DNA from: an uncultured Opitutia bacterium
GTDB lineage: Bacteria > Verrucomicrobiota > Verrucomicrobiia > Opitutales > Opitutaceae
NCBI GenBank assembly: GCA_903862955.1
Contig: CAIPAH010000024.1
Coordinates: 124,001 to 188,000, forward strand
Direction: 5' to 3'
DNA: 64,000 nt
Below the pieces are notes generated by a model. It was not told where the DNA came from. It did not search any database and saw only the letters and a program-made list of their open reading frames with translations. Shown here in pieces: positions 1-64,000 of the stretch (position 1 is its first letter; every line of letters starts with the position of its first letter). A program made the position numbers and the translations under genes.

Positions 1-58
1 AAAATGCGTCGGTTTCGGCATTGCCCCGACCTGCGTCCCCGGCACACTGGATCGCCTT

Positions 59-790
59 ATGGGACGTCAGTGGCTCCACGCGAAACGCGCGATCGTCAAC
101 CTCAAGAAAGGCCAGACGGTCGGCAAACTGGTCAAGGAAATCACCGTCGCCGCCAAGCTCGGCGGCGCCGATCTCGCCGCCAACGCCCGGCTTTTCGCCG
201 TCGTCGAAAAGGCCAAGAAGGCGAGCGTGACGCGCGACGTCATCGAGCGCGCCATTGCCAAGGGCTCGGGCACGGGCAGCGACAAGAGTTCCCTCGAACA
301 CATCATGTTCGAGGGCTATGCGCCCCACAAGGTGCCGGTCATCGTCGAGGTCTACACCGACAACCACCAGCGCACCGCGCCCGACATTCGCCAGCTCTTC
401 CGCCGCGGCGTGCTCGGACACGCCGGCAGCAACAAATTCCTGTTCGAACACGTCGGCATCGTCGAGGCCCACCACGCCGACCTGAACATCGATCGCGAGG
501 CCGCCGGCATCGAGGCTGGCGCCAACGAGGTGGAAGTGCTCACCCACGCCCAGAACGACGATATCCCGGAGGACCGCGCCGGCACGCGCTTCATCTGCGA
601 CCGCACCGCGGTGCACAGCGTCTCGGTCTGGCTCGCGAAGAACGGCTGGACCGTCATCACCAGCGAAATCGGCCACCTCGCGAAGACCTACCCCGAGCTG
701 AGCGACGCCGACCGCGCCGACGTGGGCGAATTCCTCCAAGCCCTCGAGGACCACGACGACGTCCAGCGCGTCTGGGCCGCGGTCAAGTAA
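59..790 (+). CDS. YebC/PmpR-family DNA-binding transcriptional regulator or translation factor
   Basis: The 243-residue protein has the length and fold landmarks of the YebC/PmpR family (usual length about 240). A basic N-terminal segment (residues 1-45) is followed by a helical domain containing VIERAIAKGSG (about residues 61-71). A middle domain has the family-typical segment GYAPHKVPVIVEVYTDN (about 83-99), which corresponds to the G-Y-G-P-G-G/V-A region. The canonical MAGHSKW start is replaced here by MGRQWLHAKR, a diverged form, so the start at ATG 59 is chosen on length and alignment to the first helix. Family members act as transcriptional regulators or as translation factors that relieve stalling at proline stretches; which applies here cannot be told. 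It reads alone, ahead of an unrelated CDGSH gene. Confidence 0.85.
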   Translation: MGRQWLHAKRAIVNLKKGQTVGKLVKEITVAAKLGGADLAANARLFAVVEKAKKASVTRDVIERAIAKGSGTGSDKSSLEHIMFEGYAPHKVPVIVEVYTDNHQRTAPDIRQLFRRGVLGHAGSNKFLFEHVGIVEAHHADLNIDREAAGIEAGANEVEVLTHAQNDDIPEDRAGTRFICDRTAVHSVSVWLAKNGWTVITSEIGHLAKTYPELSDADRADVGEFLQALEDHDDVQRVWAAVK

Positions 791-808
791 CCCAGCCAAA
801 CCTTCGCC

Positions 809-862
809 CGCGAATCAGCGCGAATCCTGATTATTGCTTCGCGGCAATTCGCGCCAGTCGCG
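809..862. repeat. Imperfect inverted repeat, cgcgaat family
   Basis: Left arm 809-825 and right arm 847-862 pair over about 13 of 16 positions. The core is gcgcgaat. It belongs to the same word family as the perfect palindrome at 43281-43362, and sits in the gap between the YebC-like and CDGSH genes. Part of the right arm lies just before the CDGSH start. Confidence 0.45.
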
Positions 863-884
863 AGCACGCCTCCTTCTCACTATC

Positions 885-1121
885 ATGCCCACCCCCAACA
901 TCCCGCAGCGCAAACCCATCGTTCAGGAAATGCCGCCCGGCACCTATTGGTGGTGCACCTGCGGCAACTCCAAGAACCAGCCGTTCTGTGACGGCAGCCA
1001 CAAGGGCACCGGCTTCGCGCCGCACAAGACCGAGATCACCGAACGCCAGACCGTGGCCTGGTGCGCCTGCAAGCACTCGAAGACCGCGCCATTCTGCGAC
1101 GGCTCGCACAAGACGGTTTGA
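885..1121 (+). CDS. CDGSH iron-sulfur domain protein with two clusters
   Basis: This 78-residue protein carries two complete CDGSH motifs: WCTCGNSKNQPFCDGSHKG and, 21 residues on, WCACKHSKTAPFCDGSHK. Each has the C-x-C-x(n)-P-F-C-D-G-S-H pattern that binds a [2Fe-2S] cluster through three Cys and one His, so two clusters per chain are expected. Proteins of this small soluble type are thought to act in electron transfer or iron-sulfur and redox handling. The start at ATG 885 is preferred because the longer frame adds only a low-complexity extension. The frame ends 26 bases before a GNAT gene, so co-transcription is possible. Confidence 0.88.
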   Translation: MPTPNIPQRKPIVQEMPPGTYWWCTCGNSKNQPFCDGSHKGTGFAPHKTEITERQTVAWCACKHSKTAPFCDGSHKTV

Positions 1122-1147
1122 GGTCGGGGTTTCGAGCTGGGACGACG

Positions 1148-1567
1148 ATGCAACTGTCCTGGCGCGAGGCCTCTGATTCCGATCTCGGCCTGCTCGCTGA
1201 GTGGAATCACCAGCTGATTCGGGACGAGGGTCACCGCAACCCGATGACGGTGGCTCAGCTCTCCGAGCGGATGAAGCAGTGGCTGCAGGGCGAGTATCGC
1301 GCCGTGTTGTTTTCAACCGAAGCGCCCGTTGCCTACGCGCTGTTCACGCGCAACGCCGACCCGCTTTATCTTCGCCAGCTCTTTGTCCGCCGGGAGTGTC
1401 GCCGGACTGGCATCGGTCGCTCAGCGGTGGCGACTCTCCGCGAACAGATTTGGCCCAAGAATGTGCGCCTGACGGTCGAGGTGCTCTGCGCCAACCAGAC
1501 CGGCGTTGCCTTTTGGCGCTCCGTCGGTTTTCAGGACTACTCCCTGCAGTTGGAAATCCTGCCCTAG
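1148..1567 (+). CDS. GNAT-family N-acetyltransferase
   Basis: The 139-residue protein has the GNAT fold pattern. An N-terminal strand and helix (REASDSDLGLLAEWNHQLI) is followed by a central strand plus the acetyl-CoA pyrophosphate loop LFVRRECRRTGIGRSAV (about residues 77-93, matching Q/R-x-x-G-x-G/A). Near the C-terminus is the typical N-x-x-x-x-x-F-W-x-x-x-G-F segment, here NQTGVAFWRSVGF. The substrate is unknown. ATG 1148 is chosen because the fold begins directly after it; the upstream in-frame residues overlap the CDGSH gene in another frame. Confidence 0.85.
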   Translation: MQLSWREASDSDLGLLAEWNHQLIRDEGHRNPMTVAQLSERMKQWLQGEYRAVLFSTEAPVAYALFTRNADPLYLRQLFVRRECRRTGIGRSAVATLREQIWPKNVRLTVEVLCANQTGVAFWRSVGFQDYSLQLEILP

Positions 1568-1579
1568 CGCAGGTCCCGC

Positions 1580-2527
1580 TCAACAAATCATCGACCGCTT
1601 CGCCGCGACGCCGTGGCCGATGGGGTTTTCGCCAATCCAGCGGCCGTCGATCGGCTCGGACGCCGGCTGATAACGCGTGTCGGTGGAAAACCGGAAGAAG
1701 TGCGTCTGGTTGTCGAGGCTCGCATGGACTGTGCGCATGCCGAAAACCAGCAGGTCGCCCATCCGGTACTCGGCGCTCAGCCAGCGGCCGCCCAGGTGCT
1801 CGCGCAGGCTGTAGGGATTCGTCGAGAGCACGCCGCCCCACTTCCAGGGAATCTCGCCGGACTTGATGCGCGCCGCCTCGGGCCGGTTCTCGCAGTAATT
1901 ATCCACGTCGCGGTTGAGGTAATTTTTGAGCCGGTCCGCCTGGAGGTGTGAGCCTTCGAGGATCATCAGCCCGCCGATGTCGTAGGTGATGTCGCCGTAG
2001 GGCACCCAGGCCGAGCACAGACGCGAGCTGCCGCGGCCCATGTAAACGTTGTCGCAGTGCGGGTCCGTGCCGAAGCCCTTGCTCATCGTGCGCACCCACG
2101 TGAAGTCAAAGTGCCGGATGCTCTCGCCGAAGAAGCCCTCGAACAGCCCGATGATTTTCCCCGAGTAAAGCAGCCGCATCATCGGCGCGTTGCCCCTCGC
2201 GAGGGAGTTCATGAAGTCCACCGTCGGCCGCGGGTCCGCGAGGAACTTCATGTCCGCGCCCTCCTTCTTGACCGCGTCCATCACTGGATACGCCGGGTCG
2301 AGCAGGCCCTTTTGCGCGAGTGCCGCCGTGATCAACTTCCGCGCCTCGATGACGTCCGCGCGCGCGAAAAATCCCGGCAGGAACAGGTAGCCGTCCTCGG
2401 CGAAGCGTTGCCGCAGCGCCGCGGAATCGCCCGCCACGTCATTCGAGCGGTGCAGCTCGCCAAAGGAGCCCTCGCTCAAGTCGAGCTCTCGGCCCTTGGC
2501 CAAAATACGGGGCAGCGTCGCGTTCAT
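1580..2527 (-). CDS. Phytanoyl-CoA dioxygenase (PhyH)-family protein
   Basis: The 315-residue protein matches the non-haem Fe(II)/2-oxoglutarate oxygenase PhyH family. RFAEDGYLFLPGFF near residue 40 is the usual opening of the double-stranded beta-helix. The metal motif H-x-D is seen in DPHCDNVYMGRG, and the distal His in RTVHASLDN is followed by RFSTDTRYQP, whose Arg would bind 2-oxoglutarate. The natural substrate cannot be inferred. A longer upstream frame exists, but ATG 2527 begins a sensible N-terminus. It converges on the plus-strand GNAT gene with only 12 bases between the stops. Confidence 0.85.
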   Translation of the reverse strand: MNATLPRILAKGRELDLSEGSFGELHRSNDVAGDSAALRQRFAEDGYLFLPGFFARADVIEARKLITAALAQKGLLDPAYPVMDAVKKEGADMKFLADPRPTVDFMNSLARGNAPMMRLLYSGKIIGLFEGFFGESIRHFDFTWVRTMSKGFGTDPHCDNVYMGRGSSRLCSAWVPYGDITYDIGGLMILEGSHLQADRLKNYLNRDVDNYCENRPEAARIKSGEIPWKWGGVLSTNPYSLREHLGGRWLSAEYRMGDLLVFGMRTVHASLDNQTHFFRFSTDTRYQPASEPIDGRWIGENPIGHGVAAKRSMIC

Positions 2528-2655
2528 GGGGGTAGTCGCGGGGTAACTAACTCTGCGGAAGCGTGCCCCGGGACCGGTTTCCCGCAACCCTTTTGATGCG
2601 GGTGGAAAGGCTCCAAGGTGGGCCGGGCGCTCCGCGCACGGCATCCGGCTGATCG

Positions 2656-2727
2656 CGTAGGTCGGGCTTTACGCCCGACATCAGTGCCAATCGAAACGAG
2701 CCTGTCGGGCGTAAAGCCCGACCTACG
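2656..2727. repeat. Perfect 25-bp inverted repeat (REP-like, gtcgggc family)
   Basis: Positions 2656-2680 and 2703-2727 are exact reverse complements over 25 bases, separated by 22 bases. Each arm is itself palindromic (gtcgggc-tttac-gcccgac). The element lies between the end of an AlkZ-related gene (stop at 2732) and the start of the PhyH-like gene, both on the minus strand. The nested symmetry is typical of REP/BIME-type elements. Confidence 0.85.
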
Positions 2728-2731
2728 TCAA

Positions 2732-3289
2732 TCAACGGGTCTGCCCGATCTTCGGATACAACTCCGCGAACCGCAGCCAGGTGTCCGACTCGATCTCGGG
2801 GGCGTTCGAACGCACGATGTTCAGCGTCACCTGCAGTTCGACCAAGGCCTTGGCGAACGCCACGCGCCGCGCCTTGTCCTTGCCTGCAAGGGCGTTGCGC
2901 AAGGCAGTCGTCGTCATTGGCTCGACCTTCACCAGCGCGTAAATTTTCCCCGCCATCGCGCTGCACTTGTCGAGGGGACGGTGAAACTGCGGGTAATGCA
3001 CTTTTGCCAGGTGCTCCAAGGTCATTAGCACGGCCCGACCCTTCTCGTCCTTGCCGTAGAAAATCTCCTCGGGAAATTCCGCCGGCAGCCGGTTCTTCCA
3101 GCTCCAAACCGCGCCGATCTTCTGCCCCCAGCCTGACTCACCCGGCTGTTTTTCCGGCAGATCGACCGCGTCCCAGAGGCTCGGGATGTCCTTCTTCTTG
3201 TCCGCAAAAATCGAGCACTTGCCCACTGCGAGCACAAACGTCCGGGCCTGCTCCAGGGTTTTCAGACGGAATTTTTTAGGGGATTTCAT
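2732..3289 (-). CDS. AlkZ-related protein
   Basis: The 185-residue protein begins MKSPKKFRLKTLEQARTFV. It contains SLWDAVDLPEKQPGESGWG and IGAVWSWKNRLPAEFPEEI, and ends with a helical part holding LQVTLNIVRSNAPE. I recognise this from the AlkZ-related family, which resembles parts of the AlkZ/YcaQ winged-helix DNA glycosylase but is about half its length. No catalytic role is established for these short forms, so a glycosylase function should not be assumed. Its ATG overlaps the stop of the upstream metallophosphoesterase gene by 4 bases, which suggests translational coupling. Confidence 0.65.
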   Translation of the reverse strand: MKSPKKFRLKTLEQARTFVLAVGKCSIFADKKKDIPSLWDAVDLPEKQPGESGWGQKIGAVWSWKNRLPAEFPEEIFYGKDEKGRAVLMTLEHLAKVHYPQFHRPLDKCSAMAGKIYALVKVEPMTTTALRNALAGKDKARRVAFAKALVELQVTLNIVRSNAPEIESDTWLRFAELYPKIGQTR

Positions 3290-4833
3290 TTTGAGGGGGA
3301 ATTGGTTTCAACCGATCCGACGACCTTCACCTCGCGCTTGGCCGTAAACACCTGCCCGGCCGGGTCGGTGGCGCGGACTTCGATCGCGTGCGCCCCGACC
3401 GGCAAATCCGCGGGGAGATACGCGCGCCAGAGGTGGTAGCAGACGGTCGGGTCCGGCAGGCGCTTGCCCGGCAGCGGCACCGCCATCGCGTCCTGCGCGA
3501 GGTAGCGCTCGGCGTAGCCCGGGTCCCACTCGAGCACGCGGCGCATGGCGTTCCAAGTGCGGCCGTCCACGCGCGACTCCACTTTCCAGCCGTCGTGGCC
3601 GTTGTAGACGTTGGCAAAATACGAGATGTAGCCGAGCCCGACGCGCGTCGCCTGGGGCGCATGCAGGCCGATCTGGTGGTCGACCGGCTCGCGCGCAGCG
3701 CGATAATCCACCCGCGCGTCCGTCCCGTCCACCGAGAGGATCGCGTAGCCGTGTGGCGTGCCATCCCACATCGTGGCAATCGGGATGCCCGTCGCGTCCG
3801 CCGGGCCGCCCCAGAATCCGCCGCAGGCCGCCGCGACATTCGCCTCGTGCAACGGTGACGCCCCGTGCCAGCCGTCGGCCGGGCCGTAGAAAACGTGCCG
3901 CTGGTAATGCGTGTGCCCCGACAGCCAGAGGTTGTGCGGCCGGTCCTGTAACAGCGCGAACAACCGCGCGCGGTCGGCGGCGCGGAAGGTCTCGGCATTG
4001 GCTGGATTCGGGTAAAACCACGGGATGTGCATCATCAGGACGACGAGCTTATCCTTCGGCGTCACGCGGAGCAGGTTGGCCAGAAACGCCAACTGGTCCT
4101 CGCGCAGCCCGCCGATGTAGCGCGGACCGCCGAGAAAACGCACGTCGTTGAGCGCGACAAACAGCACCCGCCCGAAGTGAAACGCATACGTGCTCGGCCC
4201 GTAAACCGCCTCGAAGCTGGCCGCCGAGCGCCGGTCGTCGCCCGTCCCCAGGTCGAGGTCATGGTTGCCGATCAGGTAATACCACGGGACGCCGACCCGC
4301 CCCATGACGGCATTCAGCGGGGCGAACAGGTCGTGCCGATCATAGACCACGTCACCCAGCGTCAACCCAAACGCAAAGTCTCTCGTCCCGACGAGCGGCT
4401 GCACGAGCGTGCGTTCGAGGTAACCAACCTCCTCGACGCTCGCCGGCTGCGGGTCGGTGAAGACCAGCGCGCGAAACCGGTCGGGCTCCGCACTCGCCGT
4501 CAGTGGGAAATCCACCTCGCCGTCGCCCGTTGCAGGGCGGTGATAAAACTGCGGGAGATTCTGCGCATTCACCGGCGGACGCCAGCCGCGCGGCTTGATC
4601 ACGAAGAGCGTCGCCCCGTCCGCCGCCGCGAGGTCGTAGCGCCCGGTGGCATCGGTCTGCACCACCGCCACCCCGTCGGAAACCGCGACGCCCGCCAGCC
4701 CCGGCTCACCCGCATCGCGGACGCCGTTGCCATTGCGATCATCAAACACCACGCCGCGAACCGCCGCCGCATTTGCCGCCGCCGCAATCGCCAGCGCGAA
4801 ACTGACCACGGTGACAACCCGAAGTGAAATCAT
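3286..4833 (-). CDS. Secreted calcineurin-like metallophosphoesterase
   Basis: The 515-residue protein has a signal peptide (about residues 1-23, ending AAANAAA). It is followed by an SdrB-like N-terminal domain with DDRNGNGVRDAGEPG. The catalytic domain shows metallophosphoesterase motifs in order: D-x-Q (VFTDPQP, in place of D-x-H, as often in this subfamily), GDVVYDRHD, IGNHDLD, a His in LMMHIPWF and SGHTHYQRH. A C-terminal beta domain follows. It probably hydrolyses phosphomonoesters or diesters outside the cytoplasm; the substrate is unknown. ATG 4833 is preferred to an upstream TTG at 4845 because it is directly followed by the signal peptide. It is translationally coupled to the downstream AlkZ-related gene. 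Confidence 0.88.
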   Translation of the reverse strand: MISLRVVTVVSFALAIAAAANAAAVRGVVFDDRNGNGVRDAGEPGLAGVAVSDGVAVVQTDATGRYDLAAADGATLFVIKPRGWRPPVNAQNLPQFYHRPATGDGEVDFPLTASAEPDRFRALVFTDPQPASVEEVGYLERTLVQPLVGTRDFAFGLTLGDVVYDRHDLFAPLNAVMGRVGVPWYYLIGNHDLDLGTGDDRRSAASFEAVYGPSTYAFHFGRVLFVALNDVRFLGGPRYIGGLREDQLAFLANLLRVTPKDKLVVLMMHIPWFYPNPANAETFRAADRARLFALLQDRPHNLWLSGHTHYQRHVFYGPADGWHGASPLHEANVAAACGGFWGGPADATGIPIATMWDGTPHGYAILSVDGTDARVDYRAAREPVDHQIGLHAPQATRVGLGYISYFANVYNGHDGWKVESRVDGRTWNAMRRVLEWDPGYAERYLAQDAMAVPLPGKRLPDPTVCYHLWRAYLPADLPVGAHAIEVRATDPAGQVFTAKREVKVVGSVETNSPSK

Positions 4834-4881
4834 GCGGCCAGCCAAAGCGGCTGGCGCAACCGGGTCGAGTCTGGACCGGCC

Positions 4882-5064
4882 TCACGCCCAGTTGCCCGAG
4901 CGCCCGAAGAGGAAATACAGGATCGAGCCGAGGAACGGCAGCAGGATGATGACGATGATCCAGAGGACCTTGTTGGGGCTGTTGCCCTTCGCGCAGTCCA
5001 CGATCGCGACAATCCACAGCACGAACCACAGGATGGACAGGACGTAACTCAGGGAAGTGTTCAC
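4882..5064 (-). CDS. Small two-helix membrane protein, PLDc_N domain
   Basis: The 60-residue protein has two hydrophobic helices, SYVLSILWFVLWIVAIVDC and LWIIVIILLPFLGSILYFLFG. The short polar loop between them contains NK, and the chain ends in RSG. This is the PLDc_N (phospholipase D nuclease N-terminal) hairpin with its W-I-x-V-I-x-L-P-x-x-G-x-x-Y-x-x-x-G pattern. Such stand-alone hairpins have no known enzymatic role. It begins with GTG at 5064, upstream of the phosphoesterase gene on the same strand, and is divergent from the heparinase-like gene. Confidence 0.8.
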   Translation of the reverse strand: MNTSLSYVLSILWFVLWIVAIVDCAKGNSPNKVLWIIVIILLPFLGSILYFLFGRSGNWA

Positions 5065-5179
5065 CCAGTATCGTGTCCCGCCCGACCCGCCGGTTCCCCG
5101 GAATCCGGTATTTTACCCGGAGCGACGCCGCCGGTTGCGGCTTGTGCTCGCGCGCGGTTTTCGTGTCTGCTGCCTCACT

Positions 5180-7519
5180 ATGCGCGTTACCCCGATCAAC
5201 AGCGCCGAGGCGGTCTTCGAGCCGTTCTTTGATGAGAACCTCAGTGAATTCGACGCCTGGCAGCACGACGCTCCCGGTGCCACCGGCGTAAGCCAAGTCC
5301 GCGGCTGGGCGTTCATCACCTTCAATTGGGCCATGCCCGCCCCCGACGGCCTCGTGCTGCGCCTGTCGCGCACCTACGATCCGCCCGTCCCCTGCGCCGG
5401 CTACGACCGCCTGGTCGTCTGCTTCAACCTCGCGGAGGAAACCGTCATGACCATTCGCGCCGACACCAACGCCGGCCCGCGCGAGCGCACCACCGCACCC
5501 GCGGGGTCCACGCGGCGCGAGGAGGGAGTCGACCTCGCCGGGGCCACGGAGATCCGCTCGCTGACGATCGAGGTGCGATCGCCCCACCGCCGCATGGGCT
5601 CGGGCTGGCTGTTGTGGATCGGCTTGCAGTCCACCGAACGGCTGAAATCGCACCTGGCCCAGTGGGCCGGCTACAATGAGCGGTGGGACAAATACCTCCA
5701 GCCGCCGGAATTCGAGCCCACGTTCAACCCGAGCTACGGCATCCTGATCAACACCGAGGAACTCGCCGGCGTCCGCCGCGAGTTCGCCGACTCGCCCGTC
5801 ACGCGCGAGCTGCGGCTCGTCGCCGAGCGCGCCCGCGCGCAGCGCCCGGAAGCGATGATCGGCGAGAACCTGAATTTTTGGAGCGCCAACGTCTTCCGCC
5901 GCGAGCGCGACATCGGGAAGATGCTGTCGATCCACGGCTCGAACGCCGCCCAGGCCGGCGTGCTCTGGCGCGACAAGGAGTTGTGCCGGCTCGCCGCCCG
6001 CTTCGCGCTCAGCCTCGTGCACTGCGATCACTGGGAGGACATCTTCTTCGCGCACATGCGCGGGAGCACGTGGGACCAGCGCGGCTTCGTGCAGTCCATC
6101 GGCACGTGGGATTGCGCCGTGATCCTCGACCTGTGCGGCGAGTGGTTCACCCCGCTCGGCCGTGAACTCGTCCTGCGCCGACTCGCAACCGAGGCCCACG
6201 GGGCGATGTGCCATGCGTCGTGGTGGTGGGAATACATGTATTACACGAACCAGATGGCGTGGATCTCCCCGTCCCGCATCTACGGCCTCCTCGTGCTGGA
6301 GCAGACCATGCCGCCCCGCCACGAGCACTACCCCAAACCCACCGCCTCGCGCGTCGCGCCGCACACCGACCTGGCGTTCGCGAATCTCGCCGAGAACATC
6401 TCCCACGCCCTGCTGCCCGACGGCGGCTATCTTGAGGGTCCGACGTATTTTACCTGGACCGCGCGCCAGGCCATCCTCGGGGCGCAGCTCTACGCGCGGA
6501 GTCGCGGTAAGGATCCACGCGAATTTGTCTCCCCCGCCTTGCTGCGCACCGGCCGGCTTGCGGAGATGCTCTACTCAACCGACGAAGGCCAGGAGATGAT
6601 CCTCGTCGGCGACGGCGTAATGACCATCGGCGAGGGCGTGGCGATGCTGGCGTGGCTGCTGCCGCAGTCGCACTGGGTCACCATCCTCCGCAAGCAGCTC
6701 AAGCGCGCCGGCGCCTCGCCGCATTTACTCGGCCTGCAGCTGGCCCGCGAGGTTCCCGCCATGGGGCCCGGTTTCCTGCCGTTCATGGAAATGACCGACA
6801 CCGGCATGATGTGTTCGGTGCGCCGCCTCGGCCCCGAGCTCGTGAAGCTCTTCGTCATGGGCAACAAGGCTGGTGGCGACCACCAGCACGAGGACAAGGG
6901 CAGCTTCGTCCTCGAGTGCGCGGGTGACAGTTTCGCCTTCGACTTCGGCGTCGTGGATTACGCCAACCCCGTCACCGAGCTGCTTAAGCACTGCCAGCGC
7001 CACAACATGCTCACGCCGTGGAGCGACGACGCCCGCCCGAAGCCGCAAAACCCGCTGCGGGTGGACATCAAACCGCATGGCCACGGCGACGAGACGAAGT
7101 TCCACGCCACGATGGAGCTGGCGGGCGGCTGGGAGGGCTGGTTCGAGAAGTGGCAGCGCACGTGGGATTCGCCGGCGCCCGACACGTTCGTCATCACCGA
7201 CGAATGGGCCGTGGTCCAGGGCCGCGGCGTGATTTTTCACTGGACTACGCGCCTGCCCATGCGGATCGAGGGCGACCGCGTCATCATCGCGGGACGCCGC
7301 GCCACAGCCATCCTGCGCATCCCCGCCGGCGTTGAGGCGTCGATCGACCAGCTGCCGCTACAGGACCCGCGGCGCACCGCCGTCGAGCAGGACCGGCGCG
7401 ACATCATCCAGTTCGGCTGGGCCCTGGCCGAAACCCAGCCCCGCCTCACCCTGCGCCAGCCCGGCAAATCCGGCACGCTGCGCGTCGAGGTGAAGCTGAC
7501 CCTCAACCCCACCGCGTGA
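5180..7519 (+). CDS. Heparinase II/III-family protein
   Basis: The 779-residue protein has an N-terminal beta-rich domain (about 1-155) that looks like a carbohydrate-binding sandwich. An alpha/alpha barrel-like region (about 180-500) is rich in Trp and Tyr, for example WDQRGFVQSIGTWDCAVI and WWWEYMYYTNQMAWI. The C-terminal beta domain contains GNKAGGDHQHEDKGSF (about 560-575), the heparinase II/III signature with the metal- and substrate-site histidines. Family members are polysaccharide lyases acting on uronic-acid glycans, though many orphans have other substrates. No signal peptide is visible after ATG 5180, so the protein seems cytoplasmic or exported by another route. It heads a run with a secreted repeat protein and a sugar-binding protein. 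Confidence 0.8.
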   Translation: MRVTPINSAEAVFEPFFDENLSEFDAWQHDAPGATGVSQVRGWAFITFNWAMPAPDGLVLRLSRTYDPPVPCAGYDRLVVCFNLAEETVMTIRADTNAGPRERTTAPAGSTRREEGVDLAGATEIRSLTIEVRSPHRRMGSGWLLWIGLQSTERLKSHLAQWAGYNERWDKYLQPPEFEPTFNPSYGILINTEELAGVRREFADSPVTRELRLVAERARAQRPEAMIGENLNFWSANVFRRERDIGKMLSIHGSNAAQAGVLWRDKELCRLAARFALSLVHCDHWEDIFFAHMRGSTWDQRGFVQSIGTWDCAVILDLCGEWFTPLGRELVLRRLATEAHGAMCHASWWWEYMYYTNQMAWISPSRIYGLLVLEQTMPPRHEHYPKPTASRVAPHTDLAFANLAENISHALLPDGGYLEGPTYFTWTARQAILGAQLYARSRGKDPREFVSPALLRTGRLAEMLYSTDEGQEMILVGDGVMTIGEGVAMLAWLLPQSHWVTILRKQLKRAGASPHLLGLQLAREVPAMGPGFLPFMEMTDTGMMCSVRRLGPELVKLFVMGNKAGGDHQHEDKGSFVLECAGDSFAFDFGVVDYANPVTELLKHCQRHNMLTPWSDDARPKPQNPLRVDIKPHGHGDETKFHATMELAGGWEGWFEKWQRTWDSPAPDTFVITDEWAVVQGRGVIFHWTTRLPMRIEGDRVIIAGRRATAILRIPAGVEASIDQLPLQDPRRTAVEQDRRDIIQFGWALAETQPRLTLRQPGKSGTLRVEVKLTLNPTA

Positions 7520-7559
7520 GCACCGCTGTCCAATTGCCGTTTGAGTGGCTGCGCCAGCC

Positions 7560-8372
7560 ATGAACTCCGGGGGGCGCGCACTTTTCTGCCTCGCGGCGGG
7601 ACTTCTGGCGGCACCGCTCAGCCGCGCCTCGGACGCCACCCTGCGCCCCGCCACTGCGGAGGCGTGGCAGACGCTTTCGGTCGGTTTGTATTCGGACGCC
7701 TTCGACCAGTTCACCGCCGCCGGCCCCACCCGCGAAGCCCAGCTCGGGCTCGCGATTGCGCAACTCAACCGGCCGCCCGTCACCCCGGCGTCGGTCGACG
7801 AGGCCCAGCACGCGTTGACCGAACTCGCCGCGGGCAACGACCCCACCAGCCACGCCGCCCGCTATTTCCTTGGGCGGCTGCAGCAGCTGCATCCGATGGC
7901 GCCCGACCCGCGCGCCGCTGCGGCCGAATACGAGCGACTGGTCGCAACCGGCGCGGACGACGCCTGGTGCCGGCTCGCCCTCATCAAGCTCGCCATCCTC
8001 CGCCTCACCGTCCTGCGCGCGCCCGGGCCGCTGCCTGCGCAGCTGGCCGCGGTCGAGCCGTTGCTCGCGCGCACCGCGGACATCGCGACCCAGCATGATC
8101 TGCACCTCGTGATTTCCGAGGCGCGGATGAACCACGAGATTTACGACGCCATCACGCTCGGTCACCTGCAGGCGGCGCTCGCGTCCACCGCGGCGACGGA
8201 TACGACCCGGGCCGACCTGCTCATCCAAGTCGCGCGGGTCGCCACCCTCTTGGGCAACCCCGCGCTCGCCCGGGAGCATTACCAACTATTCCTCCGCGAT
8301 TATCCGCAGGAGCGCCGCGCCTTCACCGTCGGCGAGGCCCTGGCGCACCTCGGCGGCGCCTTCCCGCCATGA
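7560..8372 (+). CDS. Secreted helical-repeat (TPR-like) protein of unknown function
   Basis: The 270-residue protein has an Ala-rich signal peptide (about residues 1-22). It is then almost wholly alpha-helical, with TPR-like pairs such as AEAWQTLSVGLYSDAFDQF, HAARYFLGRLQQLHPMAPD and LGNPALAREHYQLFLRDYP. I do not recognise a named family. Its stop overlaps the ATG of the next gene by 4 bases, so it is probably translated together with the membrane-anchored sugar-binding protein and could be its periplasmic partner. The start at ATG 7560 is chosen over an upstream GTG at 7545 because the signal peptide follows it. Confidence 0.65.
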   Translation: MNSGGRALFCLAAGLLAAPLSRASDATLRPATAEAWQTLSVGLYSDAFDQFTAAGPTREAQLGLAIAQLNRPPVTPASVDEAQHALTELAAGNDPTSHAARYFLGRLQQLHPMAPDPRAAAAEYERLVATGADDAWCRLALIKLAILRLTVLRAPGPLPAQLAAVEPLLARTADIATQHDLHLVISEARMNHEIYDAITLGHLQAALASTAATDTTRADLLIQVARVATLLGNPALAREHYQLFLRDYPQERRAFTVGEALAHLGGAFPP

Positions 8373-9964
8373 ACCCCCAGCGGCGCACCCTCTTCATTGC
8401 GCTGAGCCTGCTGGCGATCGGCTACCTCGCCTCGCTGGGCTACATCATCCGCCAGCGCCGCGCCGCCACGCAGGGTCCCCGTCCCGCCGTGGTGATTCGG
8501 TTCGCGCACTGGCAGTTGGAGTCGGGCATGCGCGAGGCCTTCGACCTGACCGCCCGGCGTTACATGGCGCTCCACCCCGAGGTTCGCGTCGAACAATACG
8601 CCATCCCCGGCCGGGTCTACCGGCAGTGGCTCAGCACCCAGATCGCGGCCGGCACCGTGCCCGACTTGGTCTGCTTCAATTCCACCGACCAAACCGACGT
8701 CAATCAGCTCCCGCGCAACTTCTCGTCCATCACGCGCTGGATGAACGAGCCCAACCCCTACAACGCCGGCACCCGGCTCGCCGGTGTGCCGTGGCGGTTG
8801 ACGTTCCTCGACGGCGGGCGCAACCGCACCACCTACCTCGACCAGTATCGCAATTACTACGCCGTCGGCCTGGCCTCGCACTCGATGCGGATTTTCTACA
8901 ACCGCGACCTGCTGCGCGCCATTACCGGCAGCGACGAGCCGCCCCACGACTTCCGCGCGTGGCTGGAGTTGGGAAAAAAGGTCCGCGCCTACCGTCCCGG
9001 CCTCGTCCACGTCGCCGGCGCCCACGAGAACACCATCTGGGTCATGCCCACGCTGATCAACCAGTCGCTCGCGCGCTGGATCCTCACCGGCGACCACGAG
9101 CAGCGTTTCGCCGTGTCCGCGCTGGATTTCTTCTGCGACATGCTCGAGGGGCGCTGGAATCTCCGCACGCCCCCGATGCAGGCCGCCCTGCGCATCATGC
9201 AGGCGTTTGGCGGCGAGATGACGCCGGGCTTTCTCCAGCTCGATCGCGACAGCGCCATGCGCGCGTTCATGCGCGGCGAGGCCCTCTCGCTGCCCAACGG
9301 CACTTGGGATTACCCCACGATGCGCGCCACGGCCAAGTTCCGGATCGGCGCCCTTCGCCTGCCGCTGCCCACGCCCGACGATCCCGACTACGGCGGCTAC
9401 GCGCTGCTCCCGGTGTCCGACGGCGGCATCGGCACCGCCATGCCGTTCTACCTCTCGCGGCAGAGCCAGCACCCCGAGGCCGCGATCGATTTCCTGCACT
9501 ACGTCACGAGCGTCGATGGCAACCGGCTGTTCTCGCAAGCCAGCCACTGGATGCCCTCCATCATCGGCGTGGAGATCGATCCCGAACTGCAGCCTTTCCG
9601 TCAAAACAACCATGGCTACGTCGTCACCGACGTGCAAAACGGGCCGCAGTTGCTCAACGGCCTCGGCGCGGACGGCACCCAGCTGTTCGAGTCCAACCTC
9701 CACATCCTCTACTCGCCCGACGGCGGCGTCGAGGCCTACACCCGCGTGCTGGAACGCGACTTCCGCGCCACCGTGATCCGTGACTTGGCCAAGACGCTCC
9801 ACATCCAGCGCGAGAACCTTCGCCAGCGTGACACCGCCCTCGCGGCCCTGCAGTTCCTCGGCCCCGCCGAACAAGCCGAGAGCAACCGCCAGCAAACCAG
9901 CCAGCACCTGAACGAAATCCACCTCTACCTCGCCGAGGGCAAACTCGCCGCGGCACAGCCTTGA
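8369..9964 (+). CDS. Membrane-anchored extracellular solute-binding protein (sugar type, family 1)
   Basis: The 531-residue protein begins with an uncleaved-looking membrane helix (residues about 8-28). No lipobox Cys is present. A family-1 solute-binding fold follows: FAHWQLESGMREAFDLTAR, HPEVRVEQYAIPG, IAAGTVPDLVCFNS, MRIFYNRDLLRAI and a lobe with EAAIDFLHYVTS. Such proteins bind sugars or glycosides for ABC importers. No permease or ATPase gene lies nearby, and a helical C-terminal extension of about 70 residues is present. A role as a tethered sensor or an orphan binding subunit is therefore possible. It overlaps the preceding gene by 4 bases. Confidence 0.8.
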   Translation: MNPQRRTLFIALSLLAIGYLASLGYIIRQRRAATQGPRPAVVIRFAHWQLESGMREAFDLTARRYMALHPEVRVEQYAIPGRVYRQWLSTQIAAGTVPDLVCFNSTDQTDVNQLPRNFSSITRWMNEPNPYNAGTRLAGVPWRLTFLDGGRNRTTYLDQYRNYYAVGLASHSMRIFYNRDLLRAITGSDEPPHDFRAWLELGKKVRAYRPGLVHVAGAHENTIWVMPTLINQSLARWILTGDHEQRFAVSALDFFCDMLEGRWNLRTPPMQAALRIMQAFGGEMTPGFLQLDRDSAMRAFMRGEALSLPNGTWDYPTMRATAKFRIGALRLPLPTPDDPDYGGYALLPVSDGGIGTAMPFYLSRQSQHPEAAIDFLHYVTSVDGNRLFSQASHWMPSIIGVEIDPELQPFRQNNHGYVVTDVQNGPQLLNGLGADGTQLFESNLHILYSPDGGVEAYTRVLERDFRATVIRDLAKTLHIQRENLRQRDTALAALQFLGPAEQAESNRQQTSQHLNEIHLYLAEGKLAAAQP

Positions 9965-10011
9965 GCCACCGCCCTGCGACCGCTTCGATCGATCCCACCC
10001 GCGCCCCAACC

Positions 10012-10851
10012 ATGAAACTACGCCTGACCCTGTGTGCCTTGGCGCTGCTGCCTCCGTTGATCGGCGCAACCGAGATCGTCGTCGGCGATACCCGCCTCTC
10101 GATCCCGGCGCCCGCCGGCTTTGTCCCCGTCACCGACGACATGAAGCCGTATGCCGAGTTCGCCCGGCGCTTTGTGCCGGAGACGAACGAGCAGTTTGCG
10201 CTTTTTCTCAGCCCGGCCGAGGCCGCCGCGGCCGCCAAAGGCGGCATTCCGCTCGCCGAGCGCAAGTTCTACGTCCAGACCGCCAAGACCATCATCCAGC
10301 CGTTCGTCGGCGCGGCGGATTTCGATAAATTGAAGGACGCGATCAAAACGCAAAACGCGGATTACATGAAGAAAGTCGAGGCCCAGATGCCCGGCATGAT
10401 GCAGAAACTGAGCCAGGGCATTTCGGATGACTACAAGGTGGATTTGAACCTGTTGATGACCCAGATGCTGCCGTTTCCACCCCACTATGAATCGCCGCGC
10501 GCGCTGGGCTACTCGATGCTCGTCAAATACAGCGCGAATGGCCCGGATGGGAAGTCCGTGCCGTTTGAAGGCATCGCCACGGCGACCTTCGTCTACGTTC
10601 GGGGCAAGGTGCTGTTTCTCTACGCCAATGCGGAAAAGAAAGGCTTGGAATGGAGTCGAACCGAGTCCCGGAAATGGGCGGAGGCGGTCATCGCCGCCAA
10701 TCCCTCGGAGGGCGAGGTCGCCGTGCGCGAAACCACCCAGCGGGCCTCCAGCTTTGACTGGGGCGAGGTCGGGCAAAAGGCGCTGATCGGCGCCGTCGGC
10801 GGCGGCATCATCGGCTTGTTCAGCCTTCTCTTCAGAAAAAAGAAGGCCTGA
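10012..10851 (+). CDS. Exported hypothetical protein with C-terminal membrane helix
   Basis: The 279-residue protein has a signal peptide (MKLRLTLCALALLPPLIGA) and a soluble domain with VGDTRLSIPAPAGFVPVTD, as in periplasmic proteins of unknown function. A C-terminal hydrophobic helix (LIGAVGGGIIGLFSLLF) is followed by RKKKA. The charge pattern suggests an inner-membrane anchor with its tail in the cytoplasm. The function is unknown. ATG 10012 is chosen because the signal peptide starts there. It lies 47 bases after the solute-binding protein gene and could share its transcript. Confidence 0.65.
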   Translation: MKLRLTLCALALLPPLIGATEIVVGDTRLSIPAPAGFVPVTDDMKPYAEFARRFVPETNEQFALFLSPAEAAAAAKGGIPLAERKFYVQTAKTIIQPFVGAADFDKLKDAIKTQNADYMKKVEAQMPGMMQKLSQGISDDYKVDLNLLMTQMLPFPPHYESPRALGYSMLVKYSANGPDGKSVPFEGIATATFVYVRGKVLFLYANAEKKGLEWSRTESRKWAEAVIAANPSEGEVAVRETTQRASSFDWGEVGQKALIGAVGGGIIGLFSLLFRKKKA

Positions 10852-10938
10852 CCCGCCTTGGAGATCACCTTTCGCTCCGCCGCGGCGACGCTTTAAGCCA
10901 CCGCCCGCAACCGCTTCGACAACCCTAAGCCACCCACG

Positions 10939-11634
10939 ATGAAGACTCCCGGCATCATTGGCGGCCTCGGCCCCGAGGCGACGCTCGATTACTATCGGAA
11001 GATCGTCGGCGGCTACCGCGCGCGCACCGGCGATGGGAGTTATCCGCCACTGCTGCTCAACAGCATCGACATGCAACGGATGCTCCGCCTTGTCGCCGCC
11101 GAAGACCTGACCGGGCTGACGGCATTCCTGCTGGATGAAATCCAAAAACTCGCCCGCGCCGGCGCGGACTTCGGCGTCCTCGCCGCGATCACGCCGCACC
11201 TTGTTTTTCCTGCGCTCCGCGAGCAGTCGCCGATTCCCCTGCTCAGCATCGTGGAGGTGACCTGCCGCGAAGCGGAACGGCTCGGCCTGAAACGGCTCGG
11301 CTTGTTTGGTTCGCGCTTCACGATGGCGGGACGGTTCTTCCTGGAGGTGTTCGCCCGCTCGGCCATCACGCTCGTCCCGCCCACGCCCGTCGAGCAGGCC
11401 TTCATCCACGAAAAATACATGGGCGAGCTCGTGGCGGGAAAATTCCTGCCCGAAACCCGCGCCGCCTTCCTCGCCATCGCCGAACGGCTGCGTACGGAGG
11501 AGAAAATCACCGCCCTGGTCCTTGGTGGCACCGAACTGCCCCTGCTGCTGCGGGACGTGCCGGATCTGAAAATTCCCTTCCTCGACGCCACCCAGCTGCA
11601 CGTGAATGCGATCGTCGAGCGGATGCTCGGTTAG
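10939..11634 (+). CDS. Aspartate/glutamate racemase-family protein lacking both catalytic cysteines
   Basis: The 231-residue protein aligns end to end with YgeA/RacX-type amino-acid racemases. It has the N-terminal IIGGLGPEATLDYY, the glycine loop GLFGSRFTM and the C-terminal LDATQLHVNAIV. These PLP-independent enzymes use two Cys (or Thr plus Cys) as acid and base, in C/T-N-T-x-H and G-C-T-E. Here the equivalent sites read LAAITPH (Ala83, Ile84) and LGGTELP (Gly197). The codons were checked and no frameshift is present. The fold is clear, but racemase activity is doubtful. It stands 3 bases ahead of a GNAT acetyltransferase gene, probably in one transcript. Confidence 0.85.
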   Translation: MKTPGIIGGLGPEATLDYYRKIVGGYRARTGDGSYPPLLLNSIDMQRMLRLVAAEDLTGLTAFLLDEIQKLARAGADFGVLAAITPHLVFPALREQSPIPLLSIVEVTCREAERLGLKRLGLFGSRFTMAGRFFLEVFARSAITLVPPTPVEQAFIHEKYMGELVAGKFLPETRAAFLAIAERLRTEEKITALVLGGTELPLLLRDVPDLKIPFLDATQLHVNAIVERMLG

Positions 11635-11637
11635 GCC

Positions 11638-12210
11638 ATGGTCACCTTTCGCGCCCTCGCCCGGTCCGAGCTGCCCATGCTGCGGCGCTGGCTGAACACG
11701 CCGCATGTCTACGAATGGTGGGGCCGCCACGCAGGACCGGGTGCCCTCGGCGGCGCTGGCACTGCCGCGGCGACCGAAGCCGAGGTCGAGGCAAAATATG
11801 GTCCCGGCCTCGATCATGGCGGAACGACTCACCGTTACGTCATCGAGCACGCGGGCGTGCCGATCGGCCTGATCCAGTGGTATCACCTGCGCGACTTCGC
11901 CGATTACGCCCGTGCCATCGGTGAAGACGCTGCGACCAGCGTGGGCATGGATCTCCTGATCGGTGAACCGTCTGCCATTGGTCGCGGTCTTGGCTCGCGC
12001 GCCATCGACGAGTTTGCAACCTCGATTGTCTTTCGGGAACAAGACGTGGATCGCATCGTCTCCGGCCCGGCTGCAACCAATGCGCGTTCCATTCGGGCGT
12101 TCGAAAAAGCCGGCTTCCAGCGGGTGCGCTCGGCGGCGGTCCAAGGTGAGCCGGTCCCGGAGGCGATCCTGGTGCGCACAAAAAAGCCCCGACCACCAGG
12201 TCGGGGCTGA
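11638..12210 (+). CDS. GNAT acetyltransferase, AAC(6')-like
   Basis: The 190-residue protein shows the aminoglycoside 6'-acetyltransferase-like GNAT layout. The start FRALARSELPMLRRWLNTPHVYEWWG is typical; YVIEHAGVPIGLIQWY forms the central strands, and VGMDLLIGEPSAIGRGLGSRAI holds the acetyl-CoA loop G-R-G-x-G-S/T. NARSIRAFEKAGFQRV closes the fold. The resemblance covers a broad family that includes resistance enzymes, IucA/PseH-like and uncharacterised members, so resistance cannot be claimed. The last 30 bases of the gene contain a terminator hairpin that serves the convergent gene. Confidence 0.82.
   Translation: MVTFRALARSELPMLRRWLNTPHVYEWWGRHAGPGALGGAGTAAATEAEVEAKYGPGLDHGGTTHRYVIEHAGVPIGLIQWYHLRDFADYARAIGEDAATSVGMDLLIGEPSAIGRGLGSRAIDEFATSIVFREQDVDRIVSGPAATNARSIRAFEKAGFQRVRSAAVQGEPVPEAILVRTKKPRPPGRG
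12180..12208 (-). terminator. Rho-independent terminator for the nucleoside phosphorylase gene
   Basis: A perfect 10-bp stem (12185-12194 with 12199-12208) closes a 4-base loop. Six A residues flank it at 12180-12185, so minus-strand RNA reads a GC-rich hairpin followed by a run of U. It lies 20 bases beyond the minus-strand stop at 12229 and inside the 3' end of the convergent acetyltransferase gene. Confidence 0.85.
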
Positions 12211-12228
12211 GATTGAACGACGCGAACC

Positions 12229-13572
12229 TTACGCCACGCGCTCGACGATGAGCGGCGGGGGCGTGGGGCGCTTCGGCGCGAGGCGGTAGGCGTTCTTGAA
12301 GTGGTCGAGCGCCTGCTCGAGCTTCGCCTCGTCGTTGTAGTGGATCATCATCAGCGGCTCACCCTGCTTCACCTGCGTGCCGACTTTCTTGATCTCGGAA
12401 ACGCCGACGGAGTAGTCGAGCTTGTCGTGCGGATTCTCGCGGCCCGCGCCGAGCAGGTGCACGCCGCGCGCGATCATCGCCGCGTTGATGGTGTGCACGT
12501 AGCCGCGCTTCGGGGCCGGGAGCTTGCGGATGTGTTTCGCCGCGGGGAACTTGTCCGGGTGGTCGATGAAGGTCGTGTCGCCGCCCTGCGCCTTGACGAG
12601 GTCCTTGAACTTCGCGAGGGCCGAGCCGTCGGTCAGGTGACGCTGCACGGTCTGCTTGGCCGAAAGCGTCGAACCCGCCACGCCGGCGAGGCGGACAATC
12701 TCCATGCCGAGCTTCAGCACAAGTTCCTTCATGTCCTCGGGACCTTCGCCCTTGAGCAGCGCAATCGCTTCCTTGACCTCGAGCGAGGTGCCGACGGTGT
12801 CACCGAGCGGCTGGTTCATGTCCGTCACGAGCGCGACGCAGCGGCGCTTCATCGAGCGGCCGACGCGGGTCATGGAACGGGCGAGCTGCTTGGCCTGCTC
12901 GAGATCCTTGATGAAGGAGCCGTTGCCCCACTTCACGTCGATCACGAGGCCTTCGGAACCCTCGGCGAGCTTCTTGGAAAGCACGGAGCCGGTGATGAGC
13001 GGGAGACTCGGGATGGTGCCGGTTTCCTTGCGGAGGGCGTAGAACTTCGCGTCCGCCGGCGCCAGGGCCTCGCTCTGGGCGACGATCGCACCGCCGATGC
13101 GGGCGAGCTGACCGGTGAACTGCTCGATGGTCTGGTGGCTCTTGAAGCCGTGGAAGCAGCCGAGCTTGTCCAAGGTGTTGATCACGTAGTCGTGTTCGAC
13201 GCCGCACATCATCGGGACCACCACGCCGCTGGCCATCGCGAGCGGGACCAGCACGAGCGACGTCTTGTCGCCCACGCCGCCGGTCGAGTACTTGTCGATC
13301 TTGGGCTTGGCAATGTGCGACAGGTCAATGACCTCGCCGGAAAGCATCATCTCTTCGGTCAGGTCCGCCGTCTCCTGCGCCGACATGTTCGAAAAATAGA
13401 TCGCCATCATCAGGGCGGACAGCTGGTGCTGCGGCATCTCGCCATCCAACGTACTGTCAATGATATAGCGAATTTCCTCCTGCGTAAACTCACCGCCATC
13501 GCGCTTCTTTTCGATGAGAAACTCGAAGGAGGGCTTAATGAAACGGCGGGTGGGAATATTGCGTTTGCTCAT
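12229..13572 (-). CDS. deoA: Pyrimidine-nucleoside (thymidine) phosphorylase, divergent signature
   Basis: The 447-residue protein matches DeoA/Pdp in length and domain order: N-terminal alpha domain, phosphate-binding DKYSTGGVGDKTS, KFYALRKETGTIPSLPLITGS, MNQPLGDTVG and the C-terminal alpha/beta domain with LDYSVGVSEIKKVG. The family cleaves pyrimidine nucleosides with phosphate. The base-binding Arg181, Ser196 and Lys200 are kept. Compared with E. coli numbering, His85 is Tyr95, and the family signature (S-G-R-G-x-x-H-T-G-G-T) reads CGVEHDYVINT at 123-133, with phosphate-contact Ser replaced by Cys123 and Thr133 retained. ATG 13572 gives the usual length; a long upstream frame is spurious. 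It is divergent from argS. Confidence 0.88.
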   Translation of the reverse strand: MSKRNIPTRRFIKPSFEFLIEKKRDGGEFTQEEIRYIIDSTLDGEMPQHQLSALMMAIYFSNMSAQETADLTEEMMLSGEVIDLSHIAKPKIDKYSTGGVGDKTSLVLVPLAMASGVVVPMMCGVEHDYVINTLDKLGCFHGFKSHQTIEQFTGQLARIGGAIVAQSEALAPADAKFYALRKETGTIPSLPLITGSVLSKKLAEGSEGLVIDVKWGNGSFIKDLEQAKQLARSMTRVGRSMKRRCVALVTDMNQPLGDTVGTSLEVKEAIALLKGEGPEDMKELVLKLGMEIVRLAGVAGSTLSAKQTVQRHLTDGSALAKFKDLVKAQGGDTTFIDHPDKFPAAKHIRKLPAPKRGYVHTINAAMIARGVHLLGAGRENPHDKLDYSVGVSEIKKVGTQVKQGEPLMMIHYNDEAKLEQALDHFKNAYRLAPKRPTPPPLIVERVA

Positions 13573-13786
13573 GAGGGTAAGGAATTTGCCACGGCGGGAC
13601 CGCGGCGCGGAAAAGTTTGCCATCACACCTGACCCGGGGAATTTGTCGAGCCTAAACTGGCCGCCCACCAAGCCCCTCCGCGCCCAAATCCGGCCCTTGG
13701 TCCCGGCGAAAACGCGGCCGGACCGACCCGGCTTCCGCCCAAATCGACGCTTGCGCGGCTGCACCGCCCGACTGTGAAGTGGTGGG
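13573..13786. promoter_or_regulatory. Divergent intergenic region between deoA-like gene and argS
   Basis: These 214 bases separate two divergent starts, so promoters for both must lie here or within the genes. I see no convincing -35/-10 pair, operator repeat or riboswitch-like structure. Confidence 0.4.
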
Positions 13787-15544
13787 ATGAATGTCGCCTT
13801 CAACCTCGCCGCCGATCTCGACGCCGCCCTTCTCGCGGTTGCGCCCGCCGCGGGATTGGAGGCATCCGGCTTCGCCCCGGAGGTTCGCACCGCCGACGCG
13901 CGCCACGGGGATTACCAAGCCAACGGCGTCCTGGGCTATGCCAAAGCCCGCAAACTCAACCCGCGCGACATCGCCGAGAAGCTCGTCGCCGCCCTGCCGG
14001 CCAGCGTGACAGACAGCTACAACGTCACCATCGCAGGTCCTGGCTTCATCAATTTCACCGCGAAGCCCTCGCTGCTGGCCAGCTGGCTGCGCACGTTCGA
14101 CACCACCGCCCATCTCCGCAGCGGCGCCGGCACTGCCAAGTCCGGGCAGACTTGGGTGGTCGATTACTCCTCGCCCAACACCGCCAAGCAGATGCACGTG
14201 GGGCACTTGCGGTCCATGGTGATCGGCGAGGCGATTTGCCGGCTGTTGGAGTTCAACGGCGCCAAGGTCGTTCGCGACAACCACATCGGCGACTGGGGCA
14301 CGGGCTTCGGCATGCTGATCTGGGCCTACAAACGTCACCTCGATCCCGCGAAGCTGGCCACCGACCCGCTCGAGGAATTTGAGCGGCTCTACACGCTCGG
14401 CCAGTCCGCGGCGAAAGCCGATCCGGCCGTGCTGGACGAGTCGCGGCAGGAACTCGTGAAGCTGCAGTCCGGCGACGCCGACAACCTGGCCATCTGGAAA
14501 AAGATCAACGACGCCACGCTCGAGGCGTTCCAGCAGATCTATGACCGGCTCGGCATCAAGTTCGACGTGACGCTGGGTGAGAGCTTTTACCGGGACCAGG
14601 TTGACCGCGTGTATCGCGAGCTCACCGAAGTGGGCTTGGCGCAGGAAAGCCAGGGCGCGCTCGTCGTCTTTCACCCCGAGCATCCGCGGTTCAAGACGCA
14701 GCCCTTCATCATGCGCAAGGGCGACGGCGCCAGTAATTACGCGACCACCGACCTCGCGACCGCGCTCTACCGGCTCGAGCATTTCCACGCCGACGGCATC
14801 GTCGTCGTCACGGACTTCCGCCAGGCCGATCATTTCGAGCAGCTCTACCTGACCGTCAGGAAGTGGTTCGCCGAAAGACATTACCGTCTGCCGGAGCTGC
14901 AGCATGTCATGTTCGGCACGGTGACGGGCGAGGATGGCAAGGCGCTGCGCACGCGTGACGGCGGCATCATCAAGCTCAAGGACCTGCTCGCCGAAGCGGA
15001 AGCCCGCGCGCTGGCGCTCGTCAACGAACGCAGCAGCGACATCCCCGCCGAGGAAAAGCAGGCGATCGCGGCCGTCGTGGGCCTGGCGTCCGTCCAATAC
15101 GCCGACCTGTCGCAAAATCGCTCGAGCGACTACGTCTTCGCGTGGGACAAGATGATTTCCCTCGAGGGCAACACCGCCGCCTACCTGCTCTACGCCGGCG
15201 CGCGCATCCACTCGATCTTCCGCAAGCTCGGCGCCACGCCGGGCGATGCCGCCACCGAAACCGCCGCCAGTCCGCTGGAAACGCCGGCCGAGCTGGCCCT
15301 GGCGCGCAAGTTGGTGAAATTCGCCGACGCCATCCGCCTCGCGACCGACACGCTGCGCCCGCATTTTCTCAGCCTGTATCTCTACGAACTGGCGGGCGAA
15401 TTCAGCGGATTCTACGCCGCCGACAAGGTCGCGGTCGACGATCCCGCCGTCCGCGCGCGGCGCCTGCTGCTCTGCGCCCGCACGCTGCTCATCCTCGAGA
15501 CCGGGCTGAATCTCCTCGGGCTGCGCACGTTGACGCGCATGTAG
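13787..15544 (+). CDS. argS: Arginyl-tRNA synthetase
   Basis: The 585-residue protein is a full-length class I arginyl-tRNA synthetase. The N-terminal additional domain (about 1-110) is followed by VVDYSSPNTAKQMHVGHLRS, in which HVGH is the HIGH motif preceded by the ArgRS-specific SPN-x-A-K. The catalytic core continues with GDWGTGFG and a KMSK-region equivalent, GEDGKALRTRDGG. The C-terminal anticodon-binding domain is about 450-585. It charges tRNA-Arg in the cytoplasm. ATG 13787 gives the expected N-terminus. Confidence 0.96.
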   Translation: MNVAFNLAADLDAALLAVAPAAGLEASGFAPEVRTADARHGDYQANGVLGYAKARKLNPRDIAEKLVAALPASVTDSYNVTIAGPGFINFTAKPSLLASWLRTFDTTAHLRSGAGTAKSGQTWVVDYSSPNTAKQMHVGHLRSMVIGEAICRLLEFNGAKVVRDNHIGDWGTGFGMLIWAYKRHLDPAKLATDPLEEFERLYTLGQSAAKADPAVLDESRQELVKLQSGDADNLAIWKKINDATLEAFQQIYDRLGIKFDVTLGESFYRDQVDRVYRELTEVGLAQESQGALVVFHPEHPRFKTQPFIMRKGDGASNYATTDLATALYRLEHFHADGIVVVTDFRQADHFEQLYLTVRKWFAERHYRLPELQHVMFGTVTGEDGKALRTRDGGIIKLKDLLAEAEARALALVNERSSDIPAEEKQAIAAVVGLASVQYADLSQNRSSDYVFAWDKMISLEGNTAAYLLYAGARIHSIFRKLGATPGDAATETAASPLETPAELALARKLVKFADAIRLATDTLRPHFLSLYLYELAGEFSGFYAADKVAVDDPAVRARRLLLCARTLLILETGLNLLGLRTLTRM

Positions 15545-15606
15545 GCGCCACGTCTTGGCAATAAACTCTTGCTGCGACTCGGCGGCATTGCCATTTTTGC
15601 AGCCTC

Positions 15607-16362
15607 ATGGCCATGGAGGAAATTTACATCCGCAGCGAGTCGGAGACCGAGGCGCGCGGGCCCTTCAATCTCGAGCAGTTGGTTTCCCTCGCTGACACCG
15701 GCCAGGTGACCGCCGAGACCCTCTTTTACGACGCGAACACCGAGCAGTGGGCGGCGATCGGCTCCAATGAGGAGCTGATGAGCCAGATCCTGCCCCAGCG
15801 GAAGAAGCTCAAGATCAAGACCAAGACCAAGCTCACCCTCTTGAACGAGGAGGGCGACAGCTCGCCGCCGATCACGGTCGACGAGATGCTGGCCGCCGCG
15901 GAGGGCCGCACGGCGGAGACTTCGGGCAAGCAGGATCCCATGATTGCCATGGCCCGCGCCGCGGCGATTGGTCGCTGGGCCGTGATCCTGATGCTCCTCG
16001 TCTGCGCCGCCGGCGAACTCTTGCCCGCGCAGGACGCGGTGATGTCGATGGACCCGATGAAGATCCTGGCCTATCCCCTCGCCTTGATGGGTGCGCTCGA
16101 TCTCGCGCTGGCCACCCTGCTCGGCCTCGGCGTCGTCAGCCTGTATCCGTTCATCCGTTTTCGCGCCGCCCTGGGCGTCGGTTTCGTCGGCTTCATCTTC
16201 TGGACGCAGGGCCAGGTCACGCCGCTCATGTATCTCGGCGCCGGTTCGGTCGGCCTCTACTTGAGCACCATCTTTGTGGCCTACATGCCGGTCTTCATCG
16301 CGGGCGCCCTCGGCCTGGCCGGTTTGGGCGGCGTCGCCTGGCACCTCCTTTCGACCTCCTGA
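15607..16362 (+). CDS. GYF-domain membrane protein
   Basis: The 251-residue protein starts with a GYF_2-type domain: EIYIRSESETEARGPFNLEQLVSL, with the G-P-F/Y core and the following E-Q-L. The domain's W-x-x-I/A pattern appears as EQWAAIGS. A charged linker (about 60-110) leads to three or four hydrophobic segments between about 120 and 248, with few charges. GYF_2 domains are thought to bind peptides or lipids. The exact role is unknown. It sits 18 bases upstream of the YihY-like gene on the same strand, so an operon is likely. Confidence 0.78.
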   Translation: MAMEEIYIRSESETEARGPFNLEQLVSLADTGQVTAETLFYDANTEQWAAIGSNEELMSQILPQRKKLKIKTKTKLTLLNEEGDSSPPITVDEMLAAAEGRTAETSGKQDPMIAMARAAAIGRWAVILMLLVCAAGELLPAQDAVMSMDPMKILAYPLALMGALDLALATLLGLGVVSLYPFIRFRAALGVGFVGFIFWTQGQVTPLMYLGAGSVGLYLSTIFVAYMPVFIAGALGLAGLGGVAWHLLSTS

Positions 16363-16379
16363 AATCGCCCCGCGCGCCC

Positions 16380-17885
16380 ATGGCCAGCCCCGCCGAGCGC
16401 CAGCACAAGATCACTGATTTCTTCCGCCGGGAAATCTGGCTTCCGGCCAACATCGAGGACAATTCGCCCCGCGGCTGGCTCTATGCCGTCCTGCGCGTAC
16501 TCACGATCACTTGGAACGTTTTCCAGGAAACCAAGGCCGCCAGCCGCGCCGCCGCGCTGAGCTTCAGCTCCCTCCTCGGCCTTGGCCCCCTCATTGCCAT
16601 CGGCGTGCTCGTCGGCGGGTTCATGCTCGGCCAGAACAACGATCCCAACCTTGTTGCCAACAAGCTCAGCGAAGTCATCAAGCTCGCCGCCCCGCAGCTC
16701 GCCCAGCTCGAAACCATCAACACCCAGCAGGCCGCCGCCCGCGCCGCCACCCCTCCCGGCGCGCCCGCCGCCCACATCGCGGTCGATCCCAAACTCGTCG
16801 ACCTGATCAACAGCATCATCGTCGGCGCGCACTCCAGCTCGGCGGGCGTCTACGGCGCACTCACGCTCATCCTGATTGTCCTGCTGCTTTTCAAGTCGAT
16901 CGAGGACGCCTTCAACGACATCTGGGGCGTCCGCCTGGGCCGCTCGCTCCTCATGCGGGTCGTGTTCTATTGGACGATCCTGACCCTCGGGGCCGTGCTG
17001 TTTTTCGCCTCCGTCGCCCTCCTCGGCGCCGGCGCGTTCATCAACGTTTTCCTCGAAAAGCTGCCGGGTGGCACCGAGCTGCTGCAAGTACTCCGCTGGT
17101 CGCTCCCGGCGTTTTCCTTCACGCTCCTGGTCGTCGTGCTGACGGTGTTTTACCGCGTCATCCCCAACACCCGCGTGCTCTGGCGCGTCGCGTTTGCCGG
17201 TGCCCTGCTCGTGGCGCTCCTGCTGCTGCTGAACAACTTCATCGCCTTCCTCTATGTGCGCCGCGTCTACCTCGAGCGCAGCCTCTACGGCTCGCTCGGG
17301 ATCCTCCCCGTGCTGATGTTCGGGCTCTACATTTTCTGGTTTTACGTGCTCATCGGGGGCGCCCTCACCTACGCGCTTCAAAACGTCCATCTCCGCAACA
17401 GCCAGGCGGCGTGGAAGAGCCTCACCGAGGCCATGCGCGAGCGCCTTTCGCTCATCGTCTTTCTCACGATCTGCCGGCGCTTCCACGCCTGCCTGCCGCC
17501 GGTTTCCGCCTCCCAGCTCAGCACCTTCGTGAAAGTACCGGCCCAGGTGCTCAACGAGTGCCTCAACCGCCTCGCGGACATGCAGCTGATCAGCGCCCTG
17601 CGCCCGCTGCCGGGATCGCCGGTGACCGACCCGGTCTACCAGCCGACGCGGCCGCTCTCGCACGTCACCCTGCGGGAATTCAAGCAACTCGAGGACCACC
17701 TCGGCGAGAATCCGCTCGGCGTCACCCTCGACCACCTCGACCCCATCCTGCAGCACTACAACGCCGCCCTCGATCGCGCCAGCGACCAGGAGTTTTTCAA
17801 AAAGAGCCTCGAACAGCTCTTCGCCGAGCACGAATTCGACGACTCGCGGCCGCCATTCGCCATGGGCGAAAAGCCGCGGCGGTAG
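16380..17885 (+). CDS. YihY/BrkB-family inner-membrane protein
   Basis: The 501-residue protein belongs to the YihY/virulence-factor BrkB family, often misnamed ribonuclease BN. Typical features are the helix with SRAAALSFSSLLGLGPLIAIG (read here as the first membrane helix), a further set of hydrophobic helices to about residue 345, and LLLLNNFIAFLYVRR and YGSLGILPVLMFGLYIFWF near the end of the membrane part. An extended loop (about 85-150) is Ala/Pro rich. A C-terminal soluble domain (about 350-501) looks winged-helix-like, as in other large members. Transport of an unknown compound is proposed for the family. Confidence 0.88.
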   Translation: MASPAERQHKITDFFRREIWLPANIEDNSPRGWLYAVLRVLTITWNVFQETKAASRAAALSFSSLLGLGPLIAIGVLVGGFMLGQNNDPNLVANKLSEVIKLAAPQLAQLETINTQQAAARAATPPGAPAAHIAVDPKLVDLINSIIVGAHSSSAGVYGALTLILIVLLLFKSIEDAFNDIWGVRLGRSLLMRVVFYWTILTLGAVLFFASVALLGAGAFINVFLEKLPGGTELLQVLRWSLPAFSFTLLVVVLTVFYRVIPNTRVLWRVAFAGALLVALLLLLNNFIAFLYVRRVYLERSLYGSLGILPVLMFGLYIFWFYVLIGGALTYALQNVHLRNSQAAWKSLTEAMRERLSLIVFLTICRRFHACLPPVSASQLSTFVKVPAQVLNECLNRLADMQLISALRPLPGSPVTDPVYQPTRPLSHVTLREFKQLEDHLGENPLGVTLDHLDPILQHYNAALDRASDQEFFKKSLEQLFAEHEFDDSRPPFAMGEKPRR

Positions 17886-17944
17886 GCCGATACTTCGCCC
17901 TTGCCTCACACGGGCGGCGACCTAGCGTCGCCGTTTTTCCCTCC

Positions 17945-19609
17945 ATGATCTCCTGGATTCAAAGATATTTTCAGCACCACTTCCGCATCGTCTTCGGCCT
18001 GGTGCTGCTGGCCACGATTGTCTCGTTCATCATCGCCTTCGGCCCCGGCTCCAATGTCGGCCGCGGCATCGAGTCACGCGCCGCCGTTGCCCGCGAGTTC
18101 TTCGGGTATAATCTCGGCTCCCAGGAGGACGAAGCCCGCCTCTTCGGCGACGCCAACCTCAGCGCCACCCTCCAGGTCGGCTATAGCTCCCTCGACAGCG
18201 CCGATCTCCAGAACTACGCGCTCCAGCGCGCCGCCGCCCTTTCCCTCGCCGACCAGCTCCACATTCCCGCCGCCACCAGCCAGGAAGTAACGGACTACAT
18301 CAAGAACCTGCGCGCCTTCAGCGGCGAGGACGGGCAGTTCGACGCCCATCGCTACGAGACTTTCCGCGATTCCCTCAAGACCAACCCCCGCCTGACCGAA
18401 GGCACCGTCCGCCGCGTGCTCTCCGACGATGTTCGCGCCGACAAGGTCAAGAAGGTCCTCTCCGGCCCCGGCTACGTGCTCCCCGCCGACGTCAAAACCC
18501 AGCTCGACCGCGCCGACTCGGTATGGACGCTGGGCGTCGCCACCGCCGACTACGCGAGCTACAGCCCGTCGATCCCGATGTCGGACCTCGCGCTGGCCAA
18601 ATTCTTCGAGGAAAACTCCTTCCGTTACACGATCCCTGCCCGCGTGGTCACGACGGCCGCGTTCTTCCCCGCCGCCGCCTACACGGGTTCGGTCGCGGTG
18701 ACCGACGCCGAGGTGAACGCCTACTACGCCTCGAGTCCCGGCCGCTGGATCAACCCCGCGGCCAAGCCCGGCGCGAAGCCCAACCCCGCCGCGGATTTCG
18801 CCGCTGTTCGCTCCCAAGTCGAAGCCGACCTGAAGCTCGAGCGCGCGCAGAAGATCGCCACCAAGATCGCCTCCGACCTGTCCTTCGCCTTGTATGAGGG
18901 CAAGGTCGCCGTCGGCAGCCCGGCCTTCGACGCCCTGCTCGCCGCCCAGCACCTCACGCCCCGCACCGTGGCGCCTTTCACCCGCGAGGACGGCCCCGCC
19001 GAGTTCGGTGGTTCGCCGGATATCGCCACCGAGGCTTTCAAGCTCGGTGCCGACCGCGCCTATTCCGACGCCCTCCCCGCCCCCGGCGGCGCGGTGGTGC
19101 TCTTCTGGAAGGAAACCCTGCCGCCGCGCCAGCCCCTCCTCACGGAGGTCCGTGCTAAGGTTGCCGCCGACTACACCGAAAACGAAAAGCGCATCCGCTT
19201 CGTCGAGGCCGGCAAGATCCTCCGCAGCCAGCTGGAAACCCGGCTCAAGGCCGGCGACACGTTCGAAAAAGCCGCGGCTGCCGCCGGCAGCGCCGCCTCG
19301 GTCAAGGTCACGGCCAAGGTCCTCCCGCCGTTTTCCCGCCGCACGCCGGCCAAGGACGTCGATACCTCCATTCTCGGCACGCTCGACCGCCTCGAAAAGG
19401 GCCGCGTCTCCGACATGAGCATCGTCAAGGACGAGGGCATCCTGATCTACGCCCAGGACAAAAAGCTGCCCGATTTCAACGAGACCGGCGCCGCCTACCT
19501 CGGCATGCGCGCCCAGCTCGCCGCGGTCAACGCCCGCATCGGCGCCAGCTCGTTCCTCGCGGAAATGGTCGCGCAGGAACTCAAGAAGTCCGAGCCGCCG
19601 GTCAAGTGA
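17945..19609 (+). CDS. SurA/PpiD-like membrane-anchored periplasmic chaperone
   Basis: The 554-residue protein begins with MISWIQRYFQHHFRIVFGLV, an N-terminal membrane anchor like that of PpiD (SurA_N_3 domain). Helices with LSLADQLHIPAATSQEVTDYI and LTEGTVRRVLSDDVRADKVKKVL follow, in the SurA_N pattern. The middle region has no clearly recognisable parvulin active-site motif. The C-terminal half repeats SurA-like helical elements (VRAKVAADYTENEKRIRFVEAG). It is therefore likely a holdase-type chaperone in the periplasm; isomerase activity is uncertain. ATG 17945 is chosen because the anchor starts there. Confidence 0.78.
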   Translation: MISWIQRYFQHHFRIVFGLVLLATIVSFIIAFGPGSNVGRGIESRAAVAREFFGYNLGSQEDEARLFGDANLSATLQVGYSSLDSADLQNYALQRAAALSLADQLHIPAATSQEVTDYIKNLRAFSGEDGQFDAHRYETFRDSLKTNPRLTEGTVRRVLSDDVRADKVKKVLSGPGYVLPADVKTQLDRADSVWTLGVATADYASYSPSIPMSDLALAKFFEENSFRYTIPARVVTTAAFFPAAAYTGSVAVTDAEVNAYYASSPGRWINPAAKPGAKPNPAADFAAVRSQVEADLKLERAQKIATKIASDLSFALYEGKVAVGSPAFDALLAAQHLTPRTVAPFTREDGPAEFGGSPDIATEAFKLGADRAYSDALPAPGGAVVLFWKETLPPRQPLLTEVRAKVAADYTENEKRIRFVEAGKILRSQLETRLKAGDTFEKAAAAAGSAASVKVTAKVLPPFSRRTPAKDVDTSILGTLDRLEKGRVSDMSIVKDEGILIYAQDKKLPDFNETGAAYLGMRAQLAAVNARIGASSFLAEMVAQELKKSEPPVK

Positions 19610-19831
19610 CCCGGGGCGCGGTCCCGCGCCAACCGCTCATCCCCGCGGCTAACCGCTCGACTCGATTCCTCTCGAACTGGCGCGTCCCGCCCGGTAATCC
19701 AACGCGTCATGCCGCCATGTCGTCTCGCGTCGATTCCCTCCGCCGGTGCCCTTTGGCCGGCCTGAATTACCGTAACTTTTCGACACCGGCCGTGTTCTCA
19801 CTTCACTCGTCGCCCACGCTCCCTCTCTAAC

Positions 19832-21478
19832 ATGTCCCGTTCCACCACCCGCGCCGTCCTGCTCACGCTCAGCCTCGCCGCGCTCAACCGCCTTTCGGCC
19901 CAGGAGCCCGCCACCACGGAACCCGTCGCCCCGCCGACGCCCACCCAGGACGTCGCCGCCCCGGCCACGTCCACGGCGCCCGTCAACCCGCCCGCCCCGG
20001 CCCCCTCGCAGCCGCTCACCGCCGAGCCGGCCCAGAATCCGGCGGTGGAGCCGGCCCCGGCCCAGACCGCCCCCGTCCTCACCCTTGACCAGGCCATCGC
20101 CCGCGTCCTCGAGAAGAATTTCAATCTCCGCGTCCAAGGCTTCAACACCGCCAACGCCAAGGAAAACCTCGTCATCGCCAAGGCCGGTTTCGACCCGACC
20201 TTCACCGCCCTCGGCTCGCGCTCCAAGACGCAGGGCGTCACCTCCAGCACCGCGTCCACAGGCAACATCGTCGCTTCCAACTACCGCCAGGATCAGACCG
20301 ACGTCCGGGTGGGCGTGGTCCAGAACCTCGTGACCGGCGCGGCCGTCAACGCGAGCGCCAGCGTGCTCCGCAGCTCCAACAATCTCGCGCTGAACAGCTT
20401 CAACCCGGCCTACAACAGCGACCTGTCCGTGTCCCTCACGCAGCCCTTGCTGAAGGGCGCCGGCCCCAAGGTGGCCCGCGCCGTCATCGAGCAGACCAAG
20501 CTCGGCATCACCATCGCCAACCTCAATTACAAGGGCAGCGTCCTTCAGGCCGTGCGCGACACCGAGGCCGCCTACTACACCCTCGCCTTCGCCCGCGGCC
20601 AGCTCGCGGTCAAGCAGCGCAGCCTCGAGCTCGCCCAGAAACTTTACGACGAGAACAAGGTGAAGAAGAACACCGGCGTCGCCACCGACCTCGACGTCCT
20701 CACCGCCGAGGTGGGCGTCGCCACCGCGCAAAACGGCGTCGTCCTCGCCCAGCAGCAGGTCCGCAACAGCGAGGACAACCTCCTCGCCCTCACCGGCCAG
20801 TTTGAGTTCGCCACGCCGCCCGGCTCGGTGACGTTCACGCCCTACAACGACCCCGCCCCGTCCGTCGGCGAATCCTTCCGCCTTGCCCGCGAGCTGCAGC
20901 CCACCTACGTCGCCGCGCTCGAAACCATCAAGCAGCTCGAGATCGCCGCCGCCGTCGCCAACAACGGCAAGCTGCCCACGCTGAACTTCGACGGCGCCGT
21001 CGGCTTCAACGGCCTCGATCACTCGACCAACAGCTCGATCGACAACCTCAAGACCGGCGACAATTACAACTGGCAGGCCGATCTTTCCCTCAGTGTGCCG
21101 TGGGGCCTGCGCAGCGATCGCGCCCGCGCCCGCATCGCGCTCAACAATCTCCACCAGGAACAGACCCAGCTCCAGCAGATCGAGCAGAACCTCCTCGTGC
21201 AGGTCCGCGCCGCCGTGCTCGCGGTCGACACCAACATCGAGAGCGTCCAGATTTCCGCCAAGGCCACCCAGCTCGCCGAGAAACAATACGAGCTGCAAAA
21301 GGCCAAGTTTGATGCCGGCTTGTCCACCAGCCGCGACGTGCTCCAGTCCCAGACCGACCTCGAGACCGTCCGCGTCAACGACCTGCAGGCCCGCGTGAAT
21401 CTCCGCATCGCCGTCGCCAACCTGCACCAGTTGGACGGTTCCTCGATCGAGCGCTACCACATCGCGCTCGCCGAATAA
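19832..21478 (+). CDS. TolC-family outer-membrane efflux protein
   Basis: The 548-residue protein has a signal peptide (about 1-23) and a Pro/Ala-rich linker (about 24-85). Two outer-membrane efflux protein (OEP) repeats follow, typical of TolC: LTLDQAIARVLEKNFNLRVQG opens the first, and SVPWGLRSDRARARIALNNL lies in the second. The long heptad-rich helices include VRNSEDNLLALTG and KATQLAEKQYELQKAKFDAG. It would form the outer-membrane channel of a tripartite efflux or type I secretion system, yet no inner-membrane pump gene is adjacent. The 222-base gap upstream shows no clear gene. Confidence 0.9.
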   Translation: MSRSTTRAVLLTLSLAALNRLSAQEPATTEPVAPPTPTQDVAAPATSTAPVNPPAPAPSQPLTAEPAQNPAVEPAPAQTAPVLTLDQAIARVLEKNFNLRVQGFNTANAKENLVIAKAGFDPTFTALGSRSKTQGVTSSTASTGNIVASNYRQDQTDVRVGVVQNLVTGAAVNASASVLRSSNNLALNSFNPAYNSDLSVSLTQPLLKGAGPKVARAVIEQTKLGITIANLNYKGSVLQAVRDTEAAYYTLAFARGQLAVKQRSLELAQKLYDENKVKKNTGVATDLDVLTAEVGVATAQNGVVLAQQQVRNSEDNLLALTGQFEFATPPGSVTFTPYNDPAPSVGESFRLARELQPTYVAALETIKQLEIAAAVANNGKLPTLNFDGAVGFNGLDHSTNSSIDNLKTGDNYNWQADLSLSVPWGLRSDRARARIALNNLHQEQTQLQQIEQNLLVQVRAAVLAVDTNIESVQISAKATQLAEKQYELQKAKFDAGLSTSRDVLQSQTDLETVRVNDLQARVNLRIAVANLHQLDGSSIERYHIALAE

Positions 21479-21506
21479 GCGCGTTGTAGGGCGGGATCGC
21501 CCGGGA

Positions 21507-21565
21507 GTAGCGCAGGCGTCCTCGCCTGCTTCGCTGCAAATTGCAGGCGGGGACGCCTGCGCTAC
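21507..21565. repeat. 23-bp inverted repeat (gtagcgcaggcgtc family)
   Basis: Arms 21507-21529 and 21543-21565 pair with one mismatch across a 13-base spacer. Just upstream (21487-21503) is a second short word, tagggcgggatcgccc, which recurs in related form at 48840-48870. The element lies between the convergent ends of the TolC-like gene and miaA, where a bidirectional terminator could act, although no T-run follows. Confidence 0.8.
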
Positions 21566-21607
21566 TTTCCCTAACCACGGGTTGAAAACCGGTGCTACGC
21601 CAACCAC

Positions 21608-22510
21608 TCAAGCCCCGAACAGCCCCGCCACCGTCAACTCCGCTGCCGGCACTTCCCGGTGCTCCGGCAACTGCGTCCGAAACCAGGTGCGCTGTTTTTT
21701 CACCAACGCACGGGTGTTCCTGGCAATCTCCGCCGCCAACGCGCTCTCCGGCAATTTGCCATCGAGGAAATCGATCACCTCCCGGTAACCGATCGCCCGC
21801 GCCGCGCTCGGATTATCGCGCAACCCCGCGCCGCAGAGTTGCCGCACTTCCGCCACGAGTCCCGCCTGCAACATCGCGGCCACCCGCTGTTCGATCCTCT
21901 GCGCTAACATCTCCGGCGGCTGCTCCAGCCGCGTCAGCTTCACCGTCCACGGCGCAAACGGTCCCGGCTGCCGGGCAAATTCCTCCGCCAGTTCCGCCAG
22001 CGTCCGCCCCGACGCGAGGCAACGCTCCAGTGCCCGCGTCACGCGGCGCGGATTCGCCACGTCGAGTTCGCCCAGGCCCGCGGGGTTGAGTGAACGCAGC
22101 CGGGCCAGCGCCTCGGACCCCGACAGCGCCCGCACCTCCGCCCGCAACGCCGGCGACACCGCCACGTCGTCCGCCACCGGCGCGAAGAAGCTTTTCAGGT
22201 AAAACCCGCTGCCACCCACGACCAGCACCGGGCGCCCGCGGCCCTCGATGGCTTCCACCGCGGCCCGGGCCTTTGTCACGTAATGCGTGACATCCATCCG
22301 TTCGGTCACGTCGCAGATGTCGATGAGGTGATGCGGCACCCGCGCGCGTTCCCCGGCCGTCGGCTTCGCCGTGCCGAGGTCCATCCCGCGGTAGAACAGC
22401 AGCGAATCGCATGAGACGATTTCCGCGTTCCGCCGCTCCGCCCACCGCAGCGCCCACTCGGTCTTGCCCGAGGCGGTGCAGCCGGTGAGGACGTGGATGA
22501 CGGGTTTCAT
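21608..22510 (-). CDS. miaA: tRNA dimethylallyltransferase
   Basis: The 300-residue protein has the P-loop GCTASGKTEWALRWA near its N-terminus. SCDSLLFYRGMDLGTAKPT and VPHHLIDICD follow, then VVGGSGFYLKSFF, LDVANPRRVTRALE and the C-terminal AIGYREVIDFLDG. These are the MiaA motifs. The enzyme transfers a dimethylallyl group to A37 of tRNAs that read UNN codons. The start at ATG 22510 places the P-loop at residues 10-17 as expected; a longer frame upstream would overlap the divergent lipid-kinase gene. Confidence 0.95.
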   Translation of the reverse strand: MKPVIHVLTGCTASGKTEWALRWAERRNAEIVSCDSLLFYRGMDLGTAKPTAGERARVPHHLIDICDVTERMDVTHYVTKARAAVEAIEGRGRPVLVVGGSGFYLKSFFAPVADDVAVSPALRAEVRALSGSEALARLRSLNPAGLGELDVANPRRVTRALERCLASGRTLAELAEEFARQPGPFAPWTVKLTRLEQPPEMLAQRIEQRVAAMLQAGLVAEVRQLCGAGLRDNPSAARAIGYREVIDFLDGKLPESALAAEIARNTRALVKKQRTWFRTQLPEHREVPAAELTVAGLFGA

Positions 22511-22610
22511 GGCGCGCCGAGCCAAGACTGCTTTGCGGCGTCGCGCGAGGCGAAGTATCCGCTCCGCGCTCGCCCTGCGGGGCTTCAACCGCTTGGCTGC
22601 ACTTCCTCCG

Positions 22611-23525
22611 TTGAAAACCCGCTTCATCGTCAACCCCCGCGCCGGCCGGGCCGGCCGAGTCCTGGCCCGCGTGCATGAGTTCGCCTCGCAACTGCAGGCC
22701 GACGTCTCGCTCACCACGCATCGCCATCACGCCACGGAACTCGCCACCCACGCACTGCTCGAGGGCTGCCGGCTGATCGTGGCGGTGGGCGGCGACGGGA
22801 CGTTGAACGAGGTGGCCTCGAGCCTAGTGGACACCCCCGCCACCTTCGGGCTCATCCCCTGCGGCTCCGGCAACGGCCTCGGGCGCCACCTGGGGATTCA
22901 CGGCAGCCTCGAGCACGCGCTGGAAACACTGCGCAGCGGCCGCAACCGGCTGATCGACACGGGCCTCGCGGAAGGCCACCCGTTTTTCAACGTCGCGGGG
23001 CTGGGCTTCGAGGCCGAGCTATCCGCGCAGTTCAATCGGCTGACCGACCGCGGCTTGCTGCGTTACATGGGCGCCGGCGCCCAGCTCTGGCGCCGCCACG
23101 AGCCCGAGGACTATTGGATCGAATGCGAGGACCACCGGCAGCGCGCTCGCGGCTTCACCGTCGCCGTCGCCAACAGCGACCAATACGGCAACAACGCCCG
23201 CATTGCCCCCGGCGCACGCGTCGACGACGGCCTGCTCGATCTCACCGTCGTGCCGCCCGTCCCCGCCTGGCGCGCCCTGCCGCTGCTGGCCGGGCTGTTC
23301 ACGGGTGCGATCGGGTCCGCCCAGGGCGTCGTCCGGCTTCGGTCGACGCATTTCGTCGTCGAACGAGCCGCGCCGGGCCTGATTCACACCGACGGCGAGA
23401 CGCATTCGGCCGGCACGCGCGTGGAGTTCATGCTGCGTCCCCGCAGCCTGCGCGTGATGGCCCCGCCGACTGACGACATGGAACTTCTCCCGGTCGAGCC
23501 GGAATTTTCGACGCTCAATCCCTGA
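22611..23525 (+). CDS. Diacylglycerol/lipid kinase-like protein (YegS/DagK family)
   Basis: The protein starts with KTRFIVNPRAGRAG, the usual N-terminal strand and N-P-x-A/S-G motif of the DAGK catalytic family. It then has LIVAVGGDGTLNEVASSL with the nucleotide-binding G-G-D-G-T, and IPCGSGNGLGRHLGI. The C-terminal beta domain holds NSDQYGNNARIAPGARVDDG and HTDGE. Members phosphorylate lipids such as diacylglycerol or sphingoid bases at the membrane. The start is uncertain: TTG 22611 gives 304 residues and the expected N-terminus, while ATG 22509 adds a basic tail of 34 residues and overlaps the divergent miaA start. Confidence 0.85.
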   Translation: MKTRFIVNPRAGRAGRVLARVHEFASQLQADVSLTTHRHHATELATHALLEGCRLIVAVGGDGTLNEVASSLVDTPATFGLIPCGSGNGLGRHLGIHGSLEHALETLRSGRNRLIDTGLAEGHPFFNVAGLGFEAELSAQFNRLTDRGLLRYMGAGAQLWRRHEPEDYWIECEDHRQRARGFTVAVANSDQYGNNARIAPGARVDDGLLDLTVVPPVPAWRALPLLAGLFTGAIGSAQGVVRLRSTHFVVERAAPGLIHTDGETHSAGTRVEFMLRPRSLRVMAPPTDDMELLPVEPEFSTLNP

Positions 23526-23547
23526 CCGGGGAAAACCGCGGGTTCGC

Positions 23548-25350
23548 TCAGCGTCCGCCCGCCGCGATCCAGTGGTCCACTTCCTGAGCCAGCACATCCA
23601 GCGGCATGGAGCCGCCGCGAAGGACGAGGTTGTGGAATTCCTTGATCGAGAACTTCGGGCCCAGCGCCGCCTTCGCTTTTTCGCGCAGCTCGAGGATTTT
23701 CAACTGGCCGATCATGTAGGAGCACGCCTGGCCGGGCCAGACGATGTAACGTTCGGTCTCGGTCGCGGTGAAGCCGTAGTCGATCACCTGCTGGCGCGTC
23801 CACTTCAGCGAGTGGAGCCCCGTGTCGACCACCAGCCGGCGGGCGCGGAAGAGCTGCAGGTTCAGGAAACCGAGCTTGCCGGGCAGATCGCCGTCATACC
23901 ACCCGTTCTCCGCCGCCAGCCGTTCCGCATAGAGCGCCCAGCCTTCGACGTAGGCTGAATTGAAGCCGAACACGCCGAGTTTCCGGTAGCGCGGGAGTTC
24001 CGTGGATTCCTGCTGGATCGTGATCTGGAAATGATGCCCCGGCACCGCTTCGTGATAGGCCGTGGACTTCAAGCCCGTGCCGAGCCACGTCACGCGCGGA
24101 CTCAGGTCCGCCAGTGGCAGCCAGTAGATGCCGGGCGTCGTCCCGTCCGGCGCAGGCGCCGAGTAATGCGCCGCAGCGCTTTTCTCGGAGAAGGCCGGCT
24201 CGCGCTTGACCGTCACCGGCGCCTTGGGCCGGAGGTCAAAGCACGCGACCGAGCGCCGCTGCGCGTCCTGCACGAGCGCATCCACCTTGGCCACCAGCGC
24301 GACGCGCGGATCTGGTTCCGCGGGCGGGTTCAGCTTTGCATTCAATTTCTCGATGCGTTCCTGGATCGTGCCGTCCTTGTAGCCGAGCTGCTGGAGGATC
24401 GACTCCATCTCGGCCGACACCCGTTTCTCCTCCCGCAGCCCGATCGCATGGATCTCTGCCGGCGTGAGCTTCGTCGTCGTCAGCGTCTCCAGGTTGTTCG
24501 CGTAATACTCCGCGCCGTGCGGCAAACGCCACGCGCCGGCATCGTCCGTCGCCCGGGGCAACTGCGCCGCCAGCAGCGCGCGCACACGCTGGTAGGCCGG
24601 GATGATATTTGCGGCCACTTCCTTGGCCGCCGCTGCCACGAATTTCCCGCGCTGCTCCGCCGGGATGGCGCCGCCCAGTGCCGCGATGCGCTTGTCGAGC
24701 GACGACGCAAAGACGTTGCCCGCCGGATTCAGCGCCGTGAACCCTTCCAGCTGGTCGAGCACGCGCTGGAGGACGAAGCGCGGGGGAATGCAGCCCGCGT
24801 CCGCCGCGGCCTTCGCCTCCGCAATGCCATCATCGATCCGCGGCGCCACCAGCGCCAGCCGCGCGAGGTAGTTCTCGATGTCGCGCACGTTGCGGATCGG
24901 GTGCGTCGTCGTGAGGAAATTCACCAGCCCGAGATGCAGCCCGCTGAACTGGTTGAAGATGAAGGTCTGTTGCGCGAATTGCGCGCTGCGCACCGCGTCC
25001 TCCAGCGTCCACTTGATGATGGCTGCAGACGTGCGTTGCGCGGGCGTGAGGCCGGCGTCAGGAAACCCCGCAAGCGCCTGCAGCCCCTCGCGCGCCAGCG
25101 CGGCGCGCTCCTGCGCGGCCTTCACGCCGTAGGTCTGCCCGAAGGCCCCGCCAAGGGTAAGCTGCCGGTCCAGTGCGTCCTGTTCCACGCCGCTGAAATA
25201 CTGCGCGCGCGTGGCAAACTGGGGATTCTGCTTCACCCAGCGGACCGCGAAGTCATCGGCCCATTGGTCAAAGGACGGCGCGGCGGCACGGCCGAGCCCC
25301 GCGAGGCAGGTGGTGAACAGGGCGAGTAGGACGAGGAGGCGGATTTTCAT
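23548..25350 (-). CDS. DUF885-family secreted peptidase-like protein
   Basis: The 600-residue protein has a signal peptide (about 1-22). It is then mostly helical, like the DUF885 family. STAYHEAVPGHHFQI (about 429-443) carries H-E-x-x-x-G-H-H, resembling a zinc-binding HExxH-type site; a second Glu is offered by AYVEGWALYAERLA, typical of this family. Related proteins are annotated as metallopeptidases by fold, but substrates are mostly undefined. It lies after the lipid-kinase gene end (convergent) and just downstream of the TIR operon on the same strand, with 51 bases between, so read-through is possible. Confidence 0.85.
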   Translation of the reverse strand: MKIRLLVLLALFTTCLAGLGRAAAPSFDQWADDFAVRWVKQNPQFATRAQYFSGVEQDALDRQLTLGGAFGQTYGVKAAQERAALAREGLQALAGFPDAGLTPAQRTSAAIIKWTLEDAVRSAQFAQQTFIFNQFSGLHLGLVNFLTTTHPIRNVRDIENYLARLALVAPRIDDGIAEAKAAADAGCIPPRFVLQRVLDQLEGFTALNPAGNVFASSLDKRIAALGGAIPAEQRGKFVAAAAKEVAANIIPAYQRVRALLAAQLPRATDDAGAWRLPHGAEYYANNLETLTTTKLTPAEIHAIGLREEKRVSAEMESILQQLGYKDGTIQERIEKLNAKLNPPAEPDPRVALVAKVDALVQDAQRRSVACFDLRPKAPVTVKREPAFSEKSAAAHYSAPAPDGTTPGIYWLPLADLSPRVTWLGTGLKSTAYHEAVPGHHFQITIQQESTELPRYRKLGVFGFNSAYVEGWALYAERLAAENGWYDGDLPGKLGFLNLQLFRARRLVVDTGLHSLKWTRQQVIDYGFTATETERYIVWPGQACSYMIGQLKILELREKAKAALGPKFSIKEFHNLVLRGGSMPLDVLAQEVDHWIAAGGR

Positions 25351-25401
25351 GGGTAAAAAGGGGTGTCGGCCCGTCGCAGGCGGGGCAAGGCTGGAGGCGC
25401 G

Positions 25402-28400
25402 TTAGGCAGCGGGCGCGGGAGCCAGTCCGAGCTCCTTCAGGAATGTCGCCCAGCGCGGATCCGAATGGAGATTGTTGAGCATCGGATCGACCTGCAGGCC
25501 GATGATGCCGCCATCCCGCTGCCGGCGGGCCCGGGCGAGCCACTCGAAGGCGGCATCCTTTTCGCCGCGATAGGCGTAAACCGCGGCGATCTGATACGCG
25601 GCCGTGTCGGCATACTGGGCGACTAACCGGGCCAGGGTGGCATCTGACTCCGCCTTGCGGTGCTGCCCCCATTGGGCGGCCGCCACGATGAGCAACTCCG
25701 CCCACTCCCCCGCGTCGCCTTTCGCAGCCTTGGCGGCGTCTTCATAACGGCCCCGGAGCAGGTAGGCCAACCCGAGGCCCGCGTGGGCCCACGGCGCGTC
25801 GGGATTCAGCTCCAGCACCCGCGGATATTCCGCCTCGGCCTCGGCCAGCCGGCCCGTGGACGCGAATTGGTAGGCGAGGAAGGACCGCGCCCTCGAATTC
25901 ACCGGATCAACGTTGACCGCCTGCTGGTAGAGCGCCGTGCCCTGCGCGTTGTCGCCCAAGGCGCAGGCCAGGTTGCCCGCCGAGATGAGCAACGCGGGAT
26001 CCGCCGGCGCCAGCGCCCGGGCGGCCCGGAGCGACTCGCCCGCCCCCTTCCAATCAAAGTCGAGGTTCAGCTGGATCTCCGACTTGACCAGCAGGCTCTC
26101 CGCCGAGCCGGGCTCGAGCGCCTGCGCCCGGTCCACGGCCACCCGGGCCTTGGCCAGATGATCCTCAAATCCCGCCCGCTGAATGTCCGTGGAAAATTCA
26201 CAATACCAGATGTGCGTTCGCGCCAGACCCGCCCACGCGAGTGCGAAATCAGGATCCAGTTCCACCGCCCGCTGGAAAAACCCGAGCGCCTGGTCGATGT
26301 TCTTTTCCGAATGCCGGTTCACGAAATACCGGCCCTGCAGGTATTGCTGGTAGGCCTCCGGCACGCGTGTCCCACCCTTCACCGCGGCCTTGACGGCAGC
26401 GCTCTCCCCGTCGACGAGCTGGCCGCGCAGTTCACCCACGATCGCGAGCGCGAGCTGTTCCTGCAGCGCGAAGACGTCCTTCAGTTCGCGCGTGTAGCTC
26501 TCGGACCAGCGTTCCTCGCCGGTCGCGGCGCGGCTCAGGTGAACCGTGATACGCACCGTGTTGCCCGCCTTGCGGACGCTGCCCTCCACCACGTTGGCCA
26601 CGCCGAGTTTCTCCCCGATCTCCTGCGCGGTCGCGTTGCGGCCCTTGAATGAAAACGCCGACGTCCGCGCCGCCACGTGCAGCCCCGGCACTTTCTGCAG
26701 GACGGTCAGCAGCTCCTCGCTGATGCCGTCGGAGAAATACTCGTTCTCCTTGTCGTCGGAGAGATTGGCAAACGCCAGCACGGCGACGGACTTGGGATCC
26801 GGGTCGGTCGCAGCCGCCGCCGGCGCACCCGCGCCGCCGGCGTCCTCCCGCTCTAGTCGTTCCGCCTCGGCCAGCAGCCGGGCAAACTCGGGCTCCTCGC
26901 GGAGGGATTTCAAATCGGGGTCGTAGCGCAGGTCCGCCACCGGAAACATGACGGCGTGGCGCTGCGACTTGAGGGCGCGTTCGATGATGCCCAACGCCTC
27001 GGCGTGCTCACCCAGCGCCACACAGGCGTGGAAATACGCGCTGGCATCGCCCCCGTTGCCCTTGGCCGCCTGCCGCATCTGCCGGACGGCCGTGAACAAC
27101 TGGCGGGCGGCGGTGACATCACCGAGCTTGGCCAACAGCTCCAACCGCCCGCTGAGGAGATCGAGATTGGTCGGCGCGTCGACCAGGCGGGCGTCCACGA
27201 GTTTCAGCGCCGCGCGCCACTCGATGGCGGCGGCGTCGCGCCGTCCGGAAGAGGCCAGGGAGTTGCCCGCCAGCAGTCCCTTCGGTCCGTGGAACCAGCT
27301 GTCGTTGATCCAGTCGCGCGGGAACGCGTTCAGCAGGGCGAGCGCCTGGTCGTGCTCGCCGCGATACGTGTAAATCAGCCAGCCGAAGAAGCAGCCGCGA
27401 TCATCCTGCAGCGTGGACGAGGGGAGCTCCTCGATCAGGCGCTTCGACTTGTCCAGGTCGCCGTCGACCACCAGCGCCAGGTAAGCCGCAAGCAACCGCG
27501 CGCTGGTGAACGGCTCCTGGGCCAGGGCCGCGGTGATCGTGGCGTCCGCCTCCCTGACCCGGCCCATGAACCAGAGCGCCAGGCTCTTGCTGTAGAGGGC
27601 CAGCGGATCCCCGCCCGGCAACGCGTTGGCGCGATCGTAGAGTTCGAGGATTTCCTTTTCGCTGCCCGGCAGGTTGCGCAGCGTCGCCGCGAGTTCCCGG
27701 ATCAGCCGCTTGTCGTCGGGCCGCTCCTTCAGCAGGGCGCGCAGCGCCTGTTCCCGCTCCCGGTTATCCTTGACGCTCGTGCTGGTGAAGAGCGACGCCG
27801 CGGCGAAGCGGGCCTCATACGAGGTGGGATCGAGACGGAGGGCACGCTGGATCGCCACGCGCGCGAGCTCCCGACGCTCGTGGCCGGGATCCCAGCCCCG
27901 GGCGGCGTAGCGTTCATGGAGATAGGCATAGGCCGCCCAGACCTCGGCGTCGTCCGGGGACTTCGCGGCAGCCTGTTTCAAGATTTCCTCGGCCAGCACG
28001 AAGTCGTCCCGGCCGGAGTCCAGCGCGAGAAATATCTGCTGGGCCTTGGCCACGAGCCGGCGCGCCTCCGAGGGCCCGGCCGGCGCCGGCGCACTTGCCG
28101 CGGGCACGGCCGGGGGCGTCTCCCTCGCCGGGGGCTGACGCCACATCGGCTTCAGCAGGTAAAGCACGGCAAAGCCCAGGCCCACGAGCGTCCACGCCAC
28201 GCGCGTCCAGCCGCCGCGGCGGACCCGCGGGCGGCCGACCTTGGGGGCCGACTCCGCCTTGCCCGCATCGGCGGCCCACTCGTTGCGCAGGAGCTTCGCC
28301 ACGCGCGCGGCGAGCTCCGTCGGGGTCTCGTCGAGGCGGAGGCGCGTCCATTGCACCTCGCGGAACTTGTCCGGGACGCGCGCCGCGGCGTTGGGCACGT

Positions 28401-28713
28401 CGTCGATGATGATCGGGAACAGGAAGGCCGCGTCCTCCGCCATCAGGTGCGACCGGTCCACCGCCAGCTTCCATTCCAGGCGGAAATAGCCCTCCCCCCG
28501 TGCCTGCGTGTTGGCCGAGATGATCGGCACGAAGAGCGCGCACTCCTTGATCTGCCGCCGGATCTTCGCGTCCCACGCATCGCCGCCCCGCAGCTCGCTC
28601 TGGTCGAACCACACCTCCACGCCGGTCGCGCGGAGTGCGTCGCAAATCTGCTTTGCCGCCTCGGCATCCTGCGACGCGTAGGAAAGGAAGACGGCTTTGG
28701 CTGAATCGCTCAT
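25402..28713 (-). CDS. TIR-TM-TPR-TolB-like-TPR protein
   Basis: The 1103-residue protein has an N-terminal TIR domain (about 6-143). Visible parts are VFLSYASQDAEAA, the BB-loop-like VEVWFDQSELRGGDAWD, and GYFRLEW with Glu80 at the site that is catalytic in TIR NADases. A single membrane helix lies at about 172-188. Helical repeats fill about 215-620. A TolB-like N-terminal (FlgO-type) domain follows at about 641-760 (SVAVLAFANLSDD, YFSDGISEELL, VVEGSVRKAGN), and further TPRs at about 790-1090. If the TIR domain is cytoplasmic, the rest would be periplasmic. This is the last gene of a six-gene operon, 17 bases after the previous stop. It is the largest of four paralogues. Confidence 0.88.
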   Translation of the reverse strand: MSDSAKAVFLSYASQDAEAAKQICDALRATGVEVWFDQSELRGGDAWDAKIRRQIKECALFVPIISANTQARGEGYFRLEWKLAVDRSHLMAEDAAFLFPIIIDDVPNAAARVPDKFREVQWTRLRLDETPTELAARVAKLLRNEWAADAGKAESAPKVGRPRVRRGGWTRVAWTLVGLGFAVLYLLKPMWRQPPARETPPAVPAASAPAPAGPSEARRLVAKAQQIFLALDSGRDDFVLAEEILKQAAAKSPDDAEVWAAYAYLHERYAARGWDPGHERRELARVAIQRALRLDPTSYEARFAAASLFTSTSVKDNREREQALRALLKERPDDKRLIRELAATLRNLPGSEKEILELYDRANALPGGDPLALYSKSLALWFMGRVREADATITAALAQEPFTSARLLAAYLALVVDGDLDKSKRLIEELPSSTLQDDRGCFFGWLIYTYRGEHDQALALLNAFPRDWINDSWFHGPKGLLAGNSLASSGRRDAAAIEWRAALKLVDARLVDAPTNLDLLSGRLELLAKLGDVTAARQLFTAVRQMRQAAKGNGGDASAYFHACVALGEHAEALGIIERALKSQRHAVMFPVADLRYDPDLKSLREEPEFARLLAEAERLEREDAGGAGAPAAAATDPDPKSVAVLAFANLSDDKENEYFSDGISEELLTVLQKVPGLHVAARTSAFSFKGRNATAQEIGEKLGVANVVEGSVRKAGNTVRITVHLSRAATGEERWSESYTRELKDVFALQEQLALAIVGELRGQLVDGESAAVKAAVKGGTRVPEAYQQYLQGRYFVNRHSEKNIDQALGFFQRAVELDPDFALAWAGLARTHIWYCEFSTDIQRAGFEDHLAKARVAVDRAQALEPGSAESLLVKSEIQLNLDFDWKGAGESLRAARALAPADPALLISAGNLACALGDNAQGTALYQQAVNVDPVNSRARSFLAYQFASTGRLAEAEAEYPRVLELNPDAPWAHAGLGLAYLLRGRYEDAAKAAKGDAGEWAELLIVAAAQWGQHRKAESDATLARLVAQYADTAAYQIAAVYAYRGEKDAAFEWLARARRQRDGGIIGLQVDPMLNNLHSDPRWATFLKELGLAPAPAA

Positions 28714-28730
28714 CGCGTCGGAGGTCGCTT

Positions 28731-30644
28731 TCAGCCCTCGGCCGGGCCGAATTTTGGAGTGAGCCAGGTCAGCTGGTCATCGGCCAGGTTCATCTTGCGC
28801 AGGAACGGCTCCCAGCGGGCGTCGCGGCGCAGGCTGTCGAGGAGCGGGTCACACTTCGTCAGGCACATCCCGGAGTCGCGCTGCTCGAAAGCCTTCTCCA
28901 ACCAGGCGAAGCCCGCGTCCACTTCCCCGCGGAAGGCATGCACCTGCGCCACTTGGAAGGCCGCGTGGCCGCCGTGCTGCGCCTTCAGCGCCTCCAGTTC
29001 CACTTCGGACTCGGCCGCCCGGCCCTGGGCATGGCGGGTCATGGCCAGGTTCGTCGAGCGGGACCAGCCCACCGGCATGGCCTCGGCGGTCATCGCGGCG
29101 GCATCCACGCGGCCTTGCAGCAACTGGGCGATGCCGAGAAACGACCGGCTGCGCGTCCCCAGCGGGCTGAGCGCAAGGACCTGCTCCGCCGCCTTCTCCA
29201 TTTCCGCGTACCGGCGGGCGTACGACAGGCTTCGAATCACGGTGTAGCCGGAAAAGTAGTTGATCGGGTCCAGCGCCGCCGCCTGGCGGGACAGGGCAAT
29301 GGCCCGCCCAAACCGGCCCGTCATGCCCGCCAGATGGGCCTGCAGGCTCACGGCGTCCACGTCGCCGGGGGCCAGCTCAACCGCGCGCTCCAGCTCCGCT
29401 GCCGCGCGCGGCCAGTCCCAGTCATACAACAGCAGGACAAACGCGAGGGCCACGTGGCCCTTGGCCAGCCCGGGGTCCAGCTCGATGGCCTTCGCCGCCG
29501 CCTCGCGGGCAAGCTTGTTGCCGAGATCGACGGCTTGGACGCCGGAGCCGGCCGCCAGCCCGTAGGCCATTGCGAGCCAGGCCCAGGTCAGCGCCGAATC
29601 CGGATCAATCGCCAGCGACTCCTTGTAACAGGCGATCGCCTTCACCGGATCATCCAGGCCTTCCCGGTTGAACGCCGCCCGGCCTTCCAGGAACAGCCGG
29701 TAGGCGGCCGGGTTGACCTCGCGGACCACCCCGGCCGGGGCACTCAGCTTGAGCGAGAGGTTCTTTGCCACCAGACCCGCAATCTCGTCCTGCACCGCGA
29801 AGATGTCCTTCAGGTCGCGCGTGAACGTGTCCGACCACACGTGGAAGCCGTCCGCCGCCTTGATGAGCTGCGCGGTGATCCGCACCCGTTCGCCGGACTT
29901 GCGCACGCTGCCCTCGACGACATACGCCACGCCGAGTTGCCGCGCGATCTCGGCGACGGGCGTGTCCTTCTTCTTGAAATGAAACGCCGAGGTGCGCGCG
30001 GTGACCTTCAGGCCCGGCACCCGGACCAGCACGTTGATCAATTCCTCGCTGATGCCGTCGGAAAAAAATTCGTTCTCCGCGTCGTTGCTGAGGTTCGCGA
30101 AGGCCAGCACCGCGACCGACTTGACGTCAACCGCCGCCGGCGTGGCAGTCACAGGAGCACGGGCCTCCCGGCCCGTGACCTCCAACCCCAATGGCCGGGG
30201 AACCCGTGCTCCATCCTCCCCCGCCAGCAGCCGCCGCACATGCTCCGCCACCGCGGCGGACGTCTCGCCACCGGGCAGGCGGGTCCATTGCACGGCGAGG
30301 AAGGAGTCGGGGACGTCCGCGCCGGCATCCGGCGTCTGGTCCACGCACACGGGAAAAACAAACGCCCGGTTGCGGCCCATCAGGTGCGTGCGCTGGTCGG
30401 CGAGCCGCCACTCCAGCCGGAAATACCCTTCCGCCCGCGCCTGCGTGCTCGCCGAGATGATCGGCATGAAGAGCGCGCATTCCTTCACCTGCCGGCGGAT
30501 CTTCTGGTCCCACGCATCGCCGCCGCGCAGCTCGCTCTGGTCAAACCACACCTCGACGCCCGCGACCCGCAGTGCGTCACAAATGCGCCGGGCCGCGCCC
30601 GCGTCCTGCGAGGCATACGAGAGGAAAACAGCCTTATCGGTCAT
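28731..30644 (-). CDS. TIR-TolB-like-TPR protein without membrane helix
   Basis: The 637-residue protein has a TIR domain (about 3-140) with VFLSYASQDAGAA, VEVWFDQSELRGGDAWD and GYFRLEW (Glu78). A short linker (about 143-170) follows, then a TolB-like domain (about 174-295: SVAVLAFANLSND, FFSDGISEELI, YVVEGSVRKSG). TPRs run from about 310 to the end. Unlike its paralogues it has no membrane segment between TIR and TolB-like parts; the linker is instead encoded by a palindromic repeat (30154-30212). It is probably soluble. It is the fifth gene in the operon, 9 bases after the previous stop. The TIR domain is closely similar to that of the next gene, suggesting tandem duplication. Confidence 0.88.
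   Translation of the reverse strand: MTDKAVFLSYASQDAGAARRICDALRVAGVEVWFDQSELRGGDAWDQKIRRQVKECALFMPIISASTQARAEGYFRLEWRLADQRTHLMGRNRAFVFPVCVDQTPDAGADVPDSFLAVQWTRLPGGETSAAVAEHVRRLLAGEDGARVPRPLGLEVTGREARAPVTATPAAVDVKSVAVLAFANLSNDAENEFFSDGISEELINVLVRVPGLKVTARTSAFHFKKKDTPVAEIARQLGVAYVVEGSVRKSGERVRITAQLIKAADGFHVWSDTFTRDLKDIFAVQDEIAGLVAKNLSLKLSAPAGVVREVNPAAYRLFLEGRAAFNREGLDDPVKAIACYKESLAIDPDSALTWAWLAMAYGLAAGSGVQAVDLGNKLAREAAAKAIELDPGLAKGHVALAFVLLLYDWDWPRAAAELERAVELAPGDVDAVSLQAHLAGMTGRFGRAIALSRQAAALDPINYFSGYTVIRSLSYARRYAEMEKAAEQVLALSPLGTRSRSFLGIAQLLQGRVDAAAMTAEAMPVGWSRSTNLAMTRHAQGRAAESEVELEALKAQHGGHAAFQVAQVHAFRGEVDAGFAWLEKAFEQRDSGMCLTKCDPLLDSLRRDARWEPFLRKMNLADDQLTWLTPKFGPAEG
30154..30212. repeat. REP-like palindrome inside a coding sequence
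   Basis: The outer arms 30154-30163 (ggagcacggg) and 30203-30212 (cccgtgctcc) are exact complements. The symmetry continues inward with gaps, so arms of about 20 bases match at about 17 positions. The element is in frame within the TIR-TolB-TPR gene. It encodes about 20 residues of the linker (GARVPRPLGL to TGREARAP). Confidence 0.8.
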
Positions 30645-30653
30645 GTCCGCAGC

Positions 30654-31796
30654 TCAGTTTGATTCCGCCGGCCCCACGGTGAACCCCAGCGCGCGTTCCA
30701 CCGACGCGCGCAGCTCCTGGCCCGTCAGCGGATTCCGGAACGTCGCGCGATCGAGCGGCACGCGCCACGGCTCCAGCCGGCCCACCAGCACGGGGAAACG
30801 ATTGACGGCCTCCGCCCGCCATTTCGCGGCCGCGCCGTCCACCTCCCAGGAATGCCGGGAGTAAATGATGAACTTCGTATCGGGATTCATTGTCCCGACA
30901 TAGCCGAGGAAGGCCACGAGCTTGTTGTCTGCCAGCGGGTAGATGTCGTCCGCCATGCTGTCCGGAAAGGTATAAAACGCCGAGCGGTGGATCACGATCA
31001 ACGCCGGGTGCTCTTTCACGACTTCTGCTTCCCGCTTCCACGTGGAGCTCGTGGCCTCCTTCATCAGCGTCACCGGCAGGTCCCGCAGGACTTCCGTGAT
31101 GTCGTCGGCGTTCGTGCCCCCGCTCTTGAGCGTCACCGGGTCATACACGCGGTTGGGATAGGAGGAATCCATCAGCACGATGACCGGCGCCCCCGCCGTT
31201 CCGGGCGCATGGGGGTGGCGTGTCTTCCAGATCGCCACGGCGGCGACTATGATCGTAGTCGCGACCACCAGGGCCCACAGGCTCTTGGGTGCCGGCCGCG
31301 GCCGCGCGGAATCACCGCGGCCGGTCGCGGGCTTCCGGCCGTCAGTGGCGGGACCCGCCAGGGGCGCCGCCAGCAAGCGCTGCACCTGCCGGACGAATTC
31401 CGGCGCCGCCACGCCGTGCGCGGCGCGCGTCCACTGCACTTTCAAGAACTCCTCGGGCACCACGGCGGCGGCCTGGGGCGTGTCATCGATCCCCACCGGC
31501 ACCAAAAATGCCGCCCCGCCCGCCATGTCGTGGGTGCGCTCGACCGCCAGCTTCCACTCGCGGCGGAAATAGCCCTCGCGCCGCGCCTGGGTGTTCGCCG
31601 ACACGATGGGCAGGAACAAGGCGCATTCCCGGATCTGGGTCCGGATCTTCTGGTCCCAGGCATCGCCGCCGCGCAGCTCGTTCTCGTCAAACCACACCTC
31701 AACGCCGAACGCCCGCAGCGCGTCCGCAATCCGCCGCGCCGCGTCCGAGTCCTCGCGCGCGTAACTCAGGAAAACGGCGGGAGTGGAATCGCTCAT
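30654..31796 (-). CDS. TIR-TM protein with an unrecognised C-terminal domain
   Basis: The 380-residue protein has a TIR domain (about 6-145) with VFLSYAREDSDAA, VEVWFDENELRGGDAWD and GYFRREW (Glu80). A polar linker is followed by one membrane helix (about 172-190) and a domain (about 203-375) that I do not recognise. That domain begins VIVLMDSSYPNRVYDP and includes TNADDITEVLRDLPV, PALIVIHRSAFYTF and TKFIIYSRHSWEV. The alternating hydrophobic strands suggest an alpha/beta fold, predicted to be outside the cytoplasm if TIR is inside. The four-base overlap of its ATG with the stop of the upstream TIR gene indicates coupled translation. This is the only TIR paralogue of the cluster without TPRs. 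Confidence 0.85.
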   Translation of the reverse strand: MSDSTPAVFLSYAREDSDAARRIADALRAFGVEVWFDENELRGGDAWDQKIRTQIRECALFLPIVSANTQARREGYFRREWKLAVERTHDMAGGAAFLVPVGIDDTPQAAAVVPEEFLKVQWTRAAHGVAAPEFVRQVQRLLAAPLAGPATDGRKPATGRGDSARPRPAPKSLWALVVATTIIVAAVAIWKTRHPHAPGTAGAPVIVLMDSSYPNRVYDPVTLKSGGTNADDITEVLRDLPVTLMKEATSSTWKREAEVVKEHPALIVIHRSAFYTFPDSMADDIYPLADNKLVAFLGYVGTMNPDTKFIIYSRHSWEVDGAAAKWRAEAVNRFPVLVGRLEPWRVPLDRATFRNPLTGQELRASVERALGFTVGPAESN

Positions 31797-34168
31797 TCGC
31801 GGAACAGCGGGGCATTGTTCTTCTCGTCGTGGACGAGCGCCTCGAAACGCGGATCGCCGTGGAGCGGCCACCAGCCGGGACTGATCCGGGCGTTGTAAAT
31901 GTTCTCCCCGAACGGCGTGCGCAGCGACCGGGCCAGCTCCGCCAGCGCGCGGTCCTTGTCGCCCGTCCACGCCAGCACCTGCGCGTAGTTGACACTCCCC
32001 GGCGGGCCGGCGACGGCATCCTGCGATTCGGGGACGAGGTCCGCCGAGATCTTGGCGCAGCGCAGTGCCTCCGCCTTGTTGCCGAGCAGTGCGTGGGCGT
32101 CGCTCAGGATCCCCCAGGAAGTGGCGGAGGGCTTGCGCTCCACCTCGGCCCGGCCCTCGGGCACGGCTGAGGCGGCCCGCTCCCGCGCGGCGGTTTGGTC
32201 GCCATGCGCCCAGAGGACGAAGGCGACTCCGACATCCTGCGACCAGTGGGGCTCGTTAAAGCCTTCAAAATACCGCAGCTGACGGTTGAGGCGGATGGCG
32301 GTCTCCCAGTCGCCGATGGCGCGCGCCAGGAGCGTGCTGCCGTAGACAAGATCGGGAGTGGGCTTCGGCAGGGAGGCGAACCGAGCGATCAGCTCCTGCG
32401 CCTCCTTCGTGGAACCGCGGGCCGCGATGGGAATGATGGCCAGTTGTCCCTGGTCGTAAGCCGAGTCGGGATAGAGCGCCAGGATCCGGCGCTGCACCAC
32501 CTCCGCCTCGTCGTAAAGGTCCAGACCCATGCACAACTGAAAGAGCGTGCGGGCGTAACGGAGGTTGCGGGGCTCGAGTTCCACGGCGTGCCGCAGCTCC
32601 CTGAGCGCCTCACCCCAGCGGGCTTGGCGGCGGTGGATGAAGCCCAGCGAGCCGGAAACCGCGGCGTCATTGGGCCGCAGCACCGCGAGCCGCTGGTATT
32701 GCTCCGATGCCCGCGTGAAGTCCCGGTAGCCGTAGTAGTAATAGTCGCCCAGCATCTCGATGACCTCGGGATCGTCGGGCGCGAGGCGAACCGCGGTGTC
32801 GATCGCTGTCTTGGCCTGCGCCAGTCGCTCAGCGGAGTGATCGACCTCATCGAAATAAGTCTGCGCATGCGCCGAGCCCAGCTGGGCCCAGGCGTCCGCG
32901 AATTTTGGATCCAGCCGGACGGCCTCCTCGAACAAGGGAATGGACGCGCCCTCGCCGTTCAGTTCGCTCAGGCGGATTTCCCGCGCCTTCGCATACGCGT
33001 CGTAGGCCGCCAAATTCTCCGTCGGCCGGCGGTCGATCAGAGACTTCTCCTGCGGCGTGAGCGCCGCCGACAGCGCGCCGGCAATCGCCTGCGCCAGTTC
33101 GGCCTGGATGGCAAAAATGTCCGTGAGGTCGCGGTCGTAGGCCTTCGCCCAGACGTGCTCGTCAGTGGCGGCGTGGATCAGCTGGCCGGTCACCCGCACC
33201 CGGTTGCCCGAGCGCCGCACGCTGCCCTCCAAAATGTACGCGACGCCCAGCTCCTGCGCGATCTGGCGGATCGATTTGGTCGTGTTGCGGTACTGCATCA
33301 TCGACGTGCGCGAGACGACCCGCAGCTCGCGCACCAGCGCCAGGTTCGTCAGCACGTCCTCCTGCATGCCGTCGGTGAAGAACGCGCTGTCCTTCTCCTC
33401 GCTCATGTTCTCGAACGGCAGCACCGCGATGGACTTCTCCGAGACGGGCGCCGCCGCCGGCGTTGCCGGGACGGTGGGCGCCGCCGGATTGTCCGCAGTG
33501 GCCTTTTCCGCAGTCTTGGCGGCGATCTGCTGCGCCGAGGCGACCAGCGCGGCCACTTCCTGCGGGCTGCGGTGCGGCCGCAGGGCCACCACCGCGACCA
33601 GCCCGAGCACCACGATCGCCAGGCCGATCAGCGAAAATTTCAGCAGCGAGCTGAATGTCGACGGCCGGGCCGCTGCGGCGGCTTCCGGTCGTGCGGCGGC
33701 GTTCGCCTGCGGCGCGCGCGCGGCCGACTGCCGCGGGTTTTCGAGGAGCCGCTTGACCTGCATCACAAACTCGGGCGTCGGCATGCCGGCCGGGAGCCGG
33801 GTCCATTGGAACCGCATGAACTCCCCCGGCACCGTCGCCGCCGACTCCAGCGTGCCGTCGATCACGATCGGCATGACGAAGGCCAGGCCCTCGGCCATGT
33901 CGTGGGTGCGGTCCACGGCGATTTTCCATTCCCGCCGAAAGTAGCCCTCGCCCCGCGACTCGGTCGTCGCGGAGATGATGGGCAGGAAGAGCGCGCAGCT
34001 GCGGATCTGGTTGCGGATTTTAACGTCCCACGTGTCCCCGCCGCGCAGCTCGTTCTGGTCGAACCACACCTCGACGCCGAAGCCCCGCAAGGCATCCGCG
34101 ATCCGGCGCGCCGCCTCCGTGTCCTCACGGGCATAACTCAGGAAGACGGCTTTGGTTGGTTCGCTCAT
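31793..34168 (-). CDS. TIR-TM-TolB-like-TPR protein
   Basis: The 791-residue protein has a TIR domain (about 6-143) with VFLSYAREDTEAA, VEVWFDQNELRGGDTWD and GYFRREW (Glu80). One membrane helix (about 176-196) follows, then an Ala-rich linker and a TolB-like domain (about 244-365: SIAVLPFENMSEEKD, FFTDGMQEDVLTNL, YILEGSVRRSGN). TPRs cover about 370-780. The plan resembles ToxR/CadC-type and adenylate-cyclase proteins, in which a cytoplasmic output domain is tied through one helix to a periplasmic TolB-like/TPR part; here the output is TIR. Spacing to the upstream STAND gene is 7 bases. Ligand and partner are unknown. Confidence 0.88.
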   Translation of the reverse strand: MSEPTKAVFLSYAREDTEAARRIADALRGFGVEVWFDQNELRGGDTWDVKIRNQIRSCALFLPIISATTESRGEGYFRREWKIAVDRTHDMAEGLAFVMPIVIDGTLESAATVPGEFMRFQWTRLPAGMPTPEFVMQVKRLLENPRQSAARAPQANAAARPEAAAAARPSTFSSLLKFSLIGLAIVVLGLVAVVALRPHRSPQEVAALVASAQQIAAKTAEKATADNPAAPTVPATPAAAPVSEKSIAVLPFENMSEEKDSAFFTDGMQEDVLTNLALVRELRVVSRTSMMQYRNTTKSIRQIAQELGVAYILEGSVRRSGNRVRVTGQLIHAATDEHVWAKAYDRDLTDIFAIQAELAQAIAGALSAALTPQEKSLIDRRPTENLAAYDAYAKAREIRLSELNGEGASIPLFEEAVRLDPKFADAWAQLGSAHAQTYFDEVDHSAERLAQAKTAIDTAVRLAPDDPEVIEMLGDYYYYGYRDFTRASEQYQRLAVLRPNDAAVSGSLGFIHRRQARWGEALRELRHAVELEPRNLRYARTLFQLCMGLDLYDEAEVVQRRILALYPDSAYDQGQLAIIPIAARGSTKEAQELIARFASLPKPTPDLVYGSTLLARAIGDWETAIRLNRQLRYFEGFNEPHWSQDVGVAFVLWAHGDQTAARERAASAVPEGRAEVERKPSATSWGILSDAHALLGNKAEALRCAKISADLVPESQDAVAGPPGSVNYAQVLAWTGDKDRALAELARSLRTPFGENIYNARISPGWWPLHGDPRFEALVHDEKNNAPLFRE

Positions 34169-34175
34169 GTTCGAC

Positions 34176-37100
34176 TCAGATTCCGGCCGAGACCGGCTCG
34201 CGCTGCGCGTCGGCCACCGATTGCATCAGTTCCTTGGCGGTGATCAGCTGCTTCGCCTCGAAAGTCAGTCCGCCAAGCACGGCCGACGCCTCGGCCAGCA
34301 GCTCCGCGCGCCGCGCGCGGCCCGCGGCATCGGTGGGCTGGGCGCGGGCGAGCTGATAAAGTATGCGGCCAAAATCCAGCCGGAAGTCCGTGGAAGCCGC
34401 GCCTTGGTTCATTTGCGTCCGGAAGTAGGCATCCGCCGTCGACAGCGCCGTCAGCGCTTCGGCGCGCTGCCCCGCAGCGAGGAGGGCCTGGCCCAGGCGG
34501 GCTTGGGCCTTGGCGGTGTAAAGCTCGGTCCCTATCCTGCCTAGGCTGCCAATCTGGGGCTGCGCCAACACCCGGCGGGCGGTGCTCACGGCTTCCTCGA
34601 CCCGCCCGATCCGCAGGGCGGACTCGACCTGATAAAATTGCGCTTCACGCAGGAGATCCTCCCGGAACTGCTTGTTGCCCTCGTTCACCCGCTTGATCTG
34701 GGCCAGGCGCTCCTGGAGCGCGAGCGCCCGAGTGTGCAGCGTCGCGTAGTCGCCACTCGCCGCCAGAAGCTCGGCGTCGGCCATCAGCTCGTCCTCGCTG
34801 GTCCCCAAGTCCATAACCTCCTGGTCAAAGCCCGATTGCTTCTCGAATAATTTGATCGTCCGGCGTGATTCCTCCACTGCGGCCCGGGCGGCGCTGAAAT
34901 TGCCACGCTGGGCCTCGATGGTCGCCAGCGTCTGCCAGGAGTTGAAGATGAAATAGTTCACGCCCGATTTGTTGCGCGGATCATGCTCCAGCGCCACCGC
35001 CTCGCGCAGCTTGGCCGTTCCCGCCGCGATCCGGCCCTGTCGCAGGGCGTTCTCACCCTGGTTCATGAGCGCGGTCGTGTAGTTGTACCACGCGCTGGTG
35101 TCGGCCGGATTGAAGCGGATGTAATTCGCCGCCGCCTCCGTCGCTTTCGCGTAGCTGACTTCCGTCTTCGCCAGGTCATGACGGTCAGCCGCCGCAAAGC
35201 CGATGGCGTTGGCGGAAAAATACCGGTTCTTCATCGCCCGCAGGTCGCCGGGGCGCTGCTCGAGGACCTTTTCGGAAATGTCGCTCACCACCGCCGCCAG
35301 GCGCTCCGCCTCGGCGGGCTGGCCCAGCTTGAGATACATGCGCGACTCCGTGTCGGTCACGTCGCCGTAGATCGAGGCCGCCGTCAGGTCGGACTGGTCC
35401 AGTGCCCCAAGCTCGGCGAGGAGTTTGCGCGACTCCTCGCAATCCACGATCCCCTCCTCCGGCTTCGAGGCATGGGCGAGATACTGCAGCATGTCGGCGA
35501 GCGCGAGCTTGGTGCTGCGGGTCGCCCGGCCGGAAGCCACGATCGGCCGCAGCAAGCCGGTGGCGGTCTCGAGGTCCACCCGGGTCTTGCCGATCGATCC
35601 CAACGTGATCTGGGAGAAATACGCGAGGGCGAGCGCCGTGGAGACTTCGTCGCTGTGATCTCCCGCGGCCCGCAGGTCCTCGAAGATCTTCTGCGCTTGC
35701 CGGCCCACCGCCTTGGCCTCGGCGCCCTGACCGGCATCGTTGAGCGCCGACGCCTTCCGCATCAATGCCATGCCCCGGAAAATCTTCGTCTGCGGCGTCA
35801 TCAGCTCGGCCGGCAGCCCGTCGTAGTAGGCGACGGCCTTGTCCGCCAGCTTGCCCACGATCTCGCCGCGCCCGGTGGGCTTCAGTTCCTCGTAAAAATC
35901 CTCCAGCAGAAACGCGATCAGCTTCTCCGACTCGGTGCGGGCGCGCTCGGCCAGCCGCTGGGACGCCTGCGCCTGGGCGTCGGCGGCGCGGGCGCGGCGC
36001 AGGGTGATGTAGCCAAAGACCGCGCTGGCCGCGGCGGCCACCATCAGCACGGCGCAGACCGCCGCCACCATGCGGGCGCGAACGAGGGAACGGCGCGTGA
36101 CTTCCTCCTGGGCGCGCGTCGCGGCCAGCTGGCGCTCGACGGCGGCCTTGGCCTCGCGCTCGTGGCGGACGTCGCGGCTGGCCTTCACCACCGAGCAAAG
36201 CACGTCGTGCATCAGCTCGATGCGGCGGATATCGAGGCGCTCCTCGACGCGCAGGAGGCGGCGGTTCACCAACGTGTCCAAGGCCGTGGGATTCGCCCCG
36301 GCGGCCGAGAGGGACTTCTGCGCGCGCTCTAGCGCGATGTTTTCTCGGTAGCCGGACTCGGTCAGCAGTTCCTCCTCGATAAACCGGCGCACGCCTTCGG
36401 GTTGGTCGCCCACCGCGCGCTCGTAAAATTCCGAGAGAATCGTGTCACGCGTGCCCGCCAACAGGTCCGCGGAAATCTCCGCCTGGCCGCGCGCCAGCCG
36501 GGTGTTGTTCAGCTCGCGGCAGATGAGGCTCAGCAGCGACGGCTCAACCTCGGCGTGCGCCAGGTCCGCGCCGCCCGAGACAAACCGCACGATCGCCGCG
36601 GCCACGGCCTCGGTCACGAGCGTGGGCGCCGGCCCGCGCACGGCCGCGATGGCCTGAACGCCGGTCATGCGCGCCAGGCGCATGCGGTTCTGCGTGACGG
36701 ACGGCATGTCGCTCTTCAATGCCTCGAGATTGGCGAGGTAGTCCTCGCGCAACGAAATGAGGATGCGGTAATCCGCCCGCGCGAAGTCGAACCGCGCGGC
36801 ATCGGCTTCGTCGCGGTCAATGCGCGCCTCGAGTGACGCGGGCGGGCGGTTTTCCACGAGGTCCGCCAGGTCGGCCAGGAATTCACGGGCGCGCCGCCGG
36901 CCGGCGTCGTCGGACTGCGCCAGCGTGAAGATCTCCTCGAACTGGTCGAAGATCAGGATCGGGATCAGCGTCCGGCCGGTCGCGTCCTTCAGCACGTCAT
37001 CGCGATGGTGGAGGAATTCCCACAGCGTCTCGCCCGTGACGGCCGAGCCGGTCTGCGTCCAGCTGCCGGCGGCCTCGGTGGCGCGAAACACCGCGCGCTT

Positions 37101-37400
37101 GATCTGGTCGGCGGGTGGCGGCGCATCCGGGTGATAATCGAGGCGCACGTAAACCGGGCAGAACCCGTCGGGCCGCAGCCGCGGCACGAGGCCCGCCTGC
37201 AGGATGGACGTCTTGCCTAGGCCGGACTGGCCAAAAAGGACCGTGAGGAGCTTGCGCTGCACGCGCCGCGCGAGTTCGGCGCCCTCCTCTTCCCGGCCGT
37301 GAAAGAAGCTCCGCGTCTCCTCGGTAAACGACGTCAGCCCTAACCATGGATTCTGGGCATCCACGGTGGCACCGTTGAGCGGGGTTGAGTCGGGCTTCAT
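34176..37400 (-). CDS. STAND-type P-loop NTPase with membrane helix and helical-repeat tail
   Basis: The 1074-residue protein starts with NPWLGLTSFTEETRSFFHGRE, the usual opening of nSTAND1-type NTPases. Walker A is GQSGLGKTS (57-65) and Walker B is ILIFDQFEE (148-156). The conserved ISLREDYLANL and a winged-helix-like end (RRLLRVEERLDIRRIELMHDVL, about 380-401) follow. After a charged coiled segment (about 405-440) there is one membrane helix (about 444-466) and a long helical-repeat, TPR-like region (about 480-1070). STAND proteins are ligand-triggered switches that oligomerise on ATP binding. No nuclease or other effector domain is visible in this chain, so the adjacent TIR proteins are the likely outputs. 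Its ATG overlaps the stop of the SIR2-like/TIR gene by 4 bases. Confidence 0.88.
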   Translation of the reverse strand: MKPDSTPLNGATVDAQNPWLGLTSFTEETRSFFHGREEEGAELARRVQRKLLTVLFGQSGLGKTSILQAGLVPRLRPDGFCPVYVRLDYHPDAPPPADQIKRAVFRATEAAGSWTQTGSAVTGETLWEFLHHRDDVLKDATGRTLIPILIFDQFEEIFTLAQSDDAGRRRAREFLADLADLVENRPPASLEARIDRDEADAARFDFARADYRILISLREDYLANLEALKSDMPSVTQNRMRLARMTGVQAIAAVRGPAPTLVTEAVAAAIVRFVSGGADLAHAEVEPSLLSLICRELNNTRLARGQAEISADLLAGTRDTILSEFYERAVGDQPEGVRRFIEEELLTESGYRENIALERAQKSLSAAGANPTALDTLVNRRLLRVEERLDIRRIELMHDVLCSVVKASRDVRHEREAKAAVERQLAATRAQEEVTRRSLVRARMVAAVCAVLMVAAAASAVFGYITLRRARAADAQAQASQRLAERARTESEKLIAFLLEDFYEELKPTGRGEIVGKLADKAVAYYDGLPAELMTPQTKIFRGMALMRKASALNDAGQGAEAKAVGRQAQKIFEDLRAAGDHSDEVSTALALAYFSQITLGSIGKTRVDLETATGLLRPIVASGRATRSTKLALADMLQYLAHASKPEEGIVDCEESRKLLAELGALDQSDLTAASIYGDVTDTESRMYLKLGQPAEAERLAAVVSDISEKVLEQRPGDLRAMKNRYFSANAIGFAAADRHDLAKTEVSYAKATEAAANYIRFNPADTSAWYNYTTALMNQGENALRQGRIAAGTAKLREAVALEHDPRNKSGVNYFIFNSWQTLATIEAQRGNFSAARAAVEESRRTIKLFEKQSGFDQEVMDLGTSEDELMADAELLAASGDYATLHTRALALQERLAQIKRVNEGNKQFREDLLREAQFYQVESALRIGRVEEAVSTARRVLAQPQIGSLGRIGTELYTAKAQARLGQALLAAGQRAEALTALSTADAYFRTQMNQGAASTDFRLDFGRILYQLARAQPTDAAGRARRAELLAEASAVLGGLTFEAKQLITAKELMQSVADAQREPVSAGI

Positions 37401-38797
37401 GCGCGTTGCGAGTTGAACAAGTCCTGGAGCCGGCGGGTGAACTCCGTGGGCGGCTCACCGGCGGGCAGGCGCGCAAAGTGCATCGCCTTGAATTTCTCCG
37501 GCACGACCGCCGCGGCCTCCGTGGTGTCGTCGATGCAGATGGGCAGGATGAACACGGCGCCGTCCGCCATGCCGCGCGTCCGGTCCACGGCATAATTCCA
37601 CTCGCGGCGGAAGTAGCCTTCGTGCCGCCGCTGCGTCGTGGCTGACACGATAGGCAGGAAGAACGAGCACCGCGCGATGTTGCCGCGAATTTTCCGGTCG
37701 TAATCGTCGCCGCTTTCGAGGCGGTCGAGGTCGAACCAGGTGGTGAGCCCGGCCGCGTCGAGGGACGCCTTCAGCTTCTGCACCGCAGGCAGGTCCTCGC
37801 GGGCGTAGCTGATGAAGATCGCATTTTCGGGCATCTCGCGCGCCGGGGGCAGGAAACGCACCGGTGGGGCCGAGGCGCTGCCGGCCGCGGCCGCCTGCTT
37901 CGCATGCCGCGCCATCCACCGCCGGTGCAGCTCGTCCACGAACACCGCCGCGCCGGAGAACATCCGCGTGCGGATGCTCACCTGTTGGAGGAAGGAAACC
38001 AGCCGCACGTCGCGCATCGTGTGGTCGTCGGCAAAGATTTCCCCGACGTCGCGGGGGTCGGACAGCCGCCGGCGCTTCGTCATGCGCAGGAACAGCCGCG
38101 CCAACCAGTTGGAGAAATCGCTCCCGATCACGAGCAGGTGATTGTGCTCCAGCGCGTGGAAGAGCTTCTCCGGCGTCAGGTGCTCGCTCTGCAGTGCGCA
38201 GATGAACTCGAGCATGTCCTCGTCCGAGATCACGTAGGTCGGCGACGCCGACAGCCGGCCAAGCAAATGATAAACGACGGGACGCTGCAGGTCGTCGCGC
38301 GCCACCGGCAGGTCCGCCACGCGATTGGGCGCGTAGGCGATCACCTCCGTGTTGGCCGTGCCGCCGAAGCGTTCGAGGTTCACGGCCTGCTCCATCAGCG
38401 GGTCGAAGGTCGTCGAAACGTAGAGGTTGAAATCCGTGATCTGCGCGAGCTGGCGCAGCGGCAGGGGCGGTGCAAAGGCCGCCTCGCGCATGATCGTGCG
38501 CAGCCGCGTGTAGGCCTCCTCGCGGCGGCCGTGCGCCGTAAGGTAGCCGCAGACCACGTCGTTCAGCTGCAGCGGCTGCGGCAGCGCGGAGATGTCGACG
38601 TTCAGTCGCGCCGCCAGCTTCTCCGCCAGCCATTCGTAGAGCGCCCGGGGGCCCGATTCCGTCTCCACCTTGAGCAACTCGGGCCCGATGATGGGAATCA
38701 CCCGCTTCTCCTCGATGTAATTGAGCAGGTCTTCCCAGGCGTCATCGTCAAACGACGTGGCCATGGTTCCAGACGGGTCCGGCAGCTCGGTATTCAT
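37397..38797 (-). CDS. Degenerate SIR2-like domain fused to a TIR domain
   Basis: With ATG 38797 the protein is 466 residues; ATG 38800 and ATG 38764 are alternatives. Residues about 20-245 resemble SIR2_2-like domains: VIPIIGPELL takes the glycine-loop place, LYVSTTFDPLMEQAV the T-T-N-x-D-x-L-x-E place, VVYHLLG the K-L-H-G place, and LLVIGSDFSNW the I-G-x-S-x-x-D-W place. The catalytic Asn and His positions are thus Phe131 and Leu179. A TIR domain fills about 326-460 (AIFISYAREDLPA, TWFDLDRLESGDDYD, GYFRREW with Glu399). I infer that the TIR domain is the enzyme and SIR2 a binding module. It is the first gene of the operon, divergent from the SLOG-4TM gene. Confidence 0.82.
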   Translation of the reverse strand: MNTELPDPSGTMATSFDDDAWEDLLNYIEEKRVIPIIGPELLKVETESGPRALYEWLAEKLAARLNVDISALPQPLQLNDVVCGYLTAHGRREEAYTRLRTIMREAAFAPPLPLRQLAQITDFNLYVSTTFDPLMEQAVNLERFGGTANTEVIAYAPNRVADLPVARDDLQRPVVYHLLGRLSASPTYVISDEDMLEFICALQSEHLTPEKLFHALEHNHLLVIGSDFSNWLARLFLRMTKRRRLSDPRDVGEIFADDHTMRDVRLVSFLQQVSIRTRMFSGAAVFVDELHRRWMARHAKQAAAAGSASAPPVRFLPPAREMPENAIFISYAREDLPAVQKLKASLDAAGLTTWFDLDRLESGDDYDRKIRGNIARCSFFLPIVSATTQRRHEGYFRREWNYAVDRTRGMADGAVFILPICIDDTTEAAAVVPEKFKAMHFARLPAGEPPTEFTRRLQDLFNSQRA

Positions 38798-38976
38798 CAT
38801 TGTTGTGGGAGGCAAAGACCCGCTTATGCAGGCGAGGCCAAATGACTCGCGAATCAATGCCGTTCCCCCGGTCCTCTGGCCAGCTGATTCTACCGGAAAA
38901 ATCGCGTGTCCTGCCATCCGCCAAGGGCTTAGCGATTGACAGCCCCCTCCGGACCGCCGTCCCATCACCGCCCTCG
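38798..38976. promoter_or_regulatory. Divergent promoter region of the TIR operon and SLOG-4TM gene
   Basis: These 179 bases are the only gap able to hold promoters for both the six-gene minus-strand operon and the plus-strand SLOG gene. A TTGACA match lies at 38936-38941 on the plus strand, but I see no good -10 box 16-18 bases after it. No operator-like repeat was found. A shared regulatory region would link the two units. Confidence 0.45.
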
Positions 38977-40458
38977 ATGAGCACCGCATCCGTGCTGCCC
39001 CTGTTCCATGTCGTCGGATTTTCCGGCCATCGGCAGCTCGCCGACCAGGCGGCGGTCGCAAAGACGATCGGGGAAGTCCTCGCCTCTCTCCGCCACGAGG
39101 CCCCCGGCGAGTGGATTGCCCTCTCGTCCCTCGCCATCGGCAGCGACCAGGTGTTCGTCGAGCAGGCGCGCGAACTCGGACTTTCGTGGCACGCCATCCT
39201 GCCCCTCCCGCGGGCGGAATTCGCCAAGGACTTCTCGCCCGCCGAATGGAACACCGTCGAGCAAACCCTCGCCCATGCCGAGCACGTCCGCGTGATCACC
39301 GAGAACGGCACGCGCGAGGACGCCTATTTGGATTGCGGCATGGAAACCGTGAACAGCGCCGACGTCCTCCTCGCCATCTGGGACGGCCAGCCCGCGCGCG
39401 GCAAGGGCGGCACGGCCGATGTCGTCGAATACGCCAAGTCCACGGGCAAGCCGGTGATCATCATCGACGCCACCACGCTCGCCGTGCGGAAGGAAAACTG
39501 GGACCGGCTGATGCTGAAGGATCACAGCCTCGCCTACCTCAACCGGTTGCCCGAGTCGTCCGGCGGCTGGGGCGACAACCCGTTCAAGGCGCCGGACTAC
39601 ATCTTCGCCTTCCAGCAAAAATGCGACTTCGCCGCCAGCCACGGCGCGCCGCAATTCCGCCGGCTCATCGTGTCCACCGTGCTGCTGCACGTCGTCGCCA
39701 CGCTCGTCGCCGCCGCCGGCCTGGCGTTCGGGCTGCACGTCCTGGCGCTCCCGTGGATCAAGTTCCTCTGCCTTGCGAGCGCCTTGGGCGTGGCCGTCGT
39801 GCTGCGCCACCACACGCACTCCAACCACAGCTGGGTGCGCAGCCGGCTCGCCGCGGAGTTCTGCCGCTCCGCGCTGGCGACCTGGGGCCTGCCGCGGGCC
39901 GCGCCGCTTTTCCAGGACCTCGACCTGCCGGGCGTGTATGGGCTGACGCGCTCCCTGCACATCCTGCACAGCCGCTCGGCGAACGCCCAGCCGGTGCCGA
40001 TGGAGGAGTTCAAGCGCATCTACCTCGAAAAACGCATCGACGACCAGCTCGCCTACTATCGGCGCCAGGAAGGCCGCGCGCTGCCGCTGTTCAAGCGGCT
40101 CAAGCTGGGCTTCTGGATCGCCACGATCCTCGCGCTCGCGAGCACCGCCGCGTATGCCGTGTGCGAGACGTGGCAATTGGGCGCGCCGGAGTGGATCGAG
40201 AACTCAGTGTTCTATTTCCTGCCCATCTCGCTGCCCGTCGTGGCGGCGTCCCTCATCTCGCTCATCTCAATCAACGACCTGCAGCGCCGGGTGGCGCGCT
40301 ACCGCGAGATGCACGCGATGCTCGCCGCCAGCCGCGGCCAGGTGGTGTTCTGCCAGACGTGGAACAGCCTCGAGCGCATCGTGCTCAAGACCGAGCGCGC
40401 CCTGCTCCAGGAAGTGCTCGAGTGGCACTCGATCACGAGTTTCGCGGAGTCACACTGA
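38977..40458 (+). CDS. SLOG nucleotide-binding domain fused to four-helix SLATT-like membrane domain
   Basis: The 493-residue protein has a SLOG/LSDAT-type Rossmannoid domain (about 9-166) with VVGFSGHRQL, LSSLAIGSDQVFVEQA, AILPLPRAEFAKDFS, VNSADVLLAIWDG and GKGGTADVVEYAKSTGKPV. Hydrophobic helices lie at about 230-253, 257-276, 379-396 and 410-431. Between them is the SLATT/DUF4231-like YLEKRIDDQLAYYRRQ, and the C-terminus has ERIVLKTERALLQEVLEW. SLOG domains bind NAD- or nucleotide-derived ligands, and SLATT domains are predicted pore-forming effectors in nucleotide-signalled immunity. ATG 38977 is chosen because the SLOG strand begins soon after. It is divergent from the TIR/STAND operon. 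Confidence 0.82.
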   Translation: MSTASVLPLFHVVGFSGHRQLADQAAVAKTIGEVLASLRHEAPGEWIALSSLAIGSDQVFVEQARELGLSWHAILPLPRAEFAKDFSPAEWNTVEQTLAHAEHVRVITENGTREDAYLDCGMETVNSADVLLAIWDGQPARGKGGTADVVEYAKSTGKPVIIIDATTLAVRKENWDRLMLKDHSLAYLNRLPESSGGWGDNPFKAPDYIFAFQQKCDFAASHGAPQFRRLIVSTVLLHVVATLVAAAGLAFGLHVLALPWIKFLCLASALGVAVVLRHHTHSNHSWVRSRLAAEFCRSALATWGLPRAAPLFQDLDLPGVYGLTRSLHILHSRSANAQPVPMEEFKRIYLEKRIDDQLAYYRRQEGRALPLFKRLKLGFWIATILALASTAAYAVCETWQLGAPEWIENSVFYFLPISLPVVAASLISLISINDLQRRVARYREMHAMLAASRGQVVFCQTWNSLERIVLKTERALLQEVLEWHSITSFAESH

Positions 40459-40471
40459 CCAGGGATTGGCC

Positions 40472-40496
40472 CACGGAACACACGGAAGACACGGAA
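40472..40496. repeat. Three 9-base-period copies of cacggaa
   Basis: The word cacggaa starts at 40472, 40481 and 40490, giving an exact 9-base period in the 72-base gap between the convergent ends of the SLOG-4TM and GGDEF genes. No function is evident. Confidence 0.6.
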
Positions 40497-40530
40497 GGAA
40501 AAACTTCCCGATCCGGTCTGCGTTGGGTGG

Positions 40531-41433
40531 TTACAGATCGCTGAACGCGACGGCGCGGTTGCGGCCGCGGGACTTGGCCGCATACAGCGCCTTGTCGGCC
40601 GCCGCCACGAGCTCCGCCCCGGTGGCGGCGTTGGTGGGCATCTCGGCGACTCCAGCGCTCACGGTGATGGACAGGGCCTGGTCCGGGCTGATGGCGATCG
40701 GCGCGTTGGCCACCGCGACACACGCGCGCTGCGCCATCTCCAGCGCCGCACCGCGGTCGGCCTGCATCAGGATCAGGGCAAATTCCTCGCCGCCAAAGCG
40801 GGCGACGCGGTCCACCGTGCGCATGCCTTCCGACAAACGGCGTGCCACCGCCTGCAGCACGAGGTCGCCGAACTGGTGGCCGTGCGTGTCGTTGACCTTC
40901 TTGAAGTGGTCGATGTCCAGCATCACGAGCGAGAACGGGTGGCCGAACCGCCGCGAGCGCTCCTCTTCCTCCGCGAGGATGCGGTCGAACTCGCGCCGGT
41001 TGAGCATGCCCGTGAGCTGGTCCCGCGTCGCCAGCTGGCGGAGCGCCGCCAGCGTCTCGGCGAGTTTCAAGGCATACCGCAGCGAACGCTCCAGCGAGTG
41101 CGAGGAGATTTCGCCCTTCACGAGGTAATCGAGCGCGCCCGCGTTCATCGCCTCGATGTCGACTCGCTCCGACGACTCCGCCGTGAGAAAAATGATCGGC
41201 GTGTGCGAGCCACCCGCCACCGCCTCGCGGATCAGCTCGAGTCCGTTGCGCTCCCCGAGCTGGTAATCCAGCAGGCAGGCCACGTGCTTCCCCTCGAGCA
41301 GGGTCGCAAGTCCCTCCTCGTAGGTCTCAGCCCAATCGAGGTCGAATCGCTCGCCGCGGAAATTCTTGAAATGCGCCTGTGTCAGCCGGAATTGCAGCCG
41401 GTCGTCGTCGATGAGGATAATGCGTCGGCTCAT
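40531..41433 (-). CDS. Response regulator with GGDEF diguanylate cyclase domain
   Basis: The 300-residue protein has a receiver domain (about 4-120) with IILIDDD, phospho-acceptor Asp56 in LLDYQLG and a conserved Lys in DYLVKGE. A GGDEF domain (about 135-295) follows. The active-site motif is GGEEF, and RTVD lies five residues upstream, which is the RxxD inhibitory site for c-di-GMP feedback. It should make c-di-GMP when phosphorylated. No histidine kinase is adjacent. Its ATG overlaps the stop of the epimerase gene by 4 bases, indicating coupled translation. Confidence 0.93.
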   Translation of the reverse strand: MSRRIILIDDDRLQFRLTQAHFKNFRGERFDLDWAETYEEGLATLLEGKHVACLLDYQLGERNGLELIREAVAGGSHTPIIFLTAESSERVDIEAMNAGALDYLVKGEISSHSLERSLRYALKLAETLAALRQLATRDQLTGMLNRREFDRILAEEEERSRRFGHPFSLVMLDIDHFKKVNDTHGHQFGDLVLQAVARRLSEGMRTVDRVARFGGEEFALILMQADRGAALEMAQRACVAVANAPIAISPDQALSITVSAGVAEMPTNAATGAELVAAADKALYAAKSRGRNRAVAFSDL

Positions 41434-42383
41434 GAAAGTGCTGGGATCGCGGGTCCGTTGATCAGCTCGTGGAGGCCTTCCGCCACCGTCACCTGCGCGG
41501 TGAACCCGAGCGCGGCGGTGGCGGCCGTGGGATCGCCCAGCGAATGCACGATGTCGCCTGTGCGGGCGGGCCGGTGCGTCGGTGGGGGCGAACCCGGAGG
41601 GTGCGACGCGAACAGCGCGGCGAGGTCGAGCAGCGACGTCGCCCGTCCCGTGCAGATGTTGGCGACGCCCGAAGTCACGCCGGGTCGCGTGGCCGCGAGC
41701 ACGTTGGCGCGGGCCACGTCCCGGACGGCGATGAAGTCGCGCGTCTGCCGGCCATCGCCGAAGATCACCACGGACTTTCCCTCGCGGTAACTGCGCGCAA
41801 AAATCGAGATGACGCCCGAATACGGCGACGACGGATCCTGCCGCGGGCCGAAGACGTTGAAATAGCGCTGGCAGCGCACCGTGAAGCCGTAGGCCGCGCC
41901 GTGGCCGAGCAGCAGCGCCTCCGAGGCGAGCTTCGCCGCGCCGTAGGGGCTCACGGGAAGTTTTTCGGCCGACTCCCGGATCGGACGCTCGGCGGCATCG
42001 CCGTAAATCGCGGCGGACGACGCGAACACCACGCGCCCGACGCCGTGCAGCCGGGCGGCCTCGGCGACCAGCTGGCTGGCGGCGATGTTGAGCGAAAAAT
42101 TCAGCGCGGGATTCGCGATGCTCTCCTGCACGCTGACCAGTGCGGCCAGGTGGATGATCGCCGCGGGCTTCTCCGCCGCGATGAGCTTGGCCAGGGCGCC
42201 GGGTTCAGCGACGTCGAGTTCGTGCAAGGCAAACGCGGCGGAGCGCAGCGCCGACGCCAGATTTTCCCGGCGTCCCGTGCGAAAATTGTCCACTCCAACC
42301 ACGGCATGGCCCTCGCCGAGAAGGCAATCGACCGTGTGGCTGCCGATGAAGCCGGCGGCGCCCGTGACGAGGATTTTGGCCAT
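41430..42383 (-). CDS. NAD-dependent epimerase/dehydratase (UDP-glucose 4-epimerase-like)
   Basis: The 317-residue protein is an extended short-chain dehydrogenase. It has the NAD-binding VTGAAGFIGSHTVD, the strand IIHLAALVSVQESI, the catalytic Ser region VVFASSAAIYGD and the catalytic Y-x-x-x-K in SPYGAAKLASE. A sugar-nucleotide domain includes RYFNVFGPRQDPSSPYSGVIS. It probably interconverts UDP-sugars for polysaccharide or cell-envelope synthesis. The exact substrate is unknown, and no galactose operon surrounds it. It is coupled to the downstream GGDEF regulator, which may tie c-di-GMP to sugar-polymer output. Confidence 0.88.
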   Translation of the reverse strand: MAKILVTGAAGFIGSHTVDCLLGEGHAVVGVDNFRTGRRENLASALRSAAFALHELDVAEPGALAKLIAAEKPAAIIHLAALVSVQESIANPALNFSLNIAASQLVAEAARLHGVGRVVFASSAAIYGDAAERPIRESAEKLPVSPYGAAKLASEALLLGHGAAYGFTVRCQRYFNVFGPRQDPSSPYSGVISIFARSYREGKSVVIFGDGRQTRDFIAVRDVARANVLAATRPGVTSGVANICTGRATSLLDLAALFASHPPGSPPPTHRPARTGDIVHSLGDPTAATAALGFTAQVTVAEGLHELINGPAIPALS

Positions 42384-42427
42384 GGCTGGGAAGCGTTAGC
42401 GCCGGGGTGAAGCGGGGCAAGACCGCG

Positions 42428-43231
42428 CTAGCGGCGCGTGCCCGCCACCAGGTCGGCGGCGACGGTGGCGAGCCGGGCGATCATCGTGGCCGGCGCCCCG
42501 AGATTTTCGCGGATGCAATTGACCAGCGCGCTGCCGACCACGACGCCGTCGGCGTCCGCCGCCACCTGCGCCACCTGCGCCCGGGTCGAAATGCCAAAGC
42601 CCACCGCCACCGGCAGCTGGGTCCGGGCCCGGATGCGGGCCACTGCCGAGGGAATGTTCGCCGCGGAGTCCGCCCTCACGCCGGTGACGCCCTCGCGCGA
42701 AACATAGTAAATGAAACCCGTGGTTGCCGCCGCGATGGTCGCGATGCGCGCGTCGGGCGTGGTGGGCGCGACGATAAAAACCGTGTCGAGCCCGTGCTTT
42801 TTCGCCGCCGCCTGGACCTCGCCGGATTCCTCGGGGGGCAGATCCAGCGTCAGCATGCCATTGACCCCGGCTTCGTGCGCGGCGCGGATGTAGGCATCGA
42901 CGCCATTGGCAAACACGAGGTTGTAATAGGTGTAGAACACGATGGGCGCCGCGGGAAATTCCGCGCGCAGCCGGCGGACGAGTTCGAAGACCTTCGCGGC
43001 GTTCATGCCACTCTCCAGGGCGCGCTGGGCCGCGAGCTGGTTGGTCAGGCCGTCAGCGAGCGGGTCGGAGAACGGCACGCCGAGTTCCAGGATGTCCACC
43101 CCGGCGTTGAGCAGCGTGCGGCCCACGGCCAGCGACGTGTCAAAATCCGGATCGCCCGCGCAAATGTAGCCGATGAAGGCGGCGCGGTTTTGGGCCTTGG
43201 CGCGGGCGAATGCGGAGGCGAGGCGGGACAT
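42428..43231 (-). CDS. trpA: Tryptophan synthase alpha chain
   Basis: The 267-residue protein has the TrpA pattern. FIGYICAGDPDFDTSLAV is followed by the catalytic Glu and Asp in ILELGVPFSDPLADG; LTLDLPPEESGE, IVAPTTPDARI, GFIYYVSREGVTG and VAVGFGIST then follow. It splits indole-3-glycerol phosphate and passes indole to TrpB. No trpB is adjacent, so the trp genes are dispersed in this genome. ATG 43231 gives the normal length; a longer frame exists upstream. Confidence 0.96.
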   Translation of the reverse strand: MSRLASAFARAKAQNRAAFIGYICAGDPDFDTSLAVGRTLLNAGVDILELGVPFSDPLADGLTNQLAAQRALESGMNAAKVFELVRRLRAEFPAAPIVFYTYYNLVFANGVDAYIRAAHEAGVNGMLTLDLPPEESGEVQAAAKKHGLDTVFIVAPTTPDARIATIAAATTGFIYYVSREGVTGVRADSAANIPSAVARIRARTQLPVAVGFGISTRAQVAQVAADADGVVVGSALVNCIRENLGAPATMIARLATVAADLVAGTRR

Positions 43232-43280
43232 GGGAGCGGTCAACTCAAGGGCAAACCCGGCGCGGTGCAACGGTGGTTTT

Positions 43281-43362
43281 CAACCGCGAATGGACGCGAA
43301 TCCCGAGGAATTCCCGCAGCGCCGGTTCGGAATTCGCGTCCATTCGCGTCCATTCGCGGTTG
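43281..43362. repeat. 21-bp perfect inverted repeat (cgcgaatggacgcgaat family)
   Basis: Positions 43281-43301 and 43342-43362 are exact reverse complements over 21 bases. The word attcgcgtcc occurs twice in tandem at the right arm (43332 and 43342). It lies between trpA and the downstream exonuclease-family gene, both on the minus strand, and could slow or stop transcription between them. Confidence 0.85.
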
Positions 43363-43375
43363 ATCCCCGCTCCGC

Positions 43376-44149
43376 TCACGCCAGGTCGAATTCAACCAGC
43401 ACCGGCCGGTGGTCGGAGAGGATGGCCCGCACGACCTCGCTGTGCACGGATTCGCAGGCGGGAGGGAGCAGCACGAAATCGAGCATCCGCTGCGGCAGCG
43501 GCGAAGGGAACGTGCGGCCATTCACGGGGTGCAGCGCGTAGTCCGCGTAATCCGAGAGGTGGCTGAGCAGCGCGGCGGTGGCGTCGGGGCTGTGGCCGGG
43601 ATTGTTGAAGTCGCCGCAGATGATCGGCGGCAGGTCCCAGAAGGCGCCGCGTTCCCGGAGTTTTTCGCGCAACCATGCCAGCAGCCGGCCGATCTGGCGG
43701 ATGCGGTGTTCACGCGAGCTGAAATGCAGGTGGAGATTGACGACCGGCACGAGCCGGCCGCCGACATCGAGCTCGACGAACAGGAACCCCTTCTCGCCCA
43801 CGCTGCGCAGGCCGAAGACGACGGTTTCCGTCTCCCGGATGGGATGCCGGGACAGCAGGGCATTGCCGTAGCAGAGGTTGAGCAGCCCCTTGCGCCGGGT
43901 GTTGATGCCGAACACCGCGTGCGGGAAACCACAGTGCAGCTGGAGGTATTCGAGATGGTCGAAATTTCCCGCCCAGCGGGAGCACTCGTCGATCTCCTGC
44001 AGAGCCACGACGTCCGGCTGCAACTTCTCGATCAACTGCGCGATCCGGCGGAGGTTCCGGCGCAGCTTCTGGACGGATGTGAGTCCCTGGATGGGATTGA
44101 GTCCGCGCGCATGGGCGATGTTGAAGGTGACGAGGCGCAAATGCGGCAT
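43376..44149 (-). CDS. Endonuclease/exonuclease/phosphatase-family protein
   Basis: The 257-residue protein has the EEP fold motifs. LRLVTFNIAHARG opens the chain, with VVALQEIDECSR (metal-binding Glu), then LVPVVNLHLHFSS, PPIICGDFNNPGHSPD (the G-D-F-N motif) and a C-terminal AILSDHRPVLVEFDL with the S-D-H active-site triplet. Members cleave phosphodiester or phosphomonoester bonds in DNA, RNA, sphingomyelin or inositides; the substrate is not evident and no signal peptide is seen. It lies between a palindrome and the tRNA-His gene. Confidence 0.9.
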   Translation of the reverse strand: MPHLRLVTFNIAHARGLNPIQGLTSVQKLRRNLRRIAQLIEKLQPDVVALQEIDECSRWAGNFDHLEYLQLHCGFPHAVFGINTRRKGLLNLCYGNALLSRHPIRETETVVFGLRSVGEKGFLFVELDVGGRLVPVVNLHLHFSSREHRIRQIGRLLAWLREKLRERGAFWDLPPIICGDFNNPGHSPDATAALLSHLSDYADYALHPVNGRTFPSPLPQRMLDFVLLPPACESVHSEVVRAILSDHRPVLVEFDLA

Positions 44150-44195
44150 GGCAGTATGGACAGCCTAAACGCCTGCCGGAGCGCGGCAACGGCAA

Positions 44196-44250
44196 AGCCG
44201 GAAGCCAGGAGTAATCCATGGTTTGATTCCTGGCTTCTTGGCTTCCGGCT
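44196..44250 (-). terminator. Imperfect hairpin downstream of tRNA-His
   Basis: Left arm 44196-44210 (agccggaagccagga) pairs with the two parts of 44229-44250, with an 8-base bulge. It is 30 bases beyond the tRNA 3' end in minus-strand sense. Only three T residues follow, so termination would be weak, and a palindromic repeat is the alternative. Confidence 0.35.
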
Positions 44251-44279
44251 CAAAACGCACTCGCCCCAAGGGAAGAAAA

Positions 44280-44357
44280 TGGGGCGGCCAACGGGACTCG
44301 AACCCGCGACCCCTAGATTCACAATCTAGTGCTCTAACCAACTGAGCTATGACCGCC
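44280..44357 (-). tRNA. tRNA-His (anticodon GTG)
   Basis: On the minus strand the sequence folds as a cloverleaf. The acceptor GGCGGTCA pairs with TGGCCGCC as 8 bp, including the extra G-1:C73 pair specific to tRNA-His, and a 3' CCA is encoded. The D-arm is AGCTCAGTTGGTTAGAGC. The anticodon stem CTAGA/TCTAG closes the loop TTGTGAA, and the T-arm is GCGGGTTCGAGTCCCG. Anticodon GTG reads CAC and CAT. Confidence 0.96.
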
Positions 44358-44583
44358 GTAAAGAGCCGGCCAAGTTCGCGAGCCCTCCCACCCCTGTCAA
44401 TCCCTTCCTCGAAGCGGCGTTCCGACCCGCAGTTGCCGGGAGCGGCACGGGCTTCCCGCCAGTGAATTCCCCGCGGGAAGACGCCGTCTCGGGCCCGTCC
44501 GGTCACGCTTTGCGGAGCTAATGGCAAGGGATGCGCAGACTTCCCCGTGGGTTCTGCGATAGTCGGGCAACGAAAGGAACCCC

Positions 44584-44862
44584 ATGCCTGTCATCAAAAT
44601 TCATGTGGAACGCGAAGAGCTGGCCGCCATCGAGCGCCGCGCGGCTGAACTTGGAATCAAAGTCGAGGACATGGCTTATGGCGCCCTGAGCTGCTCCATG
44701 AGCCACGTGAAGGAACCGTTCTGCCGCGTGCGAATCGACGATGCCGTGCGCGACAAAGGCAAGGACCTGCCGCTCTGGAGCGACAGCGCCCGCAGCGTCA
44801 ACATCTACGAGGGCAAGGACGACGTCGCCCCCGCCCCCGGCCCCAAAGGCGGACCGCTCTGA
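44584..44862 (+). CDS. Small hypothetical protein
   Basis: The 92-residue protein begins PVIKIHVEREELAAIERRA, which looks like a beta strand and helix. A segment with two Cys (ALSCSMSHVKEPFCRV) and a Gly/Pro-rich tail (APAPGPKGGPL) follow. A Shine-Dalgarno-like GAAAGGAA lies 5-12 bases before the ATG, one of the few good ones in the window. The family is not recognised. A short DNA-binding or stress-related protein is possible but not supported. Confidence 0.6.
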   Translation: MPVIKIHVEREELAAIERRAAELGIKVEDMAYGALSCSMSHVKEPFCRVRIDDAVRDKGKDLPLWSDSARSVNIYEGKDDVAPAPGPKGGPL

Positions 44863-44908
44863 GCAGCGCCGACGGCGGCGCGCCCCTCGTCCGGCTCTTC
44901 GCCGGGCG

Positions 44909-46024
44909 TCACATGCCCATGCGCTCCCAGCCCTTGCGGCCCGGCTGGCGCGGCGGCAGGCCGAGAATCTCGCGGCCGAGGTCGACGTAATAGCGGTAAT
45001 TCTCCAGCGGCGTGCCGTTCGGAATCTGATGATCGAGGCCGAAGGCACAGCCCGAACGCATCGACGGCTGCAGCTTGTATTCCAATTCGCGGCGGATGGC
45101 GGCGCGATCAGTGCGCAGCACGTGCTTGTCGATGCCACCCAGCATCGTGAGCTTTGAGCCGTATTTCCGCCGCACCTCGACCATGTCCATCCCGGCGGCC
45201 GGCTCCATCGGGTAAATGCAGTTCGCGCCGCAATCCAGCAGTGCCTGGATCACCGGGTTGATGTTGCCGTCGGTGTCCACCTGGAAAAGCCGCGCCCCCT
45301 GCGCCCGCAGCGGCTCCCAAAGCGCGCGATAATAGGGCTGGAAATGCTCCGCAATCTGCACCGGCCCGATCAGCGGCCCGGACTTGCCGGCGAAATCCTC
45401 GTGCACGGAGAGCTGGTCAATCGTGAGGTGCTCGCAGATCGGTTCCAGCACCCGGCGGGTGGTGTCCAGCAGGGTGGCGAGGATGTCCGCCATCAGCTCC
45501 GGTTGCTCGTAATAGGCCAGGCACGCGACCTCCTCGCCCATCAGGTCGCGCGGCATGTCGAATGCCCCCGGCATGTAGGCGCGGATGAGCGCACCCTCCT
45601 CCCGCGCGCGTTTCGCCGCCTCGACTTCGGCCCAGTTGATGCGCTCGGGCGTGAACGTGTAAAACGGCTTCACCCGCAGCCAGTCGTCCATCGTCTGCAC
45701 GGGAAAATCCATCGGCAGCGCATGCGTCGCCGTCTTCTTCAGCAGCATCAGCGTGCGCCCCAAAAAATCCCGCTGCACGAGCTCGTCGTCGGTCTCCCTG
45801 ATCGTCACCGGCGCTGCGCCGCGCGGCAGCGGATAGCCGCCAAAGTCGACAATGGGCACGTAATCCCAGTCAAAGGCCGTCAGGTTGAGTTCGTCCTCCG
45901 TCGCGCCCTGCGCCCGCCATTCGTCCTCCAGCCCGATGAGCGGGCCAAACAGCTCGACAAACATCGGCCGCGGCGCGGCCCCGAAGGTCATGAGGTCAAG
46001 ATACTGTTCGCGATGAAAGCGCAT
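44909..46024 (-). CDS. Uroporphyrinogen decarboxylase (URO-D)-family protein
   Basis: The 371-residue protein has the URO-D/methyltransferase MtaA-like TIM-barrel pattern: GALIRAYMPGAFDMPRDLMG, LSVHEDFAGKSGPLIGPVQI, LFQVDTDGNINPVIQALLD, PMEPAAGMDMVEVRRKYG and LTMLGGIDKHVLR. The last of these is the G-G-I/V-D segment seen in catabolic members. It lacks the N-terminal R-x-x-x-R-Q of true HemE, so it probably belongs to the large secondary-metabolism or demethylation branch common in Planctomycetes and Verrucomicrobia. The substrate is unknown. It is divergent from the YdcF-like gene. Confidence 0.85.
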   Translation of the reverse strand: MRFHREQYLDLMTFGAAPRPMFVELFGPLIGLEDEWRAQGATEDELNLTAFDWDYVPIVDFGGYPLPRGAAPVTIRETDDELVQRDFLGRTLMLLKKTATHALPMDFPVQTMDDWLRVKPFYTFTPERINWAEVEAAKRAREEGALIRAYMPGAFDMPRDLMGEEVACLAYYEQPELMADILATLLDTTRRVLEPICEHLTIDQLSVHEDFAGKSGPLIGPVQIAEHFQPYYRALWEPLRAQGARLFQVDTDGNINPVIQALLDCGANCIYPMEPAAGMDMVEVRRKYGSKLTMLGGIDKHVLRTDRAAIRRELEYKLQPSMRSGCAFGLDHQIPNGTPLENYRYYVDLGREILGLPPRQPGRKGWERMGM

Positions 46025-46117
46025 GCGGGAAGTTCACTTGTCTACGGACGGAACAGTCTCTTCATGGGGTAAGCGTTTTGAGCGAAACCCCGTCGTCTGC
46101 CGTTTGAAAGACCCAAC

Positions 46118-46909
46118 ATGCTCTTCTGGTTAAAGAAAGCCGTCTCCTACTGGCTGATGCCGTTGCCCTTATGCCTCGCGCTGATGGTCGCGGGGCTGCT
46201 GCTGCTGCGGTCGACGCGCTGGCCCAAGGCCGGCCGGCGGTTGCTGATCACCGGTGCGCTGCTGCTGCTGGTCCTGAGCAACAAGCAGGTCGGCGTGGCG
46301 CTGCTTCGCCCGCTCGAAGCGAGCTTTCCCGCGTTGCCCGAATTCGGCCCCGCTTCGCCTGTGCCGACCCGCCTCGCCGCTTGCCAGGCCATCGTCGTGC
46401 TCGGCGGAGGGCACTCGGACCAGGCCGGCCTCTCCGCACTTGCCCAGCTCAGCCCCTCAGCCTTGTCCCGGCTCGCCGAGGGCGTGCGCCTCGCGCGGGT
46501 GTGCCCCAGCGCGACGCTGATCGTGTCCGGCCCGGCGATGGGCGACGGCGCGACCCACGCCTCGGTCTTGGCGGCTGCGGCGGTGGCGCTGGGCGTCGAC
46601 CCGCGACGGATTGTCCAAATCGACACGGCCCGCGACACCGACGACGAGGTGCAGGAGATTCGTCGCCGTCTGGGCACTTCGACGCCCTTCGCGCTGGTCA
46701 CGTCCGCCTGGCACATGCCACGGGCCATGGGCCTGATGCACCGGGCCGGCCTCGACCCCCTGCCCTGCCCGGCGGATTTCGTTTCGCGGTCGAGCGCCCA
46801 CCTGCACTTCGGCGACTGGTTGTGCGATTTATCCGGCCTCCAGCAGAGCACATGGGCGATTTATGAGCACCTCGGCACCGCATGGGCGCAACTGCAGGGC
46901 AAGATCTAG
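46118..46909 (+). CDS. YdcF/ElyC-like membrane protein
   Basis: The 263-residue protein has two N-terminal membrane helices (about 14-30 and 41-56). A DUF218 domain (about 88-250) follows, with AIVVLGGGHSDQAGLSALA, RLAEGVRLARVCPSATLIVSG, ARDTDDEVQEIRRRLG and ALVTSAWHMPRAMGLMHRAG; the last includes the family S-x-x-x-H-x-x-R. ElyC is linked to envelope integrity and lipid-carrier metabolism, and this layout matches it. It lies 68 bases before the phosphate DUF47 gene but may be independent. Confidence 0.88.
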   Translation: MLFWLKKAVSYWLMPLPLCLALMVAGLLLLRSTRWPKAGRRLLITGALLLLVLSNKQVGVALLRPLEASFPALPEFGPASPVPTRLAACQAIVVLGGGHSDQAGLSALAQLSPSALSRLAEGVRLARVCPSATLIVSGPAMGDGATHASVLAAAAVALGVDPRRIVQIDTARDTDDEVQEIRRRLGTSTPFALVTSAWHMPRAMGLMHRAGLDPLPCPADFVSRSSAHLHFGDWLCDLSGLQQSTWAIYEHLGTAWAQLQGKI

Positions 46910-46977
46910 GCGGGACGGCCCCGCAAGGTTTTTGCCTCGCCAATACCCTCTCCCGCGTTACCCCAATCAACCTTCCC

Positions 46978-47619
46978 ATGATCTCCTGGCTTAAGAAAAT
47001 TTTCGGCAGAGAGGAAAAGTTCTTCGACCTCCTGGAGGCGGGCGCGCAGGAGGCCAAGACGAGCGTCAACCTGCTCGCCAGCTACCTGCACACCCTCAGC
47101 GCGGGCGGCCCGCCGGCCAATCTCGATGACTTCGTGCAGTCCCGCCGCAAGGAGAAGCGCATCCGCCACGAGATGACCGAGCAGCTCAGCCGCACGTTCG
47201 TCACGCCCCTCGAACGCGAGGACATCGAGTCGCTGTCGTTCGCGCTCTACCGCATTCCCAAGGCCGTGGAGAAGATCGTCGAGCGGCTGTCGATTTACCC
47301 GGGGCGCGTGCCCCACGCCGCGTTCCAGCGCCAGGCCGACCTGCTCAACCTCGCCGCCGACGCCGTCATGTTCATGGTGAAGGAATTGCGGGGCGGCACG
47401 CACATCGAGAAGATCCGCGAGGCCAACGACCGACTGCAATATGCCGAGGGCGAGGCCGACAAGGTGATGCTCACGCTGCTCAAGGACCTCTACCACGGGC
47501 CCTACGACGCCAAGGAACTCGTCATTCTCCAGGAAATCTACGAGATGGTGGAACAAGCCGTCGACCGTTGCCGCAACGCCGGCAACATCGTCGTCCAGAT
47601 CGTGCTGAAGAATTCCTGA
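46978..47619 (+). CDS. DUF47-family (PhoU-like) accessory protein of the PiT transporter
   Basis: The 213-residue protein begins MISWLKKIFGREEKFFDLL. It has the all-helical DUF47 pattern (NLLASYLHTLSAGG, TPLEREDIESLSFALYRIPKAVEKIVE, LQEIYEMVEQAVDRCRNAGNIV). Proteins of this group bind metal, resemble PhoU and are generally encoded next to PiT transporters, where they regulate uptake. Here the stop is 16 bases before the PiT start, which fits an operon. ATG 46978 is chosen on family alignment over a longer frame. Confidence 0.92.
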   Translation: MISWLKKIFGREEKFFDLLEAGAQEAKTSVNLLASYLHTLSAGGPPANLDDFVQSRRKEKRIRHEMTEQLSRTFVTPLEREDIESLSFALYRIPKAVEKIVERLSIYPGRVPHAAFQRQADLLNLAADAVMFMVKELRGGTHIEKIREANDRLQYAEGEADKVMLTLLKDLYHGPYDAKELVILQEIYEMVEQAVDRCRNAGNIVVQIVLKNS

Positions 47620-47635
47620 GCCGGGCGCCGCCGTC

Positions 47636-48703
47636 ATGACGCTCTTCCTGCTGGTACTGCTGGCCGCCCTGGTTTTCGAGTATATCAACGGCTTTCACGA
47701 CACGGCCAACGCCATCGCGACGGTCGTCTCGACCAAGGTCCTTTCGCCACGCGCCGCGATCGTGTGGGCCGCGGGTTGGAATCTGGTCGGCGCCCTGGCC
47801 GGCACGGCCGTCGCCAAGACCATCAGCGGCGGCCTGGTTGACGCGCATGCAGTCAACATGCTCACGGTGCTCTGCGCCCTGCTTTCCGCCATCATCTGGG
47901 GCCTCGTCACCTGGTGGCTGGGCCTGCCCTCCAGTTCCAGCCACGCGCTGATTGGCGGCCTGTGCGGCGCCGCCCTGGCCACCGCCGAGGGCAATTGGAG
48001 CGTCTTGATCTGGACGGGCCTCGACAAGCATGGTTCCGCCATCGGCCTCTGGCCCAAGGTCGTGCTGCCGATGGTCAGCTCGCCGTTGCTCGGTTTCGTC
48101 GGCGGCGCGGCGCTCATGGGCTTCCTTACAGTCGTGCTGCAGAAATTCACGCCGCGAACGGTGAATCTCGTCTTCGGCAAGGCGCAGCTGCTCAGCGCCG
48201 GCTTCATGGGTTTCGGCCACGGTTCCAACGACGCCCAGAAGACCATGGGCATCATCACCCTCGCGCTCTTCACCGGCACCACGTCCGGCGCCTTCAACCA
48301 TCTCCCCGGCTGGGCCTCCTTCCTTCGCATCCCCGAATTCAAGGAAATCCCCCTCTGGGTCGTGCTCACCTGCGCTCTGACGATGGCGGCCGGCACCGCT
48401 GCCGGCGGCTGGCGGATCATTCGCACGATGGGCCACAAGATGGTCAAGATGCAGCCCGTGCACGGCTTCGCCGCTGAAACCACCGCCGCGATCATCATCC
48501 ACACGGCTTCCACGTATGGCGTGCCGGTTTCAACGACCCACGTCATCGCCACGTCCATCATGGGTGTCGGCGCGATGAAGCGCTTCAGCCTGGTAAAATG
48601 GGGCCTCGTCGGCCGCATCGTCTGGGCCTGGGTCCTCACCCTGCCGCTGACCGGCCTGCTCGGTTACGGTCTCGTCCGCCTGCTACACGCGCTCGGCGCG
48701 TAG
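47636..48703 (+). CDS. Low-affinity inorganic phosphate transporter, PiT family
   Basis: The 355-residue protein is a PiT/SLC20 permease with about ten membrane helices. It has both inverted-repeat signatures, EYINGFHDTANAIATVVST near the N-terminus and GHGSNDAQKTMGIITLAL in the second half. The serine-rich GLPSSSSHALIGGLCGA and its mirror GVPVSTTHVIATSIMG are also present. It imports phosphate (probably as metal phosphate) with protons at the inner membrane. Its role overlaps with the Pst system encoded about 4 kb away, and it is probably co-transcribed with the DUF47 gene. Confidence 0.94.
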   Translation: MTLFLLVLLAALVFEYINGFHDTANAIATVVSTKVLSPRAAIVWAAGWNLVGALAGTAVAKTISGGLVDAHAVNMLTVLCALLSAIIWGLVTWWLGLPSSSSHALIGGLCGAALATAEGNWSVLIWTGLDKHGSAIGLWPKVVLPMVSSPLLGFVGGAALMGFLTVVLQKFTPRTVNLVFGKAQLLSAGFMGFGHGSNDAQKTMGIITLALFTGTTSGAFNHLPGWASFLRIPEFKEIPLWVVLTCALTMAAGTAAGGWRIIRTMGHKMVKMQPVHGFAAETTAAIIIHTASTYGVPVSTTHVIATSIMGVGAMKRFSLVKWGLVGRIVWAWVLTLPLTGLLGYGLVRLLHALGA

Positions 48704-48721
48704 CCCGCGCGCGGCGCGGGC

Positions 48722-48870
48722 AGGGCGTCGCTGACCCGCCATCCGCGGTTTGTCATTCTGAGCATAGCGAAGAATCCAGTGGGAGTTCGCCGCGAGCTTC
48801 GATGCCATCAAAGTGGATTCTTCACTTCGTTCAGAATGACAACCAACTCGGGGTCAGCGACCCCGCCCTA
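48722..48870. repeat. Nested double palindrome (MITE/BIME-like)
   Basis: The outer arms (48722-48738 and about 48849-48870: agggcgtcgctgacccg against cggggtcagcgacc...ccct) surround an inner pair. The inner arms are gtcattctgagcatagcg at 48752 and its near complement ending at 48840 (about 80% over 29 bases). The inner word gtcattctga resembles a repeat common in several phyla. The element fills the gap between the convergent PiT and phoR genes. Confidence 0.8.
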
Positions 48871-48872
48871 CA

Positions 48873-50051
48873 TCAGACCGCCTGCAGCGTGAAATAGAAG
48901 GCCGTGCCCTGGCCCGGCTCACTTTCCACGCGGACTTCCCCACCGTGGCCTTGGACGGCGTGCTTCACGATCGCCAAGCCCAGCCCGGTGCCGCCCTGCT
49001 CGCGGGAACGCGCCTTGTCCACGCGGTAAAACCGCTCGAAGACCCGCGCCAGCGCCTCGCGCGGGATGCCAGGGCCATCATCGCGCACGCAAACTTCGAT
49101 GCGGCCGTTGCCGAGCGCGCGCGCGCTCACCGTGAGCACGCCGCCCACCCGGCCGTATTTGATGCCGTTGTCTATGAGGTTGGAGAACACTTGCCGCAAG
49201 CGGTCGGGATCGGCCGACGCGACGAGGCCGTCGGCAATCGCGTTCTCCAACCGGACTTCCCGGGCCGCCGCGCGCTTGGCAAGGTCGTCAAAAACTTCCT
49301 GCACCGCCACGCGCAGCGGCGCGGGCTGGAGATGCAGCACGAGCCGGCCGGAATCGAGCTTCGCCAGCAGGAGCAAGTCGTCGATGAGCAGCGTCAGCCG
49401 GTCGGCATGGCGGTCGATGATCTGCAGCAGACGGTCCAGTGCGGCGGGGTCGGACTTGGTCCCGTCCAGCAGCGTCTCCGCGGCACCCTTGATCAGCGAG
49501 AGCGGCGTGCGCAGCTCATGGCTCACGTTGGCCACGAATTCCTGGCGGGCGCCCTCGAGTTCGCGCATCCGCGTCAGGTCGTGAAACACCAGCATCGCTC
49601 CCGTGGTGGCACCCGCGGCGTCGCGCAGGGCAATGGCGTTCACCTGCAGCACCCGGGGCGGAACGCCTTCAAGCTGCAGCTCATGGTCCAGGATCGCCGG
49701 CTCTGTCTGCAGGCGCGCGGCAAGCGCGGCGACTTCGTGATGCCGGATCGCCTCGAGCAAGGTGCCGCCGATCATCTGCCGCGAAAAACCGAAAAGCGTC
49801 TCCGCTGCGCGGTTCGCCAGGGCGATGCGGCCGTTCATGTCCAACACCACCAGACCATCGAGCATGCTGTCCAACAACGTTTCCAGCCGGCGCTGGTCCG
49901 CCTCGAGCTGCTCCACGTGACGCTGGCGCAGCGCGTCCAAGTCGCGGCGGTGCTGCGCGGCATCCTCCGTGCGCTGCCGGCGGACATGCCACCAGGCAGC
50001 GAGGGCGGCGGCGGCGAGCAGGACGAGGAAAAGGGTCACGACAGGCAGCAA
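48873..50051 (-). CDS. phoR: Phosphate-regulon sensor histidine kinase
   Basis: The 392-residue protein (TTG 50051; GTG 50039 is an alternative) has one N-terminal membrane helix and a short coiled linker. A PAS domain follows (LDSMLDGLVVLDMNGRIALANRAAETLFG). The kinase core has the H-box FVANVSHELRTPL, N-box NLIDNGIKYG and G-boxes DDGPGIP and GGTGLGLAIVKHAV. This matches PhoR, which phosphorylates PhoB when phosphate is short and is held in check by PstSCAB-PhoU. Its position right after phoB in the pst run supports the name. Start codons are weak; a longer frame overlapping phoB by 68 bases is unlikely. Confidence 0.88.
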   Translation of the reverse strand: MLPVVTLFLVLLAAAALAAWWHVRRQRTEDAAQHRRDLDALRQRHVEQLEADQRRLETLLDSMLDGLVVLDMNGRIALANRAAETLFGFSRQMIGGTLLEAIRHHEVAALAARLQTEPAILDHELQLEGVPPRVLQVNAIALRDAAGATTGAMLVFHDLTRMRELEGARQEFVANVSHELRTPLSLIKGAAETLLDGTKSDPAALDRLLQIIDRHADRLTLLIDDLLLLAKLDSGRLVLHLQPAPLRVAVQEVFDDLAKRAAAREVRLENAIADGLVASADPDRLRQVFSNLIDNGIKYGRVGGVLTVSARALGNGRIEVCVRDDGPGIPREALARVFERFYRVDKARSREQGGTGLGLAIVKHAVQGHGGEVRVESEPGQGTAFYFTLQAV

Positions 50052-50064
50052 GGATGCCCGGTGG

Positions 50065-50751
50065 TCACGAGTCAGCCTTGAAACGGTAGCCCACGCCGCG
50101 GATCGTTTCCAAGTATTCCGCCGCGGGTCCAATTTTCTCCCGCAGCCGGCGCATGTGGGTGTCCACGGTGCGCGTATCGATCGCCGTCTCGTAGCCCCAC
50201 ACGTCCTGCAGCAGGCGCTCGCGCGACTGCACGCGCCCGCGCCGCCGGGCCAGCAGGGCCAGCAGGTTGAATTCCGTCGCCGTCAGCGTCACCGCCTCGC
50301 CCGAGACGTGCGCGGCATGGCGGGGAATGTCGATCTCGAGAACGCCGATGCGCAGTTGGTCGCCGGGCTCGTCGCCGCCCTTGGCGCGCTTCAGCAGCTT
50401 GCGGATGCGGAGGACGAGTTCGCGCGGGCTGTAGGGCTTCGTCACGTAGTCGTCCGCGCCGAGTTCGAGTCCCACCACGCGGTCCATCTCGGCGGCCTTG
50501 GCCGTGAGCATCAGCACGGGGATGCTGGCGGTGGCGGGATCGCGGCGCATGAGCTTGCACACCTCGAGGCCGTCCAGCTCGGGCAGCATGAGGTCGAGCA
50601 CCACGAGGTCGGGCCGTTCCGCGCGGATGGCGGCGAGGGCTTTCAAGCCGTCGGAGGCAAAGATCGGGGAAAAGCCGGCCTCGCGCAGCTTGAAGCCGAG
50701 CACTTCCAGGGCATCCAGTTCATCGTCAACAACCAGGATCTTAGGCTTCAT
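50065..50751 (-). CDS. phoB: Phosphate-regulon response regulator
   Basis: The 228-residue protein is an OmpR/PhoB-type regulator. The receiver domain (about 3-120) has DDELDALEVLG, the phospho-Asp in VVLDLMLPELDGLEV and LGADDYVTKPYSPRELVLRI. The DNA-binding winged helix (about 135-225) has VTLTATEFNLLALLARRRGRVQ and IDTRTVDTHMRRLREKIG. It should activate the pst, pho and porin genes under phosphate limitation. ATG 50751 lies inside the 3' end of phoU with an 11-base overlap, and the phoR start follows 13 bases after the stop. Confidence 0.92.
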   Translation of the reverse strand: MKPKILVVDDELDALEVLGFKLREAGFSPIFASDGLKALAAIRAERPDLVVLDLMLPELDGLEVCKLMRRDPATASIPVLMLTAKAAEMDRVVGLELGADDYVTKPYSPRELVLRIRKLLKRAKGGDEPGDQLRIGVLEIDIPRHAAHVSGEAVTLTATEFNLLALLARRRGRVQSRERLLQDVWGYETAIDTRTVDTHMRRLREKIGPAAEYLETIRGVGYRFKADS

Positions 50752-51409
50752 TGGACTTTTGCTGGGCGGCGTGGCGAATGTCCTTCGCCTCGTAGAGATA
50801 GACGACCTCCTCGGCGACATTGGTCGCGTGGTCGGCGATGCGTTCGAGGCATTTGGAGATCACCATGAGATTGAGGCAGCGGCTGATGGTCGTCGGGCGC
50901 TCGACCATGTAGCTCGACAGCTCGCGATGCAACTGGCGGTTGAGGTCGTCCACGTCCTTGTCGCGGGGAATGACCGCCCGCGCCTTGTCCGGCTGGCGCT
51001 CGATGAAGGCCGTGAGGGCGTCGCGCAGCATCTCGAGCGCCATGGTGGTCATGCGCGGCAGGTCGATGTAGGGCTTGAGCTGCGGCTCGGCGTTGAGGTC
51101 GTGCGCGCGACGGGCGATGGTGCAGGCCTCGTCCCCCACCCGTTCCAGGTTCTGGGAAATCTTCATCGCCACCGTGATCATGCGCAGCTCGGTGGCGAGC
51201 GGGGCCTTGGCCAGCAGGTGGATGGCGATGTCGTCGATCTCGATCTCGAACTGGTCGATGATGTTGTCATCCGCCTGGACCTTGAGCGCGAGGGCGTCGT
51301 CACGTTCGACGAGCGCGCGCATCCCGCGGGCGACCGCGGACTCGGCGTGGCTCGACATCGCCAGGATGGTCTCCTTGAGCTTGTTCATTTCCTCGGTGAA
51401 GTGCGTCAT
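50741..51409 (-). CDS. phoU: Phosphate-signalling accessory protein
   Basis: The 222-residue protein is the PhoU two-repeat helical bundle. It begins MTHFTEEMNKLKETILAMSSHAE, and each repeat has an E-x-x-x-D-x-x-E-type metal motif: DDNIIDQFEIEIDD and RDKDVDDLNRQLHRE. Typical helix ends are RMITVAMKISQNLERVGDEA and NLMVISKCLERIADHATNVAEEV. PhoU represses PhoR when phosphate is plentiful, through PstB. It follows pstB by 14 bases and precedes phoB. Confidence 0.94.
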   Translation of the reverse strand: MTHFTEEMNKLKETILAMSSHAESAVARGMRALVERDDALALKVQADDNIIDQFEIEIDDIAIHLLAKAPLATELRMITVAMKISQNLERVGDEACTIARRAHDLNAEPQLKPYIDLPRMTTMALEMLRDALTAFIERQPDKARAVIPRDKDVDDLNRQLHRELSSYMVERPTTISRCLNLMVISKCLERIADHATNVAEEVVYLYEAKDIRHAAQQKSNEA

Positions 51410-51423
51410 GGTGGCAGGGAGGC

Positions 51424-52272
51424 TTAGCCGAAGCGGCCCGAGACGTAGGCCTCGGTCTGGGGATTGGCGGGGTTCATGAAGATGTTGCGGGTGTCGGCAT
51501 ACTCGATGAGCTTGCCCATGTAGAAGAACGCCGTCTTGTCCGAGCAGCGCGCGGCCTGCTGCATGTTGTGGGTGACAATTACGATGGTGTAGCGGGCGCG
51601 CAAGGTCTGGATCAGCTCCTCCACCTTGGCCGTCGCCACCGGGTCGAGCGCGGAGCACGGCTCGTCCATCAGGATGACCTCGGGCTCCACCGCGATCGCG
51701 CGCGCGATGCACAGGCGCTGCTGCTGTCCGCCGGAGAGACCAAGGCCGCTGGTGTGCAGGCGGTCCTTCACCTCGTCCCACAACGCCGCGCCGCGGAGCG
51801 AGGATTCCACCACCTCGTCGAGGCGCGCCTGGTTGCGCACGCCCTGCAGCTTCAGGCCGTAGGTGATGTTTTCGTAGATGGACTTGGGAAACGGGTTGGA
51901 CTTCTGGAACACCATGCCGACGCGCTTGCGCAGCTCGATCACGTCCACGTCGGGGCGGTGGATGTCGATCCCGCGGATCTTGATCGAGCCCTTGGCGACG
52001 CGGGTGCCGTCGATCAGGTCGTTCATGCGGTTGAGGCAGCGGAGCAGCGTGGACTTGCCGCAGCCCGAGGGCCCGATGAAGGCGGTGACCTTCTTTTCCT
52101 GGATCTGCAGGCTGATGTTATGCAGCGCCTGCGAGGCGCCGTAGAAAAAGTCGACCTGGTCGATGTCGATCAGGATTTCACCGGCCGGCGCCGGCAGGAT
52201 GGCCGGGGCGGAGACGGCCGGGACGGACGCGGCCGGCGGTTGCGGCGTGGGCGCGGGTGCAAGGGTGTCCAT
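51424..52272 (-). CDS. pstB: Phosphate ABC transporter ATPase
   Basis: The 282-residue protein (ATG 52272; ATG 52293 gives 289 residues) has a Pro/Ala-rich N-terminal extension of about 30 residues absent in E. coli PstB, and then a complete ABC domain. Walker A is GPSGCGKST, the Q-loop is [16 protein letters not shown], the signature is [14 protein letters not shown], Walker B is [13 protein letters not shown], and the His switch is in [10 protein letters not shown]. It powers phosphate import with PstCA. Confidence 0.93.
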
Positions 52273-52286
52273 GAGAGAGGCGGCGG

Positions 52287-53330
52287 TTACCATTTGTAGC
52301 GGTTGCGCAGACGGGAGCGAAGCAGGATCGAGGCCGCGGCGATGAGCGCCACGATGAGCAGGAAGACGAAGGCCGTGCCATACTGCACGCGCTCGGTGTA
52401 TTCGTTTTGCGGGATCTTCGAGCTGACCACGTAGATGTGATACGGCAGCGCCATCACGCCCTGGAAAAAGAAGTCGCCGATGTGATCCACCTGCCACGGC
52501 AGCTTGTCGCGGACGACGTAGGCGGCGGTGAACATGATCGGCGCCGTCTCCCCCGCCACGCGCGCGATGCCCAGGATCGACGAAGTCAGGATGCCCGGCA
52601 GCGCGTAGGGCACCACGTTCTTGCGGATGGTCTGCCACTTCGTCGCGCCCAGCGCGAGCGAGCCCTCGCGGAAGCCCTTCGGCACGGCTTTGAGGGACTC
52701 TTCGCTGGCGGTGATGACCACGGGCAGCACCATGAACGCGAGGGTGAACCAGCCGGCCAGCAGCGAGACGTTCCAGCCGAAGAAGATCACGAACATGCCG
52801 AAGCCAAACAGGCCGAAGACAATCGAGGGCACGCCCGCGAGATTGAGGATGGCCAGCCGCACAAAGCGGATGAACGTCCCATCCCGGGCGTATTCGTTGA
52901 GATAGACGGCCGCGCACACGCCCAGCGTGAGGGCGATGGTCATCGAGCCCACCACGAGGAGCACGGTGCCCACGATGCAGGGAAAAATGCCGCCCGCGCA
53001 GTACACATAGCTCTCGGCCTTCACGTTGGCGGCAGCGGGATGCGTCTCCTTGAAGGCCCGGAATTCCTTGTCGCCCATCTCCCGCTTTTGCCCTTCCCAT
53101 TGGAAAACATACAGCGACTCGGGCGACTCGGTGAAAAATGCCGTGTTCACAAAGGGCGCCTTCGTCTGGAAGACCGTCCGCGAGCCCTTCACGAAGATGT
53201 TGAGAAACACCACGGCGCCGCACAGCAGCACGAAGTAGGTCGCCCCGCGGAATAGCCAGAAGATCGCCGTTTCCGAGCGGCGCGCCACCGACGCGCGGGT
53301 CTGGAAGGGATGCGTGGTCAGGGCGCTCAT
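52287..53330 (-). CDS. pstA: Phosphate ABC transporter permease PstA
   Basis: The 347-residue protein has six hydrophobic helices. The permease EAA-type loop includes [28 protein letters not shown] and [16 protein letters not shown], which is PstA-like. After the first helix there is an extra soluble segment (about 50-115: [19 protein letters not shown] and [12 protein letters not shown]) with two Cys. That segment is not in E. coli PstA (296 residues) and is probably periplasmic. Its ATG is 3 bases after the pstC stop. Confidence 0.92.
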
Positions 53331-53333
53331 GGA

Positions 53334-54935
53334 TCAGCCGATGGCGATGCGGTAGCGGCGCACGATGCGCTGCGCGGCGTAGTTGATGGCGAGCGAGAGG
53401 AAGAACAGAAGCATGCCGACCACGAACAGCGCGCGGTAGTGGATGCTGCCGTGCACCACCTCGCCCATTTCCTGTGCGATGATACCTGTCATCGTGTGCA
53501 CCGGCTGCGTGATCACCGCCAAGCCTGCCGTGAAATCCGGAATCGCGATGCGGTTGCCGGCGCAGAGCAGCACGACCATCGTCTCGCCAATCACGCGGCC
53601 GAGGCCGAGCAGCACCGCGGAAATGATGCCGGACAACGACGCCGGCACGATGATGCGGATGACCGTCTGCAGCCGCGTGGCCCCCAACGCGAACGAGGCC
53701 TCCTTGAATGACCGCGGGACGTTGTTGAGCGCGTCCTCCGCCAGCGTGAAGATGGTGGGCACCGCGATCAGCGCGAGCAGGCAGCCCGCCGTCAGGATGT
53801 TGAGCCGCTCGCTGTAGGGAAAGCCCGGCACCCACGACAGCGCCTTGACCTGTGACAGCGCCCGCAATGCCTGGCCGAGGACCGCGATGCCGAAGAAACC
53901 GAGCACCACGGACGGAATGGCCGAAATGAACTCGATGCAGGGCTTGATGAACTTCTGCTCGATCGGGGACGCGATCTGATTGACGTAGATGGCCGCGCCC
54001 ACCCCGAGTGGCACGGCGAGCACCAAGGCCACGAGTGAAACCATGATCGACCCGACGAGGAGCGGCACGACCCCGTACCAATCCTGCCAGAAACTCGCCG
54101 TCAGCCACTCGCGGCCGAACAGGAACGACATGAAAGCCTGCGCGGCGGGCACCGGCTTGCGAAAGTCCCACGTCTCGAGATTGCGCAACACGGCGGGAAA
54201 CCCCGCCAGATATTCCGCGTTGAGCTGCCGAAAACGCTCGAGCCGGTCTTGCAGCGCCAGCGACGGCATCGCGGGAGCCGCGGACACCACCTCCGCCAGG
54301 CGCTTGGCAAAGTCGGCGCTCGCGTCGCGATACGCAGGCAGCGTGCCCAGGATCGGCTTCAGTTCCGCCACGAAATCCACCGGCACGACCACCACCTTCG
54401 CCGCCGCCGCGGGCTGCCCGGCGGCCACCAGCTGGTCGCGCTCGGTCTTCTTGTCCTCCATCACGTTGAACTTTTCCTTGATCGCCGTGGCCTGCTCGGT
54501 GAGGTCCGAAACCAGGCTGCGGATCGGATCCACGGCGTCACCGTATTGGCCCGCGAACTCGTCAAAGCCCGCCACGGCCGCGTTGGCCTCGGCCAGCGAG
54601 AGCTTCTTCTCCTGCGTGTAAAATTTCACCTGCCGCACCCGGAGGTCCGACAGGTAGCGCGTCAGCGCCGCGTGGTCGTCCTGCTGCGCGCGGATGAAGT
54701 CCACATACTCCAGCCCGGCCTGCCGGTAGACCTCGAGGTTGCGGCGGTTGTCGCCGAAGAAACCCGCGCCCTCCCGGAACAGGAAATACGTGATCAGCGC
54801 GAGAACGATGATCGAGATGACCGCGTTGCCGCCGAAGAAAACCTTGATGCAGTCGTCGAGCGTGAGGCCGAACAGGCGGAAATGCCCCTTGTGGGCGATG
54901 AAGTGGGTCTCATCGGCGGGAGCGGAGGAAGCCAT
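53334..54935 (-). CDS. pstC: Phosphate ABC transporter permease PstC with large periplasmic insertion
   Basis: The 533-residue protein is far longer than E. coli PstC (319 residues). After the first membrane helix ([18 protein letters not shown], about 40-57), a helical, charged region of about 215 residues is inserted before the remaining five helices. The permease end is typical: [42 protein letters not shown] and [17 protein letters not shown]. The insertion, predicted periplasmic, includes [19 protein letters not shown]. Expression follows pstS, with a terminator-like hairpin between. ATG 54935 gives a short cytoplasmic N-terminus. Confidence 0.92.
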
Positions 54936-54956
54936 GACGCGCGGTGTAAAAGTGGC

Positions 54957-54987
54957 CAAAAGCCCGCCGGTCGGAGATCGGCGGGCT
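54957..54987 (-). terminator. Intercistronic terminator/attenuator between pstS and pstC
   Basis: Arms 54961-54969 (agcccgccg) and 54979-54987 (cggcgggct) form a perfect 9-bp stem with a 9-base loop. In the minus-strand direction the stem is followed by four T residues. It lies 20 bases after the pstS stop and before pstC, where partial termination would give more PstS than permease. Confidence 0.75.
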
Positions 54988-55007
54988 TCGGGCGCGACGG
55001 AAGTAAC

Positions 55008-55814
55008 TTAACGGATCGAGACGAACCCGATCTGCGAAACGATCTTCTGGCCCTCGTCGCTCAGCGTGAAGTCCACGAATTTCGCGGCTTCGCCCTGCGG
55101 CTCACCATTGGTGTAGTAGAACGTCGGGCGGGCGTAGGGATACTTCTTGGCGAGCACGGAGGCTTTGCTCGGGATGGCGCCTTCGATCGAGGCCACCTTG
55201 ACGCCGGGCTCATTCATGTAAGCGAGGCCGCAGTAGCCGATGCCGCTGGGGTTCTTGGCCACCTCGGCGACGATCTGCTCGTTGCCCGCCATCTTCTGCG
55301 AGGACGAAGCATAATCCCGCTTCTTCATCGCGAGGTCCTTGAAGTCGGAATACGTGCCGGACGAAGTGTTGCGGGTGTAGATCGAAATCGCGCCCGGCGT
55401 GCCGCCGACTGCCGACCAGTCGGTGATGTCGCCGGCGAAGATCTGCTCCACCTGGCGCTTTGTGAGGAGCGTGACGGGATTGTTGGCGTTCAGGACCACG
55501 GCGATGCCGTCGTAGGCCACGATCGTGGGCTTCATGGTCACGCCCTTGGCCGAGGCGGCGGACAATTCCGTCGGTTTCGCCCGGCGGGAGGACATGCCGA
55601 TCTGGGCCGTGCCATCGGTGATGGCGGCGATGCCGGTGGTCGAGCCTTCCGCGGCGATCTCAAACGAGACCCCGGGATGCGTCGCCTTGTATTCCTCGGC
55701 GAGCGTGGGGACGAGTTTGGCGCCCAGGGTGTCGGAACCCTTGATGACGAGCTTCTGGGCGTGGAGCGAGGCGGCTGCGGCCAGGGCCGCGAGCAGGAAG
55801 GTGAATTTTTTCAT
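55008..55814 (-). CDS. pstS: Phosphate-binding periplasmic protein
   Basis: The 268-residue protein has a signal peptide (MKKFTFLLAALAAAASLHA). The phosphate-binding fold follows: KLVIKGSDTLGAKL, FEIAAEGSTTGIAAITDG, IGMSSRRAKPTE, TRNTSSGTYSDFKDLA, NPSGIGYCGLAYMN and LSDEGQKIVSQIGF. The Ser, Thr and Arg residues in these loops bind phosphate in PstS. It is 38 bases downstream of the porin stop and upstream of the terminator. Confidence 0.95.
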   Translation of the reverse strand: MKKFTFLLAALAAAASLHAQKLVIKGSDTLGAKLVPTLAEEYKATHPGVSFEIAAEGSTTGIAAITDGTAQIGMSSRRAKPTELSAASAKGVTMKPTIVAYDGIAVVLNANNPVTLLTKRQVEQIFAGDITDWSAVGGTPGAISIYTRNTSSGTYSDFKDLAMKKRDYASSSQKMAGNEQIVAEVAKNPSGIGYCGLAYMNEPGVKVASIEGAIPSKASVLAKKYPYARPTFYYTNGEPQGEAAKFVDFTLSDEGQKIVSQIGFVSIR

Positions 55815-55852
55815 GATGATATGGTTGGAAAACGTTGGGTGGAATGGGCCGG

Positions 55853-57121
55853 TCAGAAGTTGACCTGCATCTGGCTGCGGACGCCGTCGGTCTTGGCCTT
55901 GGCGGCGGCGCCGGTCACGGTGTCCTTGGACTCGGCGTGGATGTAGCCGACCTGAAGCTTCACGTCGTTGCCGCGGAACAGGTAGTTCGCGCCGACGTAC
56001 CACTCGGACATCTTGTCCATCGTGCCGCCGCTCGGGGCCGAGCGCGTGCCGTCACTGATGTTCACGCCACGGCCGTCGGAGTCGACATAGCTGTAGCGCA
56101 CGACGGCCTCGATCTTGCTGGTGAGGAAATACGCCGGCTGGATCCAGTAGGCCCAGGCGTTGGCATCGCGCCCTGCACTGACGCCGTTTTGGTTCTTGCT
56201 GGAGAAATACTCACCCTCGACGTCGAAGTCGCCCGCGGTCAGGACGCCGTAAACGGAGTAGACGGTGAGGTTGTTGCCCTTGCCCAGCGTGAGGCCGCCT
56301 TGGTCAGGCAGGTAGCCGACGGACACGCCGAACTTGTAGCTGTTGGCCTCGCCGAACTTGCCCTTGTAGCCGCCATTGGCCCAGTAGGCAAAATTGTTGT
56401 TCGCCGCCGTGCTGCCGGCCTGGACGCCCGGATCGCTGTTGCCGCTGAGGGAGGAAAACTCGTCGCGCTCGGGATTTGTCACCGCGAGGTTGTAGAAGAA
56501 GCCGTTGTCCGCGCCGCCGATGAACACGCCCGTGCGATAACTGCCGGCGCCGAGGCGGCGACCATTGTTGGACTCCACGAAGTAGCGCGTGGCCGGCGAG
56601 CGCTCAATGGCCTTCAGGCTGCCACTGGACGTGTCCCACTCTTCCAAGCCGATCGGGGCTTTGCGGAAGCCGACGTCGATGATCATCGCGTCGCTCTGGC
56701 GCCAGGAGATGAACGCCTGGTCGAAGCTGTCGCTCGCGAAGTCATAGTTCAGCGTGCTGGACCAGCCCTTGCCGAGGTCGGCCTTCGCGCCGAGGTAAAT
56801 GCGGCGGAGCAGGAAGTGCTGCGTCGCACTGGGATTGGCCGCGGCGCCGTCGATCGACGTGCTCAGGTCCGCGAACTGAACCTGGATGCGCCCCGTGAAC
56901 ACGAGGCCCACGGTGCTCTTGCCGCCGTCGATGGTGGCGAGGACCCCGCTGGCCGCCTCGCGGCCGAGATCCGCACGAAGCTCCTCGGCCTCCTGGTCGG
57001 TCACGATGCCCTTCTTGACGAGAAGATCAACGAGGGGGCCGCTGTCCTGCGCGAGGGCGGAACCAGTGGCGATGAGGGCGCCGCCGAGCAGCGCGAGCCA
57101 TTTCAATTTCAGGTGGAACAT
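55853..57121 (-). CDS. Phosphate-selective porin (OprP/OprO-like)
   Basis: The 422-residue protein has a signal peptide (about 1-24). A short N-terminal helical segment (about 26-55: LVDLLVKKGIVTDQEAEELRAD) follows, as in many OprP-like porins. A beta-barrel then alternates aromatic strands, such as FTGRIQVQFADLS, FLLRRIYLGAKADLGKGWS, YEFGVSV-like elements and a final Phe (MQVNF) typical of outer-membrane barrels. It probably lets phosphate cross the outer membrane. Its place upstream of pstS, without a long gap, suggests that it is the first gene of the phosphate-starvation operon. Confidence 0.86.
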   Translation of the reverse strand: MFHLKLKWLALLGGALIATGSALAQDSGPLVDLLVKKGIVTDQEAEELRADLGREAASGVLATIDGGKSTVGLVFTGRIQVQFADLSTSIDGAAANPSATQHFLLRRIYLGAKADLGKGWSSTLNYDFASDSFDQAFISWRQSDAMIIDVGFRKAPIGLEEWDTSSGSLKAIERSPATRYFVESNNGRRLGAGSYRTGVFIGGADNGFFYNLAVTNPERDEFSSLSGNSDPGVQAGSTAANNNFAYWANGGYKGKFGEANSYKFGVSVGYLPDQGGLTLGKGNNLTVYSVYGVLTAGDFDVEGEYFSSKNQNGVSAGRDANAWAYWIQPAYFLTSKIEAVVRYSYVDSDGRGVNISDGTRSAPSGGTMDKMSEWYVGANYLFRGNDVKLQVGYIHAESKDTVTGAAAKAKTDGVRSQMQVNF

Positions 57122-57322
57122 GATGTAGTGCGTTCAGAGTTGGTTGAAGAGAACGCGCTCATCATGAGGCCCGATTGTTACGAATGCGTGGCGGCCGGGT
57201 GACAAACCGGCAAAAGCCCGTCACAATCCACCCGTCGCCGGCGGCCGGAAGCGGGCGAAAGGCACCGCCCTTTCCCGCTCCTGTCTCGCACCCAGCGCGC
57301 GTAATGGCGCCGCCCGCGACAC
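57122..57322 (-). promoter_or_regulatory. Intergenic region upstream of the porin-pst operon
   Basis: These 201 bases lie before the porin start and after the CLC gene stop, and must hold the operon promoter. In minus-strand direction TTTGTCACC (about 57200-57210) and TTCGTAACAAT (about 57175-57185) resemble fragments of PhoB boxes, but spacing and identity are poor. TAACAAT might serve as a -10 box. I rate a Pho box as possible only. Confidence 0.35.
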
Positions 57323-59107
57323 CTAGGCGCCTGCCAGGGTTGGACGCCGTTTTTCCACGAGCGCCAGCAGCAAATCGGACTTCGACAGGCTCCCCAGCAG
57401 GCGGCCGGTGTCCGGCGCCACGACGGGCAGCCGCTCCGCCGTCAGCCCGAGAAACGCCCCGAGCGCCTCGCTCAGCGACTGGTCCGGGCCGATCTTGGGA
57501 AAATCCTCGCGCAGGATGTCGCGGGCGATGACGAGTTCGGCCAAGTCGAGCTGCCCGAGGTAGGGCTTGATGTCGTGCAGCGAGACCGCGCCGAGAAACC
57601 GGCCCTCGTCATCCCGCACGTAGAGGTTGTTCACGCGCACCGAGAGAAACCGCTCCGCAATCTCGGCGAAACGCGCCGCCGGCGGAATCGTCGGCGGGTC
57701 GAGCCGCATCAGGTCCGACACGCGGGTCGCGGCAAACGCAGCGGCGGGCTCTGCGGCGGCCTTGCGGCGCAGCGACGCGCTGTAGAGCGACTCCCCCGCC
57801 ACGCCCTTCGCCGTGTAATACGCGATCACGTTGCAGAGCATCAGCGGCAGGATGATGTCGTAGCTCAGCGTCATCTCGAACAGCATGATCACCGCCATGA
57901 CCGGCGCGCGACTGGCGGCCGAAAGGAACGCGCCCATGCCCACGAGCGCAAACGCGCCCGGGTCCACCCCACTCGCGGGCCAGAGCGCGTGCACCCCCGT
58001 GCCGAACAGGTAGCCGGCGCTCGCACCCATGAACAACGTCGGCGTGAACACGCCGCCCGGCGCCCCCGAGCCAAAGGACGACATCGTCGCGAGCCACTTG
58101 CAGGCAAAAATCCCGAGCAGCACCGTCCAGACCAGCCGGCCGTTGAGGATGTCGACGACCACGGTGTAGCCATTGCCGCAGACCTGCGGGACATTGATCG
58201 CGATCACGCCCACGAGCAGCCCGCCCAGCGCCAGGCGCGCCACCAGCGGCAGCCGCAGGGCGATGAAGAATTCCTCCGACTGCTTGAGCGAGCGCAGGAA
58301 AAGCGGCGCCATGCCGCCCGCGAGCAGCCCGAGAATCACATACGGTCCCATTTCCCACGGCGAATTGAGCTGGAACACCGGCACCCGGTACATCACCTGC
58401 GCTGCCGTGAGCACGCGGATCGTCAGCGTCGCCACCACGGCCGAGACCGCCAGCGGCCCGAGGCTCTCCATCGCGATCGAACCGAGGATGATCTCCGCCA
58501 CGAAGAACGACCCCGCGATGGGCGCGTTGTAGGCGGACGCGATGCCCGCCGACGCGCCGCAGGCCACGAGCAGCCGCAGCTGCGGGCCGGTGAATTGACG
58601 CCAGCGGCCAAGCAGCGACGCCGCGACCGCCGAAAGCTGCACCATCGGGCCCTCGCGTCCGATCGAACCGCCGGAGCCGATCGAGAAGAGGGCGGCCGTG
58701 CTCTTGACGAGGCTCGCCCGCACCGGCACGCGGCCGTTGCCGATCACGATCGCCTCCATGTAGTCGGTGGAACTCTGCGAGCGCGTGAGCCGCGAACCGT
58801 AAAGCAGCACGAGTCCCGCCGCCGCGCCGCCCAGCGTCGGCACCAGCAGGCAACCCCACCACGGCAGGTGGCGCATCGACTCGACGACACCACTCGTCGA
58901 GTTCGTCATGAACTCGTGCACGCCCTCGGCAAGGGCGGAGAAAATCATCGAGGCCAGCGCGCCCGTGAAACCCGCGAGCGCAGCCCACAACAGCGTGATC
59001 TGCCACTCGGTGAGCTGCAGTTTTTCCCGGATCCACAACCGCCAGCGCAGCAGGCGTTGCAGCCGCTCCAGCAACTCGGTCGTCGTCGCGGTGGCGGTCG
59101 GGCTCAT
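57323..59107 (-). CDS. CLC-family chloride channel/antiporter with two CBS domains
   Basis: The 594-residue protein has the CLC membrane domain (about 35-440): FSIGSGGSIGREGPMVQLSA with the gating Glu of G-R-E-G-P, the mirror FGSGAPGGVFTPTLFMGAS with G-x-F-x-P, and NAPIAGSFFVAEI. Two CBS domains (about 465-590) end the chain: LPVVAPDTGRLLGSLSKSDLL, and before it NNLYVRDDEGRFLGAVSLHDI. CBS domains usually bind adenine nucleotides and gate transport. The first filter motif (G-S/K-G-x-P) is poorly conserved here. Its ATG overlaps the stop of the EIIA gene by 4 bases. Confidence 0.9.
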   Translation of the reverse strand: MSPTATATTTELLERLQRLLRWRLWIREKLQLTEWQITLLWAALAGFTGALASMIFSALAEGVHEFMTNSTSGVVESMRHLPWWGCLLVPTLGGAAAGLVLLYGSRLTRSQSSTDYMEAIVIGNGRVPVRASLVKSTAALFSIGSGGSIGREGPMVQLSAVAASLLGRWRQFTGPQLRLLVACGASAGIASAYNAPIAGSFFVAEIILGSIAMESLGPLAVSAVVATLTIRVLTAAQVMYRVPVFQLNSPWEMGPYVILGLLAGGMAPLFLRSLKQSEEFFIALRLPLVARLALGGLLVGVIAINVPQVCGNGYTVVVDILNGRLVWTVLLGIFACKWLATMSSFGSGAPGGVFTPTLFMGASAGYLFGTGVHALWPASGVDPGAFALVGMGAFLSAASRAPVMAVIMLFEMTLSYDIILPLMLCNVIAYYTAKGVAGESLYSASLRRKAAAEPAAAFAATRVSDLMRLDPPTIPPAARFAEIAERFLSVRVNNLYVRDDEGRFLGAVSLHDIKPYLGQLDLAELVIARDILREDFPKIGPDQSLSEALGAFLGLTAERLPVVAPDTGRLLGSLSKSDLLLALVEKRRPTLAGA

Positions 59108-59568
59108 GAGGCAGCCCCACGGGCCAGCAGTGCGGTGAACTCCGCTGCCGTGCGGGCAGCCAGCAGACCGGTGCGGACTCCTTCGGTCTTCAACAACCGC
59201 GTGATGGCCGCCACGGCCAGCAGGTATTCCTCCACCTGCTGCTTCGGCGTGCCGACCATGAAGATCAGCCGCACCGCCGGATGCTCGCCGTCAAATCCCA
59301 CTCCGGGCGGCGTCACTCGCGCCACGCCCACCACCACCCGCGCCACCGCGTCCGTGCGAGCGTGGGGCAGCGCGACATCCACCGCGATGCAAACCGGCGC
59401 GAGCATCGCGCGTTCGAGCAGGTCGCGCAGCAGGAGCGGCGCATCCTTGACCGCGGGCGACTTCGCCAGCTGCGCGTGCAGCGCGCTGATCGCTCCTTCG
59501 CGTGACGTCGCCGTCAGGTCCAGCAGCAGCGCGTCCGGCTGGGCGAGAAGTTGGGAGGGCAGGTCCAC
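59104..59568 (-). CDS. PTS EIIA(Ntr)-like protein
   Basis: The 154-residue protein is an EIIA(Ntr)/mannitol-type domain. The active His69 lies in IAVDVALPHART; FMVGTPKQQVEEYLLAVAAIT and LLKTEGVRTGLLAARTAAEF are also typical. Such domains are phosphorylated by NPr and regulate K+ transport and nitrogen or carbon balance. No EIIB/EIIC genes are nearby. Translational coupling with the CLC gene suggests that it regulates this transporter. GTG at 59568 is the start. Confidence 0.85.
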   Translation of the reverse strand: MDLPSQLLAQPDALLLDLTATSREGAISALHAQLAKSPAVKDAPLLLRDLLERAMLAPVCIAVDVALPHARTDAVARVVVGVARVTPPGVGFDGEHPAVRLIFMVGTPKQQVEEYLLAVAAITRLLKTEGVRTGLLAARTAAEFTALLARGAAS

Positions 59569-59619
59569 GTCAGGCGCACGCTAGCCACGACGCGCGGCGA
59601 AACAAGCCCGCGCTCGCGC

Positions 59620-62358
59620 TTACGCATTTTCCCCGGTGGGAGCGGCCGGCGGTGCGGCGGCCAGCGTCGGTACGGCGGCCTCGGACGCCGGCGCGGCGAC
59701 TTCCGGTGCGGGCTCGATCACCTCGGGCGGCACTTCCGCCACGACCTGCGCCGTCAGCTGCACGAGTCCGCGCAGCGACGTGAAATGCTGGCTCAGGTCG
59801 AAGTCGCCACCCAACCCGCCGATGAGCTTGTCGAACAGGTCCTTCTTCGACGCCTTCAGCGCCTGGATGCGCTCCTCGATCGTGCCGGCGGTGACCATGC
59901 GATAGACGAACACCGTGCTCTTCTGTCCGATGCGGTGTACGCGGTCCACCGCCTGCGCCTCCACCGCGGGGTTCCACCAGGGATCGAGCAGGAAAACGTA
60001 ATCCGCCGCGTGCAGCGTGATGCCCGTGCCCGCCGCCTTCAGCGAAACCAGCATGACCGCCGCGCCGTTCGCTCCCTGGAATGACTGCACCGGCTTCAAC
60101 CGGTCCAGCGTCATGCCCGTCAGCTCGTAACGCGGCAGGTCCGGGAAATTCTTCACCAACGCCTCCCGCACGCGATCGAGGAGCATCACGAACTGCGAAA
60201 AGATCACGACCTTGTGCCCGCTGCCAACGACCTCGGCGAGCTTCTCCACCAGCAGGTTGATCTTGCCCGAGTCGCTCAGCGGCGACTTCAGCCACGGCAG
60301 CATGTCGGGATCGCAGCAGGTCTGGCGGAGTCGCGTCAGCAGCGCGAGGAAGCCGAAGGACTTTTCGCGCATCGCCGCGCCCACGTCGTCGCCTAGGCGC
60401 GCGAGGCCTTCCGTGCAAATGCGCGCGTATTCGGCGCGCTGCACGTCGGTCATCGGGCAAAGCAGGTCCATCTCCACCTTCGGCGGCAGCTCCGTCGCCA
60501 CCTCGTTCTTCGTGCGGCGCAGGATGAACGGCGCAAGCTGCGCGCGCAGGCGCTCCAGCGTGACGAGCCGGTCGGCATTGAGCGCGGCCTCGAAGCCCGC
60601 GCGGGAGCCGAGCAGGCCGGGCAGCAGGAAGCGGAAGATGCTCCAGAGGTCGAGCTGGCGGTTCTCCAGCGGTGTGCCGGTGAGCACCAGCCGGTGCCGC
60701 GCACGCACCGCAAAGCAGGTCTGCGTGATCTTGGCGTCGGGGTTCTTGATGAATTGCCCCTCGTCCAGCACCGCGTAGCCAAACTCGTGCGCGTCGAGCA
60801 GCTGGCGGTGCTTGCGCAACTGCGTGTAGCTCGCGAGCCAGATCACCGGTTCCGTGCGATGCGTGAAGTCGTGGCCGGTCTTCAACACGTCCACGGCTAG
60901 CTCCGGAAAGAATTTGCCAATCTCCTCGCGCCACACCGGCACCACGCTCGCGGGGCAGACGATCAGCACCGGCTTGTCGGTAATCCGGCGGGTAGCCAGC
61001 AGCGTCAGCACCTGCAGCGTCTTGCCCAGGCCCATCTCGTCGGCCAGCAGGCCATGGCAGCCCACGTCACAGAGGTGCGCCATCCACTCAACGCCGCGAC
61101 GCTGATACGGCCGGAGCACCTCCGGCAATGTCGGGGGGGCGGGCGGCGGCGCGAGCACCTGCTGGCGCCAGGCCTCGATCTCCGGCGAGAGCGTGAGCTT
61201 CAGCCGGGCGTCGTTGAACAGGGAGAAAATCAAATACGGCGACAGCGAGCCGTCGGCATGCGTCTCCGCGATATTGTGCCGCCACGCGCTGAACGACTCC
61301 CACTTCTCGCCCGCCAGCGCGACGATGCCCAGGTTTGGCAGGATCACGGGCGAACCGCCGCGCCGGAGCAGCGTGTTGACCTCCGAGTCCGTCAGCATCC
61401 GTTCGCCCGCGCGGAAGATCCACCGCAGGTTCAGCCCCGCGCCTTCCCCGCCCCCGCCGCCGGGCGCCGAGCGCTCCGCCACGGCCTCGATCTCGATGAT
61501 GCGCGTGCCCTTGAGCAGGTTCGCCGCGCGTTCGTCGAGCTCGATGGCGAACATCCGCCGCCAGGCTGGCAGCGTCGTCTTCAGAAAATTCGGGATCTCC
61601 ACCAGCGACTCGAGCACGTAAAGCCCGGTGTCCTGATGATAGTGAAAGTGCGCCTTGCGCGCGTAGGCCGCGAGGCCGATGAGCTTCGCGCGCTCGCCGG
61701 ACGAAACATGGCCGTTGCCGTTCGCATGCGCGGCGTTGCCGAGGGCCGGATGACGCGTCTCGCCGTCCGCCTCCGCCCAATAGGCCTGGAAAGTCAGTCC
61801 TGAGGTCTTGGTCTTGAAAACGAGCAGCAGCGTCCGCGACGGACCCGCCGGGGCATGCGCCGCAGTGCCTGCGCCGGCTGACGCGGCCAAGCCCGCTGGC
61901 TTGGCGGCGATGGGAGCGTGACCATTGCCGAGGCCATTGCCAGCAGCGGTGGATCCGTTCCGGAGACCTTGGCCCGCCGGAGTGTCCGCAGGCTTGGGCG
62001 TGCGGGGCGGCTCGCCCGGCAGCGGTGAAATCTCGTCCGCCACCAGCTCCTCAATCTCGTGCAAGCCCGCCACGGCCAACGCATGCGCAATGTCGAGATC
62101 GGTCGTCGAGGAGCGCACGGCCAGGCCGTTGGCCTCCCACTCGATCACCACGTATTCGTCCTTCTTCTCGACCCGGCGGTGAATAATAGCGTCCTTGGCG
62201 GTCAATTCCAGCTCCCGGACTTCCCCATCTCGATAAATCCGCCGGCCTTCTTCCAACTGACTGGCACTAAACGCGCCAGCCCAGTCATTTTCGAGTCGGT
62301 CAAACCAGGATTCGAGGGAATGAGGAGTGTAAACGCGCTTAGGGCCGTGCGATTGCAT
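59620..62358 (-). CDS. SNF2-family DNA helicase-like ATPase
   Basis: The 912-residue protein has a C-terminal SNF2 ATPase core: the Q-motif-like LRPYQRRGVEWMAHL, motif I ADEMGLGKT, DEGQFIKN (motif II, D-E-G-Q in place of D-E-A-Q/H), LVLTGTPLENRQLDLWSIF and the C-lobe VIFSQFVMLLDRV and DRVHRIGQKSTVFVYRMV. About 430 N-terminal residues include a low-complexity linker (about 135-180) and regions found in bacterial SNF2 proteins with a SWIM-like start, but no Cys/His SWIM ligands are visible. It translocates on double-stranded DNA and may remodel protein-DNA or transcription complexes. The start at ATG 62358 is chosen over a 53-residue upstream extension. Confidence 0.92.
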   Translation of the reverse strand: MQSHGPKRVYTPHSLESWFDRLENDWAGAFSASQLEEGRRIYRDGEVRELELTAKDAIIHRRVEKKDEYVVIEWEANGLAVRSSTTDLDIAHALAVAGLHEIEELVADEISPLPGEPPRTPKPADTPAGQGLRNGSTAAGNGLGNGHAPIAAKPAGLAASAGAGTAAHAPAGPSRTLLLVFKTKTSGLTFQAYWAEADGETRHPALGNAAHANGNGHVSSGERAKLIGLAAYARKAHFHYHQDTGLYVLESLVEIPNFLKTTLPAWRRMFAIELDERAANLLKGTRIIEIEAVAERSAPGGGGGEGAGLNLRWIFRAGERMLTDSEVNTLLRRGGSPVILPNLGIVALAGEKWESFSAWRHNIAETHADGSLSPYLIFSLFNDARLKLTLSPEIEAWRQQVLAPPPAPPTLPEVLRPYQRRGVEWMAHLCDVGCHGLLADEMGLGKTLQVLTLLATRRITDKPVLIVCPASVVPVWREEIGKFFPELAVDVLKTGHDFTHRTEPVIWLASYTQLRKHRQLLDAHEFGYAVLDEGQFIKNPDAKITQTCFAVRARHRLVLTGTPLENRQLDLWSIFRFLLPGLLGSRAGFEAALNADRLVTLERLRAQLAPFILRRTKNEVATELPPKVEMDLLCPMTDVQRAEYARICTEGLARLGDDVGAAMREKSFGFLALLTRLRQTCCDPDMLPWLKSPLSDSGKINLLVEKLAEVVGSGHKVVIFSQFVMLLDRVREALVKNFPDLPRYELTGMTLDRLKPVQSFQGANGAAVMLVSLKAAGTGITLHAADYVFLLDPWWNPAVEAQAVDRVHRIGQKSTVFVYRMVTAGTIEERIQALKASKKDLFDKLIGGLGGDFDLSQHFTSLRGLVQLTAQVVAEVPPEVIEPAPEVAAPASEAAVPTLAAAPPAAPTGENA

Positions 62359-62575
62359 CCGCTTAAAAGAACTGACCGTAGAACCCGAAATCCGGCGGGC
62401 AATCAAAATCTCACATAATTTGCATTGCCGGGATCTACTGTGACTTACGCATTCCGCCGTAGGGAGGTGTCCAGGGCTGGCGACGTCAAATTCCCGTAAT
62501 TGTAACGCGCGCGCCACGAATTCGGCACATTTCCGCGTTACTTTTCCGTCGCCCGGTTATGACAAAAACACCCAG
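62359..62575. promoter_or_regulatory. Divergent intergenic region between SNF2 and glycosyltransferase genes
   Basis: These 217 bases are clearly AT-richer in part (about 62340-62420) than the coding DNA and hold both promoters. No clear -35/-10 pair or repeat could be fixed by eye. A short frame ATG 62559 to TGA 62579 overlaps the GTG start; it is probably chance. Confidence 0.4.
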
Positions 62576-63718
62576 GTGAAACTCACCATCGTCACCGAAA
62601 CCTTCCCGCCCGAAATCAACGGGGTGGCCATGACCTTCGGCCATATCGCCCGGGAACTCGGCCGGCGCGGGCATCAGGTGACGGTTTGCCATCCGCGCCG
62701 CGACGACCTCGGCAAGGGCAAGGTCCACAGCGACTTCCAAACGCTGCCCCTCCCCGGCCTGCCCATCCCGGGCTACCCGCTGCTCCGCTTCGGCCTCCCC
62801 GCCGGCAGCACCCTCCGCCGACGCTGGCGCGCCGACCGGCCGGACCTCGTGCATGTCGTGACCGAGGGTCCGCTCGGCAGTTCAGCGGTCACCGCCGCGC
62901 GGGACCTTCGCCTGCCCGTCACTTCGAGTTTTCACACCAATTTCCACGCCTACACGCGTCACTACGGTTTCGCCCCGCTGCACCGCGCCACGCTGGGCTG
63001 GCTGCGTCGCGTGCACAACCGCACCCTGCGCACGTTCGCGCCGACGGCCGAGCTTTGCGCCGAGCTCTCCGATCACGGGTTCACCGGCCTGAGCGTGCTG
63101 TCGCGCGGCGTCGACACCGAGCAATTCACCCCCGCCAAGCGCTCCGCCGTTCTCCGGGCGTCGTGGGGCGCCGCGCCGGCCGACCCGGTCGTGCTTCACG
63201 CCGGGCGCATGGCGGCCGAAAAGAACTACCCGCTGCTCTTCCGCGCCTTTGACGCGATGCGCGCCGCCAATCCCGCCTGCCGCTTCGTCCTCGTCGGCGA
63301 CGGCCCGCTGCGGCCGAAATTCACCCGCGAGCATCCGACGTATCGCTTCACCGGCTTCATCCCGCGCCAGGAACTCGCCCGGCACTACGCCTCGGCCGAC
63401 ATCTACGTTCACGCGAGCCTGACGGAAACATTCGGCAACGTCCTCACCGAGGCGATGGCCAGCGGACTCGCCGTCGCCGGCTTCGATTACGCGGCCGCCC
63501 GCCAATTCCTCCGCGATGGCGAAAACGGCCTCAGCGCGCCCTGCGATCAGCCCGACGCGCTCATCGCCGCCGCCGTTCGCCTCGCCACCGACGCCCCGCT
63601 CCGCACCCGCCTCGCCGCCGCCGCGCGCACCACGATCGAGCCGCAATCGTGGACCAACGTCATCTCGCGCTTCGAGTCCGACCTGCTCGCCGTCGTCGCC
63701 GCGCACCGTCTTTCATGA
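62576..63718 (+). CDS. GT4-type glycosyltransferase (MgtA/PimB-like)
   Basis: The 380-residue protein has the GT-B fold pattern: TIVTETFPPEINGVAMTFGHIARELGRRGHQV, LVHVVTEGPLGSSAV, SFHTNFHAYTRHYG, VLSRGVDTEQFTPAKRS, VVLHAGRMAAEKNYPLL and ADIYVHASLTETFGNVLTEAMASGL with the E-x(7)-E motif. It most likely moves a hexose from a nucleotide-sugar to a lipid acceptor (diacylglycerol or phosphatidylinositol type). The start is GTG 62576. Its stop overlaps the ATG of the MGDG-synthase-like gene, so the two may act on the same glycolipid. Confidence 0.9.
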   Translation: MKLTIVTETFPPEINGVAMTFGHIARELGRRGHQVTVCHPRRDDLGKGKVHSDFQTLPLPGLPIPGYPLLRFGLPAGSTLRRRWRADRPDLVHVVTEGPLGSSAVTAARDLRLPVTSSFHTNFHAYTRHYGFAPLHRATLGWLRRVHNRTLRTFAPTAELCAELSDHGFTGLSVLSRGVDTEQFTPAKRSAVLRASWGAAPADPVVLHAGRMAAEKNYPLLFRAFDAMRAANPACRFVLVGDGPLRPKFTREHPTYRFTGFIPRQELARHYASADIYVHASLTETFGNVLTEAMASGLAVAGFDYAAARQFLRDGENGLSAPCDQPDALIAAAVRLATDAPLRTRLAAAARTTIEPQSWTNVISRFESDLLAVVAAHRLS

Positions 63719-64000
63719 GCAAGATCCTCATCCTCACCGCGAGTTTTGGCGAGGGCCACAACGCCGCCGCCCGTGCGCTCGCCGCCGCCGCCGACCGCGC
63801 CGGCGGCCCCGGCACCGCCTGCGTTGCCGACATCTTCGACCTCGCCGCCCCGCGCTACAACAACCTCGTCCGCCGCAGCTATCTGGCGCTGATCAACCGC
63901 GCGCCGCGCCTGTGGATCAAATTCTACCGCTGGAGCGACGAGTCCCGCATCGCCGAGCGCCAGGTGCGGTTCTTCTTCCGGGAAATGCGCGTCCTCCGCG
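63715..64000 (+). CDS. MGDG synthase-like glycosyltransferase (partial, cut by window end)
   Basis: The 95 visible residues start MSKILILTASFGEGHNAAARALA. This is the typical opening of the MGDG_synth family (GT28-type transferases to diacylglycerol) with the S-x-G-x-G-H motif. DIFDLAAPRYNNLVRRSYLALI and FYRWSDES continue the pattern. The frame is open at the window end, so the catalytic C-terminus is not seen. It overlaps the preceding glycosyltransferase gene by 4 bases, suggesting a two-gene glycolipid operon. Confidence 0.82.
   Translation, partial: MSKILILTASFGEGHNAAARALAAAADRAGGPGTACVADIFDLAAPRYNNLVRRSYLALINRAPRLWIKFYRWSDESRIAERQVRFFFREMRVLR

What the first reader, a model, noticed from the sequence alone, without database searches (positions are those of the whole stretch)
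31793..34168. TIR as cytoplasmic output of a TolB-like/TPR transmembrane receptor
The order TIR - one membrane helix - TolB-like - TPR copies that of ToxR/CadC-like regulators and of adenylate cyclases with TM-TolB-like-TPR parts, but with TIR as output domain. It suggests that an envelope signal controls NAD-based signalling. Topology is inferred from a single predicted helix.
Basis: inference. Interest (0 to 1): 0.65.

Follow-up and report, generated by a model that had tools for sequence, protein, structure and literature searches.

The report
CadC-like membrane receptor with TIR output
A little-studied bacterium appears to carry a membrane receptor whose outer part resembles a known bacterial stress sensor while its inner part is a TIR immune-signalling domain, a layout (not an ancestry) like that of animal Toll-like receptors.

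Summary
The ORF at 31793-34168 (-) encodes TIR (1-145), a strong membrane helix (178-196), a TolB/FlgO-like domain (239-375) and TPRs. The modelled ectodomain's best structural match is the crystallised periplasmic domain of CadC (Z 19.2, 297 residues); the TIR matches SPARTA TIRs and keeps the catalytic-type Glu (169 of 169 family TIRs). A helix is present in 120 of 130 TIR-TolB rows, with more positive charge on the TIR side and Cys-poorer ectodomains. TIR-in, sensor-out is likely, but not universal: paralogue P0002 in the same operon has no helix. In this genome the same sensor also carries a kinase. The gene lies in a six-gene TIR/SIR2/nSTAND operon, divergent from a SLOG-SLATT gene, in a 17-kb segment missing from the site in 3 of 3 sister genomes examined. 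Best reading: an accessory, conflict-type locus where membrane TIR receptors make an NAD-derived signal read by SLOG-SLATT. Signal, NADase activity and defence are untested. New variant of a known kind.

The parts
31793..34168 (-). P0001, TIR-TM-TolB-like-TPR protein, 791 aa (the finding)
33734..34168 (-). TIR domain, residues 1-145
   Evidence: Pfam TIR_2 E=3.6e-18; SPARTA TIR Z 17.1
33929..33931 (-). codon of Glu80, at the position of the TIR catalytic Glu (position recalled; aligns with the Glu of the KKEW stretch of PDB 3h16)
   Evidence: invariant in 169 of 169 distinct TIRs; alignments
33581..33637 (-). predicted transmembrane helix, residues 178-196
   Evidence: Kyte-Doolittle 2.93; helix 179-196 in the AF2 model, at low pLDDT of about 40-63
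33503..33565 (-). juxtamembrane helix, residues 202-222
   Evidence: AF2 model, pLDDT about 75-80 for 201-220
33044..33454 (-). TolB/FlgO-like alpha-beta domain, residues 239-375
   Evidence: TolB Z 14.9 and CadC Z 19.2
31814..33013 (-). TPR solenoid, residues about 386-785
25402..28713 (-). P0003, TIR-(weaker helix)-TPR-TolB-like-TPR, 1103 aa
28731..30644 (-). P0002, TIR-TolB-like-TPR without a membrane helix (26-residue linker), 637 aa
30654..31796 (-). P0004, TIR-TM-unknown C-terminal domain, 380 aa
34176..37400 (-). P0006, nSTAND1 NTPase-TM-helical repeat protein, 1074 aa
   Evidence: Pfam nSTAND1 E=1.4e-31; helix 444-462
37397..38800 (-). P0005, SIR2-like (SIR2_2)-TIR protein; start codon unsure
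38977..40458 (+). P0007, SLOG-SLATT membrane protein, divergent from the operon; start codon unsure
   Evidence: SLATT_1 below the curated cut-offs; SLOG fold, YpsA Z 18.7
23466..40528 (.). 17-kb segment (TIR cluster, SLOG-SLATT gene and a DUF885 gene) absent from the matching site in three sister genomes

Best explanation
P0001 is a single-pass inner-membrane receptor with the layout of CadC but a different output: cytoplasmic N-terminal TIR, one membrane helix, periplasmic TolB-like domain plus TPR solenoid. An envelope event (ligand, phage or damage; unknown) binds or rearranges the TolB-like/TPR part, changes receptor association through the helix and the juxtamembrane helix, and brings TIR domains together so that they cleave NAD+ (Glu80). 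The product is most likely read by the SLOG domain of the divergent SLOG-SLATT membrane protein, with the SIR2-TIR, nSTAND-TM and other TIR proteins of the operon as co-sensors or amplifiers, ending in membrane permeabilisation, NAD loss or dormancy. Shown by computation: gene, domains, CadC-like fold of the modelled ectodomain, conserved catalytic-type Glu, family-wide helix and its charge bias, association with SLOG-SLATT, accessory site. Inferred: insertion and orientation in the membrane, NADase activity, the SLOG link, the role in conflict. Unknown: the signal.
For: Domains. AF2 model mean pLDDT 89, pTM 0.71; best match the CadC periplasmic domain, 3lya, Z 19.2, rmsd 3.9, 297 aligned, model 240-562 (Foldseek TM-score by target 0.67-0.68). 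TIR part: SPARTA Z 17.1, RUN1 Z 15.7; Glu invariant in 169 of 169 distinct TIRs. Helix in 120 of 130 rows, split by linker length (19-41 residues without, 49 or more with); P0001's half of the tree, 61 rows, all with helix. Mean K+R 3.10 on the TIR side against 2.28 on the other; TIR side higher in 67, lower in 24, tied in 25 of 116. Ectodomain Cys 0.36% with helix (73 proteins) against 0.97% without (8), p=1e-4. A folded N-terminal domain before the only helix ordinarily gives N-in/C-out (general knowledge). Same module with kinase output in the same genome and with adenylate cyclase in rhizobia. A TIR gene lies in the fetched stretch of 22 of 40 SLOG-SLATT places, while a P0001 search of this genome finds TIR matches in this cluster only. 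The 17-kb segment is absent from 3 of 3 sister sites examined.
Against: P0001's own 15-residue flanks tie in K+R (2 and 2; net +2 against +1), so the charge argument is a family one, on sequences that are not independent. P0002 (two of the ten helix-less rows) and eight other rows lack the helix, and the label changes at least 3 times on the tree, so the sensor can evidently work in the cytoplasm. The Cys contrast rests on few helix-less lineages (3 independent pairs, not significant); P0002 itself, at 0.64%, is not far from P0001's 0.36%. AF2 gives the membrane helix low confidence. SLOG-SLATT has no TIR in the fetched stretch in 18 of 40 places, and its SLOG is closer to YpsA and DprA than to ThsA (Z 18.7 and 14.9 against 9.0). 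Only the TIR portions match defence models. No homologue in the phage collection at E<=1e-5.
Confidence: 0.6

Rival explanations
1. Membrane-tethered intracellular sensor: the helix only anchors the protein (or is re-entrant) and TolB-like/TPR stays in the cytoplasm as presumably in P0002 and in soluble TolB-TPR cyclases; it senses an intracellular partner.
For: P0002 and eight further rows lack the helix; cyclase L173 has the same module and no strong helix; P0001, P0002 and P0003 also match the HilA/EilA model (E 0.0061, 1.2e-5, 2e-8), a regulator without a membrane helix (recalled).
Against: One strong helix after a folded N-terminal domain normally places the C-terminus outside; charge bias; ectodomains Cys-poor (<0.6%) in 96 of 107 helix-bearing but 2 of 8 helix-less members; CadC as best structural match.
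Confidence: 0.15
2. Non-enzymatic scaffold: the TIR serves as an assembly platform (as in TLR/MyD88) and recruits SIR2-TIR, nSTAND or other TIR proteins of the operon rather than cleaving NAD+ itself. (Not exclusive of the membrane topology.)
For: Five TIR proteins in one operon; the SIR2-TIR partner carries its own candidate NADase domain.
Against: Glu and the following Trp invariant in 169 of 169 TIRs, which a scaffold would not obviously need; closest folds include the TIRs of SPARTA, RUN1 and SARM1, known NADases (recalled).
Confidence: 0.15
3. Physiological envelope-stress or nutrient receptor with no role in conflict: the TIR product tunes metabolism, as kinases and cyclases with the same sensor would tune expression. 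(Not exclusive of the membrane topology.)
For: The same sensor module occurs with kinase and cyclase outputs; CadC senses pH and cadaverine (PMC9214523, passages).
Against: Patchy distribution and tandem arrays; accessory site; SIR2, nSTAND and SLOG-SLATT company.
Confidence: 0.2

Closest known systems
CadC (E. coli membrane-integrated one-component regulator)
   Same: N-terminal output, one membrane helix, C-terminal periplasmic alpha-beta domain plus TPR-like helices; best structural match of P0001 residues 240-562 (Z 19.2)
   Different: Output is a DNA-binding HTH in CadC, TIR here; about 15% identity; P0001 has a longer TPR solenoid
Transmembrane Hanks-type kinases with periplasmic TPRs, e.g. 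PknS of Xanthomonas citri (PMC13147305, passages)
   Same: N-terminal cytoplasmic enzyme, helix, periplasmic TPR region; this genome has a kinase-TM-TolB-TPR paralogue, 40% identical to P0001 216-789
   Different: Kinase output; no TolB-like domain is named for PknS in that paper (term search)
Adenylate/guanylate cyclases with TolB-like/TPR part (rhizobial plasmids)
   Same: Same sensor module, up to 36% identity over 246-628; L174 has a helix before it
   Different: Cyclase output; L173 has no strong helix
Animal Toll-like receptors
   Same: Extracytoplasmic solenoid, one helix, cytoplasmic TIR (layout as stated in PMC7075850 and PMC8635717, passages)
   Different: Opposite N/C order, TPR plus TolB-like instead of LRR, enzyme-type TIR; no common ancestry of the receptor claimed
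Thoeris (ThsB TIR + ThsA SLOG effector)
   Same: TIR gene(s) beside a SLOG-bearing effector; ThsA is among the structural matches of P0007 (Z 9.0)
   Different: SLOG nearer to YpsA/DprA than ThsA; effector domain is SLATT-like, not SIR2 or macro; TIRs are predicted membrane receptors; ThsB models match only the TIR domain, weakly
TIR-SLATT conflict neighbourhoods predicted by Burroughs, Aravind and colleagues (PMC9503650, PMC7159879, passages)
   Same: TIR genes adjacent to SLATT membrane effectors, predicted to respond to nucleotide or ADPr derivatives
   Different: Here SLATT is fused to SLOG, and TIRs carry a membrane helix and a CadC-like ectodomain; that layout is not in the passages seen
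SPARTA TIR-APAZ
   Same: Closest TIR structures (Z up to 17.1)
   Different: No APAZ or Argonaute match in these proteins

Membership tests
TIR domain (TIR_2), NADase type | TIR fold with the catalytic Glu | tested here: met
   Pfam E=3.6e-18; fold Z 17.1 to SPARTA TIR; Glu80 in 169 of 169 distinct TIRs
TIR domain (TIR_2), NADase type | NAD+ cleavage | not testable with these tools
   needs an assay
CadC-type one-component membrane regulators | alpha-beta plus TPR sensor after one helix | tested here: met
   Z 19.2, 297 residues; helix
CadC-type one-component membrane regulators | N-terminal DNA-binding HTH output | tested here: not met
   N-terminus is TIR; so it works like, but is not, a CadC regulator
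TolB/FlgO/LpoB-like domain superfamily | profile or fold match | tested here: met
   FlgO 41 of 61, TolB_N 19 of 61 members at E<=0.1, P0001 itself below curated cut-offs; TolB fold Z 14.9
TolB (Tol-Pal) | C-terminal beta-propeller | tested here: not met
   C-terminal part is helical TPR
Thoeris | effector that matches a PADLOC ThsA profile | tested here: not met
   no PADLOC family for P0007 at E<=0.01; SLOG nearer YpsA/DprA, ThsA at Z 9.0
SLOG-SLATT effectors | SLOG domain in P0007 | tested here: met
   YpsA Z 18.7, DprA 14.9, ShosA 14.4
SLOG-SLATT effectors | SLATT membrane domain in P0007 | tested here: inconclusive
   full-length SLATT_1 match but below the curated cut-offs: 24.9 of 26.3 bits, 35.2 of 41
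Known anti-phage systems (PADLOC) | match beyond the TIR portion of a model | tested here: not met
   P0001-P0005 match TIR parts only (P0005 also some residues before its TIR); P0006 and P0007 match nothing at E<=0.01
Single-pass N-in receptor | TIR in cytoplasm, sensor in periplasm | tested here: inconclusive
   consistent helix, charge and Cys evidence, no experiment

The most novel reading that the evidence does not exclude
Opitutaceae evolved a family of Toll-receptor-like membrane immune receptors: a fixed cytoplasmic TIR-linker-helix stalk joined to exchangeable periplasmic sensors (TolB-TPR, TPR-TolB-TPR, TPR only, unknown domains), expanded in tandem arrays and carried in accessory clusters, which detect an attack at the envelope and fire an NAD-derived messenger into a SLOG-gated SLATT pore. 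Bacterial TIR immunity would then have outside-in receptors, not only cytosolic sensors.
Probability: 0.35. Interest if true: 0.82.

Novelty: new variant of a known kind. Interest (0 to 1): 0.6.

Why it matters
Bacterial TIR proteins with tested roles sense intracellular cues (recalled). A membrane TIR receptor with a sensor of known, crystallised type gives a concrete way to ask whether bacteria trigger NAD-based death or signalling from the envelope, before or during phage entry or predator contact. It also shows one sensor module (TolB-like plus TPR) shuffled among HTH, kinase, cyclase and TIR outputs, and an independent arrival at the Toll-like layout. None of the listings or passages seen describes this architecture (open-licence library only; one search listed 20 of 35 papers).

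Tried and rejected
Thoeris membership: not supported for P0007; the logic may still be similar. Sequence-only link of the TolB-like domain to CadC: the PDB profile search gave weak hits (CcmE, an uncharacterised protein, flagellin, FlgO-domain proteins and others) and not CadC; the link rests on fold and on a weak CadC family hit of P0003 (E=9.3e-5). Phage relatives: none at E<=1e-5. Plasmids: none of 536 matching records covers 80% of the protein; the 20 rows listed match from residue 242 onward, i.e. sensor only. Outside the family in the phylum sample (288 genomes, E<=1e-40), five genomes match, from residue 119 or later, i.e. without TIR. Four Gammaproteobacteria MAG contigs have TIR relatives (L104, L109, L110, L112); L104 and L112 are under 4 kb and may be binning errors. 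Sigma-70 promoter and terminator patterns between the divergent genes: none. Shared words of 9 or more bases within 100 bases or so of the two ends of the 17-kb segment: none, so no mobile-element type is claimed. Independent-pairs test of Cys against helix: too few pairs. The comparison of TIR with ectodomain Cys (ectodomain lower in 106 of 114) is not used as main evidence because the TIR has a Cys that is invariant in 40 of 40 aligned sequences.

Rows dropped before counts: incomplete ORFs in the architecture tally; TIR domains of 60 bits or less or about 100 residues or less; 49 of 130 rows (long linker, incomplete or short ectodomain); 16 of 56 non-window SLOG-SLATT places, mostly fragments or weak matches, not fetched, and several fetched stretches there are short because their contigs end. 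The divergent-partner listing was confused by antisense ORFs in this GC-rich DNA and is not counted. The list is cut, so '29 of 150 genomes' (own genome included, one with in-frame stops) is a lower bound counted by eye. The family code f1 is taken to be Opitutaceae from matching contig lengths and record titles; this is an inference.
Full report
What is there. The ORF at 31793-34168 (-) is a gene of 791 codons. Pfam finds TIR_2 at 8-125 (E=3.6e-18) and many TPR hits. The only strong hydrophobic segment is 178-196, mean Kyte-Doolittle 2.93. Residues 239-375 are a TolB/FlgO-like domain: weak in the single protein, but 41 of 61 family members match FlgO and 19 of 61 match TolB_N at E<=0.1, with 5 LpoB, 5 FlgT_M and 3 GNA1162-like hits; these are envelope families (recalled). 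An AlphaFold2 model from 40 sequences has mean pLDDT 89 and pTM 0.71, with a helix at 179-196 (low pLDDT) and another at 202-222 between TIR and sensor.

Structure of the parts. Of 961 chains realigned, the top four are the periplasmic domain of CadC (Z 18.9-19.2, rmsd 3.9-4.0, 297-303 residues, model 237-564); then SPARTA TIRs (Z up to 17.1), plant RUN1 TIR (15.7) and TolB (14.9) among others, many of them unrelated TPR proteins. CadC is described as HTH, one helix, then a periplasmic alpha-beta sandwich and a TPR domain; ToxR's periplasmic domain lacks that organisation (PMC9214523, passages).

Topology. Family sampling: 73 loci from one scan of the genome collection and 29 new loci from a 150-genome sample of the window's family. 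Of 130 TIR...TolB rows, 120 have a helix in the linker and 10 do not, and the two classes separate by linker length, 49 residues or more against 19-41. The helix sits 32 residues (sd 6) after the TIR profile in 105 of 113 TolB-bearing proteins and at nearly the same offset (31.5, sd 6.6) in 24 of 29 other TIR proteins. In 116 distinct flank pairs, K+R is higher on the TIR side in 67, lower in 24, tied in 25 (p=7e-6, sequences not independent); P0001 itself ties. Ectodomain Cys is 0.36% in 73 helix-bearing against 0.97% in 8 helix-less proteins (p=1e-4); below 0.6% in 96 of 107 against 2 of 8. Only 3 independent pairs exist, so this is supportive, not proof. A lone helix after a folded N-terminal domain normally gives N-in, C-out (general knowledge). 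I take TIR-in, sensor-out as likely (about 0.8).

Exception. In the FastTree of 119 distinct rows (midpoint root) the half that holds P0001 (61 rows) is entirely helix-bearing; the 9 helix-less rows lie in the other half and need 4 changes, 3 of them forced by starred branches. One helix-less protein, P0002, is encoded two genes downstream of P0001. So the sensor module seems to be used on both sides of the membrane, as in rhizobial cyclases: L174 has a helix before the TolB-like domain, L173 has no strong one.

Exchangeable output. The best match to P0001 elsewhere in this genome is a Pkinase-TM-TolB-TPR protein (L002:1474-4170, -; 40% identity over P0001 216-789; Pkinase E=1.5e-18). A transmembrane kinase with a periplasmic TPR region, PknS, is required for a type VI secretion system that protects against amoebae, and its authors suggest that the periplasmic part restrains the kinase without stimulus (PMC13147305, abstract in the listing and passages). 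This is the nearest tested precedent I found for how such an ectodomain could gate a cytoplasmic enzyme.

The locus. P0001 is third in a compact operon on the - strand: SIR2_2-TIR, nSTAND1-TM, P0001, TIR-TM-unknown (P0004), TIR-TolB-TPR (P0002), TIR-TPR-TolB-TPR (P0003); neighbours overlap by 4 bases or lie 7, 9 and 17 bases apart. Divergent from it is a SLOG-SLATT protein, P0007. Starting from P0007 instead of TIR, P0007 relatives occur in 47 of 150 family genomes, own genome included; of 40 places fetched (of 56 outside the window), 22 have a TIR gene in the fetched stretch, up to about 9 kb either side, and 18 do not. SLOG-SLATT, SIR2-TIR and nSTAND recur together in L134, L137, L144 (nSTAND cut by the contig end), L146 and L147, with a TIR-TM-TolB gene in the first two only. 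SLATT is predicted to be a nucleotide-signal-gated membrane effector, and TIR-SLATT neighbourhoods have been noted (PMC9503650 and PMC7159879, passages).

Accessory character. In G059 the window's flanks meet: window 23465 corresponds to position 10348 and window 40529 to 10354 of L175. In G085 and G154 the right edge is the same (40529, 40532) and the left alignment ends about 900 bases earlier (22575, 22566), so that at least 23466-40528 is missing there too (3 of 3 sister genomes examined, of 11). The DUF885 gene inside the segment lies on another contig in all three. G085 has a related cluster on another contig (L137). Family tallies: a P0001 match at E<=0.001 in 112 of 150 genomes, many of them to TPR or sensor only; at least 29 of 150 have one match running from residue 10 or before to 330 or beyond (truncated list, counted by eye). 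One stretch holds eight TIR and/or TolB genes (L079).

Mechanism and how sure. Shown by computation: domains, modelled fold, conserved Glu, family-wide helix, gene neighbourhood, empty site. Inferred: membrane orientation (0.8), NAD+ cleavage by the TIR (0.65), SLOG-SLATT as reader of the product (0.4), role in conflict with phage or predators (0.45). The signal is unknown. The most likely working order is: envelope cue, receptor rearrangement, TIR assembly, NAD-derived messenger, SLOG-SLATT and SIR2 effects.

Novelty. A survey of TIR domains uses the word 'transmembrane' for metazoan receptors only and describes large bacterial TIR-TPR proteins, mainly actinobacterial, without it (PMC7075850, passages found by term); a review calls bacterial TIR proteins poorly characterised (PMC8635717, passages); a preprint on amoeba TirC infers a membrane tether acquired by the eukaryote (PMC13142454, passages). 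None of the listings or passages seen in searches for TIR with TolB, TPR, periplasm, ectodomain, Verrucomicrobia or Opitutus describes this layout, within an open-licence library. All parts are known; the combination is a new variant of a known kind: a CadC-like receptor with a TIR output.

Noticed in passing
window 34176-37400: P0006 repeats the same layout with another output: nSTAND1 NTPase, one helix (444-462), C-terminal helical repeats; it may be a second membrane receptor and lies beside SIR2-TIR in other genomes too (L134, L137, L144, L146, L147).
   Followed up: partly
window 30654-31796: P0004 is TIR-TM followed by about 185 residues with no Pfam match and no Cys; TIR proteins whose C-termini have no Pfam match at E<=0.001 also occur in L092, L094 and L105.
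   Followed up: partly
window 23548-25350: A DUF885 protein gene lies inside the segment missing from sister sites, although its orthologues sit elsewhere in those genomes; it seems to have moved with the TIR cluster.
   Followed up: partly
L002:1474-4170 (G000 contig C12): Kinase-TM-TolB-TPR gene next to an ORF that reads like an ECF-type sigma factor (L002:4271-4735, -), a kinase-sigma pairing like PknS-EcfK; the sigma assignment is by eye.
   Followed up: no
L079 and L105 (CANJIU010000018.1): Tandem array of eight TIR and/or TolB genes in L079, suggesting local duplication and diversification.
   Followed up: no
L109, L110, L112: Gammaproteobacteria MAG contigs with TIR-TolB relatives; L112 also has SIR2-TIR. 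Transfer or binning error not resolved.
   Followed up: no
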